A DNA stretch of 64,000 nt from Phycisphaerae bacterium (GTDB lineage: Bacteria; Planctomycetota; Phycisphaerae; UBA1845), in assembly GCA_029260075.1 (NCBI GenBank), contig JAJDDY010000075.1, positions 1 to 64,000 of the forward strand. The letters are read 5' to 3'. Of the stretch, positions 1 to 64,000 are shown in pieces (position 1 is the first letter of the stretch; each line of letters starts with the position of its first letter). Both the position numbers and the translations under genes were made by a program. Below the pieces are notes generated by a model, which was not told the DNA's origin, made no database searches, and saw only the letters and a program-made list of their open reading frames with translations.

Positions 1-45
1 CCGTGGGGGGAGTCGAATCGGCACCGGATTCGACTCCCCCCACGG
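1..45. repeat. 19-bp perfect inverted repeat at window start
   Basis: Positions 1-19 (CCGTGGGGGGAGTCGAATC) are the exact reverse complement of 27-45, with a 7-base loop. The bases just after it (through about 65) carry a GCCATGGGCCACCC motif that recurs at 24846-24884, so this is probably one copy of a dispersed palindromic family. It lies upstream of the first gene and could also act as a terminator or an mRNA-end structure for a gene outside the window. Confidence 0.75.
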
Positions 46-181
46 CCAAAGCCATGGGCCACCCCGAGGGTGTCGAATAGGTGGGGCCCCGATCGGAAAC
101 CGGTGCGTCAAAGAAATACCATCCTTCTCCAGAAGGCTGAACACGTGTCTCCGCAAAACGCGGCGGACCAAATAGCACAAC

Positions 182-3100
182 GTGGCGGAACAAAAAGTAG
201 TAATGGAACCAACGATGCTCATCGCGCGACTGACAGCACTGCGTCATCGGATACGCCGAAGGTTGGTGGTCTACGGAGTCTTCGTAGTCATTACCAACGG
301 CGTGGCGGCGATGCTTTCGGTCATCACACTCGACTGGCTCTTGGGCCTGCCGCCGGTGCCGCGTCTGTGTTTGGGGATCATTTTCCTTGTCGGTTTCGCG
401 CTGGCTACCACATATTGGATCGTTCGTCCCATACGGACTGACATTGAACTGCACGGCGTAGCCGCTCGACTCGAAAACCATTTCGGATCGCTGCGCGATC
501 GCTTGACGACAACAGTCGAGTTCCTCCAGCACGACGAACAAGGCTCATCACCGACGCCAATGTCCCCAACAATGATGCAACAGGTTGTGGCGAACACCGA
601 ACGTATCACACGCGACACGCCACTGGAATCGGCGCTTTCCATGACACCGCTGGTTCTTCGCGGCGTGGTCGCAACGTGCGTCGTGGCGGTCTTTGCTCTG
701 GTCACCTATGCGTCCCCCGGCTGGGTCTCTACCGGGGTCGCCCGATACGTGTATCCGTGGGGGGCGTTGCAGTGGCCTCGAACCGTGGAAATCCAAGCAC
801 TAACGGCTGACCAAATCATCGCGGTCGGAGAATCGGTCACCGTCCGCATGGAGATACTGCGTGGCTTGGATGAAACGTTGCGCGGCGTAGTCCACGTCCG
901 TCAACCGGATGGCACGGCTGTTGCGCAAACGATGCAACGAGATGAGCCGGGACGAAGTGCTACGTTCCACGCGACAATCGACTCGGTGACGAGAAATCTC
1001 GAGTACTGGTTTGAAGCCGGGGATGCCAACACATTGGCACATCCCGCAAAGATTGGTGTGACACGTCGCCCCGAAGTCGTGGAAGCACTGGCCATTGTCG
1101 AACCACCGGCGTACGCATCGCAACGCGAAGCCATCGTACGCGACCTCAGCGAGGGGCCGGTGCGTGCTGTCGTCGGCGGCTTCGTTACCGTTGCCGTACG
1201 CTCAAGCAAACCGCTACCGGCGTCTAGTAACATCGAACAACTCAATCTCGACCGCGATGGTACGCCGTGGGTGGCCTTAGCCGTCGACGATGAGGATCGA
1301 CACAAACTGACGGCTCGGTTCGAGATTTCCGACGACGTTGGCTTCCGTGTGCACCTCACCGATGAACACGGTTTCTCGAACAGGGGCGGCGCCGAATTTG
1401 CGATCGACGCTGTCAATGATCGACCGCCCAGCGTGGCCGTGCTCGAACCAACCGCCGTAACCGAAGTGACGCCGCGCGGGTCTGTGGCGCTACTGGTTCG
1501 CGTACGCGATGACCTCGGGATCACACGCATCGAACTCGCGTCGCAACTCGTCGGCGGTGAGGCTCAACCGCGCGTAACGATGCCGGACTGGACCGAACAG
1601 GTCGACGAAGACAACGAGATCGAAGCCACCGCACGGTACCAATGGAATCTCGAATCGGCTGCGTTCGTTCCCGGTGACGTGGTAATCTATCGCGCCGTCG
1701 CCACCGACAACCGCTTGGCCGACGGCGTCACCGAACAGGAGGGGCAATCGGCCACACTGCGGCTTCGCGTCATCAGCGAGGTCGAGTTCGAGATTCGCAT
1801 GCGCAGCGAACTCGCCCGACTTGAAGCACGGATCCGTCAAATCGCGCTCGACGAGGAAGAGCTGCTCGATCATACCGTCGAGCTAGTCCGTCCCAAGCGC
1901 GAAGCCGCGGACGACGTCAGTCCCAACGAACCGCCTGGTGCATGGACAGCTCGTCAGCGCGATTGGCTCACCACACTTTCCGGCCGACAAAGTCGCCTGG
2001 GCACTCGGGTCCGCGAAACTGTGGGACGTCTGAGCGATATGGTCGAGCGCCGGCATAAGAACCACGTCGGCGACCAAGCCGCACGCGAGCGCATCGCCGT
2101 AATCTCGGAGGAGCTCCAGCAAACCGCATCCGAGTCGATGACAGCCGCAGGCAGCGCGCTAGAAGAATCGCGCGAAAGCGATCTTGAAGAGGACCAACAA
2201 GTCGCCATCCGACAGGCCGTGACAGCAGAAGAACGAACTCTTGAGCGTCTACACGATATCATTCGATCAATGACGCAATGGGGTGATTTCCGCGAGCTTC
2301 TGACGAAGTCGCGCGACTTGCGCGACCGACAGGACGAATTGCAACAACGAACCTCCGCCCTTGGCAAAGCGATCCTCGGACAACCGGTCGAAACCCTTGA
2401 CGAAGCCGACGCTGATCAACTCAAGCGACTCGGACGCGAGCAGGAACAACTCCGCGCCGATGTGGACGACTTGCTCAATCGGATGACCGCTGTCGCGAGC
2501 ATCGCACAAGAAAAGGATCCGTCAACAACCGAGGCCATCGACGACGCCCTGCGCGCCGCCCGCGCCCACGACGTGATGCAACACCTCGATGACGCGGTCA
2601 GCGGTATTGGTAAGAACCGAACGGCAGCCGCCGGCGTCGCCCAAAAATCTGCCGCCCACGCCATGCACAAGATGATCGACGCATTGAAACAGCGTGAGAC
2701 ACGCGAGCTTCAAGAGCTGTACAAACAATTGCAAGAGGCGCAGGATCAGGTGGCGTTTCTCATTCAACAGCAGGAAGACCTTCGCGACGCCACCGTGGAA
2801 TCCGGCGCGATGGGCGCGACCAAAGAAGAAACCGACCGGCTTAGTGAGCAGCAGCACCGACTTGAACGCAACACACGGTTGTTGGGTGAGGAGCTCGGAA
2901 GTGTGGATCGGACCGTCATAGCCGGTGCCAAAGTTCGACAAGCAGCCACCCCGATGCGCCAAGCCTATCGTCGTCTTGCCGAGGGTGGCGAAAAGCACGC
3001 CGTCGTCGCGCAGGAAGAAGCGTTGGCGATGCTTCACGACGCGCTCGAGCGATTGGAGCAAGCCGCGCTCGCCGCCGCCGACGAGTCCCTGCGCCGCTCC

Positions 3101-3739
3101 TTGGGGGATATCAGGGATGGGCTGGAGGCGATCGTAGCGGCACAACATGAAGTCAACGACGGTGTTGATGAGTTGCACGATTCGGTCGAAACGGGCAAAC
3201 GACTGGGTCGCGCCGCGAACCGAATGGCCGCGCGTCTCGCTCGTAAGCAGTTGGACGTGCGGTCCATGGTTGACCAGCGCGCTGCCGATTTCGAACAAGT
3301 CGTCGTCTACCGATGGGCTCTTTCTCGCGCCGTGCAGTGGATGGATGACTCTACCGACCGCCTGAACGAACGCACGATCGACGACGAGCTCATACGCCTT
3401 ACGCGCCGCATTGTTCGTGAACTCGAAACACTCATTAACGCCATCGACAGGACGCAAGGGCTGACGTCCGACGACGAGTTCACGCAGGGGTCTTCCTCCG
3501 GAGGTTCCGGACGATCGGCTACGTCAACCGAACGACCCGTACCGACCGTAGCGGAACTGTTCGTCCTCAAAACCATGCAGATAGACATCCGAAAACGCAC
3601 CGTCGGATTAGCGGAATCCGGCCACGCAGCCGCCAGCGAATCGCAACTCGACGAACTCAGATTGCTGGGCGAGGACCAAGCACGTCTGCGCCAACTGACC
3701 ATCATGATCGTCAAACAGGCGGAAAGGGGATCGCCGTGA
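182..3739 (+). CDS. Large membrane-anchored coiled-coil protein, DUF4175-like
   Basis: This 1185-residue protein starts at GTG 182; an in-frame ATG at 203 is an alternative. Residues about 28-50, 60-82 and 157-177 are hydrophobic and look like three membrane helices near the N-terminus. A beta-rich stretch follows (about 200-540), and then a long charged region rich in Glu, Arg, Gln and Ala that should form extended coiled coils to the C-terminus. This layout matches DUF4175-like proteins that in planctomycetes sit beside MoxR/BatA-type and toroid-protein genes. Its molecular function is not known. It overlaps the next gene by four bases (GTGA), so the two are probably translationally coupled. 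The family assignment is from layout and neighbours and is moderately sure; that it is a real membrane protein is clear. Confidence 0.8.
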   Translation: MAEQKVVMEPTMLIARLTALRHRIRRRLVVYGVFVVITNGVAAMLSVITLDWLLGLPPVPRLCLGIIFLVGFALATTYWIVRPIRTDIELHGVAARLENHFGSLRDRLTTTVEFLQHDEQGSSPTPMSPTMMQQVVANTERITRDTPLESALSMTPLVLRGVVATCVVAVFALVTYASPGWVSTGVARYVYPWGALQWPRTVEIQALTADQIIAVGESVTVRMEILRGLDETLRGVVHVRQPDGTAVAQTMQRDEPGRSATFHATIDSVTRNLEYWFEAGDANTLAHPAKIGVTRRPEVVEALAIVEPPAYASQREAIVRDLSEGPVRAVVGGFVTVAVRSSKPLPASSNIEQLNLDRDGTPWVALAVDDEDRHKLTARFEISDDVGFRVHLTDEHGFSNRGGAEFAIDAVNDRPPSVAVLEPTAVTEVTPRGSVALLVRVRDDLGITRIELASQLVGGEAQPRVTMPDWTEQVDEDNEIEATARYQWNLESAAFVPGDVVIYRAVATDNRLADGVTEQEGQSATLRLRVISEVEFEIRMRSELARLEARIRQIALDEEELLDHTVELVRPKREAADDVSPNEPPGAWTARQRDWLTTLSGRQSRLGTRVRETVGRLSDMVERRHKNHVGDQAARERIAVISEELQQTASESMTAAGSALEESRESDLEEDQQVAIRQAVTAEERTLERLHDIIRSMTQWGDFRELLTKSRDLRDRQDELQQRTSALGKAILGQPVETLDEADADQLKRLGREQEQLRADVDDLLNRMTAVASIAQEKDPSTTEAIDDALRAARAHDVMQHLDDAVSGIGKNRTAAAGVAQKSAAHAMHKMIDALKQRETRELQELYKQLQEAQDQVAFLIQQQEDLRDATVESGAMGATKEETDRLSEQQHRLERNTRLLGEELGSVDRTVIAGAKVRQAATPMRQAYRRLAEGGEKHAVVAQEEALAMLHDALERLEQAALAAADESLRRSLGDIRDGLEAIVAAQHEVNDGVDELHDSVETGKRLGRAANRMAARLARKQLDVRSMVDQRAADFEQVVVYRWALSRAVQWMDDSTDRLNERTIDDELIRLTRRIVRELETLINAIDRTQGLTSDDEFTQGSSSGGSGRSATSTERPVPTVAELFVLKTMQIDIRKRTVGLAESGHAAASESQLDELRLLGEDQARLRQLTIMIVKQAERGSP

Positions 3740-4500
3740 CTCGACGCGTAGCCAGGTTCGACATCAATGTAGAGGAATCGCAAGGCATGACCTCCGATGC
3801 AAACCGCGACGGTTCTACACGCACATCGCTCCGACTGACCCGCAAGTCCCACGCACGGCGCGGTCAGTCGATGCGGTCGATCGCCACTGTAATAGCACTT
3901 GTTCTTCTGACTTCGCCCGGATGGGCACAGCAACCCCCAACGCCACCCAAGGCGGACAAGAACGATCGAAAGCTTAGCGACAAACTGCTCAACAAGTCCG
4001 GCGAACGTTCGGACGAGAGCGTTATGGAAGTTGTCATTCGTCTTATGAACGATGCAGCCGCCCGGCTGGAGATTCGGTTCGACACCGGCGAGGGCACGCT
4101 CGAGCTACAAGACTCAATCCTCAAGCGACTGGACGAAGCCATCGAACTTGCAGCGAGCCAACGGAACCCCTCACGCAACAATCAGAAAGGGTCCACCGGC
4201 GATCGTCGTCAGCAACCGAAGAGGCAAAACGCCCAAACCAAGCAAGCCCGAACCGAACAAGGTGAAGGCGAAGGTCAAAGCGACGACAACGCCCAGAGCG
4301 ATCACGCCAAGGGCGCCGTCACCAACCCCAAACCCGGCGGCGACATGCTCGACACGCGGCGCGGTTGGGGCCACCTTCCCCAGCGCGAGCGCGACGAGAT
4401 CATTCAAGGCGTTGGCGAGCGATACCTTCAGCGATACCGGACTTGGATCGAGAAGTATTACCGCGCACTGCGCGACCGCGACGACGGGAGTCGACCGTAA
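3736..4500 (+). CDS. Exported small charged protein of the toroid/NPCBM operon
   Basis: The GTG at 3736 overlaps the preceding stop (GTGA) and has a good ribosome binding site, GGGGA, five bases upstream. The hydrophobic signal-like stretch (IALVLLTSPGWAQ, cleavage expected after AQ) begins only at about residue 46, so ATG 3871 would give a cleaner signal peptide but has no visible ribosome site. The middle (about 140-200) is a low-complexity Lys/Gln/Glu/Asn linker. The C-terminus ends in a WGHLPQRERDEI block followed by ERYLQRYRTWIEKYYRAL, a tail shared by small exported planctomycete proteins next to DUF4175-like genes. The function is unknown; a periplasmic partner of the upstream membrane protein is a reasonable guess. 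Confidence 0.7.
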   Translation: MTRRVARFDINVEESQGMTSDANRDGSTRTSLRLTRKSHARRGQSMRSIATVIALVLLTSPGWAQQPPTPPKADKNDRKLSDKLLNKSGERSDESVMEVVIRLMNDAAARLEIRFDTGEGTLELQDSILKRLDEAIELAASQRNPSRNNQKGSTGDRRQQPKRQNAQTKQARTEQGEGEGQSDDNAQSDHAKGAVTNPKPGGDMLDTRRGWGHLPQRERDEIIQGVGERYLQRYRTWIEKYYRALRDRDDGSRP

Positions 4501-5663
4501 TGAGGCGTTTTCAGGGACGACAAATGAACTGCGACGGTCTGACCCCGAATTACCTGTTCCAACTGCGTGGCCCCGGCCTGTGTGGCACCGGCTTTCAGCC
4601 GGTAATCCATCGGCGCTCTTTCCCTGTTCGCAGACCGCAGCCCATTCAAACCGGCGTAGTCGTCCTATGCTCGATCATTCTCGGCGCGGGCGCTATGGCG
4701 CGATCCCAGCCGACGCCCGCCGTACCGTTCGCCGAAGAACTGACCGAAGCCCACCGCTCGGCGACGCGCCGCGGTCTTGCCTGGCTCGCCCATCAGCAAG
4801 CGCCCGACGGGTCGTTCGGCAGCCTGTCCCACTACGGCCCGCACGTGGGAATCACCGGACTGGCTGGGCTTGCACTTATGGCCGACGGCAACATGCCGGG
4901 GCGCGGACGTTGGGGTGAGCAGGTGGCTCGCGCCCTGGCGTTCGTTCTTGCGCACAGCTCGGAAAGCGGTCTGCTCGCGGCCGAAACATCGCACGGTCCA
5001 ATGTACGGTCACGGGTTCGCTACGCTATTTCTGGGTGAGGTCTACGGCATGAGCCCACGACCCGAAGTTCGCGAAACCCTACGAAAGGCTGTACGGTTGA
5101 TCGTCAGCACACAGAACGACGAAGGCGGTTGGCGATATCAACCGGTGCGCGACGACGCCGACCTATCGGTAACCGTGTGCCAGGTTATGGCACTTCGCGC
5201 GGCGCGCAACGCCGGCATCTATGTAGACAAGAGCGTCGTCGATCGGGCTGTCGAGTATGTTCGCGCCAGTCAGAACCCGGACGGCGGTTTTCGATACATG
5301 CTCAATTCGGGCGGTTCGGCGTTCGCGCGATCTGCGGCGGGCGTGGCCACGTTGCAGTACGCGGGTGTCTACAGCGGGGAAGAGGTACAACGCGGACTGC
5401 AATACATTAGACGTTTCATGCCGCCCAAGGAGCAGACCGTCGGCCACTACTTCTATGGTCACTACTACGCCGCGCAGGCGATGTATCTATCCGGCGACAA
5501 GAACTGGGCCAAATGGTGGCCCGCGGTCAGCGGTGAACTGCTGGCCAAACAGGATGACAAGGAGGGGTTTTGGCGCGGGCAGGCGGGGCAAGAGTACGGA
5601 ACAGCCATGGCGCTGATCGTGCTCCAACTACCCAATCGTCTGCTGCCGATCTTTCAGAAATGA
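4500..5663 (+). CDS. Squalene-cyclase/prenyltransferase-type alpha-toroid protein
   Basis: The start ATG shares its A with the upstream stop (TAATG), with GGGAG nine bases upstream, giving 387 residues. Residues from about 85 onward contain repeated helical-hairpin units typical of the terpenoid-cyclase/prenyltransferase toroid fold, such as GLAWLAHQQAPDGSFGS and VEYVRASQNPDGGFRY. A hydrophobic stretch (VVVLCSIILGAGAMA) just before the fold looks like a signal or anchor. No DXDD cyclisation motif is evident, so enzyme activity is doubtful; planctomycete members of this type are usually annotated only by fold. Residues about 31-38 (CGTGFQPV) are a translated copy of a dispersed palindrome, so either the repeat landed in the N-terminal region or the true start is further downstream. 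Confidence 0.8.
   Translation: MRRFQGRQMNCDGLTPNYLFQLRGPGLCGTGFQPVIHRRSFPVRRPQPIQTGVVVLCSIILGAGAMARSQPTPAVPFAEELTEAHRSATRRGLAWLAHQQAPDGSFGSLSHYGPHVGITGLAGLALMADGNMPGRGRWGEQVARALAFVLAHSSESGLLAAETSHGPMYGHGFATLFLGEVYGMSPRPEVRETLRKAVRLIVSTQNDEGGWRYQPVRDDADLSVTVCQVMALRAARNAGIYVDKSVVDRAVEYVRASQNPDGGFRYMLNSGGSAFARSAAGVATLQYAGVYSGEEVQRGLQYIRRFMPPKEQTVGHYFYGHYYAAQAMYLSGDKNWAKWWPAVSGELLAKQDDKEGFWRGQAGQEYGTAMALIVLQLPNRLLPIFQK
4581..4608 (+). repeat. Dispersed palindrome family A, copy 1 (inside a CDS)
   Basis: TGTGGCACCGGCTTTCAGCC followed by GGTAATCC forms a short stem (ACCGGCT/AGCCGGT). Near-identical sequences occur at 7349, 22885, 30205, 49133, 49195, 51385 and 51432. This copy is translated as GTGFQPV within the N-terminal region of the toroid protein. 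Confidence 0.85.
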
Positions 5664-7138
5664 TCATGACGCACACAAGACTCACGACAAGGCAATCCAC
5701 GCAGCGCGGGGCACGACCATCTTGCGGGTGTGTCGAAGAGATAGAACCGCGTGCGGTCATTGGTGACGAGACAACCTGCAAGCGAATCGCCCTAACCGTC
5801 CAAGGCGAGCCAGCGCGTAACCGGTGTTTGAACAGATTGACGCTTGTTCGCGGGATGGTGGTCACGGTAGCGCTTTTCGTACCATCAACGCTTCTTGGCG
5901 GGCCGCCGGCCGTTGGTGGGAACAGGTCAAGCGCGACCACGGGCGGAGGGATACCTGTGACGCTGCGTACGGTTTCGCAAGAGGCACTTACCGGTACGCT
6001 GATGAGCCTATCCTCGTCTCAGGGGGTTACGCTGCGGACTAATACGGATGAAGTGCATCAAATCCCGCTCGCGGACATGGTTCGCCTGTCGACCGGCGAA
6101 GGCATCGCGGCGCGCGGCTCAAGTGACGCGACACTTTCTTTGTCCGACGGCGGGTTGGTTCATGGTACACTCGGCAAGTCGAACAACGATGTGATCGCGT
6201 TCACCACCGTCGACCTGGGGCGCCTTGCCATTCCGTTGGAGTCCGTCGTTCGCATCGACACGCCGCGTGCTCAAACACCGGCTTACCGAAACGTGGGCGA
6301 CCCGTTTAAGAATGCAGGACGAGGCGTGACGGGCCAACGCAGCACGCCCCCGCAGCCACAACTCGACGCCTCATATTCCAGCCGAGATGAAGACGACCAC
6401 ATCCTGCTCACCAATGGCGATACTATTGGCGGGTTCATCGAATCGTTCGGTTCAAACGGCATCTCGATCGAGACCGAAACCGGTCTCGCCACGCTACCCA
6501 TTCGTCACGTCGTTAGCGCGGCGCTCGCTTCGCCTGCGGCGCCGGCGCGAAAGAACCCGTACTGCATCGCGACGCTGCGTCGCAGCGGCCGCATCTTGCT
6601 GACGGATCTCAAGATTGCCGGCACGTCGGTCAAGGGACAGTTGCCCAACGGCGAGACGATCAACATCGAAGCCGAGCGGATCGTGCAGATCGAGTTTGTC
6701 GGCGGGCGGTGGGAATGGCTGGCTACACATCAGCCGATCAGTTTCGAACACACGCCCATGCTCGCTCTAGGGTGGGAATATGTGGTCAATCACAATGTCC
6801 TTGGTGGTCGGCTTGCGGTCGACGGCGCGGTCTACGAACACGGAATCGGCGTTCACAGTCGTGCGAACCTAACCTACGACTTGAGGGGTGCGTATCGTAC
6901 GTTCGTAACGTCGTTCGGCATGGACGACGACAGCGGACCGTTGGCCGACGTGGACGTGCGCATTCGCGTGGACGGGCGCGTTCGGTTTGAGCGCGACCAT
7001 GTGCGTCGCGGGCAGGATATGCAATCGATCCGTCTTGACGTTCAGGGCGCCGACCGCATCGAGCTGATCGTGGGGTTCGGCGGCAACGGGGACATACAAG
7101 ATCGCTTCAACTGGATCGAACCGGCATTGATCCGCTAG
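5660..7138 (+). CDS. Exported protein with C-terminal NPCBM carbohydrate-binding domain
   Basis: The start ATG overlaps the upstream stop (ATGA), giving 492 residues. A hydrophobic export segment (MVVTVALFVPSTLLGG) occurs at about residues 65-80. Two repeats of a small beta domain of the type found beside NPCBM follow, seen in SLSDGGLVHGTLG and LLTNGDTIGGFIES. The C-terminal ~150 residues match NPCBM, a putative carbohydrate-binding module of glycosidase and planctomycete surface proteins; the segment with YEHGIGVHSRANLTYDL, FGMDDDSG and DRFNWIEPALI is diagnostic. It is the last gene of a four-gene overlapping run. A role in binding cell-surface or environmental polysaccharide is inferred from the domain. 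Confidence 0.85.
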   Translation: MIMTHTRLTTRQSTQRGARPSCGCVEEIEPRAVIGDETTCKRIALTVQGEPARNRCLNRLTLVRGMVVTVALFVPSTLLGGPPAVGGNRSSATTGGGIPVTLRTVSQEALTGTLMSLSSSQGVTLRTNTDEVHQIPLADMVRLSTGEGIAARGSSDATLSLSDGGLVHGTLGKSNNDVIAFTTVDLGRLAIPLESVVRIDTPRAQTPAYRNVGDPFKNAGRGVTGQRSTPPQPQLDASYSSRDEDDHILLTNGDTIGGFIESFGSNGISIETETGLATLPIRHVVSAALASPAAPARKNPYCIATLRRSGRILLTDLKIAGTSVKGQLPNGETINIEAERIVQIEFVGGRWEWLATHQPISFEHTPMLALGWEYVVNHNVLGGRLAVDGAVYEHGIGVHSRANLTYDLRGAYRTFVTSFGMDDDSGPLADVDVRIRVDGRVRFERDHVRRGQDMQSIRLDVQGADRIELIVGFGGNGDIQDRFNWIEPALIR

Positions 7139-7221
7139 AAGTGCCATGAATGTGGCAGTGGGAATGGACGGCTAGGCGCAGGAATATGTTCATGCTAAGA
7201 ACGTCTGCGACGGGCCTCTTG

Positions 7222-7290
7222 CCGAGCCGCGCCCGTTAGGAAGCGGTCCGGACGCGCACGTGAAAACGCTTCCTCGCGAGCGCGGCTCGG
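7222..7290. repeat. Dispersed palindrome family B, copy 1
   Basis: CCGAGCCGCGCCCGTTAGGA near 7222 faces an imperfect reverse complement ending in GAGCGCGGCTCGG at 7290. The same arms occur at 14657-14737 and 19227-19307. It lies just downstream of the NPCBM gene, between convergent genes, so it may end transcripts from either side. Confidence 0.85.
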
Positions 7291-7348
7291 TTCATCGAAA
7301 ACCCACTACTACGTCTTCTCAAACGCGATAAGGAAGAATACGCAATTG

Positions 7349-7377
7349 GGATCACCGGCTGGAAGCCGGTGCCACAC
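7349..7377 (-). repeat. Dispersed palindrome family A, copy 2
   Basis: This is the reverse-orientation copy (GGATCACCGGCTGGAAGCCG followed by GTGCCACAC). It sits 60 bases from family B copy 1 in the same convergent gap. Confidence 0.85.
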
Positions 7378-7411
7378 TTCTCGAACACGCTCGGACACGG
7401 GTTCTTTCCGC

Positions 7412-8083
7412 CTATTCGCTTGCTCGATCTGAAACGGGCGAGTTCTTGTCTTCGAGCTCCACGCCGTAGAGGTGGCGCACCATATCGGCCACATCGCTTG
7501 GCATCGGTTGATCGGTAGGTGGCGGGTCCGTGGCGTCGCGCCCCGTTGACGCACCACATCGTCGCGCTTCCGCCCGGCGGTTTTCCGCTAGTGCCTTCGC
7601 AAGCTTGACGAGCTCATCGGTTGGAATCTCGTGTTCGTTCGTGGCCAACCGTTCATACACGATGCCGATTAGAAGCAGGTACGCCTTGCGCTCCCATAAA
7701 TCCGGATCACAGCGTGTGGCCGTCCCCAGCGTCCGATCCAAGATCGTAGCGACCGACATCTGACGCAGTCGATGGTCGGTCTGCCTGCGTTCCCAGTCGT
7801 CAGAAGACTCGGACTTGGGCGAACCCTCGGTCTCAGTCGACGCCATCGACGAACCGGCCACGCGCTTGAGGTAGTTGAACAGCCGTCGCTTCGTGAGGCC
7901 GTAACGCTCTTCAACCTCGTACCGCTCCGCCAATTGCGCGGCCTCTGCAGTTGTGATGTGAGCACGGTCCTCAGCGGCTGCGAGCGCCGTGGCGGCCGAT
8001 CTGATCTCGGTTAGAACGTCCTTGCCGATCAACGCTTCCACGGGTCTTCGACGCGACCGAATTGTCTTTGTCTGTTGCATCAT
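7412..8083 (-). CDS. Phage Mu gp27-like protein (DUF3486 type), putative
   Basis: This 223-residue soluble protein begins with ATG at 8083, overlapping the stop of the gene before it (ATGA). The N-terminal third includes an HTH-like stretch with AEAAQLAERYEV and TKRRLFNYLKRV. The part with YLLLIGIVYERL and DELVKLAKALAENRRAEARR resembles the C-terminal helical part of DUF3486/Mu gp27 proteins, which end in a similar LARAL..ARAE pattern. Mu gp27 lies just before the terminase in Mu-like phages. Here nothing of that kind follows: the next gene is convergent and chromosomal. The call rests on weak sequence similarity plus the order of three genes; a plain DNA-binding protein is the alternative. 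Confidence 0.45.
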   Translation of the reverse strand: MMQQTKTIRSRRRPVEALIGKDVLTEIRSAATALAAAEDRAHITTAEAAQLAERYEVEERYGLTKRRLFNYLKRVAGSSMASTETEGSPKSESSDDWERRQTDHRLRQMSVATILDRTLGTATRCDPDLWERKAYLLLIGIVYERLATNEHEIPTDELVKLAKALAENRRAEARRCGASTGRDATDPPPTDQPMPSDVADMVRHLYGVELEDKNSPVSDRASE

Positions 8084-8397
8084 TCTTCGAGCGCGGGATC
8101 GTGAATGCAGCGATCAGCCACCTCGAAACCGGTCGCGGTCAAGCGAAACCATCGCTGGCGCCAAGGCGTCAGCCCGTTGCCGTTTGCAAGATCCGGAGTG
8201 ACCCGCTCGACGTATCCTTTGGAAAGGAGGTAGTGAAGATCACGCCGCAGATGATCGAACTCCATAGTGGGAAAGAGCACAAGAAGACTTCTCATCAACC
8301 GTTCAGCCTGTAAGGCAGCCGGGTAGACAACCTTCAGCGCCACCAGCACTTCATTGCGTATGCGTTTGATCAACCGTGTGTTGCGTCCGTTCGCCAT
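8080..8397 (-). CDS. Phage Mu gp26-like winged-helix protein, putative
   Basis: The 105-residue reading starts at ATG 8397, 14 bases after the upstream stop, with GGAG upstream; a longer frame reaching 8586 overlaps the upstream gene and is unlikely. The sequence fits a small winged helix: LMRSLLVLFPTMEFDHLRRD, then LHYLLSKGYVERV, then a wing and LTATGFEVADRCI. This is the pattern of Mu gp26-type phage proteins (VpaChn25_0724 family), where the helix ends in a short LT..G..VA motif. It is coupled by a 4-base overlap to the gp27-like gene. Function in any system is unknown; a DNA-binding regulator is possible. Confidence 0.5.
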   Translation of the reverse strand: MANGRNTRLIKRIRNEVLVALKVVYPAALQAERLMRSLLVLFPTMEFDHLRRDLHYLLSKGYVERVTPDLANGNGLTPWRQRWFRLTATGFEVADRCIHDPALEE

Positions 8398-8411
8398 CTG
8401 ATCCCGCACTC

Positions 8412-8822
8412 CTATTCTTCGCAGGCTGCGGGGTCGAGACCGCCTTGCCCATGCCCAGATGAAGCGTTGTCCAACGTCCCGCCACGAGGTGACCGGCGCG
8501 AGGCATCCATCGCCGTCTCCATCTGAACCACTTTCTTGCTGAGCCAATTCAACGTCTGTCGTGCCAACATGCACTCGCGCAGCCATTCCTCCTTGGTCGT
8601 AAAGTCTCGTTCGAGGTTGGTGACCGTGGCGCGAAGCCCCTCAGCCGATCGCTCGATGGATTCGATGCGGCGAATGATTTCACGGTGTTCCGTCGCCTGC
8701 TGCTCGCGTGACGAGCGAAGATAGAACGTTACAACCGTCAAAGGCACGACGACCAGCGGCGTCATCACGCCGAGAAGTGTACCGACGGCTTCAAAGCTCA
8801 CTTCGGCGATCATCCACACCAT
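8412..8822 (-). CDS. Phage Mu gp25-like membrane/coiled-coil protein, putative
   Basis: This 136-residue protein has one membrane helix (about residues 13-33, GTLLGVMTPLVVVPLTVVTF) followed by a coiled coil (about 35-95, with HREIIRRIESIERSAEGLRA). The same layout, membrane helix then coiled coil, is seen in Mu gp25/DUF2730 proteins, the first of the gp25-gp26-gp27 run. The C-terminal ~35 residues are Gly/Ser-rich and disordered. It is the first gene of the three-gene minus-strand run, and its start codon lies beside the gap at 8823-9133, which probably holds the promoter. Similarity is by architecture only. Confidence 0.5.
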   Translation of the reverse strand: MVWMIAEVSFEAVGTLLGVMTPLVVVPLTVVTFYLRSSREQQATEHREIIRRIESIERSAEGLRATVTNLERDFTTKEEWLRECMLARQTLNWLSKKVVQMETAMDASRRSPRGGTLDNASSGHGQGGLDPAACEE

Positions 8823-9133
8823 GAATCCTCCATCATCCGTTCGCCGAGTCGAACGGCCCGGTCAAGCGACTTTGGTAGCTAGATTCGTCCAGCGCCCCCT
8901 GTGGTCGAGGCATCCAATCGGGATCGTGCCCGAGGCATCCGGCCCATTTGCGACGCGATCCGCCGTAAGAACGGCGCCGGTGCTCGCTACGGCGCCTACT
9001 CTCGGACGATCATCCCGGCCGGGGATGGGACGTCGGGAGCTCGGCCACGCATTGACGAAACCCCCCAGCGTCGCTACAGTTCATAGGTGCTCGCATCTTC
9101 GCAAGCGGTCCGAAAACAAGGTGGGGTTGATTC
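8823..9133. other. Divergent intergenic region, no gene seen
   Basis: The 311 bases separate the minus-strand Mu-like run from the plus-strand receiver/GGDEF pair and should hold both promoters. A near-palindrome (CATCCCGGCCGGGGATG at 9011-9027) is the only structure noticed. A small plus-strand frame over 8821-9144 shows no recognisable protein. An AAGGTGGGG ribosome site occurs at about 9119-9127 for the next gene. Confidence 0.5.
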
Positions 9134-9919
9134 GTGGCCGATGATCCGGCAAGACCATCAGTCGTTCACGTCCTGCACATCCGGGCGGATGCGCCGTGCG
9201 GTGGGTCGACCGATAACGTCGACACGCTCCTCGACTCCCCTTCCTTCCTTGCCCAATCCTGCGCGGACGTATATCGAGGGCTGGCGCTAGTAAGTAGTTC
9301 TCGCAGCCCGGCGATTAGTGCCATTGTCGTCTGCGTCGATGGGATGACCAACGCCGAGCTTGAGTTCTTCTCCATCGCAACACGGGTTGCTTCCACCATT
9401 CCGATCCTCGCATATGGCGCCGAGCGGTACGCCCATCGAGTCCAAGCCGCGCTGGAGGCCGGAGCCACAAGTGTCGCAACCGCCGAGGCTATACGGGCGC
9501 TCATCCCTAATGATTCGGCAACGTCCCAAGCTGGAGAACTTACGCACGAAGATCGACAGCCTCCCGATGCGGCGCATCAAGACCCCGACCACGCAATCCC
9601 CACGGTCGAACAGGACGATTCTGAATCGTCCGAGTTGCCCCCCGCCGACGATAACGAAAACCCGCGTCCCATCCGCGTGCCCTGGGGTCAATACGACCGA
9701 GCACCTGCTCGTAGCGCACCCACGGAGCCATCCCCCCCTCGCAATGGACCGACGGCGGCACCCTCAACACCGACCAAAAGAAAGTCACCCCTGCGTGGCC
9801 CGCTGCTCACGAGCGAAGAACTGCAAGCGCTGATTGGCGATGACATTTCCGCGATCGCCCCGGATGAAGTCGACGCTTCCGAGCCCGGTACCGCGCTCGA
9901 CGAAGGGAAGTCCGCGTGA
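9134..9919 (+). CDS. Degenerate receiver-like protein with long disordered tail
   Basis: The GTG start at 9134 has a good ribosome site (AAGGTGGGG). Residues about 8-125 follow the alternating beta-alpha pattern of a response-regulator receiver (AISAIVVCVDGM, then IPILAYGAE, then ALEAGATSVAT), but the usual phospho-acceptor surroundings (D..MP) are missing, so it is probably not phosphorylated. Residues about 130-220 are Pro/Asp/Glu-rich and disordered. A short conserved-looking block (GPLLTSEELQALIGDDI) lies near the C-terminus and may be a docking helix. It overlaps the GGDEF gene by 4 bases, so the two proteins probably act together in cyclic-di-GMP signalling. This role is inferred from the coupling. 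Confidence 0.65.
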   Translation: MADDPARPSVVHVLHIRADAPCGGSTDNVDTLLDSPSFLAQSCADVYRGLALVSSSRSPAISAIVVCVDGMTNAELEFFSIATRVASTIPILAYGAERYAHRVQAALEAGATSVATAEAIRALIPNDSATSQAGELTHEDRQPPDAAHQDPDHAIPTVEQDDSESSELPPADDNENPRPIRVPWGQYDRAPARSAPTEPSPPRNGPTAAPSTPTKRKSPLRGPLLTSEELQALIGDDISAIAPDEVDASEPGTALDEGKSA

Positions 9920-11241
9920 TCTCCGACCTGAACACGATGCAAGACGCGCCGGATCGCGGCCGAATCGTTATCGTCGCACATCGCGACGACGGCGATAAGC
10001 TGGTCACACAACTCCGCAAACACTACGCCGATCACACGATCACGCAATGTGCCACGTACTTGTCAGGAATAGCCGACGTAGCACAACACGGTGCGACAGC
10101 CGTATTGGCCGGCGTTGACGCCGCTTTCGATCGACTCGACGACGCCGTCGCCGGTCTGCGCGAAGCAGGCGGAAAGGACACGCGCGTTGTCTTGCTCTGC
10201 CGACCCGAGTCGGAGCCCATTGCGCGCCGCGCCGCCGGCGCCGACACCTACCTGCTCGACCCGGTCGACCTCACTGAGTTGGACAAAGTGCTGGGCGTCG
10301 CACCGCCTTCGATAGAGCAAACGGAAAGACTCACCGAGTTGCCCCAAGTGTCGATGGCCGAACTGACGCAACTCGGCGAACTACTCGCCGCAATCGATGA
10401 CCAACCGGTGGCTGTGCTGCAACGCGTAGCCGTGCTCGTCCGCATGGCGCTGAGCACGACGGGGGCGACGGTAATCGTGGAGGGCGCGGTGGCCACGGAC
10501 GGCAAGGTGGTTACGGAACCCGTCATGCACGCACCGATTCGGCGCGATGGGCGTGTGATCGGTCAACTTACGGTGGATCGGCGAAGTGATGGTCCGTATA
10601 CGCCGGGCGACGCGGAAAAACTCTCACACTACGCCACGGTTGTCAGCCACATCATTCAAGCAGCGTCTCGCCAGCGTCAATGGCAACGGCTGGCTGTGAC
10701 GGACGAATGCAGCGGACTCCCCAATCGCCGCCATCTTCACAATCGACTCGACGAGTTGCTCGAACTAGCTGCCAATGGCCGGTTCCCCGTCACCGTGCTG
10801 CTGTTCGATGTGGATAATTTCAAGACCTACAACGACACCTACGGTCACGACGCCGGTGACGAAATCATTCGCATTACGGGCGAACTGTTCCGCCGCACCT
10901 GCCGCGAGCAGGACGTTGTCGCCCGATACGGCGGTGACGAATTTGCCGTCGTGTTTTGGGATCCACAAGGACCGCGTGAAGCCGGTTCCAAACACGTTGA
11001 CAGCGCACTGTCCGTTCTTGAGCGGGTCAAAGAAGCACTGAGAAATCAACCGTTCCCCTGCCTCGCGGGAGACACGAATCAACTCACGATTAGCGGCGGA
11101 CTGGCGACGTATCCGTGGGACGCCACGACGCGCGACGAGTTGATCACCAAAGCAGACCATGCCCTGCTCGCCGCCAAACGCGCCGGCAAGAATCGCATCT
11201 TCCTGATCGGTGAAGCACAGACTAACGAGAACAACTCGTAG
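9916..11241 (+). CDS. Diguanylate cyclase with receiver-like and GAF-like domains
   Basis: This 441-residue protein makes cyclic di-GMP from two GTP. The C-terminal GGDEF domain (about 255-430) is intact: the motif RYGGDEF puts GGDEF at 339-343, FDVDNFKTYNDTYGH is the substrate/metal region, and RxxD at 330-333 is the classic inhibitory I-site, five residues ahead. Residues 15-127 form a receiver-like domain that lacks a clear DxxMP phospho-site, and about 150-255 look like a GAF-type sensor. The GTG start overlaps the stop of the upstream receiver-like gene (GTGA). Activity is likely under product feedback given the I-site. The sensing input is unknown. Confidence 0.92.
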   Translation: MISDLNTMQDAPDRGRIVIVAHRDDGDKLVTQLRKHYADHTITQCATYLSGIADVAQHGATAVLAGVDAAFDRLDDAVAGLREAGGKDTRVVLLCRPESEPIARRAAGADTYLLDPVDLTELDKVLGVAPPSIEQTERLTELPQVSMAELTQLGELLAAIDDQPVAVLQRVAVLVRMALSTTGATVIVEGAVATDGKVVTEPVMHAPIRRDGRVIGQLTVDRRSDGPYTPGDAEKLSHYATVVSHIIQAASRQRQWQRLAVTDECSGLPNRRHLHNRLDELLELAANGRFPVTVLLFDVDNFKTYNDTYGHDAGDEIIRITGELFRRTCREQDVVARYGGDEFAVVFWDPQGPREAGSKHVDSALSVLERVKEALRNQPFPCLAGDTNQLTISGGLATYPWDATTRDELITKADHALLAAKRAGKNRIFLIGEAQTNENNS

Positions 11242-11274
11242 CGGTTCATTCAAACACGGGGGGCACGACAGCTT

Positions 11275-11376
11275 ATACGGATCCCAAGAAATCCGTGCGC
11301 CGTGAACGCGGAAACTATCGAAGTAATACCCAATCAAACGCGATGCCAAAGCGCAAGTAATTCTTGGGATCCGTAT
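11275..11376. repeat. Inverted-repeat element, 16-bp perfect arms
   Basis: ATACGGATCCCAAGAA at 11275-11290 is the exact reverse complement of 11361-11376. The 70-base interior shows no frame. The size and terminal arms look like a miniature mobile element, but no target duplication was identified. Confidence 0.7.
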
Positions 11377-11425
11377 TAGGCGTGCCAACGGAAGGTGTCA
11401 CCGTTAGGGCAACGCGGATCCTACA

Positions 11426-11643
11426 GCCCCAACGGGGCGTAATAGCAAACCCCAGGGCGAAACCCTGGGGCTGCATGACCGTATCGAACGAGCCCTGAAA
11501 GGTCGACATAGGCATGACGCAGCCAGTTGCGGACGGCTGAGGAGGGCGACGAATCCTTATCCCGCCCTTTCAGGGCTCGTTCGATGATCGTCGCCTGTCC
11601 CCAGGGATTCACCCTGGGCGTTGTTATTCTGCCCTTTCAGGGC
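11426..11643. repeat. Composite nested palindromic element
   Basis: Four hairpins follow each other: GCCCC/GGGGC at 11426-11438, CCCCAGGG/CCCTGGGG at 11450-11470, CCCAGGG/CCCTGGG near 11600-11618 and GCCCT/AGGGC at 11631-11643. A 20-bp perfect inverted repeat (11483-11502 with 11566-11585) joins the two halves. The mirror layout suggests two head-to-head copies of one smaller unit. Confidence 0.75.
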
Positions 11644-11778
11644 AGCACGCTGGCGCTACGCACTATGCGATGGGATGTGAAGAAGTATAGCAGGCCTCCA
11701 TCCCGTTCCCGCTAAGACTGTCACACACCCTCAAGTACGCCGTCGGTCCGACTTTCGACGCGGGCGACCACACGTGCG

Positions 11779-12765
11779 CTACTTCTCGTAACCCTTCGGA
11801 TGGTGTTGATGCCACGCCCAAGCCGTTTCGACAATGGCGTCAATGTTCGTGTACTTTGGATGCCAATCGAGTTGCGTATTGGCCTTGGTCGGATCGGCGT
11901 ACAGCGCCGGAGGATCGCCCGGCCGCCGCGGCGTCGCGATGGCGGGAATCTCGTGCCCCGTAACATTCCGCGCTGCTTCGATCACAGACTTCACACTCGC
12001 ACCCACACCAGTGCCCAAGTTGAAGTATCGGAACTGTCCTTCCTGCTGCGTCTCTATAGCTTTGGCGTGTGCAGAAGCAAGGTCCTCCACGTGTACATAG
12101 TCGCGAACGCACGTGCCGTCTTCGGTGGGATAGTCTTCGCCGAAAATCTTGATCGAATCGTACTGACCGAGTGCCACTTGCAAGACACGCGGGATCAAGT
12201 GAGATTCCGGGTCATGGTCCTCGCCGATCGTGCCGTCGGCAGACGCCCCAGCCGCATTAAAATACCGCAGTGCGGTAGCCCCCAATCCCCACGCATCAGC
12301 GCAATCCCGCAGCGCCCACTCCATCGCAAGCTTGGTTCGACCGTAAGGATTTATAGGTAGCTGCGCGATGTCCTCCGTGATGGGCACACGCGCGGGCGTT
12401 CCATACGTCGCGCACGTCGAGCTGAACACGAGCGACTTGATATCGTGGTCGCGCATGGCTTCAAGGAGCGACACGGTGTGGGCCACATTGTTCCGGTAAT
12501 AGTCGAGCGGACGCTTGACGGACTCGCCGACCTCGGCGAAGGCTGCGAAGTGCATGACGGCATTAAAGTTACCTTCGGAAAACGCACAGCGAATCAGATC
12601 GTAATCGCCAAGGGCGCCTTCCATCAACGTAGCCCGACGATCCACCGCCGCACGGTGGCCGGCGGAAAGATCATCCAAAACCGTGACGCCGTATCCGAGG
12701 TCGCATAGGTGGCGCACGCAATGACTACCAACGTAGCCGGCCCCGCCCGTGAGAAATACGTTCAT
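11779..12765 (-). CDS. galE: UDP-glucose 4-epimerase
   Basis: This 328-residue enzyme interconverts UDP-glucose and UDP-galactose (or their N-acetyl forms) with bound NAD. The Rossmann motif TGGAGYVGSH is at residues 6-15, the catalytic Ser/Thr lie in FSSTCATYG (114-122) and the Tyr/Lys pair in NPYGRTK (Y141, K145). Further family marks are ALRYFNAAGA and DGTCVRDYVHVEDLA. ATG 12765 (MNVFLTGGAG) is preferred; the frame extends upstream to 12864 without any sign of conservation and would run into the next gene. Length is normal for GalE. It may supply galactose-type sugars for the surface-glycan genes at the other end of the window. Confidence 0.95.
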   Translation of the reverse strand: MNVFLTGGAGYVGSHCVRHLCDLGYGVTVLDDLSAGHRAAVDRRATLMEGALGDYDLIRCAFSEGNFNAVMHFAAFAEVGESVKRPLDYYRNNVAHTVSLLEAMRDHDIKSLVFSSTCATYGTPARVPITEDIAQLPINPYGRTKLAMEWALRDCADAWGLGATALRYFNAAGASADGTIGEDHDPESHLIPRVLQVALGQYDSIKIFGEDYPTEDGTCVRDYVHVEDLASAHAKAIETQQEGQFRYFNLGTGVGASVKSVIEAARNVTGHEIPAIATPRRPGDPPALYADPTKANTQLDWHPKYTNIDAIVETAWAWHQHHPKGYEK

Positions 12766-12856
12766 CAATACCATCCGTCCAGAGTTAGAGTTCGTCGCCC
12801 AAGGCGATCGCTTGCGAGATGTCAACACGCAGCGGCTCCGTTGGGCCATGTGGTCG

Positions 12857-13135
12857 CTACGCAATAATATCCGAAATTCTTGACACGCTGATTACCGCCG
12901 TTTGCAGCACTACGACCTCGCGACGATTGGCGGCGCCGTGGTCATCAAACAGTTGGGCGGCCTGCGCGACATAGTCCTCCTTGCTCGCGTGACCATCCCG
13001 GCAGTCGTGCATGTCGGCGTTGGCGAGGACGAACGTGTGATCCGTCACTTCGGTCAGCGTGCCGACGTAGACAATCGGTGTGGCCGTATCGAGCACCACG
13101 CGCTGACCCACCATTCGTTCCAGCGGTTCGCTCAT
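12857..13135 (-). CDS. Small Sm/LSm-like beta protein, putative
   Basis: The 92-residue reading starts at ATG 13135 with a strong AGGGA ribosome site just upstream. The sequence [20 protein letters not shown], then [14 protein letters not shown], and later [18 protein letters not shown] has the alternating strand pattern and glycine placement of a small Sm-like barrel. Similar short proteins occur across planctomycetes without known function. It lies 91 bases upstream of galE on the same strand and is divergent from trpB. RNA binding or membrane-protein assembly cannot be told apart from sequence alone. Confidence 0.65.
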
Positions 13136-13320
13136 CTTCCCTCCATCGACATCGCGGTCACACCGACAGGAACCCCTCGCGACCGAAACACGATTCAGCC
13201 TCTTCTTCGGCGTCACATGTGGTCATGTCCTCGACGTCTGTTCTATCCTACGAGATCGAATTGGCAACCCCGATGCACGAACGCTCCGTTGCTTTGCGTC
13301 GAAAACATGCGGATGATACG

Positions 13321-14565
13321 ATGATCGCCATGATTCCAATGAACATAGACGTGATGCCGGTCGACGACAAGAAGTGGGGTCCAGACGAACACGGCCGATA
13401 CGGTGAGTTCGGAGGGCGCTTCGTGCCCGAAACACTCATGGCCGCCGTCACAGAGCTCGGTGAAGCCTACGAAGCGGTGCGCCACGAGCGCGAATTCTGG
13501 GAAACGCTTTGGAAGTCTCTGACAGAATACGTCGGCCGCCCCACACCGCTCTATCGAGCCGATCGCCTAAGCAAGAAAATCGACGGCGCGACCATCTATC
13601 TGAAGCGCGAAGACCTTAACCACACCGGCGCGCACAAGATCAACAACACGATGGGCCAACTACTGCTCGCGCAGCGGATGGGCAAACGTCGCATCATCGC
13701 CGAGACCGGCGCCGGTCAACATGGTGTTGCGACTGCGACCGCCGCAGCCTGCTGCGGATTGGAGTGCGTCGTCTACATGGGCGCCGAGGACGTTCGACGT
13801 CAGAAGCTCAACGTATTCCGAATGGAACTGCTCGGAGCACGTGTCGTGTCAATCTCCGATGGCCAACGTACGTTAAAAGACGCGATCAATGCGGCCATGC
13901 GCGATTGGATGGCCACCAGCGACCACACGCATTATGTCATCGGGAGTGTCATGGGACCGCACCCCTATCCCCGAATGGTTCGCGACTTCCAGACCGTGAT
14001 CGGCAAAGAAACGAAAGTGCAGATGGTCGAAGCCACGGGACGACTACCGGATTGCGTCGTGGCGTGCGTTGGTGGCGGGAGCAACGCCGCCGGCGTGTTC
14101 GCACCGTTCCTTGACGACACAGACGTTCGGTTGGTCGGCGTCGAAGCTGGCGGCGAATCGCTGACACCGGGTCGGCACGCCGCCACGCTCAGCGTCGGCG
14201 CGCCGGGCGTGTTGCATGGCATGCACACCTATGTACTACAAAACGCGGACGGCCAGACTGAACAGGTACACTCCATCTCGGCCGGGCTGGACTATCCCGG
14301 CGTCGGCCCGGAACACGCCCATTGGAAGGTGTCCGGTCGCGTAGACTACGTCTCCGCCGGTGACGCCGCCGCATTGAAGGCGTTCACGACGCTGTGCGAA
14401 ACGGAAGGCATCATCCCCGCGTTAGAGAGTGCCCACGCGGTAGCCCACGCCGCCAAGATGGCCGCAGACATGCCGCCCGACCAGAACGTCGTCATCAACC
14501 TGTCCGGTCGCGGAGACAAAGACGTCGTCGAAGCCGGTCGGTTGTTGGGTCGATTTGAAGAATAG
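13321..14565 (+). CDS. trpB: Tryptophan synthase beta chain
   Basis: The enzyme condenses indole and serine to tryptophan with pyridoxal phosphate. The PLP lysine is K106 in [11 protein letters not shown], the phosphate-binding loop is GGGSNAAG, and the C-terminal motif NLSGRGDKD is present. [10 protein letters not shown] near the N-terminus is typical of the main TrpB1 type. The frame is open from 13078, but family alignment favours ATG 13321 (or 13330/13339), giving 414 residues, normal for TrpB. There is no trpA or other trp gene beside it, so it is not in a trp operon here. Confidence 0.96.
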
Positions 14566-14656
14566 TTTCGCGCCGCAATCGCCCAGCCCGATCAATTCTC
14601 GTGCAACCAGTGCGCTGTCACACCTCGAATGACGGATATACCGAACCGTGCCCGTA

Positions 14657-14737
14657 CCGAGCCGCGCCCGTAAGGAAGCGGACGTTTGCATTCCGGTCGT
14701 GACAGCGTGAAAGCACTCCCTCACGGTCGCGGCTCGG
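14657..14737. repeat. Dispersed palindrome family B, copy 2
   Basis: CCGAGCCGCGCCCGTAAGGA at 14657 faces its imperfect reverse complement ending at 14737 (ACGGTCGCGGCTCGG), with a ~30-base spacer. It lies between convergent trpB and a lipoprotein gene, as does copy 1 between convergent genes. Confidence 0.9.
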
Positions 14738-14819
14738 ATCGGACGAACACGTCACTTGAATCGTGACAAAGCACAACGACAGCCGCCTAGCCAAGCCTTG
14801 TTCACGCGACCGAGGGCAC

Positions 14820-15161
14820 TTATCCCGCGCCGCCGAGCACCGTCGCCACAATAGCCGCCTGAAGTGCGCTGGTGAACCCGTCGTCGATTCCTTGATCATA
14901 CGCGTCGCACTGACCTTTGGGTGCCAGACGAATGTCATCGGCCGCGCCGCCCGCCTGGTTCAAGACCGATAGCAATTGGATCGGGCCGGCGCCCACCAAG
15001 TCGGTCAGCACGATATCGCCAGACAGCGCCGCGAAGATTTGCTCGCCGTCCGCTACGCCTTGCTCCTGCGTCGGACACTCCGTGACTACCATGGTGGTAT
15101 CACACCCGGCGATCATCACGATGACACACAACAGTCCAATAGTTTTTCCGTAACGTCTCAT
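14820..15161 (-). CDS. Small lipoprotein of unknown function
   Basis: The 113-residue protein starts with ATG 15161 and has GGAG upstream. It begins with MRRYGKTIGLLCVIVMIAGC: a basic start, a hydrophobic core and a lipobox with acylated Cys at residue 20. The mature part is acidic and contains a pattern of short helices (GEQIFAALSGDIVLTDLVG) and ends in a hydrophobic, Gly/Ala-rich tail (SALQAAIVATVLGGAG) that could also touch the membrane. No family was recognised. It is probably anchored in a membrane. Confidence 0.75.
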   Translation of the reverse strand: MRRYGKTIGLLCVIVMIAGCDTTMVVTECPTQEQGVADGEQIFAALSGDIVLTDLVGAGPIQLLSVLNQAGGAADDIRLAPKGQCDAYDQGIDDGFTSALQAAIVATVLGGAG

Positions 15162-15363
15162 TGTTGTCTCCTCTTCTTTCGTATCACACGATCCGCACCG
15201 CCAGCGTCATGATCTGTGATTCCGGCACACCAAGAAAATCAGCAAGCACAAAGCGTAAAGAATAAACCGCTACCACTACTCGTGCAAGAGAAACCCGAAG
15301 CCTGTGCGGTAGCGACGTCGCACAAGAACGGAGGCATCCTGTTTCGCAAGCACAATCGCCTCG

Positions 15364-16140
15364 CTATATTTTTCCGTTGGGCGTGGATGCGGCTTGGGTA
15401 CCATCCGGCAAGTCGACGAACTTGTAGTCGCCAAAGACGTTGGGGGCTTCTTTCTGTAGCAGTTGAAGAATCTTACCCGCCACAACGCGAATCTCGGTTT
15501 CCGCATGCTCGTTGCATCGCAACTCGATGAAATGACGCAGCGAACGGGCGTTGGCGGTGACGAAGATTTTCGTCTCGGTGGCGTTGGGCAGAATGGATCG
15601 AGCCGCCTGCCGGGCCATCTTTCGGCGAAGCGTGCGGTCTTCCATAGCGGCGAACTTCTGCTGTAACCCTTCGACAAGTTTGACGTACGCCTCCTGCGCC
15701 TGCTGTACGGCTGACCGCCAGACCTCATGCAACTCCGGATCATCACCGATGCAATCGGGCTCCACGAAGTCGGCCACGGATTCATCGACGTAACGCTGCG
15801 AAAGCTGCGAATAGCCGAACCCCGCGCGATGACGCACTAACTCGTGCGTGAACGAACGCGACACACCCGTAATGATGAAGTTCCACACGCTGTGCTCAAA
15901 CACGCTGCCGTGCTTGACCTCGCGGATGCGACTGAGGTAGGCGCTGTTGCCGCCGGGCCGCGGCTTCGAATAACTCATATAGCAAAGGCGACCCGCGACT
16001 TCGGGCAGAACCTGAGCAGCGACGTCCGTATCGGTCGACCAGCCCTCGACGTTGTGATCCGCAAGGAATTGATCGATCTGATCTTGGGCTACAGTCTGGC
16101 GGCCGACAAGATATACGTTCGGCTCTCGGATTATCTTCAT
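15364..16140 (-). CDS. thyX: Flavin-dependent thymidylate synthase
   Basis: This enzyme methylates dUMP to dTMP using FAD, NADPH and methylene-tetrahydrofolate. The ThyX signature appears as RHRAGFGYSQLSQRY at residues 103-117, close to the RHRxxSxNxxSxR pattern but with Gly-Tyr in place of the usual Ser-Asn. FEHSVWNF (82-89) is the other conserved block. The 258-residue length is normal. ATG 16140 has an AGGAA site upstream. It ends 202 bases before the lipoprotein gene on the same strand. Its presence suggests the organism does not rely on ThyA. Confidence 0.95.
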   Translation of the reverse strand: MKIIREPNVYLVGRQTVAQDQIDQFLADHNVEGWSTDTDVAAQVLPEVAGRLCYMSYSKPRPGGNSAYLSRIREVKHGSVFEHSVWNFIITGVSRSFTHELVRHRAGFGYSQLSQRYVDESVADFVEPDCIGDDPELHEVWRSAVQQAQEAYVKLVEGLQQKFAAMEDRTLRRKMARQAARSILPNATETKIFVTANARSLRHFIELRCNEHAETEIRVVAGKILQLLQKEAPNVFGDYKFVDLPDGTQAASTPNGKI

Positions 16141-16193
16141 CCTTGATGTTCCTCGTTAGCGGTGGAAGCTAACCGCCGCTGACCCACTCGCCG

Positions 16194-17564
16194 TCATGCG
16201 TGAACTTCGCTCTCGGTCTTGGCTGCCGACGTCTTCTCAAGATTCTGCCGATCCGCCGTCTTGATAGACCCCGTAACGCCCATGCCGATCAACACTTTCT
16301 TGATCGCCTTGCCGCAGCCTCGCACGTAACCCTTCGACGCGCCGTCGAGACGCGGCAGGCTTACCAAGCCCGTAGCAAGACGCTCGCAAACCGGTAGGGT
16401 CGCCGTATGTATCGTGTCTGCCCAATCGCGCGTCGGGTCGAAACAGCCGCCGCCCAAACCGGGGCGATACAACTCGGTGAACAGCGGCGCCTTGTGTAGC
16501 ATGCCGTATGTGTAGTTGACCTGAGCGTAGCGGTCCGCACGAAGCGGAGCCCCTTCCTTGCGCACAGCCTTGGCAAAATCTTCTCGCGACGGTCCGCCAA
16601 GCTCGGCTCCGTCGTAGGCCATGACGAATTCCAAGTATCCCCCGCGCTGACCGCCGGGAAGCGTTCGTTGCGGTCGGATTCCGGGCACGTCGCGAAGCTC
16701 ATCGCATAGCCAATTCCACGCCCGCTCGCACCGTTTATTGAGCCCCGACAAACGCTTGAGCGAACCCATCGCAAGATGCATAGCGCATTGGTGCGGACGA
16801 TATTTCAATCCCAGACTCATGTCCCCGATGTTGAACGACTCAGCCGCCTGCCCCTTGGCCACACGACCGAAGTGACCCAACAGGAGCATCCGGTCGAACA
16901 ACTGCGGATCGTCGGTAACCGCCACGCCGCCCTCACCCGCGTCGACGGCCTTCTTGCCGTTCAGGCTAAAACATCCCACGGCGCCCCATGTGCCGACGGA
17001 CTTACCCTTGTACACCGCACCGTGGGCGTGCGAACAGTCTTCAATCACAGCGATGTTGTGGCGATCGGCGATCTCGCAAATTCGGTCCATCTCGGCCGGA
17101 GCACCCCAGACGTGAACGACACAAATCGCCTTCGTGCGATCGGTGATGCGCCGCTCGATGTCATCGGGATCGGCGGTGAACGTGTCCGGATCAATGTCGC
17201 AGAACACCGGCGTGGCGTTGCACTGGAGAATTGGTGTAGCGGAGGCGTGCCAAGTATATGCCGGAACGATTACCTCATCGCCCGGACCGACACCGACCGC
17301 CACATACGCACTGTGTAACGTGGCGGTTCCGTTGTTCATCGCCAAGGCATGGTTGGAACCGGTCAGGTCGGCGAACGCCTTCTCAAACTTCCCGACGATT
17401 TTTGAACCATCGCCAATGGTCGTGCGTCCTCGGGCAATGCGCGGGATCATCTTCAGCACATCACCCGTGACCGCAACGGCTTTGAACACCCGCGACCACG
17501 GCGTAGGGAACATGCCGCGTACGGTCTTGGGACCGCCTTTGATTGCCAGTTTCGGTTGACTCAC
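16194..17564 (-). CDS. DegT/DnrJ/EryC1/StrS-family aminotransferase
   Basis: This PLP-dependent enzyme family aminates keto-sugars. The PLP lysine lies in CFSLNGKKAVDAGEGG, and VIEDCSHAHGAVYKG carries the conserved Asp that contacts PLP nitrogen. VPAYTWHASATPIL is also typical. GTG 17564 has AGGA ten bases upstream and gives 456 residues; an alternative GTG at 17594 has no clear ribosome site. The long C-terminal part resembles glutamine:scyllo-inosose-like members. It lies beside a Gfo/Idh oxidoreductase on the same strand, a common pair for making amino sugars or amino-cyclitols. The substrate is unknown. Confidence 0.9.
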   Translation of the reverse strand: MSQPKLAIKGGPKTVRGMFPTPWSRVFKAVAVTGDVLKMIPRIARGRTTIGDGSKIVGKFEKAFADLTGSNHALAMNNGTATLHSAYVAVGVGPGDEVIVPAYTWHASATPILQCNATPVFCDIDPDTFTADPDDIERRITDRTKAICVVHVWGAPAEMDRICEIADRHNIAVIEDCSHAHGAVYKGKSVGTWGAVGCFSLNGKKAVDAGEGGVAVTDDPQLFDRMLLLGHFGRVAKGQAAESFNIGDMSLGLKYRPHQCAMHLAMGSLKRLSGLNKRCERAWNWLCDELRDVPGIRPQRTLPGGQRGGYLEFVMAYDGAELGGPSREDFAKAVRKEGAPLRADRYAQVNYTYGMLHKAPLFTELYRPGLGGGCFDPTRDWADTIHTATLPVCERLATGLVSLPRLDGASKGYVRGCGKAIKKVLIGMGVTGSIKTADRQNLEKTSAAKTESEVHA

Positions 17565-17674
17565 GTTTGCTTCATCCTTCCTGAACCTACTCACTCGTAC
17601 CGGTACATCTTTACGCCGGGACCTGCGGGTGTGCGACTGTACTTGGGCAGCGCGCAGGGGCCACGAAAATGGCC

Positions 17675-17789
17675 GTGCCGTGAATCCCCTCTGGTCACTC
17701 GCTGTGCCGCAAACTCCAACGTGCTGTGCCGTGAATCCCCTCTGGTCACTCGCTGTGCCGCAAACACCAACGTGCTGTGCCGTGAATCC
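17675..17789. repeat. 51-bp tandem repeat, 2.3 copies
   Basis: Units begin at 17675, 17726 and 17777, each with GTGCCGTGAATCC. The first two are nearly identical through all 51 bases (one visible difference, CTCC against CACC); the third breaks off after 13 bases and runs into the hairpin at 17781-17827. It lies in the 280-base gap between the oxidoreductase and aminotransferase genes. Confidence 0.9.
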
Positions 17790-17827
17790 TTTCTCGGCAC
17801 TTCCGTGGGAGCGAGAAAGGATTCACG
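17781..17827. repeat. 16-bp perfect inverted repeat hairpin
   Basis: CGTGAATCCTTTCTCG at 17781-17796 is the exact reverse complement of 17812-17827, with a 15-base loop. It starts 18 bases past the stop of the Gfo/Idh gene on the minus strand, so it could protect or end that transcript. Related GAGAAACGATTCACGC and GAGAGAGGATTCAC sequences occur at about 21066 and 21103. Confidence 0.85.
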
Positions 17828-17844
17828 CTCCAGCCTGTTCGCGG

Positions 17845-19017
17845 TCAGCTAACCGCGACCTTCTCAAACGCCACGCCTTCATAGATTGGGCAGTCGTTTC
17901 GCAGCGGCAGTGTAACGTTTTCCCGAATTCGTGCCGACTCATACAACGCCGTGACGAGTTCGAGCGAACGGCGTCCCTCGCGCGGCGGAACGGGACCGGG
18001 CTCACCCTTATTGATGGCGGTAAGGAATTCTCTAAGGAACGGTCCGTGACCCCAATGCACCGGCGGAACCCACTCTTTCCGCTTGATCTTACACATCAGC
18101 TTGCTAACGCCCATGGCAAGACCGCCTGGGTCCGGCGGGTTCGGCGAAAGTTTCTGGCTAGTAGATTGCAACGTCTTCCGTGCCGCACCACCCGTCGCCT
18201 TGATGCTCCACGAAAACGAATTCGCATCCGGATTTCCGCTGAGGCTCATCGCCGCGCGCTCGCCTTGCACGTCGATCTGAAAATGTTTGGATTGAGCGCA
18301 CACCGTGCAACCGATCGTCACGAAGGCGCCACTATCAAACTTGACCCAGCCAGCCAGCGTGTCCTCTCCTTCCGTCGGCTGGACGAACGTATCAGCCACA
18401 GCCGACACCTCGACCGGATCGCCAAGAAACGAAATCAACGCATCGAGCTGGTGGATGGCTTGATTGATCAGCACGCCGCCGCCGTCCATCTTCCACGATC
18501 CACGACCTGGAGCAGCCTTGTAGTACGCGGGCGTCTTGCGAATTCGAACCGTCACGCTTCCGGTGAGCGGTCGACCCATGTGCCCGCCCTCGATCATTAG
18601 TCGCAAACGCCGGTGCGTGGCCTCGCTACGGAGTTGGAACACGAACCCCACCGTCTGCTTCGGGTGCGCGTCGGCGGCGGCGATAATCCGATCCGCCTCG
18701 CCCAGCGTGGTGGCCATGGGTTTTTCGCACAGCACGTGCTTTCCAGCCTCGATCGCATCGATCACCATCGACGTGTGCAGACTTGCCGGAGTGCAGATGT
18801 CGACCACATCCACGTCATCGCGTCCAAGCATCTCGCGGTAGTCGGTGTGCGCCGTCTTAAATCCGAACCTGTCCCTGGCCGACTCCGCGCGGCGCTTGTC
18901 GATGTCCGACACGGCCGACAGCGTGGCCAACTGGGGTAGGGCGCGATAGGCGGTCGCGTGGCGCTTCAGAATGTTGCCGGCGCCAATCAACCCAATACGT
19001 AAACGTTGCTTGCTCAT
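17845..19017 (-). CDS. Gfo/Idh/MocA-family oxidoreductase
   Basis: The 390-residue protein has an N-terminal NAD-binding Rossmann fold (IGLIGAGNILKRHATAY, residues 8-24) and the family's EKPMATT motif at about 98-104, followed by the C-terminal alpha/beta domain. This family oxidises or reduces sugars and inositols. It is upstream of the DegT aminotransferase on the same strand, and the two may act in sequence: oxidation of a hydroxyl and then amination. ATG 19017 gives a normal length. The two genes are 280 bases apart, separated by repeats, so co-transcription is uncertain. Confidence 0.92.
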   Translation of the reverse strand: MSKQRLRIGLIGAGNILKRHATAYRALPQLATLSAVSDIDKRRAESARDRFGFKTAHTDYREMLGRDDVDVVDICTPASLHTSMVIDAIEAGKHVLCEKPMATTLGEADRIIAAADAHPKQTVGFVFQLRSEATHRRLRLMIEGGHMGRPLTGSVTVRIRKTPAYYKAAPGRGSWKMDGGGVLINQAIHQLDALISFLGDPVEVSAVADTFVQPTEGEDTLAGWVKFDSGAFVTIGCTVCAQSKHFQIDVQGERAAMSLSGNPDANSFSWSIKATGGAARKTLQSTSQKLSPNPPDPGGLAMGVSKLMCKIKRKEWVPPVHWGHGPFLREFLTAINKGEPGPVPPREGRRSLELVTALYESARIRENVTLPLRNDCPIYEGVAFEKVAVS

Positions 19018-19337
19018 TAGCTACTCACTCGCGGCGAAGCGGCTGGCACGCCAGCCCGGGCGCGACAACCCGCGCCGAATCCACCTGCGGAATCGGCGCC
19101 ACAGATTGTCGCGAACCGACCGATACTTGCAAGCGGCGTTCCAGAGTTTCGGAGTAGAGGAGTGCATTCTTCTTCGTATGGTGCGGCTAGTGCTCCGTCA
19201 CGACTCAAGTGATGGGTTGGTCCGATCCGAGCCGCGACCGTAAGGGAGTGGTTTCAAGCTGTCCCGACCAGATCTCAAAATTCCGCTCCCTTACGGTCGC
19301 GGCTCGGTAAGTCCATCAATCTAGCTGCGACAAAGCA
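19018..19337. other. 320-bp gap with a family B palindrome
   Basis: No gene is supported between the VKOR-DsbA stop and the oxidoreductase start. Most of the middle is the palindrome at 19227-19307. The promoter of the minus-strand oxidoreductase should lie near 19018-19100, but no clear -35/-10 pair was recognised. Confidence 0.6.
19227..19307. repeat. Dispersed palindrome family B, copy 3
   Basis: CCGAGCCGCGACCGTAAGGG at 19227 faces CCCTTACGGTCGCGGCTCGG ending at 19307, and the 25-base arms match at all but one position. This is the best conserved copy. A degenerate single arm (GCAGCGACCGTAAGGGAGCT) is seen at 51850-51869. Confidence 0.92.
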
Positions 19338-20825
19338 CTAGCCACCGGAATGGGCATGCGGAGCACCGTTCCCGATCTTCCGTTTGATGAGATTGGTGGC
19401 TTCGGGTCGTGGAACACCGCTACGTTTCCAGAAATCCACCGCCACCATGTCCCAGAATTCAATGTTGCCCCGGGTCACGCCTTCTACCAATCGCCCGTCG
19501 ACAAACAGCATTGGCGTGCCGCGTATCCCAACGGACCGCCCCAATCGACAGTCCTCAGCGATGCGCTCCGCCACGCCGACGCTGCTCATCGCATCCCGCA
19601 ACTTCGCCGAATCAACGCCAGCGAGCTTGGCCACCACTTCCGGCGTAACTTTCCCGTGCTTCAATTGCGCCTGGGCATTGAACATCGCATCATGTACACG
19701 CCAGAACGCCGCGCTCCCGGCCAGTCCGCGCACGCCCTCAGCCATCTTCGCAGCCTCGCATGCGTGCTTGTGCAAACTGGTCTTGGTTTCCGGGTTGCAA
19801 TCGTGGTGTAGGGGATAGTGCTTGAAGACCAAGCGGAGGTGCCCGCCGAACAATGGTTCAACGCTTGCGTGCATCCACTTCGCCAGCTTGCGGCACGACG
19901 GACATTGGAAGTCGCTGAACACAACGGCCTCGATCGGCGGCACGCCATCCGTCGCCGCCATGCGAATGGGATCATCCGGACGGATCGTCATCTTCTTCTG
20001 GGGTGTTTTCTTCCACTGATCGTAGAGGGCACCCGCGTCGCCACGGAACTTGTTCAGCACGGTCATGCACTGTTCGAGACCCTGCGTCTGCCCTTGATAG
20101 GCCGATTTGTAACTCTCACTCTGCAACAGAGCCCGTTCACCGAACGCTGCGAACGCGATGGCCGCAAGCGTGATGAGCACAAGTCGACCCGAAGGATGTG
20201 CTTGCAATCCCCTCACGACCAACGGCGCTTCGCTCTTACGATCTGGTTCGTGAACCCCCCCGGCGGTCGCCGCCAAACTTGTCGATGCGGTCGCCCTAGG
20301 CCACATAAAGACCAAACAATACGCGACCCCTACGTTCAGAACATGCGTAACCATGCACCACGGACACCACTCATCGATACGCGTGAACATCACCAGTGTG
20401 AAGTAGGCCGAACCGGCGAGACCGAGCGACACCAGGGTAAGCGGAACCAGATGCACCATGCGCCGCTCCCGCGAAGGCGGACCAACCCCGATAAACCAAA
20501 GCAGCATGGTCGAATAGTAGACCAACCCAAGAAACGCTACGGGTAGGTGGCGCCGGCCGGGTGGTTCGTTGGCGTGCTTGGGCGGAAAGTAGCTGTATGG
20601 GCTAGCGAGAACAGCTGCACAGTCCGCGCCGCCCGCCAACTCGTCCGCGCTGCATCCCGCATCAAACCACGATGAGCCCGACGAGCCCGTTACGTGCTTC
20701 AACAGCAGCTTGTAACTCAGGAACGAAGCCACAAGAGTGAGGGCAATCGCAGCTATGTTGACTAGTCTGGTCCTGGTCACCGGTGGCGTTCCCTTCGGTT
20801 CGAGTAGAGCCGTCGTCGCGGTCAC
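19338..20825 (-). CDS. VKOR-DsbA fusion, membrane disulfide-forming enzyme
   Basis: This 495-residue protein joins a vitamin K epoxide reductase-like membrane domain (residues about 20-195) to a periplasmic DsbA-type thioredoxin domain (about 290-460). The VKOR part has the loop Cys pair (GCSADELAGGADC) and the active site WCPWC before a membrane helix. The DsbA part has FSDFQCPSCRKL as its CxxC site and RGTPMLFVDGRLV as the cis-Pro loop. Such fusions pass electrons from substrate thiols to quinone and so replace DsbA plus DsbB. GTG 20825 is taken as the start, though a GTG 45 bases later is possible. The cysteine-rich protein at 39 kb is a plausible client, by inference. Confidence 0.93.
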   Translation of the reverse strand: MTATTALLEPKGTPPVTRTRLVNIAAIALTLVASFLSYKLLLKHVTGSSGSSWFDAGCSADELAGGADCAAVLASPYSYFPPKHANEPPGRRHLPVAFLGLVYYSTMLLWFIGVGPPSRERRMVHLVPLTLVSLGLAGSAYFTLVMFTRIDEWCPWCMVTHVLNVGVAYCLVFMWPRATASTSLAATAGGVHEPDRKSEAPLVVRGLQAHPSGRLVLITLAAIAFAAFGERALLQSESYKSAYQGQTQGLEQCMTVLNKFRGDAGALYDQWKKTPQKKMTIRPDDPIRMAATDGVPPIEAVVFSDFQCPSCRKLAKWMHASVEPLFGGHLRLVFKHYPLHHDCNPETKTSLHKHACEAAKMAEGVRGLAGSAAFWRVHDAMFNAQAQLKHGKVTPEVVAKLAGVDSAKLRDAMSSVGVAERIAEDCRLGRSVGIRGTPMLFVDGRLVEGVTRGNIEFWDMVAVDFWKRSGVPRPEATNLIKRKIGNGAPHAHSGG

Positions 20826-21150
20826 GAAACATCAACGCCATCCCGACACCCCAATGGCGCGGTCATATCGGTACCGGATTGGGCGAGATACGGCAAGTTT
20901 AGGCGAGCAACGGATTGGTAACGTGTGGGCGACCATGCCCTCCGATGGATGACATCAAGCTGGAACGTGATTCCTATCTCGTCCCTACCCTTCTCAACGA
21001 TTCTGTTCCTGCCGACGATACGGGGCAGGCAATTCGCGGGAAGCGATTCACGTGGACGGAGGTGCGAGAAACGATTCACGCACCAGCAAGTAACGCACCA
21101 GCGAGAGAGGATTCACACGCGAGCATGCACATGGCTTGTTTCTTGGTCGG
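20826..21150. other. 325-bp gap, no gene seen
   Basis: Between the GspE/PilB stop and the VKOR-DsbA start no protein is supported. At 21045-21120 there are imperfect direct repeats of GATTCACG and CGCACCAGC, plus two GAGA..GATTCAC motifs related to the hairpin at 17781-17827. The rest shows nothing recognisable. Confidence 0.5.
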
Positions 21151-22839
21151 CTACTTCGACAAGGCGGCGATATCGACCTTGGTCACGCGAGTGACTTCTT
21201 CGACAGTGGTAAGACCCTTGAGCACTTTGTCCCAGCCGTCTTCGCGCATCAGCTTCAAGCCCCGCTCACGCGCCACGACAAGTACCTCGCCGGCAGACTT
21301 GCGGTGCACGATCATCTCGCGCAGCTCGTCGGTGATGATGAGCAGTTCGTAGATACCCACTCGACCGCGATACCCCGTGTGTCGGCAATCACGGCAGCCC
21401 GCGCCTCGGAATAGCTTGTGCCCAGCCGGTACGTCAAGGTCGGACGGAATATTGTTTCGATCGGGTTCGTACTCCTCGCGACACCCCTTGCAAATCTTTC
21501 GAACCAGGCGTTGCCCCAACACGCCGCTAAGCGCGCTGGACACAAGAAACGGCTCCACGCCCATATCGAGCAAGCGCGTCGCTGCCGTGACAGCGTCATT
21601 GGTGTGCAACGTGCTGAACACAAGGTGGCCTGTGAGTGAAGCGTTGATCGCAACCTCGGCCGTCTCCAGGTCACGAATCTCACCGACGAGGATGACGTCG
21701 GGGTCGTGTCGAAGGAATGATCGAAGACCGGACGCAAAGCTTAGCCCGATGTGCGGTTTGACCTGCACCTGCTGAATCCCGTCGAGGTAATACTCGATCG
21801 GATCTTCGATCGTAAGAATCTTAACCTTGTCCGAACGGATCGAATTCAGCGCCGAATACAGCGTGGTCGTTTTTCCCGAACCGGTCGGACCGGTCACCAA
21901 GAGAATGCCAAAAGGTTGATCAATCAAGTGCGTCACGCCATCCAGCACATCGTCCATGAGTCCCAGTTGGTCGAGGGAGGTTAGCGCCGACTGCTTGTCG
22001 AGGATACGCATAACCACGGCGCCGCCGAACGCCGTGGGAATAATGCTGACGCGAAGGTCAATGTCGCGGTTCTGCGCCTTGATCTTAAAGCCGCCATCCT
22101 GCGGCAAACGCTTCTCGGCGATATTCAGGTTGGAAAGGATTTTGATTCTGCTGACGATGGCCGCTTGAAACCGCCGAATCTCCGGAGGGACGTTCGTGGT
22201 GTGCAACACGCCATCGATTCGATACCGAATCTTCAGGTCGTCTTCGTACGGCTCAATATGGATATCGCTCGCGCGATCGCGGATGGCTTCGAGCAAGATT
22301 TCATTGACGAGCTTGACGACCGTCGCTTCCTGAGCCTGCTCGATCAGGTCAGCGTTGTCCGAGTCCACCGGACTAATGACTTCGACAGCGGAATCGCCGA
22401 TCATGGCTTCAACGGTCTGACCGCCAACGCCGAACTGCTCCTTGATGACCCGGGAAATCTCCTCCCCCGTAGCCAGCACGGTTTCGATCTTCGCCCCCAT
22501 GAGCATGCGCAGCTCGTCGAAGGCGTAGAGGTTGAACGGGTTGTTCGTCGCCACCCGGATGGTGCCGTTGTGGCGATCGATCGGGATCACGCGATCGCGG
22601 TGGACGACCTTTGACGGCATCTCTTGGAGCAGCGCCGGATCGATCTCGATTTCCGTCAGGTCCACGATCGGAATGGAGTGTTGCTCGCTGTAGATCGTCA
22701 GGTAGTCGCGTTCCTCGATAAACCCGAGCCGGCTGAGCGTCTGCTCAATCCGCTCGGTCGACTTACGCACTTCTTCAGCCTGTTCGACTTGCGACGCGGT
22801 CACCATGCCGCGCTTAAGCAGTGTTTCACCGACGGTCAC
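21151..22839 (-). CDS. Type II secretion/type IV pilus assembly ATPase (GspE/PilB)
   Basis: This cytoplasmic hexameric ATPase drives pseudopilus or pilus assembly. The N-terminal GspE_N domain spans about 1-150. The Walker A motif is GPTGSGKTTTLYSAL; the Asp box and Walker B are EDPIEYYLDG and VILVGEIRDLETA; the His box follows as STLHTNDA. Near the C-terminus a four-Cys zinc site is present (CKGC and CRDC). GTG 22839 (VTVGETLLKRG) gives 562 residues, the family norm. The open frame reaches 22992, but that part translates a dispersed palindrome and is rejected. Pseudopilin genes are found at 30-38 kb, not beside it. Confidence 0.94.
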   Translation of the reverse strand: MTVGETLLKRGMVTASQVEQAEEVRKSTERIEQTLSRLGFIEERDYLTIYSEQHSIPIVDLTEIEIDPALLQEMPSKVVHRDRVIPIDRHNGTIRVATNNPFNLYAFDELRMLMGAKIETVLATGEEISRVIKEQFGVGGQTVEAMIGDSAVEVISPVDSDNADLIEQAQEATVVKLVNEILLEAIRDRASDIHIEPYEDDLKIRYRIDGVLHTTNVPPEIRRFQAAIVSRIKILSNLNIAEKRLPQDGGFKIKAQNRDIDLRVSIIPTAFGGAVVMRILDKQSALTSLDQLGLMDDVLDGVTHLIDQPFGILLVTGPTGSGKTTTLYSALNSIRSDKVKILTIEDPIEYYLDGIQQVQVKPHIGLSFASGLRSFLRHDPDVILVGEIRDLETAEVAINASLTGHLVFSTLHTNDAVTAATRLLDMGVEPFLVSSALSGVLGQRLVRKICKGCREEYEPDRNNIPSDLDVPAGHKLFRGAGCRDCRHTGYRGRVGIYELLIITDELREMIVHRKSAGEVLVVARERGLKLMREDGWDKVLKGLTTVEEVTRVTKVDIAALSK

Positions 22840-23235
22840 GAGATTCGAATTCCTTTGCTCGGCCAGTCGGCCTGTTTTCGTCAGTTGCCACCGGTTCCAA
22901 CCGGTGATTCGCCGGCGCGTATGCACGCTCCACGCCGACACAGCCCATCGCCGCCACCATCGAGGCGTCCCGCGATCTCGCAACCACTCCACACCAGCGC
23001 CGTCGCATCTATAGATACATACACTTCATCGGGCGGACGGATTCACCGGTGGCCACAATTCTTAACCTACGTATCTACAATAGCTTGCAGCCATCCTAGG
23101 TCCGATAGGCCGGGCGTCGCCATCGAATGAAGCGCTGATTTTGGCCCGTACACCTGCCCCGCCGTAGCGGCTCATTGACCTCAGACTATGGCTGGCTTCG
23201 AGTTCGTGCGATATACCCAGTAGCGAGAAAAGCTT
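22840..23235. other. 396-bp divergent gap
   Basis: This stretch separates the minus-strand GspE/PilB gene from the plus-strand UDP-sugar pyrophosphorylase and should hold both promoters. It contains family A copy 3 at 22885-22910. The AT-richer part near 23050-23090 (with CTACAATAG) is the likeliest promoter area, but no firm -35/-10 pair was assigned. Confidence 0.5.
22885..22910 (+). repeat. Dispersed palindrome family A, copy 3
   Basis: TTGCCACCGGTTCCAACCGG followed by TGATTC carries the family stem (CCGGTT/AACCGG). It lies just upstream of the GspE/PilB start and is read through by the longest open frame there, which supports the shorter start. Confidence 0.8.
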
Positions 23236-24672
23236 ATGACGAACGACAATAACATTCAGACACGCCACCGCAACGCCCTCGACCAGCTTGCACCACGCGG
23301 TCAGGAGCACGTGTTTCGCTGGTGGGACGATCTCGGCGACGTCGACCGCATCCGGTTGCTCAACGATCTAGAATCGATCAATTGGACAGTGCTCGATGAA
23401 CTTATCACCACGCACGTAGTCGCGCGGCCCGACTCAGATCACACTACGGACATTCGCCCGGCGCCCGTCCATCGCCAAACGCCCGACGCCGGTCAGGAGC
23501 AGCTTTACGACCGCGCGTTGAAGCGCGGGCGGTCTCTCATCAGCCAGGGCAAGGTCGCGGCGTTCACCGTGGCGGGTGGCCAAGGAACGCGTCTGGGCTT
23601 CGATGGTCCCAAGGGCATGGTCGAGGTGAGCCCCGTCGGCGAGCGAACCCTCTTCCAACTCTTCGCCGACATGATCGTAGCCGCAGGACGTCGACACGAC
23701 GTGACCCTGCCGTGGTACGTCATGACGAGCCCCGCGAATCACGACGAAACGCTCAACTACTTTTCGAGCCAGGCCTTCTTCGGTCTCCGCGAGCAAGACG
23801 TACGCCTCTTTCCCCAAGCCATGCTTCCGGTGTTCGATCGATCCGGCCGAATCTTAATGGCTGACAAACACCTCATCGCCCTCGCCCCCGACGGACACGG
23901 CGGATCGCTCAAAGCCTTGGTCGCAAGCGGCGCACTGTCTGACATGCAGCAACGCGGCGTCGAGGTCATTTCATATTTCCAGGTCGATAACCCACTGGTC
24001 AAGCCATTCGACCCGTTGTTTCTCGGGCTACATGCCGAAACCGGATCGGAAATGTCCGCCAAGGTAACGCCCAAAGCCCACGACCTCGAACGGGTCGGCA
24101 ACGTGTGCATGAGCAACGACCGCGTGCGCGTGATCGAGTATTCCGACCTGCCGGAGGAATTAGCCCACTCTACGAACACCGACGGCTCGCGCAAGTTCGA
24201 CGCCGCCAACCTAGCCATCCACCTGCTCAACGTCGCCTTCGTCGATCGAGTGATCGGCCAAGCGTTTCAATTGCCCTACCATCGCGCGGAAAAAGTGGCC
24301 ACCTACGTCGACGACACCGGCGACAAACACACGCCGGAAAAGCCCAACGCGGTGAAGCTCGAAACGTTTGTTTTCGACGCCCTGCCGCTGGCAGACAAGA
24401 CGCTGATCCTCGAAGTGGACCGAGCCGAGGAGTTTGCACCCATTAAGAACGCAACGGGCGACGACTCGCTAGCATCGGCGAAGGACGCCCAAGTGGCCCG
24501 GGCGTGTCGCTGGCTTGAAGACTCAGGCGTCCACGTCCCCCGCACAAAAGACGGCCAACCAGACCTCTCCGTTGTCATCGCCCCATCGCTGGCGATGGAC
24601 GCGAACGAGCTGCGCGCCGCAAGCGACCACATTCCCGACCTCCGCTCCGGTGGGTGGTATCTTCTTGAATGA
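23236..24672 (+). CDS. UAP1-type UDP-N-acetylhexosamine pyrophosphorylase
   Basis: This 478-residue nucleotidyltransferase makes a UDP-sugar from UTP and a sugar 1-phosphate. The signature GGQGTRLGFDGPKG (residues 114-127) is that of the eukaryotic-type UDP-GlcNAc/GalNAc pyrophosphorylase (UAP1) and UDPGP family, not of bacterial GlmU. Other family marks are YFQVDNPLVKPFDP and the VEYSDLPEEL-like stretch VIEYSDLPEELA. Length is right for the family. ATG 23236 follows GAGAAAAG. It probably supplies UDP-GlcNAc, the substrate for NeuC at 44-45 kb, and for GalE-type epimerisation. Whether it uses GlcNAc-1-P or another sugar phosphate cannot be read from the sequence. Confidence 0.9.
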   Translation: MTNDNNIQTRHRNALDQLAPRGQEHVFRWWDDLGDVDRIRLLNDLESINWTVLDELITTHVVARPDSDHTTDIRPAPVHRQTPDAGQEQLYDRALKRGRSLISQGKVAAFTVAGGQGTRLGFDGPKGMVEVSPVGERTLFQLFADMIVAAGRRHDVTLPWYVMTSPANHDETLNYFSSQAFFGLREQDVRLFPQAMLPVFDRSGRILMADKHLIALAPDGHGGSLKALVASGALSDMQQRGVEVISYFQVDNPLVKPFDPLFLGLHAETGSEMSAKVTPKAHDLERVGNVCMSNDRVRVIEYSDLPEELAHSTNTDGSRKFDAANLAIHLLNVAFVDRVIGQAFQLPYHRAEKVATYVDDTGDKHTPEKPNAVKLETFVFDALPLADKTLILEVDRAEEFAPIKNATGDDSLASAKDAQVARACRWLEDSGVHVPRTKDGQPDLSVVIAPSLAMDANELRAASDHIPDLRSGGWYLLE

Positions 24673-24745
24673 AGCAGTAGAACTCTCGGTGAAGTGCCAC
24701 GGACACGTCATCGGTGCGTCGAATTCGTGAAACACTCGAAGAATC

Positions 24746-24811
24746 GTAGGTCGGGTCATCGACCCGGCACCGTGGGCGTCAAGCCATGCCGGGTCGATAA
24801 CCCCCCCCTAC
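24746..24811. repeat. Palindromic element with GTAGG ends
   Basis: GTAGGTCGGGTCATCGACCC at 24746 faces an imperfect reverse complement ending CCCCCCCCTAC at 24811, with GCCGGGTCGAT inside. It lies between convergent genes (UAP1-like and ileS). It has the look of a dispersed palindrome, but only one copy was noticed in this window. Confidence 0.75.
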
Positions 24812-24845
24812 GAAAATCTGGACGCCATGTATGCGAATCCGCCGT

Positions 24846-24884
24846 CGACTCGGCTCCCCCACGGCTGAAGCCATGGGCCACCCA
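24846..24884. repeat. Dispersed repeat family C, second copy
   Basis: CGACTCGGCTCCCCCACGGC followed by TGAAGCCATGGGCCACCC closely matches 30-65 at the start of the window (CGACTCCCCCCACGGCCAAA followed by GCCATGGGCCACCCC). Both lie next to intergenic palindromes. Confidence 0.75.
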
Positions 24885-24963
24885 ACGATGAAGAAACGGG
24901 GCTACCCGATCGAACGCGATATGCCAGCTATGTGACACTTCGTGATTCACGAACGATCAAACC

Positions 24964-27900
24964 CTACGCCATTTTCTTAAGCCCGATCGACACCGGCTGA
25001 TCGGCGATCTTCACTTCGACCGTGGCCAGGGCGTCCGCAATGGCCGCTGTGTGCAACTCTGCCGCAAGCGTCTCGTTCTGTATGTACGCACCGCACTGAC
25101 CGAGCATCTCTTCGAGCCCCGACCCGACGAGCCCGAGGACGATGCGGTCTGCGATGTCCAACCCAGCCTGCTTGCGCAAGCTCTGCACGTTCCGCACCAC
25201 GTCCCTCGCCAGACCCTCGTTGCGGAGTTCGGGCGTGAGTCGCTTGTCCAATCGCACCGTGGTCGCCCCGTCGGAAGCGCCGGCCCAGTCATCACCGTAG
25301 AATCGCGTGAGCAACACGTCCTCCGGCGACAACGTGGCTTCCACGCCGTCCACGCCGACGGTTTCACCTCGCGCAAACGCCTCTTCGACTTTGACGCCGT
25401 CAAGTTGAGCGATGAGTTCTCGAGCCGACGAGGCTTGTCGACCAAACTTCGGACCGACGGTCTTCATGTTCGGTTCAACGCTGATGGTGACTGAGGGGAT
25501 GTCGAATTCTTTGAGCACCTGCTCCGACGCGATCGTCACTTCCTTGACGTTGAGTTCCTCCCGCAGATGGTCCTCGAACTGCTCGACAGCCTCTCGCTCC
25601 GTGTCCGAACCGGGATCGACCACAAATCGCGCAAGCGGCTGGCGCACCTTGAGCTTCGAATTCTTGCGGGCCGACCTTCCCAGCGAAACGATACGGATCG
25701 ATGCGGCCACACGCTGGGAAAGCGATTCGTCGATGAGCCCTTCGTTCGCCTGCGGAAACGGTACATGGTGCACGCTCTTCGGCGCCGCGTCGTCCTGCCG
25801 AACGACGAGGTTCTGATAGATATTCTCGGAAAGGAACGGAATGATCGGCGCCATCAGCCGATTGAGTGTCGTTAACACTTCGTACATGGTAGCGTAGGCA
25901 GCGCGCTTGTCCGTGGACCATTCACCGCCATAGAACCGCCGCCGCGAGCGCCGAACATACCACGTGCTCAGCACGTCGATAAACCGCTGGGCCTCGCTGC
26001 ACACCTTAGCCACGTCGAACGAACTGTAGGCTTCATGTGCGGTGCGGACCAATGTGTGCAGGTCGGACAGAATCCAGTTGTCCAACAGTGAACGTTGATC
26101 GAGCGTGGCTGTGTGTTCCGCGGGATCAAACCCATCGACGCGCGCCAGGTTGCTGAAGAACGAATAGATGTTCCACCAGGGCAAGATCACATCGCGTCGG
26201 GTCTCGTCGCAGTGCTTCGGACCGAACAGCACGTTGCGCTCCGGGGAGGCTGAGGCGTATAACCAGCGCATCACGTCGACGCCGAATTGCTCTGCGGCTT
26301 CGTCGAACCAGATGGCGTTGCCGTCGCTCTTGTGCATGGGCTGACCGACGTCGTCGACAACCAAGGCGTGCCCCTTGAGCAACTTGAAGGGCGCACGGCC
26401 TTCCATCATCGTGCTGACGGTCAACAATGCATAGAACCAGTTGCGAAACTGACCCGGTAGGGCTTCGACCACGAAGTCAGCCGGGAACCATTTCTCCCAG
26501 TTCTCCCGGTCGGAAAAGTAGCCCATAGTGGAAAACGGTACGATGCTCGCGTCGAGCCACGGGTTGCCGACCTCTTTGACGCGTGACACGGACTCGTCAC
26601 CGCATGAGGCGCAGCGGATCTTCACGCCGTCAATCCACGGTCGGTGCGGCGAGCGCCCTTCAAATTCATCCCAACCCGAAATCGCACGGGCCTTGAGTTC
26701 GTCGCGATCGCCGATGACCTCGAAGTGTCCACATGCCTTGCAATCCCAAATCGGCAAGGCGAGACCCCAGTAGCGCTTCTTCGAGATCATCCAATCGCCC
26801 ATGTTGTGAAGCCAATCGACCTCCCGGTCCAGACCCCACTCGGGAATCCACTTCGCCCCGCGCGCGGATTCCACAATCTGATCGCGCCAACTCATGCTGA
26901 TGAACCATTCGTCCACCAGGCGAAACACAAGTTCATCCTTGCATCGCCAGCAGTGCGGATAACGGTGGAAGTATTTTTCCTTGGCGAACAGCACGCCGCG
27001 TTTCTTCATGTCAGCCAGAATCTCATCAGCCACACCGTCGACCTTCCGCCCCGCGAGAAACCCGAATTCCGCCCGGAACGAACCGTCTTCGAGAAGTGGT
27101 GCGACGACCGGAAGGCCCAGATCTTTACCAAGCTGATGATCCTCCGCGCCGCAGCCCGGAGCGATATGAACGATACCCGTCCCCTCGCCCTCGGTGACTT
27201 CCTTCCAGGCGATGACACAGTGGGCGACTGCGGCTTCTTTCGCACCGTCCAGCATGTCGAACGGCCCGTCGTAGGTCAGGCCGACCAGCGCCGCGCCCTT
27301 CAACTCTTCGACCACCTCAAACGACCCATTGTTCTTGAAAATCGACTGAAGCGACATCAGGTTCGGCAACGTCTTGAGGTCCAGCTGTTGCACTGGATGG
27401 GTGCGGGCGTTTTCGAAATTGGCTTTGCCGACGTAGTAGAACTGATCGCCCTGTTTGATCTTGACGTAGGTCATGTCCTCACGAACCGCAGCCGCTACGT
27501 TGGAGCTAAGCGTCCAAGGCGTCGTGGTCCACACGATGAGGTTCTCGCCGGGACGCTCTCGAATGGGCAGCTTGACGAACGCGGACATGTGGGCGACTTC
27601 GCGATAGCCCTCGTTCATTTCCATTTGCGAAATGCCAGTGCCACAACGCGGGCACCACGGCATCGTATCGTTGCCCTTGTACACGAGGCCTTTCTCGAAA
27701 CACTTCTTCAAGAACGCCCAGATGCCGTAATTGTTTTCGTCCGACATCGTGTAGTACGAGTTGTCCCAGTCCATCCAATACCCAAGTCGCTTCGACTGTT
27801 CCGTTTGAATCGCAGCGAACTTGCTCGCTCTGTCTTTGCACTCGGTAACGAACTTCCCGATCCCGAATTTCTCGATCTCTTTCTTGTCCTCAAACCCGTG

Positions 27901-28200
27901 CTCTTTTTCGACCTCAACCTCGACCCAGAGTCCCTGACAATCGAACCCGTTCTGATAACGCAGCTCCCGCCCGAGCGATGCAAAATATCGCTGATAAACG
28001 TCTTTGTACGTCCGGCCCCAGGCATGATGAACGCCCATCGGATTGTTCGCGGTAATAGGCCCATCGAGAAAAGACCACTTGGGCTTACCCCGGTTGATCT
28101 CGCGAAGCTTATCAAACGCCCCGGTCTTTTCCCACATCGCGAGCATCTCACGCTCAAGCGCCGGGAAATCTGCTTTCGGTTCTATCTTGTTAAATGGCAT
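24964..28200 (-). CDS. ileS: Isoleucyl-tRNA synthetase, long archaeal/eukaryotic type
   Basis: This 1078-residue class I synthetase charges tRNA-Ile. The HIGH-type site is PMGVHHAWGR (residues 54-63) and the KMSKS-type loop is MHKSDGN, an altered form. Zinc-finger-like Cys clusters are seen at MPWCPRCGTGIS, HCWRCKDE, CKACGHFE and CASCGDES. The length, the four Cys clusters and the long C-terminal region fit the IleRS type 2 shared with archaea and eukaryotes, which is usually mupirocin-resistant. ATG 28200 is preferred over GTG 28236 since family conservation starts there. It is monocistronic in this view. Confidence 0.95.
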   Translation of the reverse strand: MPFNKIEPKADFPALEREMLAMWEKTGAFDKLREINRGKPKWSFLDGPITANNPMGVHHAWGRTYKDVYQRYFASLGRELRYQNGFDCQGLWVEVEVEKEHGFEDKKEIEKFGIGKFVTECKDRASKFAAIQTEQSKRLGYWMDWDNSYYTMSDENNYGIWAFLKKCFEKGLVYKGNDTMPWCPRCGTGISQMEMNEGYREVAHMSAFVKLPIRERPGENLIVWTTTPWTLSSNVAAAVREDMTYVKIKQGDQFYYVGKANFENARTHPVQQLDLKTLPNLMSLQSIFKNNGSFEVVEELKGAALVGLTYDGPFDMLDGAKEAAVAHCVIAWKEVTEGEGTGIVHIAPGCGAEDHQLGKDLGLPVVAPLLEDGSFRAEFGFLAGRKVDGVADEILADMKKRGVLFAKEKYFHRYPHCWRCKDELVFRLVDEWFISMSWRDQIVESARGAKWIPEWGLDREVDWLHNMGDWMISKKRYWGLALPIWDCKACGHFEVIGDRDELKARAISGWDEFEGRSPHRPWIDGVKIRCASCGDESVSRVKEVGNPWLDASIVPFSTMGYFSDRENWEKWFPADFVVEALPGQFRNWFYALLTVSTMMEGRAPFKLLKGHALVVDDVGQPMHKSDGNAIWFDEAAEQFGVDVMRWLYASASPERNVLFGPKHCDETRRDVILPWWNIYSFFSNLARVDGFDPAEHTATLDQRSLLDNWILSDLHTLVRTAHEAYSSFDVAKVCSEAQRFIDVLSTWYVRRSRRRFYGGEWSTDKRAAYATMYEVLTTLNRLMAPIIPFLSENIYQNLVVRQDDAAPKSVHHVPFPQANEGLIDESLSQRVAASIRIVSLGRSARKNSKLKVRQPLARFVVDPGSDTEREAVEQFEDHLREELNVKEVTIASEQVLKEFDIPSVTISVEPNMKTVGPKFGRQASSARELIAQLDGVKVEEAFARGETVGVDGVEATLSPEDVLLTRFYGDDWAGASDGATTVRLDKRLTPELRNEGLARDVVRNVQSLRKQAGLDIADRIVLGLVGSGLEEMLGQCGAYIQNETLAAELHTAAIADALATVEVKIADQPVSIGLKKMA

Positions 28201-28318
28201 AGAAGGTGCTTTCGTCTCGAATAATACTCGGTCCACAGTTTCATCGGTGAACCCGAATCAGACACTATAACGCCCATCGACCCGCGCGTGAATTGACGCA
28301 CGAAATGTCCTCAGAAGC

Positions 28319-28351
28319 AAAAAAAGCGAGCCGAGAATAATCCCGGCTCGC
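28319..28351 (-). terminator. Intrinsic terminator after cysC
   Basis: On the minus strand GCGAGCCG and CGGCTCGC form an 8-bp GC-rich stem (28326-28351) followed directly by seven T residues (28319-28325). It lies 59 bases past the cysC stop and would also separate it from ileS. Confidence 0.88.
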
Positions 28352-28409
28352 CCTTAAATTCAATTTCGCCCGAACAATCCGCATTTCAGCGGCGGCCGTC
28401 GGCAGACCC

Positions 28410-29030
28410 CTAGTCGCTCAGCGCCGGAATCTTCCCAGCTTTCACCAACATCTCAACGATCGAAATCGACGCCTCCTGCGGCGAAACCTTCGACGTATCG
28501 ATCACCAACTCCGGCTTCTCAGGCGCTTCATAAGGATCATCGATCCCGGTAAATCCCTTGATCTCACCAGCGCGAGCTTTCTTGTACAACCCCTTAGGGT
28601 CACGTTCCTCGCAAACTTCCAGCGGCGTATCCACGAAAATCTCGAAAAAGTCGCCAGCCCCGATCGTCTCACGGGCTGCGTCACGATCCGCCCGGTAAGG
28701 ACTAATAAACGAGGTCATCGTGATAACGCCCGTATCCGCATAGAGCTTACCAACCTCGGCAATACGCCGAATATTCTCAGTACGATCCTCAGCAGAGAAC
28801 CCAAGATTCTTATTCAGACCAAAACGAATGTTGTCGCCGTCCAGCGCATACGCCATGTGTCCACGCTGCACGAGCGCATGTTCAAGCGTAAAAGCAATCG
28901 TGCTCTTGCCCGAACCAGACAGACCGGTGAACCAGATCAGCGCCCCCTCTTGTTTGAGAAGCTTCTGCCGGTCGCCACGATCAACGTGACCCTCATGCCA
29001 TGTAATGTTTGTTGCTTTAATGCTTGTCAC
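28410..29030 (-). CDS. cysC: Adenylylsulfate kinase
   Basis: This kinase phosphorylates APS to PAPS, the sulfate donor for sulfation or reduction. The P-loop is GLSGSGKST, followed by the family's ALDGDNIRFGLN block, FISPYRADR and DPKGLYKKARAGEIKGFTG. Length (206) is normal for a stand-alone CysC. The GTG start at 29030 has AGGAG seven bases upstream. No cysD/cysN/cysH genes are next to it. In planctomycetes a role in sulfating surface glycans is possible, but the context here does not show it. Confidence 0.96.
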   Translation of the reverse strand: MTSIKATNITWHEGHVDRGDRQKLLKQEGALIWFTGLSGSGKSTIAFTLEHALVQRGHMAYALDGDNIRFGLNKNLGFSAEDRTENIRRIAEVGKLYADTGVITMTSFISPYRADRDAARETIGAGDFFEIFVDTPLEVCEERDPKGLYKKARAGEIKGFTGIDDPYEAPEKPELVIDTSKVSPQEASISIVEMLVKAGKIPALSD

Positions 29031-29205
29031 TTTGATCTCCTGAATCTTCCAAGCGGCAGGATCGTCACCTGCTCAATGATCTAAGGTTACAGACGCTCAA
29101 CCCCCGTTTCCGCCAGAAACAGAGACAGATCGGCCAGTATAGAAACTTCGGCAATTGGATACAACCGGGTTAGTTCCGCTGAAACGCCAAAAAAAACAGT
29201 GCTTT

Positions 29206-30144
29206 CTAGGCGGTCGCACCCACAGCAGGCAATACACTCCGCAGCGCGTCCGCAAACTCCTTCGCCCCCGACCCAACACAAGCAGCCCAGTCCTCGCCGT
29301 GCTTAGCATAGTGAACACCCGCCGCAAACGCGTAAATTACGCTCCGTGACGCCGCCACCAGCGCCCCAGTACCGTCCGCCTTGAAACACTTCGACACTTC
29401 CTCCGCAGTACGCCCCTGCGCGCCAAACCCCGGGACAAGAAAAATACTATGAGGCATCAGATCGCGAATCACCACCGTTGAATCAAGATCGCGCGGCGAA
29501 ACAACCGCCCCAATCAAACTATAACCCGACTCGCCAACGAGGTTCGACTCACCCGCCCAAGTCTCGACCAACTTCGCCACATGCTGACAAACCGTCAAAC
29601 CATCGGGAAGCACCAGACCCTGCACCTCAACCGCCGACGGATTGCTCGTTTGAACAAGTACAAACAAACCGCGACCATGCCGGCGAGCCACATCAATAAA
29701 AGGCTTCACCCCGTCGATCCCAAAATAGGGATTGATCGTGATCGCATCGGGAATCGCGTCAGGCGCTACATCAACGGATCCGCCGCCCACCTGGGCAAGC
29801 GCATACTGCGTCGAAGTGTGACCAATATCAGCACGCTTCACATCACCAATCACCAGCAAACCCGCCTCATGCGAAGCGCAAACCAACTCGTGATAAGCAT
29901 CGATCCCAGCCGCATAAAGAGGCTCAAAAAACGCAATATTAATCTTGATCGCTGGAACATGCGGCGCAATCGCCGTAATCACACCACGACCAAACGCCAC
30001 AACCGCAGCAGCAGCTTCCCGATCGCTCGCCCCTTCTTTCGGGCGAATCGACTCGGGCAGCTTGTCCAAAACAGGGTCAAACCCCACACAAGCTGCCACA
30101 CCCTTTTCCCGAATCGCTGCCGTTAGTTGGTCGCCGAAATGCAT
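29206..30144 (-). CDS. pyrF: Orotidine 5'-phosphate decarboxylase
   Basis: The enzyme converts OMP to UMP, the last step of pyrimidine synthesis. The catalytic DxKxxD appears in VIGDVKRADIGHTS, which is the pattern of the longer type 2 PyrF. VGFDPVLDKLP and IKINIAFFEPLYAAG at the N-terminus and SARSVIYA-like VAASRSVIYAF near the C-terminus agree. ATG 30144 with AAGGA upstream gives 312 residues, the type 2 norm; the open frame to 30270 would translate a dispersed palindrome and is rejected. Confidence 0.95.
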   Translation of the reverse strand: MHFGDQLTAAIREKGVAACVGFDPVLDKLPESIRPKEGASDREAAAAVVAFGRGVITAIAPHVPAIKINIAFFEPLYAAGIDAYHELVCASHEAGLLVIGDVKRADIGHTSTQYALAQVGGGSVDVAPDAIPDAITINPYFGIDGVKPFIDVARRHGRGLFVLVQTSNPSAVEVQGLVLPDGLTVCQHVAKLVETWAGESNLVGESGYSLIGAVVSPRDLDSTVVIRDLMPHSIFLVPGFGAQGRTAEEVSKCFKADGTGALVAASRSVIYAFAAGVHYAKHGEDWAACVGSGAKEFADALRSVLPAVGATA

Positions 30145-30204
30145 CGTGAAGTAAGTCCTTCTTGTAGGGCCAAGCAACCAACTGCCAAGCAATCCGTTTG
30201 GAAT

Positions 30205-30235
30205 TGTGTGGCACTGGCTTCCAGCCAGTGTACCC
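30205..30235 (+). repeat. Dispersed palindrome family A, copy 4
   Basis: TGTGTGGCACTGGCTTCCAG followed by CCAGTGTACCC keeps the stem (CACTGGCT/AGCCAGTG) with compensating changes against the other copies, which suggests the structure matters. It lies between pyrF and the pseudopilin gene. Confidence 0.85.
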
Positions 30236-30273
30236 GCCAGCAAGACGCCGGTCCCACACGCGCGAACCAAAAA

Positions 30274-31221
30274 CTACTCCTCGACCCACGCCTCGTCAAC
30301 GTGATTGATGTTAAAAAACCGGTTGTCCCCGTCGAACGTGATATGACCGTCCTCAGCCACCTCATAGCCCAGCGACAAGAGCGTCTCGCTAGAAGCATGC
30401 CCATCAACCCAAAGAACGTTCCCCCTACCCGCATGTCGCATATGGACAGCCGTCCGCACCGCGTGATCCCCCCCGAATCCAGCCATCTCCCCATTCACTT
30501 CATCAACGCGCGGCGGATCAAGATTAAACCCCTCATTCCCAAGAGCGGTCAAAGTTCGGCCCGTCTTCCGCAACCCCCAATCGTTATCTTCATAAGGCGT
30601 CCGCTCGAACGGCCTAAAAGAAGCAGCAGTCCCCATCGCATCGCCAATCGCCACACACTCCGAAGGCGCCTTGACCCGGGAGATAGGATTCGCCCAATTC
30701 TTGTAAGACGTTACGTTGTCGTCATCAAGCAACCGGGCGTTCCCCAGAAACTGGTAGTTGTACCCGTAGGCGCCGTTTCGCTCGTCCGTCCATTCAATCT
30801 CTTCCGGACACAGGTACGCTGGTTGATCGTAGTTCTGACGATCTCCCGGTTGCCCGAACTTGTCGATCAAATCTCGACTCGCCAGCGGCTCTACAAAGGG
30901 CTGCAACCCGACTTCATGCGCCATCATCGCCAAAAACGTTGGCCGATACTTGACCCCTCCCTCGATACGGATTCGCCACCGGTCTTTATCCACCTTGGGC
31001 ATGCGCGCAGGTGGAAGAATGTCGTTGTTGACGTTTACGTAAAGAATCATCCCCTGCCCGAACGTCCGCATCCGCGTAAGACAAACAGTCGACTTCGCCA
31101 ATGCTCTCGCACGTGATAACGAAGGGATCAAGATCGAAATCAAGACCCCAATAATCGCAATCGCCACGAGCAGTTCGATCAACGTGAACGCGCGGACGGG
31201 TTTGAGAATTCGCTGGAACAT
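30274..31221 (-). CDS. Planctomycete pseudopilin-like protein with H-X9-DG motif
   Basis: The 315-residue protein begins with a type IV pilin-like leader: FTLIELLVAIAIIGVLISIL follows the processing site after PVRA. Here Ala rather than Gly precedes the cleavage site. The C-terminal part contains HAGRGNVLWVDGHAS, the H-X9-DG motif found in the very large planctomycete family of such proteins (DUF1559-like). The middle is a globular domain with NNDILPPAR and YLCPEEIEW. These proteins are processed by prepilin peptidase and are probably assembled by a GspE/PilB-driven system such as the one coded at 21-23 kb. Its exact role is unknown. It is transcribed divergently from rsgA. Confidence 0.88.
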   Translation of the reverse strand: MFQRILKPVRAFTLIELLVAIAIIGVLISILIPSLSRARALAKSTVCLTRMRTFGQGMILYVNVNNDILPPARMPKVDKDRWRIRIEGGVKYRPTFLAMMAHEVGLQPFVEPLASRDLIDKFGQPGDRQNYDQPAYLCPEEIEWTDERNGAYGYNYQFLGNARLLDDDNVTSYKNWANPISRVKAPSECVAIGDAMGTAASFRPFERTPYEDNDWGLRKTGRTLTALGNEGFNLDPPRVDEVNGEMAGFGGDHAVRTAVHMRHAGRGNVLWVDGHASSETLLSLGYEVAEDGHITFDGDNRFFNINHVDEAWVEE

Positions 31222-31399
31222 AAAATCAGAGCATCATTTCCGTCTGTCGTCGTCTCGCCCGATCCCGACCCTCTCGTGGAATTTTCCCCCACTATTGCCC
31301 AAAGTATCAGCACAGAGTGCCCATTCTCAGTTTCGAGCGGTCTTCGGTCACTTGGCCCGCTTGACATCATACACGCAGAACTAAGACTATGGCGTATAC

Positions 31400-32536
31400 A
31401 TGGCACGTACTCCGCGTAAAAAAACGTCAAAATCCGGCAAGAAAGTCCGCGTCCAGTTCCGTCGTAACCGCGGCGCGACACCACGACCCAACGACTGGAC
31501 CGAGCAAGCAAACCAATCCGAAGACAACGAAATCGACTCCCAACGCAGCGAAAACATCGTCACAAAAGGCGACATGTCCAGACAGCGGACAATCATCGTC
31601 GGTGACGACGCCAAGAAACGCGAAAACTATCAATCAGGAATCGTCACCGCCATGCGCGGACTCTACGCAGACGTCCACGACGGAGAACGCGTTATACCCT
31701 GCACAATCCGACGCATCCTCCGAACCAGACTCATCGACGAACGACAGGCCGTCGTCGCCGGAGACCGAGTCCACTATTCAATCGCCGAAAAAACCCAAGG
31801 CGTCGAATACGACGGCGTCATCGAAGAAGTACAACCGAGAAAGGGCGTCCTGCGCAGACTCTCAGGAAGAAGACTCCACACCATCGTCGCCAACGTCGAC
31901 CAAGTCGTCATCGTAAGCTCAGCGGGCGAACCACGCCCCAAACCCCACCTCATTGACCGATACATCGTCGCATCCCTCTTCGGAGACATAACCCCCGTCG
32001 TCTGCATGAACAAGGTCGACCTGGACGTCGACGATTTCGCCGCCGAACTCCTCGACCGCTTCAGAGACCTCGGATACAAGACCCTTCAAACCAGCACCAT
32101 GACAGGCGAGGGCATCGACGAACTACGCAACCTCCTCAAAGACAAGGAGTCGGGCCTCGCCGGTCAAAGCGGCGTCGGAAAAAGCTCACTCCTCAATGCC
32201 GTACAACCAGGACTCGCCCTCCGAGTCGGCGAAGTCGGCGAACAATCCGAAAAGGGTCGCCACACCACAACCACTGCAGAGCTCCTCCAGCTCGACGGCG
32301 GTGGCTACGTCGTGGACACCCCCGGAATACGCTCCTTCGACGTCTCACCCATCCCCTCCGCACAGCTCGAAGCGTACTTCGTCGAATTCATAGACCACAT
32401 CGATGGCTGTAAGTACCCAAACTGCACCCACACCCACGAGATCGAATGCGCCATCAAAGACGCCGTAGAATCCGGAGAAATCCACCCCGACCGCTACGAA
32501 AGCTATTTCACACTCTTCCAAGAAGCCGCTAGCTAG
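31400..32536 (+). CDS. rsgA: Ribosome small-subunit-dependent GTPase
   Basis: This circularly permuted GTPase helps 30S ribosome maturation. Order of motifs is G4 CMNKVDLD, then G1 AGQSGVGKSS, then G3 DTPGIRSFD. An OB-fold precedes (about 85-150, with VVAGDRVHYSI), and a zinc-binding site follows (CKYPNCTHTHEIEC). The 378 residues include an unusually long basic N-terminal extension (about 75 residues, starting MARTPRKKTSKSGKK) that may touch rRNA. ATG 31400 is the start. It precedes two pseudopilin-like genes by 36-112 bases, perhaps in one transcript. Confidence 0.95.
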   Translation: MARTPRKKTSKSGKKVRVQFRRNRGATPRPNDWTEQANQSEDNEIDSQRSENIVTKGDMSRQRTIIVGDDAKKRENYQSGIVTAMRGLYADVHDGERVIPCTIRRILRTRLIDERQAVVAGDRVHYSIAEKTQGVEYDGVIEEVQPRKGVLRRLSGRRLHTIVANVDQVVIVSSAGEPRPKPHLIDRYIVASLFGDITPVVCMNKVDLDVDDFAAELLDRFRDLGYKTLQTSTMTGEGIDELRNLLKDKESGLAGQSGVGKSSLLNAVQPGLALRVGEVGEQSEKGRHTTTTAELLQLDGGGYVVDTPGIRSFDVSPIPSAQLEAYFVEFIDHIDGCKYPNCTHTHEIECAIKDAVESGEIHPDRYESYFTLFQEAAS

Positions 32537-32647
32537 CGATAACCCGCCCTTAAGCCCTCTGGACCGACACCTGTGAGTCGCAATAATGACCCCGGAAGCA
32601 AGACGGGCGGCAACAGTCCCAGAACGTACAGACTAGGCCATGAAATC

Positions 32648-34357
32648 ATGCGTAAACTACGCCAAAACAACAACTTACGGCAATCGTACGCCCCCCCCAC
32701 AGCCAGGCCTGCATTCTCCCTCGCCGAGCTGGTGATCTCCGTCGGAATCCTCGTGCTCCTCATGTCCCTCGCCGGGCAGATTTTCAGCTTCACTGTCGAA
32801 TCTACAGGCCAGGCGACCGCCCTCACCAAAATCAATCAGACCATCCGCATGATGGAGCGAACAATCCGCGAAGACCTCGCCCAGGTCCAGGCAGGCCGAT
32901 CCATCATGATCATCCAGGGAAACCCGGTTAACGCCTACTGGACCGCCGATGGCAGAGAAGCAGACGACAACGGCGAGCCGTCTGATGGATACGACATCCC
33001 CGTCGACCCAGACCGAGAATACCTAAACGCAAGCGGCGACATCATCCCCCTAAGCCCCCGCGCGGACGTCCTCATGTTCGTCACAGCACGCAAGGGACAG
33101 AGCTTCGTCAACCCCAACATGACGACCCTCAGCGGATCCTCGCAACCCCTAACCTCCCAGCTTCAACTCGTCACCTACGGAATGGCGGAGCTTGGCGACT
33201 ACACCTATAACGCCACGACTTCGACCCCGACCTTCACCCATCCGTACGGCACAAATGCCACAGGCGCACCGAACTCCCCGGTCGTTCCGACGACCGGAAC
33301 GCCCCCCTATCCATCGACAACGAACGTGTCGCCGTTCCCCGCATCACAATGGCACCTATCGCGCAGACCGACGCTACTCCTTTCGACATCATTCGCAGAC
33401 CTAACCGCCGCCTTTGCGTCGGATCCATCAGCCTTGAATAACCTGATGCCCTCCACGCTCGACGCCAAAGATGACTTCCCAAAGCTCATCAATAGCTCAA
33501 GCGACTTCATGGCCGGCGTATCCCTCGAAGAGGACATACTTCGACCAGACGTACTACCATACCTGGCGGTCGATGCTTCAAACAAAGCACCCTGGTATCT
33601 CCCACCGTTTCTAACCAACAACACGAACTTAACAAACCCAGCCATGGGCGCGATGATGCTCATCGACCCGAGTCAAGTAGATACCGAACCACCGCCGCTT
33701 CTCGCAAAACGCATGGGCCACTACTTCCTGCCCAACTGCGCATCATTCAAAGTCGAATGGACCCTCGACCCACAAAGCGAATTCGTCGGCGGAAGACTCG
33801 ATGGAATCAACGACACCCTCTGGTTTGATCCCGGCGACAACGGCGACCCCTTACTACCCGCAGCCACCGGACCAGACCCGCTACGTTCCGCAGCACTGAT
33901 GCTCCAAAAACTGGGCGCACAGATCGGCGACCTGGATGCCAACAAAGGCAAACAAGACTATCTCATCGAACGCCAAAACAACCTGACCAGTCTTATCCAA
34001 GACCCTTGGGAAGACGGAAGCATGACGGGCTACTGCGAACAATTTGGCTACAGCCTGCAAGATCGATTCCGAGGACCAAGTCAGGCCCACACGGACCCAA
34101 GCGGCGACCCGGACTGCCCCTGGAAGCATCCGTTCGACCCAAGCGTCAAGCGACCCAACATGCACGTATTCACCGCAACAAGACCAAAACTCCAAGAGAA
34201 CCCCCCGGGCTCCCTTGAGTACAATTGGAACGGCAATGACCTCGCCCCAGACCCAATGTTCCCCGGAGCAATACGAATCACCATCGACATGTACGACAAA
34301 GAGGGAAGGCTGGAACGCCCAATCCGTCACGTCATGATTATTCCATTAGGCGGCTAA
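32648..34357 (+). CDS. GspJ-like pseudopilin, large
   Basis: A pilin-type N-terminus is clear: AFSLAELVISVGILVLLMSL with a Glu at the fifth position after the expected cut. The following helix (TIRMMERTIREDLAQVQ) resembles GspJ/PulJ minor pseudopilins. The C-terminus ends AIRITIDMYDKEGRLERP then a VMIIPLGG-type strand, also a GspJ-like end. At 569 residues it is much larger than usual GspJ (about 200), with a long insert rich in Asn, Thr and Pro. ATG 32648 is chosen; GTG 32573 would add 25 residues. It is followed after 18 bases by the GspK-like gene, the same order of minor pseudopilins as in type II secretion operons. Confidence 0.8.
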   Translation: MRKLRQNNNLRQSYAPPTARPAFSLAELVISVGILVLLMSLAGQIFSFTVESTGQATALTKINQTIRMMERTIREDLAQVQAGRSIMIIQGNPVNAYWTADGREADDNGEPSDGYDIPVDPDREYLNASGDIIPLSPRADVLMFVTARKGQSFVNPNMTTLSGSSQPLTSQLQLVTYGMAELGDYTYNATTSTPTFTHPYGTNATGAPNSPVVPTTGTPPYPSTTNVSPFPASQWHLSRRPTLLLSTSFADLTAAFASDPSALNNLMPSTLDAKDDFPKLINSSSDFMAGVSLEEDILRPDVLPYLAVDASNKAPWYLPPFLTNNTNLTNPAMGAMMLIDPSQVDTEPPPLLAKRMGHYFLPNCASFKVEWTLDPQSEFVGGRLDGINDTLWFDPGDNGDPLLPAATGPDPLRSAALMLQKLGAQIGDLDANKGKQDYLIERQNNLTSLIQDPWEDGSMTGYCEQFGYSLQDRFRGPSQAHTDPSGDPDCPWKHPFDPSVKRPNMHVFTATRPKLQENPPGSLEYNWNGNDLAPDPMFPGAIRITIDMYDKEGRLERPIRHVMIIPLGG

Positions 34358-34375
34358 ATCGATATCCAAAGCAAG

Positions 34376-37300
34376 ATGAATAAAATCCGCACAACCCAAC
34401 AAACGACCGAACGACCAAACGAGCGTCGCGGCTCGGTCCTCGTACTCGTCATGACACTCCTGGGCATCCTCTTCGTCCTCGGCGTAACCTTCCTGGCCAC
34501 CATGAATTTCGAAGCAGATATGATCGCCGCAGAAAAGAGTCGCGGCGGCGGCGAGCAAGGGGCAGCCACCCTCACAGACGGCCTCGGCGGCGCAATGCGC
34601 GGCAGATTCATCGACGCAGGCGGATCACCATTCGGCGGAAGCGAAGACGACACCTCCGGAGCAACCTTCGCGGAACTACCCGGCGTTCACAACGTCTTCA
34701 GCACCATCGAACCAATCAACATGGCAGGCAGCGACGGCATCTCCGGCACCGGCAACGACCTCGACCCCGCCTACGCATCCTTCACCGATGCCTCACGCGG
34801 AACAGGCGTACCCGTCCCAAATGGCGTTCTGTTGGACACCAACTACAGAAACGGCGACGACGTAGAAAGCTTCATCCTTCAGGGAACCACCACCACGGTT
34901 CCCCTCATCGTCTGTCGCGGCGGAACCAACAAAGGCAACTTCTGCGACCCCGATGCACCCGAAGACTGCCCAGGTAGCACATGCTCCGGACCAGTCGCGG
35001 TCGACGCCGACGGCGACGGAATCGTCGATTCCTTCCTCTCCAACGCAACCGAAGTCGGACTATCACCCGACCAGATCACCCAGCTATCCAACCAGGTCAA
35101 CGGACCAGGAAGCGAAGAAACAGACGTATTCGTCGGACTACGCACCATCCCCCACGGAGGCATGGCCAACCTGAACGAATCGCACCCAACCATCATCGAA
35201 GCAGTGTTCGGATTGAACAATTTCATTCCCCCGCAGAAACTAATCGCCGCAGACGGGACTTTCGGCTTCGAATACCTCCTACACAGTCCCAGCGGCAACC
35301 CCAACGATCTTGACTACCCAGACTCGCCGCGATCGCGCTATTCGCCATCAACCGAAGAGTCGCTTCTACGTCGTCGCGGATTCATCCCGCCACGACTGTT
35401 CCCGCCGTCAACATTACAAGGCAACCCCTTGCTCTCAGATTGGGAAAACCTGAATCCCGCCATCCCCTTCGGTGGCGACATGGCACAGTATCTATTCTGG
35501 CCCGATATCCAGAATTCCAGCGGATACGAGACCGTTCTCGAAGGCGAACATAGATTCACCATGTTTGCACCAGACGACCCTTCCATCTCCGGATCAAAGT
35601 ACATGCCCTGGACGGAGAGAATGGACAGCTTCCTCAGCGTAAACAACTCATACGACCTGCGCCACCTCGTAACAACCACAAGCCACGACGACCTCCTCGC
35701 ACGCGGCGGAACCGTCGACTCCGAAACCGCTGCCACCGCAGGCCTCGACATCATCAAAAAAATGTTCGACGTAAACAGAGCAAGAGCCGAGAGCGGCGAG
35801 GGCTGTCCCGACGTCTTCCCCTTTGAATACCTCCGCTACCCCCACGATCTCGCCGACGCAGGCGAATGCTGCGACCTTCTTCTTCAACCACACTTCGACA
35901 CCTGCCAGCCCAACATCAGAAAAGGACGCCTTCAAGTAAGTCTCCCATGGCTCGACCTGCAGGTTCCGCCCGAAGGCATCACAGAAGACAAGAAACAACG
36001 CATCGTCTACGACGCCTTCTACCTCATGCTCAAGAACGCCGTCGGTGAAGACTGGCTGTCACGAGACGAATGCACCACGCAGGCTGACTGCGGATCCGGT
36101 TTCGTTTGCAAACAAACTATCGCAGGAAATGGCCGCTGCTCTGCGAGCGCCAGCTACTTCGACGACGTCGAATGCACAATACCCGAACAAGATAGCCCCG
36201 ACTGCAACGACGACGAATTCTGCGGCGTTTTCGACTACAATAGTATCGACCCAACGAATCCAAAATACTTCTGCTCCGACAAGTTCACCGGTCTTCAGCG
36301 AAGCAAGTCGCGCCTCACCCGAACCGCAGCCTCACTCACCGCGAACTTCTTCGACTTCGCTGATACCGGCGACGTACCAACTCGCATCGCAATCCGCATG
36401 ATGGATCTCGACCTGGGCATCTGCCTAAACGGTAACCAAGCCGGTCGAGCCTGCCACGACAGCGGCGACTGCGGCGGATCGATCTGCGACACAACAGTAC
36501 TTGTCAGGGGAAAACCATTCGACTTCGACGGCAGTCCAGGAGACCCCCTCTCAAAAGAAAGCCTCTTCGTCTACGGACTCGAAAGACAACCATACATCAC
36601 AGAAATTGGTTCCATAACAAAAAAGACGCTAGCCGCCAGTGATCCAAGTCCGGTGACGGCGCGTGCGATCGAACTATTCAATCCTTATGGTGGCCAGGAC
36701 ATCAGCTTCGCGAATAGCGACTACTTTTTCTATGAAGTCGCGCCCGGCGGCAGTTTGAGTTCGGCGAACATTATTACGTTGTCTGGAACAATCGGGGCAA
36801 ACGACGGACCGACACCGTTTGCTGTGTTCACCGACAATATGTCAGAGACTGACCTAGTACCCGCAACACCAGCTTCAGGCACCGTAGTTCAACCCGCCAC
36901 AGCGTTCCAGTTCGCTCAAGGGTGGACGGTTTACCTCGTCCGAAGAATTGACACCTACCGAGACGAGAACGACCTGACCCAGCCAGATCCGTCACCAGAT
37001 CTCGTGGTACTAGATCAAGTAACGATTCCAATGAACAGCAATATTGGAATAACGAGCATCCAACCGGATTGTACCCGTAGCGCGGTCGCAACAACCTGTC
37101 GACACGCGCAATCGCGTGGGCTTGCCAATCCTGCGTCATCGACCGCAAGTATTTGGACGACCACAATTCCTATCGGGACGCCCAACTCTCCAGAACCGCC
37201 AGCAATCACGACGTTCGGCGATTGGAACGGTCCCGCTGACGCCGCCATCCACCCCGTCGAAGTCAACTTCGCCAACGACGGCCCACTCGCAGCTTCCTTC

Positions 37301-38578
37301 CCAACAACCGGATCGATGCTGCTGCTGATGCGACACGCGAATCGCGCCATCATTGATATGGACACCGCACAACCCAGCATCTTCGGAAACGATTATGATC
37401 CAATCACCGACCTGGCCTTCACAACAGCCCTAGTCGGCGACGAAGCGGAATACAAAATCCCCCGTGCCGACACCACACTTTACGACGTCGTATCTCGCGC
37501 CGAATACCAAATCGACAACGGACGCATGCCAATCTTCGACCTCGGCGAAGACTACAACAACGCGATAAACAATGGCCCAATCGGTGTCCCGCTCAGTCCA
37601 CACCACGTCGCCCCGGGACTCACGAAAACATGGGATCCATCAGACAATAACTCACCACAAACACCCGGCAAAAAACAAAACCTCCCATGGGGACAGTTTG
37701 TCTTCGATTACTTCACCGCGATTCCCCTCGACAGCGCCGGACCCTATCCACCATGCACCGGAGGAAACTACACCTGCAGCCTCGTAGGCGAAGAAGACGC
37801 AAAACCACGCGTTGACCTCGACGGACTCCGAGTACACGGAAGAATCAACCTGAACGCAGCCCCGGCAACAGTCTTGCGAGGGCTACCGTTCATCCCAATG
37901 GACAGAATCCCCGGCAACTTCCAAACAACCGTCAGCAACGCGCTCGGCCTAGCGGTTTCGCCAGACGCCGAAACCATCGGCTTCGCCCGCGCGCAAGCAA
38001 TCGTCGCCTACCGCGACGCTCGAGAGATTAGGACCAACGCATATAGAACAGGCGACTACGGCCAAAACACAGACCCAAATGGTACAGACCCATCGAGTGG
38101 AGGTGCCCCCAGTTTCGGATGGCGAGGTTGGACCGATACCAGACCAAGCGCCCGCAGAGGAACCGGCTTCATGACAGTAGGCGAACTCGCAAATGTAAGG
38201 CACGAAGTGACTCCCGGAAACGTCACCATCGCATCCACAGAAACACGCCTCGACAACCAAGCGGTAAACTTCGACCCCACAGACAACAGCACCCAAAACT
38301 TCATCGCCGCCGCCGCAACCCTAATCGCCCTAAACGACTGGGCCACGGTCCGATCACATGTGTTCACCGTCTACGGACACATCCGAGGCGCCGAAAATAA
38401 AAACATCACCGACCCCAAGACCAACGTCCAGGCAGACCTGCGCCGCCAAGACCTGGACCTAAGAGCAATCCGGTTCCAGGAAACAATAGACCGACTCCCG
38501 ACCTTCCTGGGTAAATCGTTACCCGTAAAAATCGGAAACAGAACCGTAGGGGCCTACTTGGACGAATCAAACGACTAA
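34376..38578 (+). CDS. Giant GspK-like minor pseudopilin with Cys-rich inserts
   Basis: The 1400-residue protein begins with a membrane segment RRGSVLVLVMTLLGILFVLG like GspK/PilX N-termini. Near the C-terminus, HGRINLNAAPATVLRGLPF and AQAIVAYRDAREI are the helix-hairpin-helix-type pattern seen in GspK, which caps the pseudopilus tip. GspK is normally about 300-350 residues, so this one carries about 1000 extra residues. Three inserts are Cys-rich: one with GGTNKGNFCDPD and CPGSTCSGP (about 180-205), one with CTTQADCGSGFVC (about 565-625) and one with CLNGNQAGRACHDSGDCGG (about 680-705). It follows the GspJ-like gene by 18 bases. The GspK call is firm for both ends; the middle is not recognised. 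Confidence 0.8.
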   Translation: MNKIRTTQQTTERPNERRGSVLVLVMTLLGILFVLGVTFLATMNFEADMIAAEKSRGGGEQGAATLTDGLGGAMRGRFIDAGGSPFGGSEDDTSGATFAELPGVHNVFSTIEPINMAGSDGISGTGNDLDPAYASFTDASRGTGVPVPNGVLLDTNYRNGDDVESFILQGTTTTVPLIVCRGGTNKGNFCDPDAPEDCPGSTCSGPVAVDADGDGIVDSFLSNATEVGLSPDQITQLSNQVNGPGSEETDVFVGLRTIPHGGMANLNESHPTIIEAVFGLNNFIPPQKLIAADGTFGFEYLLHSPSGNPNDLDYPDSPRSRYSPSTEESLLRRRGFIPPRLFPPSTLQGNPLLSDWENLNPAIPFGGDMAQYLFWPDIQNSSGYETVLEGEHRFTMFAPDDPSISGSKYMPWTERMDSFLSVNNSYDLRHLVTTTSHDDLLARGGTVDSETAATAGLDIIKKMFDVNRARAESGEGCPDVFPFEYLRYPHDLADAGECCDLLLQPHFDTCQPNIRKGRLQVSLPWLDLQVPPEGITEDKKQRIVYDAFYLMLKNAVGEDWLSRDECTTQADCGSGFVCKQTIAGNGRCSASASYFDDVECTIPEQDSPDCNDDEFCGVFDYNSIDPTNPKYFCSDKFTGLQRSKSRLTRTAASLTANFFDFADTGDVPTRIAIRMMDLDLGICLNGNQAGRACHDSGDCGGSICDTTVLVRGKPFDFDGSPGDPLSKESLFVYGLERQPYITEIGSITKKTLAASDPSPVTARAIELFNPYGGQDISFANSDYFFYEVAPGGSLSSANIITLSGTIGANDGPTPFAVFTDNMSETDLVPATPASGTVVQPATAFQFAQGWTVYLVRRIDTYRDENDLTQPDPSPDLVVLDQVTIPMNSNIGITSIQPDCTRSAVATTCRHAQSRGLANPASSTASIWTTTIPIGTPNSPEPPAITTFGDWNGPADAAIHPVEVNFANDGPLAASFPTTGSMLLLMRHANRAIIDMDTAQPSIFGNDYDPITDLAFTTALVGDEAEYKIPRADTTLYDVVSRAEYQIDNGRMPIFDLGEDYNNAINNGPIGVPLSPHHVAPGLTKTWDPSDNNSPQTPGKKQNLPWGQFVFDYFTAIPLDSAGPYPPCTGGNYTCSLVGEEDAKPRVDLDGLRVHGRINLNAAPATVLRGLPFIPMDRIPGNFQTTVSNALGLAVSPDAETIGFARAQAIVAYRDAREIRTNAYRTGDYGQNTDPNGTDPSSGGAPSFGWRGWTDTRPSARRGTGFMTVGELANVRHEVTPGNVTIASTETRLDNQAVNFDPTDNSTQNFIAAAATLIALNDWATVRSHVFTVYGHIRGAENKNITDPKTNVQADLRRQDLDLRAIRFQETIDRLPTFLGKSLPVKIGNRTVGAYLDESND

Positions 38579-38727
38579 AAAGAAGCAATCGGGGCACAGT
38601 AGAAAGCGATTCGCCGACAAGACCACGCGCCGTACCCTTTCGAGGCGCGACAGTCCGGTAACTCGAACAAACAAGGGGAAAATGCCTGATCCAAAGGGCA
38701 AACAGCCGTAGAAACCGCCTCAAACGT

Positions 38728-38757
38728 GTGGTAAACAAGCACCCGTGAGGCTATAAT
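38728..38757 (+). promoter_or_regulatory. Candidate sigma-70 promoter for the GACC-repeat gene
   Basis: A perfect TATAAT is at 38752-38757. The -35 region 16-18 bases upstream (around TGGTAA at 38729-38734) is poor. A 6-bp hairpin (GCCTCA 38717-38722 with TGAGGC 38746-38751) overlaps the spacer and could be an operator. A start of transcription near 38764 would give a leader of about 240 bases. Confidence 0.45.
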
Positions 38758-38786
38758 CCGCTGAGAGTTTAGGGGGGGATGTCAAA

Positions 38787-38823
38787 GGAGGGGTTTCTCG
38801 CGGAATGGGGTTCCGCAGCCTCC
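38787..38823 (+). promoter_or_regulatory. Two-tier hairpin in the leader of the GACC-repeat gene
   Basis: GGAGG (38787-38791) pairs with CCTCC (38819-38823), enclosing a second stem GCGGAA (38800-38805) with TTCCGC (38811-38816) around a TGGGG loop. The outer strand hides a GGAGG sequence, and there is an internal bulge GGTTTCTC. It does not match a riboswitch class that I recognise. It may be a cis-regulatory RNA or a stability element. Confidence 0.45.
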
Positions 38824-38942
38824 GATCTGATAATGCGCACGGTCGACCGCTCGCAAACATCAGCCCCCCAAACAATAACATAAATCGCTACGCGCGGTCT
38901 TTACATGGGTTTTGCGCGGACTTTGCGGTCCGCAGGTAAGCT

Positions 38943-38976
38943 GACTCGACGCGACCCCCCTTCGGTGGGGAGTCGA
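38943..38976 (+). promoter_or_regulatory. Hairpin just upstream of the GACC-gene ribosome site
   Basis: GACTC (38943-38947) or TCGAC (38946-38950) can pair with GAGTC (38970-38974) or GTCGA (38972-38976), with CCCC/GGGG inside and a TTCGG loop. It ends about 11 bases before the AAGGAG ribosome site of the gene at 39004. It may shape translation initiation. Confidence 0.5.
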
Positions 38977-39003
38977 CAGAGGGTCAGGAAGGAGACGACG
39001 GGA

Positions 39004-42000
39004 ATGTTTCGTAGTCGTTTGGGAATGATAGCAGTCATCTTCGCATCTGTGGTTACAACCACATTCGCGGAGCAAAAAGATCTTATTCGCACAAGCGTGG
39101 TCCGCACTTACGATGTCGACAGCGGAACACCGCTAGCCGTCCTCGCAAAAGACCCAGCACGCGCCGAAACCGCCGCCGCAGGGGCTTTAGGAACCTGCCA
39201 CCCAACCGGCGACTACTTGCAAGTCTTCGCAGGTCCATCCCGCTACCGAGGAAACATCTACCACATCGACACCAACGTAACCCTCGTCAGCGTAGACATG
39301 GAACTCAACATCCCCGTCGGCGCCAGCACAACCCTACACTTCGCGATCTACCAACAAGACAACATTTCAGGCACATGGACCTCGGTCATCGGTAGCAGAG
39401 CGATCCCCACAACCGGTCGCGGACAAGATTTCTATTCCAGCGGTGCAATGTTCGAGCCTCTAAATGCAGGATTCAACTACGTCATGGCCTTCGGATGGGG
39501 CGCAGATATCTCAATCGGATATGGCCGCGACGTGCTACCGGCGCTTACCACATACCCCGGAGCAACCCCAGCCTCCTTTAACTTCGGCGACATCCTCGGA
39601 CGCGTCGGAACAACCCTCTCCCCACCCTTCCCCCCCACATACGAAACCATCGGAAGCAACAACACAAGCGCCCAATCAATGATCCTCTGCCTAGTACCCG
39701 AAACAGGTGCATGCTGCTCACCCAGTTCAAAGTCCTGTAGCCAAGAACTTGAAAATGATTGTCTCGGCGAAGTTGGTGCTCACTTCTTCGGCGAAAGAAC
39801 GCTTTGCCTGGACAACCTATGCGAGTTCGGAGCATGCTGCACCGCCTGCGGTATCTGCCTTGATGATTTCCCGGCAGAAGCTTGCTCAACGATCGGCGGT
39901 GTCGACCACTGGAAGAACGCCACCTGTCCAACAGACGGATCATCACTTTGTCCAGAAGTCACCGGCGCATGCTGCCAAGGAGATGGCACCTGCACCGAGC
40001 TATGTGAATCCCAATGTGTCGGCGCCAGCGCCGTTTACCACGGCGACGGGTCGAATTGCGACGTAAACCCGTGCATCGGCGCATGCTGCCTCCCAGATTT
40101 CCCAAGTATTCAATGTGCCGAGCTGACAGAATCTGCATGTACTGGGTTAGGCGGTAGCCCATTGGGACTGGGAACAACTTGCGACAACCTCCCGCCAGGA
40201 AACCAGTGCGGCGGTGCGTGCTGCTGGGGAATTGGCTCCCTGTCAGAGTGTCGCCTCGTCGACAATCGCGTTGACTGCTCGGCGAACGCCCTGCCCTTCG
40301 GCATACAAGGGTATCGAGGCGACGCAACGGTCTGCCCCGCTGTCCTGGCAGATTGCGGAACACTCGAAACCGACTACGGCGGATGCTGCATGCCCGACGC
40401 AACCTGCATCAACATGCCCGGCGAAGACGAATGTCGCTTGGCAGGAGGCAACTTCGGAGGCCTCGGTGTAATCTGCGGATCGGGCTTTGCCTGTACCAAT
40501 GAAGCATGCTGCCTGCCCGATGGATCTTGCGATCTAATGACGGATACCGCCTGCAATAATCTCGGCGGCGTACCTCAAGTCGTAAGCACCTGCCAAGAAG
40601 CAGGCTGCACCAAAGGCGCATGCTGCGAAAGCAGCGAAGGTCGATGCACCACCATGACAGAGGCCGCATGCGCCGACGCAGCGGGGTCCTATGGCGGCAA
40701 CGGATCCACCTGCGACGCACCAGCCCTCACTTGCGACCCAGTCCTTGGCCTCGGAGCATGCTGCGTAGACGGTTCATTCTGTCTAGACGCCCTCACATCC
40801 CTGGAATGCTCGAATCGAAACGGTACCCACACTTTGGGTACAACCTGCGCAATCCTCGACGCCGACATAGCAACGCCAGACTGCGACGAACGCGGAGCAT
40901 GCTGCACCCAAACCGGAATCTGCCTATCGCTCACCATGGCGGAGTGTGAGGCACCACAGATCCTCGGATCGTTCACGGCTGGAAAAACCTGCACCGCAGA
41001 CTTCTGCCCAGCGGGCGCATGCTGCCACGAAAACGGCTGCACCGTCACAGGTGAAACCTACTGCAGGCGAGTAGACGGACTCAACGGTAGTTACAAAGGC
41101 AATGGTTCCACATGTACGACCAACGCCTGCATCCCCTCAGGCGCATGCTGCATCAACGGAACATGTCTCCCAGACACCCGTAGAATTGATTGTGAAGACG
41201 GCGGCGGAATCTACCTCGGCGACGACGCACCCTGCACCGCAGACACCTGCACACTGGGAACCTGCTGCGATCACGGAAACTGCAACAATTTCCAGATCGC
41301 GTTTGAATGTTCCTCGTCAAGCACAGGCATCGATTTCCTGCCCGGCGAATTCTGTAGCACCGACCCCTGCGAACGGTTCGGAGCATGCTGCTTTGACAAT
41401 GGCGTATGTCTTGAAAGCGAGTCGCAGACCGCCTGCGAATTCGCAAGCGGAACCTTTAGCAGAAACCTCACCTGCGACCAAGCTGGCTGCGAACCCAATG
41501 GCGCATGCTGCCTCCGCGACGGAACATGTCAGGACAGCGTCGCTCTTTCCGATTGCGAAGCCCAAGCTGGCATCCTCTCGACCGAAAAACTATGCGACGC
41601 GGTCGTCTGCGATGAAATCGGAGCATGCTGTCTGCGAGACGGCACTTGCGAAAATGACCTCACACGAACCGATTGCCAAGCACGCCGAGGAACATCAACA
41701 CCAGACCGCACCTGCGGACAGATTGGCCTCTGCACACCAGTCGGAGCATGCTGCGTCCCCGGGATCGATGTGATTCTGTGCAACGACGACCTGAACCAAG
41801 GAGACTGCGAGGCACAGGGCGGAAGCTACCGTGGCGACGAAACGAATTGTCCCGCCGACGGCACAGCCTGCGGTTCATGTTGCAGCCTCACCGGCTGCGC
41901 CGACAACGTGATGTCCTCAGAATGTCAACCCACCGACCAGCAAGAAGACTTCGACCTAGGCGTACTTTGTGCTGATCGCGAAGCGATCGAAGAGGCAGCC

Positions 42001-43164
42001 TGCATACCGCGTGGGGCATGCTGCCCAGTGGATGGGGTGTGCAAAATCACAACCTCACTCGACTGCGTCGAAATAGAACAAGGAACATTCGCAGGCGATG
42101 GAACCACATGCGATAACCCAAACGTGTGCATCAAGGGGGCTTGCTGCAACGTTGACTTGCCCGATAACGAAAACTGCCTCCTCCGTACCGAGTTCGATTG
42201 CAGGGCGAATCTGGGCCAATACTACCAGGGTGACGATACGACCTGTTCTGACCAATCAATCTGTAACATCGGATCCTGCTGCCCAGCAACAGGAATTGAC
42301 GATTGCTTGCCGAATAGGGTCGCCTCAGAATGCGCCATACCGGAAGATTTCCGAACCGGACAGGCAACTTGCCTACTCTGTGAAGGACGAGGCGCATGCT
42401 GCCTGGGCAACGACGTCGCATGCCAAGTCTTGCCCGAATCGCAATGCCTTGGAGACAGCGCCGTCTATCATGGTAACGCCACCACATGCCCAGCCCCCGA
42501 AGAAGACGACGTATGCTTCGTCGGTGCATGCTGCGACGGACTCAGTGATTGCACCCAACAACGACGATTCGACTGTGAAATTGGCGGAGGACTCTACGGC
42601 GGAGCGGGCGTCGCGTGCAACCCATGCCCAACCCTGCTCTCAGCTGATCCCGACTCGTGCACAATCGACCCAGCCCAACCATCGCGCCCAGATGGAACGG
42701 GTGTCGCCGGGATTACCTCAATCACCCTGCACTACTCAGCCAATGTCTTCGGACTCGATCTCGATGACTTCTTGATCGACACAACCCCCGGCAACTTCGC
42801 ACCACCCACCGGCGCGACATTGACAATAAACGGACCCGACGTGATCTTCGAATTCGACGCGCCAGTTCCAGCCAGAGAATGGACCTGCATCACCGACCTC
42901 TTCTATGGCGGAATGGTCTGCGTCGCATCCCTCCCTGGTGACGTCGATGCAAGTCGCGTCACCTCCGCAGCCCCAGACGGCGACGTGGACACGCTCATCG
43001 CCAACCTGGTAACGCCCAACCTACCTCTGGCTAGGTGCGACATCAACAGAAGCGGCGCGTGCACGCCCCTCGATTTAATGCGTGAGATAGACCTACTCAT
43101 TGGCGCTCAAGAATACATCGAATGGCAAGGAAGAAACATACCTTCCTGCCCCACGGCACCATAA
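39004..43164 (+). CDS. Giant secreted GACC-repeat cysteine-rich protein with dockerin-like tail
   Basis: ATG 39004 has GGAG nine bases upstream and opens a signal peptide (MFRSRLGMIAVIFASVVTTTF, cut before or after AEQ). Residues about 40-235 form a beta-rich domain. From about 237 to 1220 there are 23 units of roughly 35-55 residues, each starting with GACC (twice SCC or GCC) and holding about six Cys, e.g. GACCLRDGTC, then C about 12 on, then a TTC/TC and a final C. In DNA the unit start is nearly constant (GGNGCATGCTGC). The end carries DVDASRVTSAAPDGDVDTL and CDINRSGACTPLDLMREIDL, resembling paired dockerin calcium loops. Such repeats are known in planctomycete secreted proteins without assigned function. 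Disulfide bonding is very likely. Confidence 0.85.
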   Translation: MFRSRLGMIAVIFASVVTTTFAEQKDLIRTSVVRTYDVDSGTPLAVLAKDPARAETAAAGALGTCHPTGDYLQVFAGPSRYRGNIYHIDTNVTLVSVDMELNIPVGASTTLHFAIYQQDNISGTWTSVIGSRAIPTTGRGQDFYSSGAMFEPLNAGFNYVMAFGWGADISIGYGRDVLPALTTYPGATPASFNFGDILGRVGTTLSPPFPPTYETIGSNNTSAQSMILCLVPETGACCSPSSKSCSQELENDCLGEVGAHFFGERTLCLDNLCEFGACCTACGICLDDFPAEACSTIGGVDHWKNATCPTDGSSLCPEVTGACCQGDGTCTELCESQCVGASAVYHGDGSNCDVNPCIGACCLPDFPSIQCAELTESACTGLGGSPLGLGTTCDNLPPGNQCGGACCWGIGSLSECRLVDNRVDCSANALPFGIQGYRGDATVCPAVLADCGTLETDYGGCCMPDATCINMPGEDECRLAGGNFGGLGVICGSGFACTNEACCLPDGSCDLMTDTACNNLGGVPQVVSTCQEAGCTKGACCESSEGRCTTMTEAACADAAGSYGGNGSTCDAPALTCDPVLGLGACCVDGSFCLDALTSLECSNRNGTHTLGTTCAILDADIATPDCDERGACCTQTGICLSLTMAECEAPQILGSFTAGKTCTADFCPAGACCHENGCTVTGETYCRRVDGLNGSYKGNGSTCTTNACIPSGACCINGTCLPDTRRIDCEDGGGIYLGDDAPCTADTCTLGTCCDHGNCNNFQIAFECSSSSTGIDFLPGEFCSTDPCERFGACCFDNGVCLESESQTACEFASGTFSRNLTCDQAGCEPNGACCLRDGTCQDSVALSDCEAQAGILSTEKLCDAVVCDEIGACCLRDGTCENDLTRTDCQARRGTSTPDRTCGQIGLCTPVGACCVPGIDVILCNDDLNQGDCEAQGGSYRGDETNCPADGTACGSCCSLTGCADNVMSSECQPTDQQEDFDLGVLCADREAIEEAACIPRGACCPVDGVCKITTSLDCVEIEQGTFAGDGTTCDNPNVCIKGACCNVDLPDNENCLLRTEFDCRANLGQYYQGDDTTCSDQSICNIGSCCPATGIDDCLPNRVASECAIPEDFRTGQATCLLCEGRGACCLGNDVACQVLPESQCLGDSAVYHGNATTCPAPEEDDVCFVGACCDGLSDCTQQRRFDCEIGGGLYGGAGVACNPCPTLLSADPDSCTIDPAQPSRPDGTGVAGITSITLHYSANVFGLDLDDFLIDTTPGNFAPPTGATLTINGPDVIFEFDAPVPAREWTCITDLFYGGMVCVASLPGDVDASRVTSAAPDGDVDTLIANLVTPNLPLARCDINRSGACTPLDLMREIDLLIGAQEYIEWQGRNIPSCPTAP

Positions 43165-43188
43165 CAGGCAAACAAACCCAACAAAAAA

Positions 43189-43224
43189 AAGACCCCCGAG
43201 TAGCAACCGCTACAAGGGGGTCTT
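43189..43224. terminator. Bidirectional intrinsic terminator
   Basis: AAGACCCCC (43189-43197) pairs with GGGGGTCTT (43216-43224), with an inner TAGC/GCTA stem and AACC loop. It has eight A residues on the left and T-rich bases on the right, so it can end both the plus-strand GACC gene and the minus-strand HDOD gene, which converge here. Confidence 0.92.
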
Positions 43225-43290
43225 CTTATTTCTCATCAAGAGCAACCAGCAGAAAAAAATCCGCAGTCACTCGCAGCATAAAGCAAAAAC

Positions 43291-44172
43291 CTAGTTACTC
43301 GAAAGCGTCGACTCCGCTTCTTCAAGAAGCCCAGGAAGCTCGCCACGGAGCACCTCGATCTGCTCAGCATTGATCCCCAGCGTCTCAAGCATTTCGTCCG
43401 GAATCTCTTCATTCTGCGCCGTCAGATAGAACCCAATCTTCTCCTGACAAGCCATCACATCAGCAAGATGAATCAGCGTCGCCATGTTCTTCACTTCGTC
43501 ACTAACAGCATCAGGCGTATGATGATAACCCACAGCCGCACAAAGATGACGAGGGAATTTCCACTTCGTAGTCAAACCTAGTCCGAACGCCTGATGGTCC
43601 GCACCGATCGCGGCCAATTCGCATTCAAGGAACGTCCCCTCACCGGCAAGGCACTGATCGATAATTTCGGCGAATTGATCAGGGAAGCTCTGTCGCTCGA
43701 CAAGCGTCCCAATGTCGTGAATCAGACCAGCCACAAAAAGCTCGTCCTGCATCACCGGATGCGGAGACAGCTTCCCAAGGCTCTTCGCCAAAACCGCCAC
43801 CGCCAAACTGTGACGCCAAAGATCCGCAGCACTGAACTGATCCGAAATCCGCTTGCCCTTGAAAAGTCGCGCAATCGACGCTGCGATCGCGATGTTCTTC
43901 ACCGCAGAAAGTCCAAGCAAGATGATAGCGCGATCAACGCTGGCAACCTGACCAGGCAAACCATAGAACGCAGAGTTCACCACCTTAAGAACCTTAACCG
44001 ACAACGCCGGATCGTTCTTAATCACCTCGTGCAGGTCGCGAGCTGTGCTCTTTGGATCCTCAACAATTTCGATAATCTTGATCGTAACCTCAGGGAGCGT
44101 TGCAATGTCCCCAATAGACGCAAGCGCCTTGTCCACGATCGCCTTTGCATTGCTTTCGGTTTCTACCGTCAT
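43291..44172 (-). CDS. HDOD-domain signalling protein
   Basis: This 293-residue protein matches the HDOD domain, a regulatory relative of HD phosphohydrolases. Marks include LPEVTIKIIEIVEDP, VLKVVNSAFYGLPGQVAS and GLSAVKNIAIA in the N-terminal half, then FVAGLIHDIGTLV and VGYHHTPDA. HDOD proteins usually lack enzyme activity and act in two-component or cyclic-di-GMP pathways. ATG 44172 is preferred (GGGAA upstream) to the frame's first start at 44226. It is 113 bases downstream of neuC on the same strand. A link to the diguanylate cyclase at 10-11 kb is possible but not shown. Confidence 0.92.
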   Translation of the reverse strand: MTVETESNAKAIVDKALASIGDIATLPEVTIKIIEIVEDPKSTARDLHEVIKNDPALSVKVLKVVNSAFYGLPGQVASVDRAIILLGLSAVKNIAIAASIARLFKGKRISDQFSAADLWRHSLAVAVLAKSLGKLSPHPVMQDELFVAGLIHDIGTLVERQSFPDQFAEIIDQCLAGEGTFLECELAAIGADHQAFGLGLTTKWKFPRHLCAAVGYHHTPDAVSDEVKNMATLIHLADVMACQEKIGFYLTAQNEEIPDEMLETLGINAEQIEVLRGELPGLLEEAESTLSSN

Positions 44173-44285
44173 AACAATTCCCGAAGAGCTTCCCCGACAA
44201 ACAAACCAAGACCACGTCCGGCCCACCCGGGATGCTTATCGTCAATCACGCCAACCGAAATTAGAACCTCACCCAAAACGGATTG

Positions 44286-45452
44286 CTAGTAAGAATTGAG
44301 TTTGCGGACGTAATCCCCCGAAACCGGAACCCGGGCAAGATATTGCGCGATCAACATCCCCGCACAACCATCACCATACACGCTCCGCCCCCCAATTACC
44401 GGGCGTTTCCCAAGCGCATGCGAAAGTCCAGCACAAATCGCACCAAAACGCTCGCCGACATGAACCACCGACTTCCCACTAACCTCGCGCCCCTTTTGCC
44501 GAGGTCCGATATCCAAAACAGCAGTGCCAGCCGTCGAAGCTTCAATAATCCCGCAAGAAGAATTCCCCACCAAAACATCCGCCTCAAGCAATTCGCCCAG
44601 AAAAACATCACGACCAAGCGATTTGAAAACACGAAACCGACTCGCATCAACCCGACCAGCATGCCCCTCAATCGCCTCAATCACACCAGCATGACCACGA
44701 TCCGTGTTCGGATACACACAAGTCGCAACCAAATTCGCACGATCCACCGCACGAAGAATCCCACCCATCACACGCTTCTCATGCGCAGACGATCGACCAC
44801 AAGGATGATAAACAACCAAAGCACGCCTCAAACCGCCCCCAAACTTCTCACCAACCGTATATTTTCCCGCAAGATACCGCAAATGATCCAAACCCGGCGC
44901 ACCGACGACACGCACCCGCTCCGATGGCTCACCCATCCGAATAATTCGCTTCGCAGATGACTTCGTCGCTGGAAAATGAACGTGCGCCAACTTCGTAATC
45001 GCATGACGCAGAGAATCGTCAAAATCACCCGCCGCAAGATCGCCGCCGTGAATATGACCAACGACTCGACCCGTAGAAACTCCCGCAAGCGCCCCCGCCA
45101 TCGCCTCAATCCGGTCCCCCAAGACCAAGACAATATCCGTCTTGTTCGCAACGATCGCTTTCGAGATCCCAGAAACCCCGCGCGACAATCCCATCGCCTG
45201 ATCAGTCTCGCTATCATCCCCCCGCTGCATCCCGACCCGAGCGTCAATCGAAAAACCGTCAGCCTCAATATCGCGCACCGTAAGCCCGAATTTCCGAAGA
45301 AGATGCATCCCCGTCACAAAGGTTTGAAGTCGAAGCGATTTGTGAGAATCAATGGCCCGCATCACCGAACGAAAAAGACCGTACTCCGCCCGCGTCCCCG
45401 TCACCACAGCAACCCGGCGAGTCTTCCCCCGACCGCCCCGCACTGCGTTCAT
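44286..45452 (-). CDS. neuC: UDP-N-acetylglucosamine 2-epimerase, hydrolysing
   Basis: NeuC converts UDP-GlcNAc (or a modified form in legionaminic-acid pathways) to ManNAc-type sugar plus UDP, the first committed step toward nonulosonic acids. The signature TGTRAEYGLFRSVM is at residues 15-28, with LVLGDRIEAMAGA and GHIHGGDLAAGDFDDSLRHA further on. GNSSCGIIEA is the C-terminal UDP-binding block. The ATG at 45452 overlaps the stop of the neuA-neuB fusion (ATGA), so the two are translationally coupled. The length, 388, is normal. Confidence 0.94.
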   Translation of the reverse strand: MNAVRGGRGKTRRVAVVTGTRAEYGLFRSVMRAIDSHKSLRLQTFVTGMHLLRKFGLTVRDIEADGFSIDARVGMQRGDDSETDQAMGLSRGVSGISKAIVANKTDIVLVLGDRIEAMAGALAGVSTGRVVGHIHGGDLAAGDFDDSLRHAITKLAHVHFPATKSSAKRIIRMGEPSERVRVVGAPGLDHLRYLAGKYTVGEKFGGGLRRALVVYHPCGRSSAHEKRVMGGILRAVDRANLVATCVYPNTDRGHAGVIEAIEGHAGRVDASRFRVFKSLGRDVFLGELLEADVLVGNSSCGIIEASTAGTAVLDIGPRQKGREVSGKSVVHVGERFGAICAGLSHALGKRPVIGGRSVYGDGCAGMLIAQYLARVPVSGDYVRKLNSY

Positions 45453-47242
45453 CGCACCATGTTCCAAGACAAAAGCGTATCGCTAGCAATATCAGTCGTC
45501 GCCCGCTTACCAATCATCTCAGCAAGAACGCTCGGCGCCGCACCAGTACCAGGCCTCTTCAATGTCAGCATCGAAGCGTCAATCGTCGCACCCGCAGGAA
45601 TATTCGTCGCAGCGACCACGCTCTTCCGCGCAATCTCCCGAACTTCCTGTTCAATCGCCTGCAGTCCATAGCTTCCATCCCCCATCGCACGCTCAGCAAG
45701 ACGAATCTGCTCAACGTACTCAGAAAGCTCCGAAGGAATCAAAGACATCGCATGATCCGGACCCACGCCGTCTTGACTTCCGCCGCAGCGACTGCCAGAC
45801 CCGCGACCAAGAGTAAAGTGCTTCTCGATAACACAAGCACCCGCCCCAACCGCATTAGCACCACCCTGCACCCAGGTCGTGTGATCACTAAGTCCGATCG
45901 GCACCCCAAGCGCCCGCCGCATCGTCGCAATCGCTCCAAGATTAAGCGAAGCAATCGGCGCAGGATAACGACTCACACAGTGAAGAAAAATCGTACGATC
46001 AACAGCCCCATGCTTCGCAAGATACCGCCGCGCAGCCCCAATCTCCCCTTCAGTAGAAGCACCCGTTGAGAGTATAAGAGGCAGACCCGTCTCAATCGCC
46101 GCATCAAGCAGCAAGACATTCACCAGATCCGTGGACGCCAACTTGATCGCAACCACACCGATCGCAACAAGTCGCTGCACATCCCCCGGACCAAATGGCG
46201 TCGCCAAAAACATGATCCCGCGCTGAGCACACCGCGCACGAATCTGAGAAAACGCCGCGTCATCAAGTTCAAGATTCGTTAGAAGCTCGCGCTGAGTCGC
46301 CGCACCCCCAGCCTTTTGATACTCAGCACAAATAGCCTCAGGCGTCGTCAATTCCGACGCACGAAACATCTGAAACTTAACAGCATCCGCCCCAGCATCC
46401 GCCGCAACATCAACCATCCGAAGCGCCGAAGAAACCTCGCCGTTATGATTGACCCCAGCCTCAGCAATCACCAAAGTCCGCTGACCAGCACCCACCGCAC
46501 GCTCCCCGATCATCACCACGTCGTTCGCTTTGCCAGCATCCCGCGACCGAAAAATCCCCTCAGCAACCGCAAGATCAATGGGCCCATCAATGTCCACCGT
46601 ATCCTCGGGCCCCTGAATAATCGCCCGACGATCAACTCCCAAAAACGCCTGATGATCGTCCGGCGTCTCCAGCGCAGCAAACAGCGCATCGCGCGTAACC
46701 ACCGCGACAGCGCCGTCATGATAAAAAAGCGGCGCAAGATCCTGCCGCCGATAGATACTGTTCGTTCGAAACTGCACCATCTGATCGCCCTCAAGACGAT
46801 GAATCCAATCCGGATGCTGCTTCGTCACCGGCGCAACACTCCGCACCGAGTCCGCCCCAGAATCTTCCAGATGTGCAATCGCGCGATCAATCAACCCATC
46901 CGCGCGTACAGGAATGTTACCGTACAAGATCGCAACAGCGTCAACCGTACCGCCATGCGCCTCTTCCCAACCCAAAACGGCGTGACGAACCGCATCGTCT
47001 ACGGTCGCGGTATCGGTCGCCAACTCAGCAGGCCGATCAACCACCTCAACCCCAAACTCCACCGCCAACGCCTGGGCATCCCCGCTATCGCTCGAAAAAA
47101 CCCGACCCAACAATCGTTCGCTCGCAAGGGCATGTTCAAACGCATAAGCAATCACCGGTTGACCGCAAAGATCGCGCATACACTTACCGGGCAACCCCTT
47201 GCTACCCGCCCGAGCCAATATGACGCCAAGAACCTTCATCAT
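45449..47242 (-). CDS. NeuA-NeuB fusion: CMP-nonulosonate cytidylyltransferase and synthase
   Basis: One 597-residue frame holds two enzymes. Residues about 1-235 are a CMP-sugar synthetase: ILARAGSKGLPGKCM is the CTP-binding signature and SSDSGDAQALA and YGNIPVRADG are further marks. Residues about 255-520 are a PEP-dependent sialic-acid synthase (VIAEAGVNHNGEV, AVKFQMF, ILSTGAST, GLSDHTTW), and about 530-597 form the SAF antifreeze-like domain (NIPAGATIDASMLTLKRPG). NeuA and NeuB are usually separate genes. With NeuC this gives a full route to a CMP-activated nine-carbon acid. Start is taken as ATG 47242, second in a GTG-ATG-ATG run. Whether the product is Neu5Ac, legionaminic acid or another cannot be told. 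Confidence 0.92.
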   Translation of the reverse strand: MMKVLGVILARAGSKGLPGKCMRDLCGQPVIAYAFEHALASERLLGRVFSSDSGDAQALAVEFGVEVVDRPAELATDTATVDDAVRHAVLGWEEAHGGTVDAVAILYGNIPVRADGLIDRAIAHLEDSGADSVRSVAPVTKQHPDWIHRLEGDQMVQFRTNSIYRRQDLAPLFYHDGAVAVVTRDALFAALETPDDHQAFLGVDRRAIIQGPEDTVDIDGPIDLAVAEGIFRSRDAGKANDVVMIGERAVGAGQRTLVIAEAGVNHNGEVSSALRMVDVAADAGADAVKFQMFRASELTTPEAICAEYQKAGGAATQRELLTNLELDDAAFSQIRARCAQRGIMFLATPFGPGDVQRLVAIGVVAIKLASTDLVNVLLLDAAIETGLPLILSTGASTEGEIGAARRYLAKHGAVDRTIFLHCVSRYPAPIASLNLGAIATMRRALGVPIGLSDHTTWVQGGANAVGAGACVIEKHFTLGRGSGSRCGGSQDGVGPDHAMSLIPSELSEYVEQIRLAERAMGDGSYGLQAIEQEVREIARKSVVAATNIPAGATIDASMLTLKRPGTGAAPSVLAEMIGKRATTDIASDTLLSWNMVR

Positions 47243-47367
47243 CACCTGTCTTTATCGGTCGCAAATCAAGACCACCCAAGTGTGTAGAATAGACGCAAAA
47301 ACGCAATAGGAAGGAAAAAACGTGGATCTAACAGGCGGTTTGCCCGCAAGAATGGCAGAACCCAGCC

Positions 47368-49038
47368 CTAGCTCGAAAGAGCTTCAACCAGCGAAGGCGC
47401 AAGAACCCCCTTGAGTCGATCAAGCGCCCGACGCTCAATCTGACGAATACGCTCCTTGGTCACCCCAAACCGCTGACCAAGCTGCTCAAGCGTCTGCGTC
47501 TCCTGCTCGCTACCAAGACCGAAGTGATGAATCACAATCTCACGCTCGCGAGCATCCAGCTGACCAACAGCCTCATCGATCATCTCGCGAACAACCTCGC
47601 GATCAGAAGTGCTTGGCTCGGCAACCCGATCGTCCGCCTGCGTCTCAAGAGCAATATCCTGACCCGTAACATACCGCTGATTCCGATACCGCTGCTCAGG
47701 AATCGACCGAGCGTAATTCTTCATCACAGCCCAGGTCGCATAAGTGCTAAATTTATTCCCCAACGCGTAGTCAAATTTCTCCGCAGCACGCATCAGCGAA
47801 ATATTACCGTCGCTAATCACCTCAAAGAAATCAGCAGACCAACCAACATGCTTCTTGGCAATACTAACCACAAGTCGCAGATTCGCCTTAACGATCCGCT
47901 GTCGAATCACCTCAACCTGACCCATCAAATGAGAAATCCGATCAAACTCGTCCGCAGCAATCTCAGTCGCATCAACAGAACGAATCTCACCAGACGCCTT
48001 GAACTTCAAATAGTTATAACGACGAAAGAGGTCCTGCTCCTGCTCACGAGAAAGAAGAGGCGTCTCATACAAAGATCGAAAGTACGCAGGCAATCCGCTC
48101 GGAGCCTTCGCGAGCTTGGCGCCAGCGTCAGCCGCTGGCTCGTCCACCTCAAGAATCAACGCATCCGCATTCGGTGCATCAAAAAGCTCATTGTGAACCC
48201 AGTCGACAGCAGGCGTAGACCACTTGCAAACCTGCACAGTCCGAAGCGTCGCTTCTATGCTAGATACGCTGCCACCAAACGATTCCGCAATCGACGAAAC
48301 CGATTCGCCGCTGTCGTGGCAGTTCCAAATCGCCTCGTGACGATCGTTCAGAAAAACACCGTCCCGCTCAAGAAAGAGCGCGTCGTCTACGTTCGCCTGA
48401 TCGTGTCGTCGCAGCGTGTACCGTACCGTCTCAATAGCCCGCCCAGTCTCCTCCGCAATCAGCGTCGCAGCCGTGTGCAGTTTCATCGGACGATCGCAAA
48501 CCAGAACCCGCGCGCGAGAGACGATAGCGTCTCGTTCCGTCGCACTGAGTTGAGTAAACGATGCAGCCTTATCCACGATTTGCTTATTCTGCAAAATGAA
48601 GCGGTCGATCGTCGTACGCATGAAAGCCAGACGATTCACCCCGTCTTCATAAACCAACCGAAGTCCCATCAATCCCTTATTGCGCCATCGACGAACCGTC
48701 TTGGTCGAAACCTTCAGCTCGCCAGCAACCTCTTCATGGGACAAACAAGGAACCCCGATCTCACCGACAGCGACCGCCGACTTCCGCGTCACAGACTCAG
48801 CCATCGAAATCAAATCGCTGACCAGCGCCTCCCCAGGAATTGCGTCCTTCCCAGGCCGACCGCGCCGTCCGTATCCCGTAATGTGAAAACAAACGAAATC
48901 GAACGGATAAGCCTTCTCAGCTTCGATAAGACCAAGCAGTCGCTCGATGCCCTGCACCTGCGACCCGCGCAAACGGCGCGGAGACAGCACAAGCTGACTC
49001 GCGAGTTCCGCCATATCACTATTGAAGAACTTGGCCAT
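47368..49038 (-). CDS. Sigma-70 factor with HTH-rich N-terminal extension
   Basis: The C-terminal part is a sigma-70: region 1.2 at about 315-350 (PLLSREQEQDLFRRYN), region 2 at 383-450 (NLRLVVSIAKKHVG, DGNISLMRAAEKFDY, KFSTYATWAVMKNYARSI) and region 4 at 495-545 (REREIVIHHFGLGS, TLEQLGQRFGVTKERIRQIE). Region 3 is very short, since little lies between 450 and 495. The first ~300 residues are unusual: a MerR/excisionase-like HTH at 98-148 (LSHEEVAGELKVSTKTVRRW), a second HTH-like stretch at 186-212 (TLIAEETGRAIETVRYTLRR) and a third at 246-268. It is probably a lineage-specific alternative sigma with its own DNA-binding input. ATG 49038 is the start. Confidence 0.88.
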   Translation of the reverse strand: MAKFFNSDMAELASQLVLSPRRLRGSQVQGIERLLGLIEAEKAYPFDFVCFHITGYGRRGRPGKDAIPGEALVSDLISMAESVTRKSAVAVGEIGVPCLSHEEVAGELKVSTKTVRRWRNKGLMGLRLVYEDGVNRLAFMRTTIDRFILQNKQIVDKAASFTQLSATERDAIVSRARVLVCDRPMKLHTAATLIAEETGRAIETVRYTLRRHDQANVDDALFLERDGVFLNDRHEAIWNCHDSGESVSSIAESFGGSVSSIEATLRTVQVCKWSTPAVDWVHNELFDAPNADALILEVDEPAADAGAKLAKAPSGLPAYFRSLYETPLLSREQEQDLFRRYNYLKFKASGEIRSVDATEIAADEFDRISHLMGQVEVIRQRIVKANLRLVVSIAKKHVGWSADFFEVISDGNISLMRAAEKFDYALGNKFSTYATWAVMKNYARSIPEQRYRNQRYVTGQDIALETQADDRVAEPSTSDREVVREMIDEAVGQLDAREREIVIHHFGLGSEQETQTLEQLGQRFGVTKERIRQIERRALDRLKGVLAPSLVEALSS

Positions 49039-49132
49039 TGATCTATTAAGCTTCCGAATTAACCGATCACCGGGTTAGAGCCAGCAATCGCACTTTTACG
49101 CATGACACCAGTCAAAAAACCAGTGCGTTTCT

Positions 49133-49162
49133 TGTGTGGCACCGGCATCTTGCCGGTGATCC
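49133..49162 (+). repeat. Dispersed palindrome family A, copy 5
   Basis: TGTGTGGCACCGGCATCTTG followed by CCGGTGATCC. It is 32 bases from copy 6 in the same orientation, separated by a CCGGCTCGGAGCCGG palindrome. Confidence 0.88.
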
Positions 49163-49194
49163 GTACAGCCCCGGCTCGGAGCCGGTCCATTTCT

Positions 49195-49225
49195 TGTGTG
49201 GCACCGGTTTCTAACCGGTGCATCC
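49195..49225 (+). repeat. Dispersed palindrome family A, copy 6
   Basis: TGTGTGGCACCGGTTTCTAA followed by CCGGTGCATCC. It differs from copy 5 by matched changes in stem and loop. Confidence 0.88.
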
Positions 49226-49463
49226 GACGGAGTGAGTACCGGGCAACCAAATATCGGCCCCCGAAACAATCTCACAGGCAGCTGGTACATTCTCGGGCGC
49301 ACCCGCGAAAACCACTACCTATTATCGCCGTCCCATATTCTCGGGTCAACCGAAACTAACGAATAACCCCTTTTCCGGCCCCAGACTCCCACAACAAGCC
49401 CCAATATAGGCAAAAATGAAGTGACAAACGAACCGAGGCGTTTGGACTCTTAGGTCGAACCCC

Positions 49464-51320
49464 CTACCGGTCTTCCAACCGACGAATCCGATCAGCAAAA
49501 GGCTTACTAAACGCCTCGCCCTCACGACCCTTGATCGCATTGCGATACCCCGCCAAAGCATCAGCCACATACTCACCCAAACCAAACTGAACAAGCATCT
49601 CATTCGCCGCTGCCGCATGAGCGACCAAAGTCCAATGACGACCCGTCGTCCGATGAGCACGCTCAAGGATCGAAGCAGCATCAGTCACCGCCAAAACCCC
49701 AGCCTCCCGAGCCTCACTCGCTTTCTCCGACACAGCCTCAACATCAACCTCAGCAAGCTCAATCGCCCCGACAACAGCCCCCAAAACCCGGGCCGTACGA
49801 ATCGATTCCTTGTATCGCGAAAGATAAACCCCCGCCTTCGCCAGCTGAGCATCCGCCACCTGGGCATTATTAAACCCAGCAATCCACTGATCATCCTTGC
49901 GCGCCGTCAGCGCCGAGTTACCCTGCCCTTCCGCCGCCACAGACGAAAGCTTAGAACCAGCATCGCTAGCCCAACGACCAGCCACACTCGCCGCCTGCGT
50001 CGACGCCGAAATTGACTTATCAAGCATCGAAAGCGCCGAATCCTCAAAAGCGACAGCTTCCGACTCAATCTGATTCAGCTCATCATAAGCTTCGTTCGCA
50101 ATCGGCGTCGTCTCATCAATCGTCTTTCGCGCCGCAGCTTCCATCTCCTGATAAGACGCCTTCTTCCCCTCAAGCATCGTAAGATCATCACGAAGACCCT
50201 GCTTCGCATTCTTCTCACGCTGAACCTTAGAAGCAAGAATCGCACGCTTCTGTTGAGCATGCGTCAGACCAAGCGTCATCACGACCTTATCCGGCGAACC
50301 ATCCTGAATATACCGACCACGTATGTAATCACCCGTATAGTCAATCTCAGCATCCGGATACCCGCCAAACTCAATAATATGAGCCTCACGAACAGCAATC
50401 CCGTAAGCATCAGCAAGCGCCATCAGCTTATTCGTAAACTCCGTAGCCCCAGCAGGATCCGTAAAATCGACCCCAGCATTCTGCATCCGCTGCATCTCGT
50501 TAAACGCAACCCCAGCCTTCATACTCGCATCCTTAAGACGCCCCTCGAAGGCTTCGATCTCAGAATCAACCCCGTCCAATGTCTTTTCATACTGCCAAAG
50601 GCGAGCATTTCCTTCGTCGATCCCGCCCTGCACCATAGCAATCCGCTCGTCGATCTTGCTATCAACGGCCAGCGTCCGACTCGATGTCATCGCAACAACT
50701 TCGCGCGTCAACCCCAAAAGCTCCTGACGAACCCGCTCCGCCCCAGCCCGACTCTTAGCAGCACGAAGTTGCTCACTCAGCGCCTTGTGATAGTAAGCAA
50801 CCGCCAAAAGACGATGAGCCTCAGCATAGTCCCGACCCGTGGCATCACCCGACGAAACCGCGATCGCAGCATTCACTTCCGATAGCGCGTCATCCAAAAG
50901 CTCGGCGTTCCGACTTACAAGATCATCGCGAGTCTGCACACCCTCGCGTGCCTGCCCAACAATATCCCCATAACTCGCACTCGCCGCCCGAGGATTCGCA
51001 CCCCAGTTCGTTGGCTTAAACGCACCCCAAAGCTGCCCGTGAATCGCTTCGTAAGTCTCAGACCCATCGTCCTCAATCGCAGACGAATCCTCAATATCAA
51101 CGTCAAAGTCGATGTCACGAAGTTGATCGCGAACCAAAGCACCGTAAGCAAGCTGAGCGTTGTAGTCATGAAGTATCCGCCGAGCACGCTCGACATGAAC
51201 ACCAGCCTCACTCAAAACCTTCGCAGAGCTCGGAGCAAGCGACGGAGCAACAAACCAAATCGCGCCAGCCACAAAAAAACCGCCGACCATCGCAACAACG
51301 ACAACAATATTAGACTTCAC
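49464..51320 (-). CDS. Membrane-anchored coiled-coil protein of unknown function
   Basis: GTG 51320 with AGGAG seven bases upstream gives 618 residues. A single membrane helix lies at about residues 5-24 (VVVVAMVGGFFVAGAIWFV), and the rest is mostly helical and charged, with long coiled-coil stretches (e.g. GLRDDLTMLEGKKASYQEME, about 320-400) and a Ser/Ala-rich segment at about 440-470. The final region (about 560-618) with EYVADALAGYRNAIKGREGE looks like one tetratricopeptide-type helical pair. No family was recognised. It is probably periplasmic and may organise the envelope. The frame's first start at 51350 has no ribosome site. Confidence 0.75.
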   Translation of the reverse strand: MKSNIVVVVAMVGGFFVAGAIWFVAPSLAPSSAKVLSEAGVHVERARRILHDYNAQLAYGALVRDQLRDIDFDVDIEDSSAIEDDGSETYEAIHGQLWGAFKPTNWGANPRAASASYGDIVGQAREGVQTRDDLVSRNAELLDDALSEVNAAIAVSSGDATGRDYAEAHRLLAVAYYHKALSEQLRAAKSRAGAERVRQELLGLTREVVAMTSSRTLAVDSKIDERIAMVQGGIDEGNARLWQYEKTLDGVDSEIEAFEGRLKDASMKAGVAFNEMQRMQNAGVDFTDPAGATEFTNKLMALADAYGIAVREAHIIEFGGYPDAEIDYTGDYIRGRYIQDGSPDKVVMTLGLTHAQQKRAILASKVQREKNAKQGLRDDLTMLEGKKASYQEMEAAARKTIDETTPIANEAYDELNQIESEAVAFEDSALSMLDKSISASTQAASVAGRWASDAGSKLSSVAAEGQGNSALTARKDDQWIAGFNNAQVADAQLAKAGVYLSRYKESIRTARVLGAVVGAIELAEVDVEAVSEKASEAREAGVLAVTDAASILERAHRTTGRHWTLVAHAAAANEMLVQFGLGEYVADALAGYRNAIKGREGEAFSKPFADRIRRLEDR

Positions 51321-51384
51321 ACAAAACTCCTGTCTGAGTTCGAAGACCACCGCCAGGCGCCTGTTGAAAAACGAAGTTTTTCAG

Positions 51385-51410
51385 TGTGGCACCGGTTTTT
51401 AACCGGTGCT
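51385..51410 (+). repeat. Dispersed palindrome family A, copy 7
   Basis: TGTGGCACCGGTTTTTAACC followed by GGTGCT, just upstream of the coiled-coil gene. A further TTGAAAAACGAAGTTTTTCA palindrome touches its left side. Confidence 0.85.
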
Positions 51411-51431
51411 GGGGGCTGAGGCACCGGAAAA

Positions 51432-51457
51432 TGCACCAGTTGGAAACAGGTGCCACA
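51432..51457 (-). repeat. Dispersed palindrome family A, copy 8
   Basis: TGCACCAGTTGGAAACAGGT followed by GCCACA is a degenerate reverse-orientation copy. It pairs head-to-head with copy 7, 21 bases away. Confidence 0.7.
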
Positions 51458-51753
51458 TTTTTTTGAACAGCCTGCTAGGCACAAAAAGCACCAATACGTC
51501 AAGAAAGCGATGCAAAAAACCATCGTCGATCCGGTGGGCGGCGCTCCCAGGCCAATCATAGCCAAGAAACGCCAAAACGAGGCAAAACCGCAGCTTCACA
51601 ACCGCCAGCGATCAAGCCCAATAAAGGCAAAGACCGGCCCCCATTCTAGCAAAGAACCCCCTGTTGAAAACCCACAACCGCCAACCATCAAGCCCGCACA
51701 ATCCGCGGCAAAGACCAGCCCCCTCCCAGCACAATTCGCCGGGCGGCCTCCCA

Positions 51754-51774
51754 GTAGGGTCCGATGTGCGGACC
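51754..51774. repeat. GTAGGGTCCG palindrome, copy 1
   Basis: GTAGGGTCCGATGTGCGGAC then C forms a GGTCCG/CGGACC stem. It matches 52096-52116 at all but one position. Confidence 0.8.
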
Positions 51775-52095
51775 ATCCCCCATTCCTGTAGTTCTCCCCA
51801 CCCCCATCAGATGGGGATGAAAGCCCGTTGCTCCCGGTTTCATAGAAGAGCAGCGACCGTAAGGGAGCTAGAAAACGGCAATCGCGTATGGCACTGCCGC
51901 AGTCCAGTCAGATGGCATGGCCCAAGCTCGTGTGGCAATGAAGAGCGGCTTCCGGCAGCAAGACCCATGTCGCGGAGAACACGCACGACCGCCAACCCCA
52001 AAACCAGTGCGACCGCATCCAAATACTTCGATTCCCGCCCCTAAAGCGCTGATCGCTTAAGAAATCCCCTTAACCGATCACCCGTCAAGTTATTA

Positions 52096-52116
52096 GTAGG
52101 GTCCGCTGTGCGGACC
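52096..52116. repeat. GTAGGGTCCG palindrome, copy 2
   Basis: GTAGGGTCCGCTGTGCGGAC then C. It is the second copy in this gene-free stretch, 340 bases from the first and in the same orientation. Confidence 0.8.
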
Positions 52117-52422
52117 GGCTGACTAGAAAGGAGCGCGCAAAGATCGCCCTCGAAGGAGCCCAACCGAGCCGAAGGCTTTAGCCTGCCCGGACGCAATAAC
52201 CCAAGGATACCCAAAAACTCAATGAAGACCCCCAAACGCCGATGCAAAAACAAAACTACCAAACAAACCCATTAATCCCCCTCAAGGATTCCAATCAACG
52301 ATTCGACACGAAACGAACCCATCGGAAAGCCATTTCAAACACATTTCAAACCAGAAAAAACCAAAAGCCCCATCTTGGTTTGGAGTGTTCAACTTTTGAA
52401 CGTTGGGATGTCTGGACGTTTC

Positions 52423-53109
52423 CTAAGTCCCCTCAAGGTTCCCAAAGAGCTGAATATGAAGGCGAGAGCAAAACCGAAATCCCCGGTCCTTACAAATCTC
52501 AACCAACCAACCAGCCCGCTCGTCGAGATCCTTCACCGTCACCCCTTCCGGCATCAACAGCACACGACCCGGATCAACCTCCCCGATCCGCGCCAACAAC
52601 TCGTCAATCTCATTCAAATCCGACGCCCGCTCAACGACGAATTTCAATTGATAATCGGCGAACTCCATCAACCGACGAATCGCATCAACATCGATCCGAT
52701 TCTCTTCGTGCGCCGCCGCAAACTTACCACCCTCACGCTCCCAGGGAGTCGAATTCGAGAGCTTCGGACTGATGCTAAAAAGATCGCACCAAAAATTCCC
52801 AAACACTGTCCCAGCCGTCTCAATCGTAACGTGGTACCCAGCCTCCTTAAGACCCCGCGTGAGCTCCCCGATGTCAGCGTCAATCATAGGCTCACCACCC
52901 GTCACGACCGCATACTTAGTCGGAAAGTCACCCACCCGAGAGAGGATCGCATCGACAGGCATCTTAATCCCAGTGGGTTCCCAGGATGTCTTCGGCGAGT
53001 CACACCAGACGCATCGCAAATTGCAGCCGCTTGTCCGAATAAACACGCTAGGCATACCGGCAAGTTGCCCCTCGCCCTGAATGCTATAGAAAATCTCGTT
53101 GATATTCAC
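52423..53109 (-). CDS. queE: 7-carboxy-7-deazaguanine synthase
   Basis: This radical-SAM enzyme makes the ring of CDG in queuosine/7-deazaguanine synthesis. The family start INEIFYSIQGEG is followed by SGCNLRCVWCDSP, whose CxxxCxxC binds the iron-sulfur cluster, and by VTGGEPMI. GTG 53109 (VNINEIFYS) gives 228 residues, a normal length. The frame opens at 53148, inside the neighbouring gene. Other queuosine genes are not nearby, so it is an isolated member of the pathway. It is 10 bases downstream of the lipoprotein gene and probably co-transcribed. Confidence 0.94.
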   Translation of the reverse strand: MNINEIFYSIQGEGQLAGMPSVFIRTSGCNLRCVWCDSPKTSWEPTGIKMPVDAILSRVGDFPTKYAVVTGGEPMIDADIGELTRGLKEAGYHVTIETAGTVFGNFWCDLFSISPKLSNSTPWEREGGKFAAAHEENRIDVDAIRRLMEFADYQLKFVVERASDLNEIDELLARIGEVDPGRVLLMPEGVTVKDLDERAGWLVEICKDRGFRFCSRLHIQLFGNLEGT

Positions 53110-53119
53110 AATACAAAGT

Positions 53120-53956
53120 CTAATCGCCAACAGGCCAACGCAAAACACCCGTCAGGTCGTCCACCGACAACAGTTCTCGAAACCAATCCGAGCGAAAACC
53201 CAAAGGAATAGCCTCCAATGGCTGGAGTTCATACTTGATCGTTCGAACAAATCCATCAACCTGCGAAGGCATGCAACGACAAAGAAAGGTAACGATCTCA
53301 CGAGATGGCTCACCACCAACATAAACCCAAGGCCCCATCGCAACAGGACCATCATCAAGGACCCGAGCAACAACGACCTCAGGCGCTTCGCGAACACTCC
53401 GCTCAATCGCAAACTTTCGCGAAAAAAGCGGTGAACCAAACTCAGCAATCGCACGATCCTCAATCCCACGAGATACATAAAGAACATGACCCGACTCCCC
53501 CGAATCAAGCGCCTCCCAGAACATCGGAAAACCGTCATGACCCATCACTACCCGAACGCCGCGACCAGAGACATCTTCGACGCCAGATTGATAGAACCAA
53601 ACATACAGAACCTGATCATAGCTTTGACCATCGATCGCGACCTTCGACGCCGCACAATAAACCGTACTCACCCCCGAATCGCAGCCACCCTCCCGCGCTG
53701 GCGTACAGATCAACGAGCTTGCCTCCGGTTTCTTCGAAACGGTCTCGTCAACGATCAGCGGAACAAGCAACTGCTCCAACCCGACCAGTCCGTGATCGCC
53801 GGGCTTATAGTAAGTCCCCCGCGCAAACTCCGTCGTCGTCCGCGAACGAACACGCAATGCGATCGCCGGGTCATACGACCGCGACCCGCTGCAACCGAAT
53901 TGCATCGCACAACAGCACAAGTACAAAACAACTCGCGGCAAATGTTCTCCTCTCAT
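53120..53956 (-). CDS. Putative lipoprotein of unknown function
   Basis: ATG 53956 starts a 278-residue protein with a hydrophobic, Cys-rich leader (LPRVVLYLCCCAMQFGCSGS) whose last Cys, residue 22, is the likely lipidation site. The mature part looks like a globular alpha/beta protein with VLYVWFYQSG, VRVVMGHDGFPMFWEAL and VVVARVLDDGPVAMGPWVYV. No family was recognised. It is followed after 10 bases by queE. The frame's first start at 54004 would put 16 extra residues before the leader. Confidence 0.7.
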   Translation of the reverse strand: MRGEHLPRVVLYLCCCAMQFGCSGSRSYDPAIALRVRSRTTTEFARGTYYKPGDHGLVGLEQLLVPLIVDETVSKKPEASSLICTPAREGGCDSGVSTVYCAASKVAIDGQSYDQVLYVWFYQSGVEDVSGRGVRVVMGHDGFPMFWEALDSGESGHVLYVSRGIEDRAIAEFGSPLFSRKFAIERSVREAPEVVVARVLDDGPVAMGPWVYVGGEPSREIVTFLCRCMPSQVDGFVRTIKYELQPLEAIPLGFRSDWFRELLSVDDLTGVLRWPVGD

Positions 53957-54290
53957 ATCCAGCTCAATCCTAACCTCGCAAAACGCACCAATGACATGGC
54001 GCACCGAATCGGCCCAATACCCGATTCAACAAGAAGACTTTACATCATTCGCACCACGCAGCTATTCTCCCTTCAACGCAGGACCCCACGCAGGAACGCT
54101 GATAACGCCAGTGTTCTAGTATCACTGTACTAGTTTCACAGCCCGGACATTTTTCCACGATTTTTTCCTTGCGAAACATAGCAAAAAGAGGCACCATGTA
54201 GGTTCGCGCTGTTGTTCCCGTTGCGGCTTGTCGGGTCGCTTCTTGTTTGATCGTAACGGGCACACTGACAACTCGACTGGAGCGAAAATC
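53957..54290. other. 334-bp divergent gap
   Basis: This region separates the minus-strand lipoprotein gene and the plus-strand hemerythrin-like gene. It contains a small palindrome (CTAGTATCACTGTACTAG at 54116-54133), an AT-rich run at 54148-54176 and a TTTTCCACG at 54151-54159 that differs at one base from a DnaA-box variant. No gene is supported. Confidence 0.55.
54116..54133. promoter_or_regulatory. Palindromic operator-like site
   Basis: CTAGTA and TACTAG form 6-bp inverted arms around TCACTG. It lies 160 bases upstream of each neighbouring gene start or so, in the divergent gap. It may be a regulator site, but nothing ties it to a protein. Confidence 0.3.
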
Positions 54291-54755
54291 ATGGGAATAC
54301 CCGCGCAAAATAGCAACTCGACAAGTTCGGCCACCTTTGACGACGCACTCAAAGAATCGATCGCGTCGCTCAACGAATTAGTCAACGCGAGCGCCGACCG
54401 TCTTGTGGACGATGAGTTCTTCACCGACGTCGCCGATGACCTTGGCGTACTCCACGCACGCTTCCGAGCGCACGCCGCCACAGATTTATTCGGCGCCGCC
54501 CGCGAGGCAACCGACAGTTTCCCCCTTGAACTCTCCGGAGATCTCGAACGCCTGCGCGGCGAGCATCAACATATCTTAGGTCAACTCGACGTGCTCGTCC
54601 GAAGCGTCGAGTGGATTTCCCAAAGAACCTTAGAAGATAAAGATGTCTTCGTCTTGCGCGCACGAGAATTGATCGCCGTACTCAATCGCCACGTCGCCGA
54701 AGAAGATCGCTTGTTCTATCTCGCCCTATGGCGAGACACTGGCGGTGAAGGGTAA
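54291..54755 (+). CDS. Hemerythrin-like HHE-domain protein, putative
   Basis: ATG 54291 with GGAG upstream gives 154 residues; the frame's first start at 54228 is unlikely. The protein is all-helical. LRGEHQHILGQLDVLVRS and VLNRHVAEEDRLFYLAL have the spaced His/Glu pattern of hemerythrin-type HHE domains (H..H and HxxxED), with LHARFRAHAATDLF as the possible first helix. Such domains bind a di-iron site and sense or handle oxygen and nitric oxide. The iron ligands are not all certain, so this call is tentative. Confidence 0.55.
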   Translation: MGIPAQNSNSTSSATFDDALKESIASLNELVNASADRLVDDEFFTDVADDLGVLHARFRAHAATDLFGAAREATDSFPLELSGDLERLRGEHQHILGQLDVLVRSVEWISQRTLEDKDVFVLRARELIAVLNRHVAEEDRLFYLALWRDTGGEG

Positions 54756-54851
54756 GAAGTTCCTACGCGCCCCAAACGGCGCGACTAGAGTGGAGTTCAA
54801 TCAAGCTCGCTCGCGCTTCGCGCCGTGCGGGCTTGGTTGTTAAGAAAGGAC

Positions 54852-55511
54852 TTACTCGACGAGTTCGCAAATCATTTCAATCGTAAGATCGCGAAGTTCT
54901 TCAACGATCATGTCTGCGGCGCCCAGTGCCTCCCGTGTTTGATAAAGACATACGCCAATCGACTTCGCACCCGCCCCCCGCGCAGCCTCAATTCCAACCG
55001 GCGCATCTTCAATCACAATACAACGAGAAGGAGCAAGCCCCAGTCGCTCGCAAGCAATCGAAAAAACCTGAGGATCCGGTTTCCCGCGAGTGACATCATC
55101 CCCGCTAACGATCGTCGTGAACGTTTTCTCTGCACCAAGCGCAGAAAGAATCAACCGAATATTCTCAAGCGGCCCCGAAGAACCAATCGCAAGCGTGCAT
55201 CCGCGTACTTTCAAACTCTCGACAAGCTCCGCAGCCCCTTCGACCAGAGGTGGATCATCGCGCACGAGGTCGCGGTAAAGTTGTTCCTTGCGAGCAGCGA
55301 GCTCTCGAAGTCTCTCTTTGGTCACGTCGCCAAAAAGTCGAGGAATAATATCGTCGTTGTGTCGTCCAAACGTGTCGGCGATCTGCTGGGCAGCAATCGC
55401 GACACCAGTCTCTTGGCTCAAGAGTTCCCAACTACGAAGATGCGGTTGCGCCGAATCGACAAGCACGCCGTCCATATCAAAGATCACACCGATGTCCGTA
55501 CGCTGCATCAC
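54852..55511 (-). CDS. HAD-superfamily phosphatase, beta-phosphoglucomutase-like
   Basis: This 219-residue protein has all HAD motifs: FDMDGVLVDS (nucleophile and acid Asp), IGSSGP (motif II Ser), RGKPDPQVF (motif III Lys) and VIEDAPVGIEAARGAG (motif IV). Its cap region (residues about 18-80) is the helical subclass IA type, which acts on phosphosugars as a phosphatase or mutase. GTG 55511 has GGAGGG nine bases upstream; the adjacent ATG at 55508 is equally possible. The substrate is unknown. It is the last minus-strand gene before the strand-composition change. Confidence 0.92.
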   Translation of the reverse strand: MMQRTDIGVIFDMDGVLVDSAQPHLRSWELLSQETGVAIAAQQIADTFGRHNDDIIPRLFGDVTKERLRELAARKEQLYRDLVRDDPPLVEGAAELVESLKVRGCTLAIGSSGPLENIRLILSALGAEKTFTTIVSGDDVTRGKPDPQVFSIACERLGLAPSRCIVIEDAPVGIEAARGAGAKSIGVCLYQTREALGAADMIVEELRDLTIEMICELVE

Positions 55512-55685
55512 CTACGACAGCCCTCCAGTCCATTCCCCACTTGAGGCGGGGATGATACCCGGCGAAACCGATTCGTACAGGGGCGACGTCCGATACTGAC
55601 GAATCGAGCGAATTCGGATATCATTGTGGCATCGTAATGGAAGTGAATCTGAACCAGACAGCCAAAGGGACCGACTAGTATCCTA

Positions 55686-57218
55686 ATGAGCGGTGCAACC
55701 ACAACACGACAAACCGATAACCGACATGGCCCGGTGAGCTTGCCATGGCGAGCTTGGCTTTTCGTGTTTACGTTTTTTCTGATCGTGTATTCGATGACGG
55801 CCAGCCGCGGCGTGCAGTGGCAGGACTCCGGCTTTCAAATGCTTCGGGTCGTAACGGGCGAACTTATCAACGTCCGAGGTCTTGCGCTAGCCCACCCGCT
55901 ACATCATTGGTTTTGTAGGGCGGCAGTTTGGATCGGTCTGTTCTCCCCGGCGTACGCCATCACGTTGGTCAGCTCGATCGCGGGCGCCCTTGCGGTCGCT
56001 AACACGTTTGGGTGCGTTTGGTCGCTCACAGGTCGTGGGCGTGCGGCGATTTATGCTGCCTGTTCGCTAGGCATTGCGAATACATTTTGGCAAATGGCGA
56101 CTATCACTGAGACGTATACATTGGTGGCTGCGCTTCTGTCGGCTGAGATATGGGCGCTCGTCTTGTTCTTGAAGCAACCGTCTCGGTCGCGATTGTGGCT
56201 CATCCTTGCAATCGGTGGACTCGGTGTTGCAAATCATAATCTTGGCGGACTGACGCTTCCTATCGTTGCGGTCGTTGGAATACTTGCAGTTCGGCACAAA
56301 CAGGTGACGGCGCGCGATTTCGGTATTGGTGTTGTCTTTTGGCTTTTGGGCAGCCTTTCTTACTCAGCCCTCGTAGTTAGTGAGGTGGGTCGAAGTGGGG
56401 ATTTCATTGGGACGTTATCCTCGGCTCTATTCGGGAATATATATCGCGACGACGTTTTGAATCTCTCTTTGTCTTCGTCGCGCATTTTGATCAACTCGGC
56501 ATTTGTGTTGCTTAACTTCCCGGGTTTACTCTTGCCGCTGGCGATCGTTGGAATCGTTCGCATTCGTCATGGCGATTATCGTGATAAGGTTCGCTGGGTC
56601 ATGCTGGCGGGGCTTGCCATTCACTTGTTCTTTGCGATTCGCTTCTCGGTTGTGGATCAGCATACGTTCTTTATTCCAACGTATGTCTTCTTAGCAGTTT
56701 TCGGAGGTATTGGATTCGACCGCCTCTTGAGTCTTGGCTCCGCGCGCGGAAGATGGGTGGGTTGGAGTGCTCTTGTTTTTCTATTACTCACGCCGTTGTT
56801 TTACGCAGCTGTCCCAGGAGTTGCGAGACGTATGAACGTGTTGAAAGACCACGCCAGAAATAAGCCTTACCGTGACGACTACACTTATATCTTTACCCCT
56901 TGGTCGGTTTCCGAACGGTCTGCGGAGCAGATAAGTGGTCGTGCGATCGCGCTTGCGGGTGAGCTTGGATTGATTGTCGTCGCTGACTCCATGGCAAAGC
57001 CGGCAGTCTTGTTCAAGCTGCATGAGTCGCCGGATCGCGATGTGGTCGTCGTTCGAGACTTGGACCCTGATTTACTAACCAAGTCGCTTGACGAGTCAAG
57101 AACGGTCGTCTTTGTGCCGTCAAGCATGGAAAACCCGCTGCCGCCCCTGGAGAAGGGTCATTGGCGCCGGGACGGCGATCTTTACATTTACACAGACGAT
57201 TCCCAAGGCAATGAGTAA
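55686..57218 (+). CDS. Polytopic membrane protein, DUF2723/glycosyltransferase-like
   Basis: The 510-residue protein has about ten hydrophobic helices. The first extracytoplasmic loop carries WQDSGFQMLRVVTGE and LALAHPLHHWF, matching the DSGE and HPP-type motifs of DUF2723 and related GT-C enzymes that use polyprenyl-linked sugars (here Glu follows later and HPL replaces HPP). The C-terminal ~150 residues are soluble. It overlaps the methyltransferase gene by 8 bases and starts the plus-strand run after the composition switch. A role in protein or glycan glycosylation is plausible from the family. Confidence 0.8.
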   Translation: MSGATTTRQTDNRHGPVSLPWRAWLFVFTFFLIVYSMTASRGVQWQDSGFQMLRVVTGELINVRGLALAHPLHHWFCRAAVWIGLFSPAYAITLVSSIAGALAVANTFGCVWSLTGRGRAAIYAACSLGIANTFWQMATITETYTLVAALLSAEIWALVLFLKQPSRSRLWLILAIGGLGVANHNLGGLTLPIVAVVGILAVRHKQVTARDFGIGVVFWLLGSLSYSALVVSEVGRSGDFIGTLSSALFGNIYRDDVLNLSLSSSRILINSAFVLLNFPGLLLPLAIVGIVRIRHGDYRDKVRWVMLAGLAIHLFFAIRFSVVDQHTFFIPTYVFLAVFGGIGFDRLLSLGSARGRWVGWSALVFLLLTPLFYAAVPGVARRMNVLKDHARNKPYRDDYTYIFTPWSVSERSAEQISGRAIALAGELGLIVVADSMAKPAVLFKLHESPDRDVVVVRDLDPDLLTKSLDESRTVVFVPSSMENPLPPLEKGHWRRDGDLYIYTDDSQGNE

Positions 57219-58026
57219 CAACGATTCATCAAAAAACTCACATGGCTCGCGCGTGCGTCGCTGGCACGGTCTTGCCAACGAGTGGTTGACCGGAGCGCTT
57301 GGCAGATTCCTTGAATATGGGTGTGGGCCTTGCGATCTTACGGCACGGGTTGCCGATAGATGCGATCGGTGTCACGGGGTTGACGTTGATGGAGAGAGAA
57401 TTGCTGACGCGCAAACGCGCCATCCCAATTTCAAACTAGCCGTCATCGGTTTCGACGGGAAGACAGCATACGAAGATAGTTACTTTGACACGGCTGCGAT
57501 TATTGAAGTTATTGAGCACGTTTCGGATGAACGCGCGACGCTCGCCGAATTAGCGCGCGTCTTGAAACCTGGCGGACGGTTGATTTTGACAACGCCGCAT
57601 CGGGGATTGTTCACGTTTTTTGATACAGGAAATTTCAAGTTCGTTTTCCCTCGCCTTCACAAGTTCGTGCATGTTTGGCTCCGCAGGAATCGCGAGTACT
57701 ATGATAAGAGATTTGCACAGCCGGATGAACGCGGATTGGTGGGCGACATCTCCGTCTCTGACGATCGCGAGCCTTGGCATCGCCACTACAAACCGCAGGA
57801 GATCATCGATCTGTGTCCGCCGGAATTGGTCTGCGAACGATTCGGTGTTTTTTTTCCTGGGATGCGAGGGATGATGCTCTTGCGAGTCTTAATCAACGTG
57901 TGCACGTTTGGCCGGGTAGGGCACTTGTTCTGGCCTTTCTCGTTTGTGGAGCGGCGACTCAGCCGCTTGGAGAGTCATTTTGGTGACCAGCTTATTATGT
58001 TGCTCCGCAAGGTGGGTCCGAGTTAG
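57211..58026 (+). CDS. SAM-dependent methyltransferase, class I
   Basis: ATG 57211 lies 8 bases inside the end of the upstream gene, giving 271 residues. The SAM-binding motif I is FLEYGCGPCDLTARVA and the post-motif block is AAIIEVIEHVSDERATL with LKPGGRLILTTPH following, typical of methyltransferase type 11/12. The C-terminus (about 220-271) is partly hydrophobic. Its position between a DUF2723-like protein and glycan genes suggests a glycan or lipid substrate, by inference. Confidence 0.9.
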   Translation: MSNNDSSKNSHGSRVRRWHGLANEWLTGALGRFLEYGCGPCDLTARVADRCDRCHGVDVDGERIADAQTRHPNFKLAVIGFDGKTAYEDSYFDTAAIIEVIEHVSDERATLAELARVLKPGGRLILTTPHRGLFTFFDTGNFKFVFPRLHKFVHVWLRRNREYYDKRFAQPDERGLVGDISVSDDREPWHRHYKPQEIIDLCPPELVCERFGVFFPGMRGMMLLRVLINVCTFGRVGHLFWPFSFVERRLSRLESHFGDQLIMLLRKVGPS

Positions 58027-58068
58027 GTATGGACTATTTTCGATAGCAAGGCGTGGCCGGAGTAAATC

Positions 58069-59181
58069 ATGTTGGCGACTCAGTTTCTCAATCAGATTTG
58101 TTTCTTTATCGCGCTCGGGATTATGGGCTGTGGTCAGACGACATCACCCTTACCGCCGGGTACCTCGGCAGGCGAACCCGATGTCTCTTTGTTTCGCATG
58201 CGATCGCTGAAGTCTCTCCCGAAGGTCCACTATTCTTGGCCTATCTCGAATAAAGCGCTTGAACTAAGCGATACGTCAGAACTCTATGAATACGCGAGAG
58301 TTACCCACGCGGTTACGCTCAGAGGCGAATCGTGTAATGAGTCGCATGTTCAAACGGCTGTCGCGATTTGTCATCGTCTCAACAGCCACGATCCAGCGAT
58401 CAAAGCTAGCGTTGGGCTCATGTACTCTCCTTGGCACCGAAAGTTTGGCAAGAGCCTTCCGCCAACGGACGAAGGTGAGAGCACGGACGCTGAGATACAG
58501 CAATTTGCAACGCGCATGGCAACAATCGGTCGATGGGTCGCCTCTGCAAATGAGAAATATAGTTCGAAGGTCGAGCTTACGGCAGTACTTCTTGACACTG
58601 AACGGTTTAGTGCGCGCGCCGGCGACCTCGAGTGGAATAAGGCGATCACGAAGAAATATGATCAGTTCTATGACGCGGCGCGGAAGGCATTTGGGTCTGC
58701 TAGAATCGAATGGTATGGTCGCGGTGTTCAGGAATCTGCCACCGAAAAGGGGTGGTCGCCGCATCCGTGGAACACATTCGAGAACAAGGGGTCTTCCTTT
58801 TCGTGCTCATTGTATCGGGTTCCCGAAATCGGCGTGATGCGTGAGACACTTCGGCGGACGCTTGCCCTCGCGCGACAACATCGCATTCAGACTGTTACGC
58901 CGTGGGTTGCACTGGGTGCCGGGTATCGACGGGCGCTGGACAGATTTCAAAAATGGGATACCGACTGGGACTATGACCTTATTTATTCTTGGATGATCGG
59001 AGCGGAACTGAACCGGAAGTGGTTTGGTGATCGTCCTGCGCGTTTCATGCCTGGAAATGTGGTTGAGGTTGTGGTGTTCTATCCTGGCCCGTTTGATCCC
59101 CGGACGCCTTCTTGGGACAAACATTTCATTGCTTATGTAAACGGCGCGACGGACGTCAAGTCGTTGGAAGGCGGTCCCTGA
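58069..59181 (+). CDS. Lipoprotein of unknown function, glycoside-hydrolase-like fold possible
   Basis: ATG 58069 has GGAG six bases upstream. The leader LNQICFFIALGIMGCGQ carries a lipobox with Cys 21. The mature 350 residues have alternating strand/helix stretches (VGLMYSPWHRKF, VELTAVLLDTERF, ARIEWYGRGVQ, IQTVTPWVALGAGYRR, YDLIYSWMIGAEL) as in a TIM barrel, with ERF and EWYG possible acidic active-site candidates. No specific family was recognised. It follows the methyltransferase by 42 bases, perhaps in the same operon. Confidence 0.7.
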   Translation: MLATQFLNQICFFIALGIMGCGQTTSPLPPGTSAGEPDVSLFRMRSLKSLPKVHYSWPISNKALELSDTSELYEYARVTHAVTLRGESCNESHVQTAVAICHRLNSHDPAIKASVGLMYSPWHRKFGKSLPPTDEGESTDAEIQQFATRMATIGRWVASANEKYSSKVELTAVLLDTERFSARAGDLEWNKAITKKYDQFYDAARKAFGSARIEWYGRGVQESATEKGWSPHPWNTFENKGSSFSCSLYRVPEIGVMRETLRRTLALARQHRIQTVTPWVALGAGYRRALDRFQKWDTDWDYDLIYSWMIGAELNRKWFGDRPARFMPGNVVEVVVFYPGPFDPRTPSWDKHFIAYVNGATDVKSLEGGP

Positions 59182-59189
59182 CGACTTCC

Positions 59190-60413
59190 TTACATCGCCG
59201 ATTCGATTTGACGATGAGTTGGCAGAACGGAATTGATCGCTTTGATAAACATCTTTTCTTGATACTCGGGCGTATAGAAATCATCGATGATTTTTCTGCA
59301 TGCGTCGGCCATTTCGATCTTGCAAGGTTTTGGGAAGAGCATCTTCTTCATCTTCGAGGCAAGCCCGGTCGCACTATGCGGAGCAAAATATCCTCCGGTA
59401 TGCGCCTCAATGACGGTTTCGACTTCGGGGCCATGCGACCACGTCGTGTTGTATGAGGTGAGGATGGGCGTGCCGTATACGAGACTGTGCATTGCGAGTA
59501 GGCCTACTGCGCCGGGGGCGACGCAGAGGTCGGAGGCGCAAAAAAGCTCGGCGATCACGCGCTCGTCGTAACAAGCGCCGAGCCAGACAATCTGATCCGC
59601 GACGCCGCGCTCCCGGGCGAGCTTGTCGAGATTTACATGCTCAGGGCCGTCTCCGATAAGGACGGCTACCACATCTATGTCTTGCTTGCGGAGTATTGAC
59701 ATTGCCTCGATCAAGAGGTGTATGTGTTTTCGTTTTTCGAGTCTTCCGGAATGTACAACGAGTCTTGTACGGTTATTCTCGATGCCATAATTGGAGCGGA
59801 CATCTTGAATTTTTTCATCGATTATTTCTTTTCTGAGTGCGACTTGTGCTTGATGGTCGAGACTATTTCTTACGACGAATAATTCATCGCGTCGAAATCC
59901 GTGGTTGGCAAAAAAGTCTCTTGCCCAGGTCCCGTATAGGAGTTGGGCTTTCGCCCGCTTGAGGTATCGCTTCCTGATCATCCATTTGAGTCCTGCCTCG
60001 GGAGCCTTGAGTCCTTGACCCCATTCGAGAATTGGGATTCCGCGATTGCTCAAGACTCGCCTTAAGAGCCAATTACTGACGGAACGAATTCCGAAGGTAA
60101 TAACGGCATCGAAGTTTTCCGTCTTGGCGATCGTGACCGCATCCGGTTGCCATTCGAGACCTCGCAAGATAGGGATCGTCACATGGCGAGAGGACAGCTT
60201 ATGCCACCTTAGGTCTTCGGTCGCATTGACGTCATCGATCGTTGCAACGGTCCCGCCGGTAGGTGTCAGTCGTGTCTCGCCTGCGTAGACCGTGAAATTC
60301 AGGTTGGGATTTGCGGTTAGCCGGCGAAATAGGGGCGCACGGTAATGCGGAATCGACCAGGAAAAGAGTGCGACCTTCGGTGGGGTTCTACGTTTGGCCT
60401 TGCTTGAGTTCAT
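59190..60413 (-). CDS. Glycosyltransferase, GT4-like
   Basis: The 407-residue enzyme has the GT-B fold. The C-terminal domain shows LVVHSGRLEKRKHIHLLIEA (the donor-binding start), AVLIGDGPEHV, IVWLGACYDERVIAELFCASDL and the acidic EVETVIEAHTGGYF block typical of GT4. It should add a sugar to a growing glycan. It is the last gene of a minus-strand run with the Wzy-like and Wzx-like genes (spacing 46 and 124 bases). Its stop lies 8 bases from the convergent lipoprotein stop. Confidence 0.9.
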   Translation of the reverse strand: MNSSKAKRRTPPKVALFSWSIPHYRAPLFRRLTANPNLNFTVYAGETRLTPTGGTVATIDDVNATEDLRWHKLSSRHVTIPILRGLEWQPDAVTIAKTENFDAVITFGIRSVSNWLLRRVLSNRGIPILEWGQGLKAPEAGLKWMIRKRYLKRAKAQLLYGTWARDFFANHGFRRDELFVVRNSLDHQAQVALRKEIIDEKIQDVRSNYGIENNRTRLVVHSGRLEKRKHIHLLIEAMSILRKQDIDVVAVLIGDGPEHVNLDKLARERGVADQIVWLGACYDERVIAELFCASDLCVAPGAVGLLAMHSLVYGTPILTSYNTTWSHGPEVETVIEAHTGGYFAPHSATGLASKMKKMLFPKPCKIEMADACRKIIDDFYTPEYQEKMFIKAINSVLPTHRQIESAM

Positions 60414-60459
60414 TGGCGTCTTTGGTCGAGCCTATTCAAATCCGTGTTGTCGCTTGGAG

Positions 60460-61803
60460 TCACGATTGCGTTGCGTAGCTAGCAGCCTGGTCTCGATCTT
60501 GTCTCACGCGATGTGTTCGAGCGATCTTTGCTACGGGAATCCTATGCGATACCTGAACAACGCAAGCATAGAGGAGACCGACGAAAAGGTATAAGAAGCG
60601 CGCACCATCCAGGTCCCAGTGTACCATCGTTTGCAGTCCGAACATGCAAACCATCGCGGTCGGCGCTAACACAATGAAGCGATCTTTCGGATCGCGAGCG
60701 GCACGCATGCCCCGCTGCACTTGCCGAACGATGATCCAGAAAAACATCAACAGCGCAGTCATTCCGACAAGCCCTGTTTCATAGAGCGCTTCGAGGATAA
60801 TGTTGTGAGGCCAGGCGGGTTCGTCCATTGCGAAGTAGTCGACGGCAAATGAACCTGAGCCGTGCCCCAGAATGGGACTCTTGGACGCTTGTACTAAGCA
60901 AAAAATGTAGTAGTCGGATCGTCCTTGAAAGGCTGGTCCGCCTTGTGAGAGTCTGTCCCAGCGCGTTGCTCCGGCACCGGGCATCGCCCCAAGGAGCATG
61001 AATCCTAGACCTGCTGCAACGGGTACTGCCAAGAACAACACAAACCCGCCTTTGAGTCTTGTTCCCTTGCCAGCAATGAACGGAAGTATCATCGCGATGA
61101 GGGGAATGGCTATGAGGGCTGATCTTGTTCCGGTTTTGAGGATGGCAAGAATTCCGATCGGGAGGATGAGAAACGCCGCGTAACGAAACCACCTTGACGC
61201 GCTTCCTTTGATGAGGAACCCTGAAAAGAGTGCAACAATCGATACGGCGGCGAGTACGGCTGGGATAATGGGACTTGATCCGAGGATGGTTCCTCGACCA
61301 TATCCGCGCCCGTAGAGGGTCTGTCCGAGGTAACTCTCTGGGAGCAGTAGGACGGCGAGAGAGGCGACCGCTCCGACGGCGATGACGCCAGTGATCGTTC
61401 GTTGGGCTTCTCGCTTGGAGCGAACCAGGAAGATCGGTAACAGCAGTAGCGGAATCCCGATACCTACAAAGCGATAGGCTTTTCGAAGTCCGTAGGTTGG
61501 CGCAGAAGTCCATGTTAGGCCAATGAACAGGATGATGCCAATCACGAGAAGGCAAGCGCACTGTTTCCAGGGAATCTGCACGGAGGCGCCCTGTCGCCGG
61601 TAGCGGACTAAGCTCCAGAGCGCCATCGCGCCTGCCAGTCCGCATGAAAGGACTGTTAGATCAACTCCGGCGAAGAAAGGGACATAGTACTCTGCGGCCC
61701 CTTTAATGAGGGGGACTCCGAGCAGCATCGGAAGGGCGAGCCACGGCGCGTAGATCAAGACAAGCAGCACGACGATGATTAGCAGGATGAAGAAAACTGT
61801 CAT
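60460..61803 (-). CDS. O-antigen ligase/polymerase-like membrane protein
   Basis: The 447-residue protein has about twelve membrane helices and matches the Wzy/WaaL ligase family: the periplasmic loop has ILGHGSGSF and PAWPHNIILEALYETGLVG, with the H-N-x-x-L-E pattern conserved in this family. It joins or transfers polysaccharide units at the periplasmic face. It lies between the Wzx-like and GT4 genes. Whether it is a polymerase or a ligase cannot be told from sequence. Confidence 0.88.
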   Translation of the reverse strand: MTVFFILLIIVVLLVLIYAPWLALPMLLGVPLIKGAAEYYVPFFAGVDLTVLSCGLAGAMALWSLVRYRRQGASVQIPWKQCACLLVIGIILFIGLTWTSAPTYGLRKAYRFVGIGIPLLLLPIFLVRSKREAQRTITGVIAVGAVASLAVLLLPESYLGQTLYGRGYGRGTILGSSPIIPAVLAAVSIVALFSGFLIKGSASRWFRYAAFLILPIGILAILKTGTRSALIAIPLIAMILPFIAGKGTRLKGGFVLFLAVPVAAGLGFMLLGAMPGAGATRWDRLSQGGPAFQGRSDYYIFCLVQASKSPILGHGSGSFAVDYFAMDEPAWPHNIILEALYETGLVGMTALLMFFWIIVRQVQRGMRAARDPKDRFIVLAPTAMVCMFGLQTMVHWDLDGARFLYLFVGLLYACVVQVSHRIPVAKIARTHRVRQDRDQAASYATQS

Positions 61804-61927
61804 GAGTAATTCCGCTCGTCGCCCGATTGATCGCCCCCCTAGTTACGGCGATCGGACTCCGTACTCTTATATCGAACCATCGGGGGGCGAATATCAAGAC
61901 GGTCTCTGCTGGATGGGTTCGCTCTGG

Positions 61928-63235
61928 TCAAGGATCGCCGGCGAGCGTTTCAGTGTCGGGAACGGTGGAAAGGCGCCTGTCTATGATGAAATTCTTCACA
62001 TAGAGGCCCGCCCACATCAGCGACATGACGAATGACCCGATGACCAGGCCCTGGGCGGCGCCCATCGCGCCTCTGGTTGGAACGAGCAAGAAAAGCGGGG
62101 TGAGGCGCGCGACGAAGTTGATGATCGAAACGACCGGAAGAACCGTCGGTGAAAGAAACTTCGAGGCGAAGGGTCTGCATAGGGTTCCAATGTTGAAAAT
62201 CGCGAAACCCAGCATGACGAAAGGCCAGAGTCCAACTGCTTCCCGTGCGACGTCTGGATAGAAGAATCTTACTAAGGTCGGTCCGATTAGAAGCCCGATC
62301 CCGAAAACCGCTAGCGCAGACGCAAAGACACCGAGGATATACCGAATATAGAAACGTCGGGTGAGCTGCTCGACGCTCATGACGCGACCTAACAAGCTCA
62401 AGATGAGATTGGCGAGAAGCGTTCCGGGGATCGAGACGAGCGCAGCCATCGAGGCGGCAGCGAAGTAGGTTGTGACCACAGCCTTTGTCTCTGGATCGCT
62501 TGGTGGCCACCAGTGTCCGAGGAAGATGCGATCGAGGTAGCCGGCAGAGAGGGTGATCGCGGCGGCGACGGAAAGTGCTGGCCAAACTTTCATCGCTTCG
62601 CGTGCAAACTTGGCGCTGAAGAGCGGTTTTCGCAGTAAGACATCTCGCTCAAGCCATAATACGATACACAGCGTAATAGTGGCAGCGAGGAAATGTGCTG
62701 TAGCAATTCCGGGAATGCCCATCGCGTAATAGAGCGGGATCGCCAGAAACAACAACGCCGATTGCACACCGTGGATGAGGGCCATGCGTGCGAAATCTCT
62801 GCGAACGCGGTAGGGTGCCAGTGAGGTTTCCACGACATTGGTAAGCATGAGATAAAGTGCAAGAATCGGAAGAAGGCGAGCGACGACGGGATCGTCTCCG
62901 AAAGCGCTGGCGATCATCTGCGAGCCGAACACATAAATCATCGCGATCGGGATCATGGCGGCGAGACTCAGTGCCATTGTTGTCCGAACGAGCAGGGCCT
63001 GGTCCTGTTCTTTTTGCCTGACGAGATCGCGGATGATGTAGCCGATAAGACCGTTGCTGGGAGCGAGACCGACCATGAGAATCGCACCAAGGGCTAGGAC
63101 GAATGATCCGAAGGTATCGACGCCGATGATCTTGGCGAGAATCGGGAAGAGAATAAGGCGCGGAACACCCATGCTGATGAACTGGTCCAGAACCGTCCAG
63201 CTGAAGTATCTTCCCATTCTGCGGATGCGAGACAT
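61928..63235 (-). CDS. Polysaccharide flippase, Wzx/MATE-like
   Basis: This 435-residue protein has 12-14 predicted membrane helices and the look of the polysaccharide biosynthesis (Wzx/RfbX) branch of the MOP superfamily, with LILFPILAKIIGVDTFGSFV at the N-terminus. It flips lipid-linked oligosaccharides to the outer face. It is the first gene of the minus-strand run; the 171-base gap to the plus-strand gene at 63407 should hold both promoters. Confidence 0.88.
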   Translation of the reverse strand: MSRIRRMGRYFSWTVLDQFISMGVPRLILFPILAKIIGVDTFGSFVLALGAILMVGLAPSNGLIGYIIRDLVRQKEQDQALLVRTTMALSLAAMIPIAMIYVFGSQMIASAFGDDPVVARLLPILALYLMLTNVVETSLAPYRVRRDFARMALIHGVQSALLFLAIPLYYAMGIPGIATAHFLAATITLCIVLWLERDVLLRKPLFSAKFAREAMKVWPALSVAAAITLSAGYLDRIFLGHWWPPSDPETKAVVTTYFAAASMAALVSIPGTLLANLILSLLGRVMSVEQLTRRFYIRYILGVFASALAVFGIGLLIGPTLVRFFYPDVAREAVGLWPFVMLGFAIFNIGTLCRPFASKFLSPTVLPVVSIINFVARLTPLFLLVPTRGAMGAAQGLVIGSFVMSLMWAGLYVKNFIIDRRLSTVPDTETLAGDP

Positions 63236-63406
63236 CGTGACGTTGTTGCCTATGATCTAAGGGGTCGTGAGCGGAACCAGAGCGGACAAACTTCTGGACC
63301 CGTGCCCGAATTTATACGGTAGTATCGGCTCGGCGGTTCGGTCGAGACGACGGGAAGGTCTCGAATTGCGCATTCGCTGGTCTCTGAGCGTGGATAAATT
63401 GATCGA

Positions 63407-64000
63407 ATGAACGCCGCAACACGTGCTTACCATGTTCTATCGCAATTGGGCCCTGAGTTTGCCTGGCGACGGGCTGCGATGGCGTTCGATCGCACTTTTG
63501 GCATCACGCGGCGGCGGTTTGCACCGAAACCTTGGGCGGCGATCCGACTCGCTGATATTCTGCGCGACGGGGTACCTGCCGAGGTACGGGACTATGTCGC
63601 CCACAAACGAGCGAACCCTCCGCAGTTTCTCTTTCCGCTAGGGAACCTATCGAAGATCCATGGCGAGACTACGGAGTCAGTCGCGATGGGTGAACCGACA
63701 CTCGCTGAAAGGGTGGCGCTACTCGAGCGGAATCGGTGCGTTTGGTTTTTCCACAAGCCGTCACCCAAACCGATCGACTGGTACGTGAATCCATTCGATG
63801 GGACGCGGGCGGATGCTTCGCGCACCTGGTGCGACATTGGAGACTTTGAACCGGCGGCGGGCGATACGCGGATGATGTGGGAGCCGTCACGGGCTGCCTG
63901 GGCGGTCGATCTCGCTCGCGCGAAAGCGCGCGGACTTGAAGGGGCGACTGGCGAACTTTACTGGCGATGGGTCGAGTCTTGGATGAATGCTTGTCCCCCT
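63407..64000 (+). CDS. Heparinase II/III family protein, N-terminal part (runs off window)
   Basis: The frame from ATG 63407 is open to the window end (198 residues, no stop). It contains YVNPFDGTRADASRTWCDIG then DTRMMWEPSRAAWAVDLARA and LYWRWVESWMNACPP, the conserved N-terminal (alpha/alpha toroid) pattern of heparinase II/III and alginate-lyase-like proteins found in exopolysaccharide clusters. The catalytic part lies beyond the window. Such proteins trim or modify the cluster's own glycan or degrade uronic-acid polymers. It is divergent from the Wzx-like gene. Confidence 0.88.
   Translation, partial: MNAATRAYHVLSQLGPEFAWRRAAMAFDRTFGITRRRFAPKPWAAIRLADILRDGVPAEVRDYVAHKRANPPQFLFPLGNLSKIHGETTESVAMGEPTLAERVALLERNRCVWFFHKPSPKPIDWYVNPFDGTRADASRTWCDIGDFEPAAGDTRMMWEPSRAAWAVDLARAKARGLEGATGELYWRWVESWMNACPP

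Follow-up and report, generated by a model that had tools for sequence, protein, structure and literature searches.

Strand-composition reversal near 55.6 kb and a probable two-species join in a contig of a Phycisphaerae draft genome

At the skew minimum of an oriC-type replication origin, the plus strand of the chromosome changes from C-rich to G-rich. Breaks in skew are also established as a means of revealing mis-assembly, as described for SkewIT (PMC7717575). A published survey of strongly biased bacteria gives the Planctomycetes a low mean strand-bias score, 0.023, on a scale that is not comparable with the skews used here (PMC4613354).

The window analysed here is a stretch of 64 kb, bases 1-64,000 of contig C73 (73,118 bases). 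The contig belongs to a Phycisphaerae draft bin, G000, of 93 contigs and 4.92 Mb, rated 96.9% complete and 3.45% contaminated; C4, C16, C45, C64, C74 and C78 are other contigs of this bin. Scans of the 64-kb window for tRNA genes and Rfam families found none. The reading that we favour, with a probability of about 60%, is that the contig right of about 27.65 kb comes from a second species and that a composition flip near 55.6 kb delimits a polysaccharide locus that was either moved or acquired.

The composition flip near 55.6 kb is real. In 1-kb blocks, the GC skew is between -0.05 and -0.32 over 28-55 kb, at or below -0.15 in 21 of the 27 blocks, and between +0.05 and +0.11 in all 8 blocks from 56 kb. 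The AT skew is positive in 27/27 of the left blocks and mixed on the right. Within 27.7-64 kb, position 55,725 gives the best single composition split (log-likelihood gain 236). Among 200 base shuffles the maximum gain was 9.4 and among 200 shuffles of 1-kb blocks it was 148, i.e., no block shuffle reached the real gain. From the composition split and the gene adjacency in a related assembly, see below, the flip is assigned to 55,512-55,725, which runs from the intergenic space between a HAD-family hydrolase and a TMEM260-like gene (55,512-55,685) up to the split. A sharp reversal near 55.5 kb, as proposed in a first-pass annotation of this DNA, is thereby borne out.

The reversal is also seen gene by gene at third codon positions. 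On the plus strand, the third-position GC skew lies between -0.20 and -0.72 in all 16 genes from 28.4 to 55.5 kb (5 on the plus strand, 11 on the minus strand) and between +0.01 and +0.40 in all 14 genes from 55.7 to 73.1 kb (5 plus, 9 minus), while the AT skew is positive in 16/16 of the former and negative in 12/14 of the latter. The upstream plus strand had been described as C/A-rich whichever strand codes, and this holds for every gene. The downstream part had been called G/T-rich on both coding strands; here the positive GC skew stands, but it is weak and the AT skew follows in only those 12 genes. The start of the C/A-rich stretch had been placed at 31.4 kb, about 3.6 kb too far to the right, and on its left the strongly skewed block ends just as sharply, at ~27.65-27.85 kb, an edge which the annotation did not contain.

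The third-position skew was split into a part that follows the chromosome strand and a part that follows the coding direction. The strand part is GC -0.51 and AT +0.53 in the middle of the contig (16 genes) and GC +0.17 and AT -0.18 on the right (14 genes), which is weak compared with the middle, so that the amplitude differs threefold between the two arms. The coding part is nearly equal, middle versus right (GC -0.07 vs -0.08; AT -0.15 vs -0.13). Codon preference is seen in this small coding part, -0.07 to -0.15, and to that extent agrees with a skew due to transcription or codon choice and not to the chromosome strand. However, within each segment the GC sign is the same for plus- and minus-strand genes (16/16 and 14/14), and this two-strand comparison refutes such a cause of the skew, which we find hardly credible.

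Composition divides the contig near the left edge of the skewed block. The left segment (1-27,650) has bin-like tetranucleotides, interspersed repeats and a weak skew; its composition alone is bin-like, and it has no close relative. The middle segment (27,650-55,560) carries core genes with extreme strand asymmetry and is nearest to another genome, G070, as judged from third-position skew, colinearity with contig C13 of that genome and second copies on C16. Tetranucleotide correlation was calculated against a 1.36-Mb sample of the bin, which included C78 and a masked contig, whose 2,587 N were not counted. It reaches 0.974 for positions 1-24,000, compared with 0.850 in the middle and 0.893 on the right, and 20-kb pieces of C16 give a minimum of 0.962 and a mean of 0.970. 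Repeat clusters of the bin-wide type, counted with C78 and the masked contig left out, number 6 in the left 27.8 kb and 1 in the remaining 45.3 kb of C73. As a control, 59 overlapping 45.3-kb stretches of C16 hold 3 to 26 such clusters (median 12).

Some details of the repeats can be added. In all, 377 repeat clusters were counted in 1.36 Mb of the bin. Intergenic repeats that the left 28 kb has in common with the main part of the bin are found at 1-64 (palindromic) and 24,834-24,888 of the window, among others, and at C78:6092-6173. The sole bin-type cluster in the right 45 kb of C73 is at 51,807-51,837.

Many genes of the middle segment occur a second time in the bin. Second copies were searched for using tblastn against C16 and other contigs, about one quarter of the bin in all, for 15 middle genes, the gene at 54,291 being left out. 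For 13 of the 15, a copy exists on C16 with 31-74% amino acid identity: pyrF, rsgA, three large pilin-like or surface genes, the HDOD gene, the NeuC-like gene, a NeuB fusion, a sigma-like gene, the gene of a 628-aa protein, a queE-like gene, its neighbour and the HAD gene. The cysC-like gene has no second copy on C16 or in the quarter of the bin compared, and a 315-aa pilin-like gene has a bin match of 68 residues only, outside C16. As a control, the 16 left-hand proteins were compared with the same quarter of the bin, and for none of them did a copy reach 50% identity across most of the protein. A second copy of ugd, a gene of the right-hand part, is present on C45 (70%).

The order of genes is also kept. 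The genes at 43,291-51,350, all on the minus strand, encode an HDOD protein, a NeuC-like epimerase, a CTP-transferase/NeuB fusion, a 556-aa sigma-70-like protein and a 628-aa unknown protein (Pfam; tblastn), and the same order is found on C16 at 47-55 kb with 32-74% amino acid identity. Further to the right, on the same strand, a queE-like radical SAM protein (52,423-53,148) has QueE models as its top NCBIfam matches, all below cut-offs, and a C16 copy at 61%. The HAD-family hydrolase (54,852-55,511, minus strand; Pfam HAD_2, 1.4e-33), 57% identical to its C16 copy, is the last gene of the strongly skewed block. Among the matches listed, the sigma-like gene has a match in 60/60 genomes and only the bin has two above 50%; four relatives at 55-61% were found in one scan of named genomes.

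Two of these proteins have an unusual architecture. At 45,449-47,245, a CTP-dependent sugar transferase domain is fused to a NeuB/SAF domain, beside the NeuC-like epimerase; the homologues on C16 and in a further genome, G069, align in two pieces and may be split there. The 556-aa sigma-70-like protein (47,368-49,038) has a long N-terminal half, and a long match to it is present in 53/60 genomes, the bin included, among the matches listed.

G070 belongs to another genus of the same family (Phycisphaerae) relative to the bin. It is the nearest genome, or the closest among those compared, for both the middle (57-91%) and the right (80-92%) of the contig. Amino acid identity to G070 is 91% for HDOD, 81% for the NeuB fusion, 78% for the NeuC-like protein, 80% for HAD (on G070:C375), 57-61% for three fast-changing genes, 82% for a flippase-like gene and 92% for Ugd and WecB, which lie at 68.8-71.3 kb; ugd also matched G070:C140 (92%). 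G070:C13 is colinear with 34.2-47.2 kb (58-91% amino acid identity). For the right-hand genes the comparison covers a small part of G070, and 4 of the 14 were matched in the pieces compared, one over 81 residues only. Since the middle and the right are both nearest to G070 and have nearly equal coding parts of the skew, they are taken as parts of one genome. Right of the break there is no return to bin-like sequence up to the contig end at 73.1 kb.

The break between the two kinds of sequence is located inside ileS (isoleucine--tRNA ligase; 24,964-28,236, minus strand; TIGR00392, 690.9 bits, cut-off 621.4), a mosaic with its breakpoint near 27.65 kb. The first ~185 residues are G070-like and the remainder is about equally distant from all relatives compared. 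In 60-residue windows, identity to G070 is 86, 100 and 93% over residues 1-180 and 62-85% from there to residue 900, where other genera match as well. At the protein level the contrast is modest in residues 61-180, which are well conserved (83-95%) in all relatives compared. In 75-nt steps, nucleotide identity to G070 is 83-95% at 27,675-28,199, with 46% in the last 37 bases, and 57-83% below 27,675. The same comparison with an ileS fragment on C78, used as a control, shows no step near 27,675. The composition split on the left edge of the strongly skewed block, at 27,845, is within ileS too. In G069, which belongs to the genus of G070, cysC follows ileS as it does in C73, i.e., the break is inside ileS and not between genes.

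The fragment on C78 (6357-7805) is a further 5' part of ileS, with 76% amino acid identity to C73 over residues 12-494, ended by the contig end. It is close to neither side of the C73 ileS, although C78 is otherwise bin-like, which is a point against the chimera reading, since a real recombination inside ileS could also be involved. A continuation of C78 into the left part of C73 was considered and dropped, as the C78 ileS differs from both sides of the C73 gene. No exact overlap between the end of C78 and C73 was found, as a branch in the assembly graph would have left if it had caused the break.

On either side of ~27.65 kb there are two compositions and two patterns of nearest relatives, and genes are present in duplicate within the bin (the C16 copies, ugd and the partial ileS on C78). 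From this we infer that C73 is most likely a chimera, with the bin organism on the left and a second species right of ~27.65 kb. Alternatively, recombination inside ileS could have brought 45 kb or more of a G070-like donor into the bin organism; the contig would then be true and the duplicates would be xenologues. The window contains no N run or other non-ACGT base, the breakpoint adjoins a part of ileS with high conservation, a site that would also suit homologous recombination, and the C78 gene fits neither side, all of which agree with a transfer. However, assembly errors driven by homology fall at similar places. A transfer would also have to bring 13 redundant genes along, bin-like sequence does not resume before 73.1 kb, Ugd and WecB there are 92% identical to G070, and contamination is part of the bin's own rating. 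We consider a transfer quite unlikely.

The strong strand asymmetry seems to be a trait of the lineage that comprises the second species and G070. For the bin, 174 five-kb blocks (two of them the right end of C73 itself and one the masked contig with its N) give a mean |GC skew| of 0.033 and a maximum of 0.105, and the five blocks between 30 and 55 kb of the window lie at 0.145-0.255. In G070, the mean |GC skew| is 0.124 over 7 readable contigs of 9, which are 3 to 13 kb long and hence noisier, and the colinear G070:C13 has a GC skew of -0.124. It is because these contigs are strongly skewed that the asymmetry is ascribed to the lineage. A more specific picture, in which this lineage has a third-position A:T ratio of ~3:1 on the plus strand (coding part removed), a replication direction that changes away from dnaA and unequal arms, is unlikely.

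To the right of the flip lies a 6.3-kb polysaccharide segment (55,563-61,891) with genes for a TMEM260-like protein, a methyltransferase, an unknown protein, a glycosyltransferase and a Wzy-like protein (Pfam). It is followed by the start of a polysaccharide cluster (61,892-64,000, minus strand), where the flippase-like gene (61,928-63,235; 82% amino acid identity to G070:C375) has no Pfam match and a weak MATE-family match only, its name being a guess. The cluster runs past the window to the contig end at 73,118 with Ugd, WecB and others. The right side as a whole carries a glycosyltransferase, a Wzy-like protein, UDP-glucose dehydrogenase and WecB as polysaccharide genes. The names flippase-like, polysaccharide-deacetylase-like and carbamoyltransferase-like are tentative ones suggested by the right-side sequences.

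Two related assemblies contain the same joint. In G070:C375, a row of three genes, namely X, the small one at 54,291 and HAD, is followed at once by the homologue of 61,892-63,334, with unchanged orientation. This contig passes from the homologue of 55,562 (query position 2190) to that of 61,892 (query position 2192), and 55,563-61,891 is thus missing from the G070 joint. In G069:C73, HAD adjoins the homologue of 55,743-55,994, the TMEM260-like gene (51% over 84 aa), and the two are oriented to each other as they are here. A fixed chromosomal joint therefore has variable polysaccharide content, with the segment missing in G070 and the TMEM260-like gene present in G069. The assembly error that the first-pass annotation had allowed for does have a counterpart, as a chimeric or recombinant join exists at ~27.65 kb, but not at the place proposed, since the joint at 55.6 kb is kept in the relatives. 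An assembly error joining two organisms at 55.6 kb itself could account for the sharp change in strand composition and for the middle-right tetranucleotide correlation of 0.852. However, it is contradicted by G069 and G070, separate assemblies that both join HAD to a right-side gene; moreover, both sides are nearest or closest to G070 and have nearly equal coding skew parts. We regard such an error as very improbable, and the joint looks genuine.

The sign of the flip is that of a replication origin, which had been suggested from the same pattern. If 55.6 kb were the replichore boundary of the second species, with forks leaving both ways, the change from C-rich to G-rich along the plus strand would have the right sign, the pooled third-position GC and AT skews both change sign, and in G070 the GC sign also changes, weakly, at this joint. 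However, over the 28.4-73.1 kb compared, the strand parts of -0.51 and +0.17 are not mirror images. Between 53.9 and 55.7 kb, no DnaA box was found with up to one mismatch, and totals over the whole window are at chance level; none of the four intergenic spaces checked is an AT-rich gap (GC 0.50-0.59). A search for such boxes and AT-rich elements around this region had been proposed, and the earlier remark that no dnaA gene or DnaA-box cluster is visible agrees with our search. In the bin, C4 and C64 carry dnaA matches and C74 a weak third one, and 11 short dnaA loci compared have no match on C73. The gene dnaA is not always located at the origin, which weakens its absence as a criterion. The single-contig genome G008 has its best HAD match (51%) 598 kb away from dnaA.

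The relatives also speak on this question. The C13 genes of G070 have GC skews of -0.26 to -0.50 and AT skews of +0.13 to +0.52, while the GC skews of X and HAD in this genome are near zero (-0.05 and +0.03). Its four comparable right-hand genes have GC skews of only +0.02 to +0.18 and positive AT skews, +0.06 to +0.39. At the joint, GC in G070 goes from -0.047 to +0.065 and AT does not change sign. In G069, GC skew is positive on either side (2.2 kb and 0.56 kb), without a sign change in the 2.7 kb compared. On C16, in 10-kb blocks, the skew passes from -0.02 to +0.05 at the HAD gene, a change within the usual scatter of the bin. An origin at 55.6 kb is thus not supported and rather unlikely, and the flip is not a proven origin.

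Instead, the other suggestion, a rearrangement at 55.6 kb, remains the best reading, and we infer a rearrangement or acquisition there and not a change of replication direction. We suggest that C73 right of ~27.65 kb would derive from a second species nearest to G070, joined to the bin organism in the conserved 5' part of ileS. This species would have an unusually strong strand asymmetry of the replication type, which would make the plus strand C/A-rich whichever strand codes. At 55.6 kb, a core block ending with queE, X and HAD would then meet a polysaccharide locus of weaker and opposite bias. This locus could have been acquired, or else moved or inverted, with a strand bias that is still out of equilibrium with its surroundings. 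Two observations run counter to this reading. The opposite GC bias is fairly uniform over the 14 right-hand genes, and replication in the other direction would also produce it. Furthermore, HAD and the flippase-like gene have the same order and orientation in G070, with no inversion visible between them, and the weak GC sign change is present there.

A strong skew break can flag a contaminated contig. About 45 kb of C73 is probably foreign to the bin, and gene counts, duplicates and origin calls made from this contig would be wrong. The analysis also points to a Phycisphaerae lineage, consisting of G070 and the second species, whose strand asymmetry greatly exceeds what the rest of the bin shows.

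Compared with known systems, the case resembles oriC in the sign of the change at 55.6 kb, but it lacks DnaA boxes, dnaA and equal arms, and neither G069 nor C16 has a clear flip. It resembles the strongly strand-biased bacteria in that the base usage of genes differs with the replicated strand; set beside the 0.023 that the survey gives for Planctomycetes, the middle segment stands out from the rest of the bin by a much stronger asymmetry, although the two scales are not comparable (PMC4613354). As in the work described for SkewIT, a break in strand composition reveals a join or a segment that has been rearranged. However, SkewIT deals with complete chromosomes, while here the sequence is a draft contig, and the mis-join is at 27.65 kb and not at the skew break at 55.6 kb (PMC7717575).
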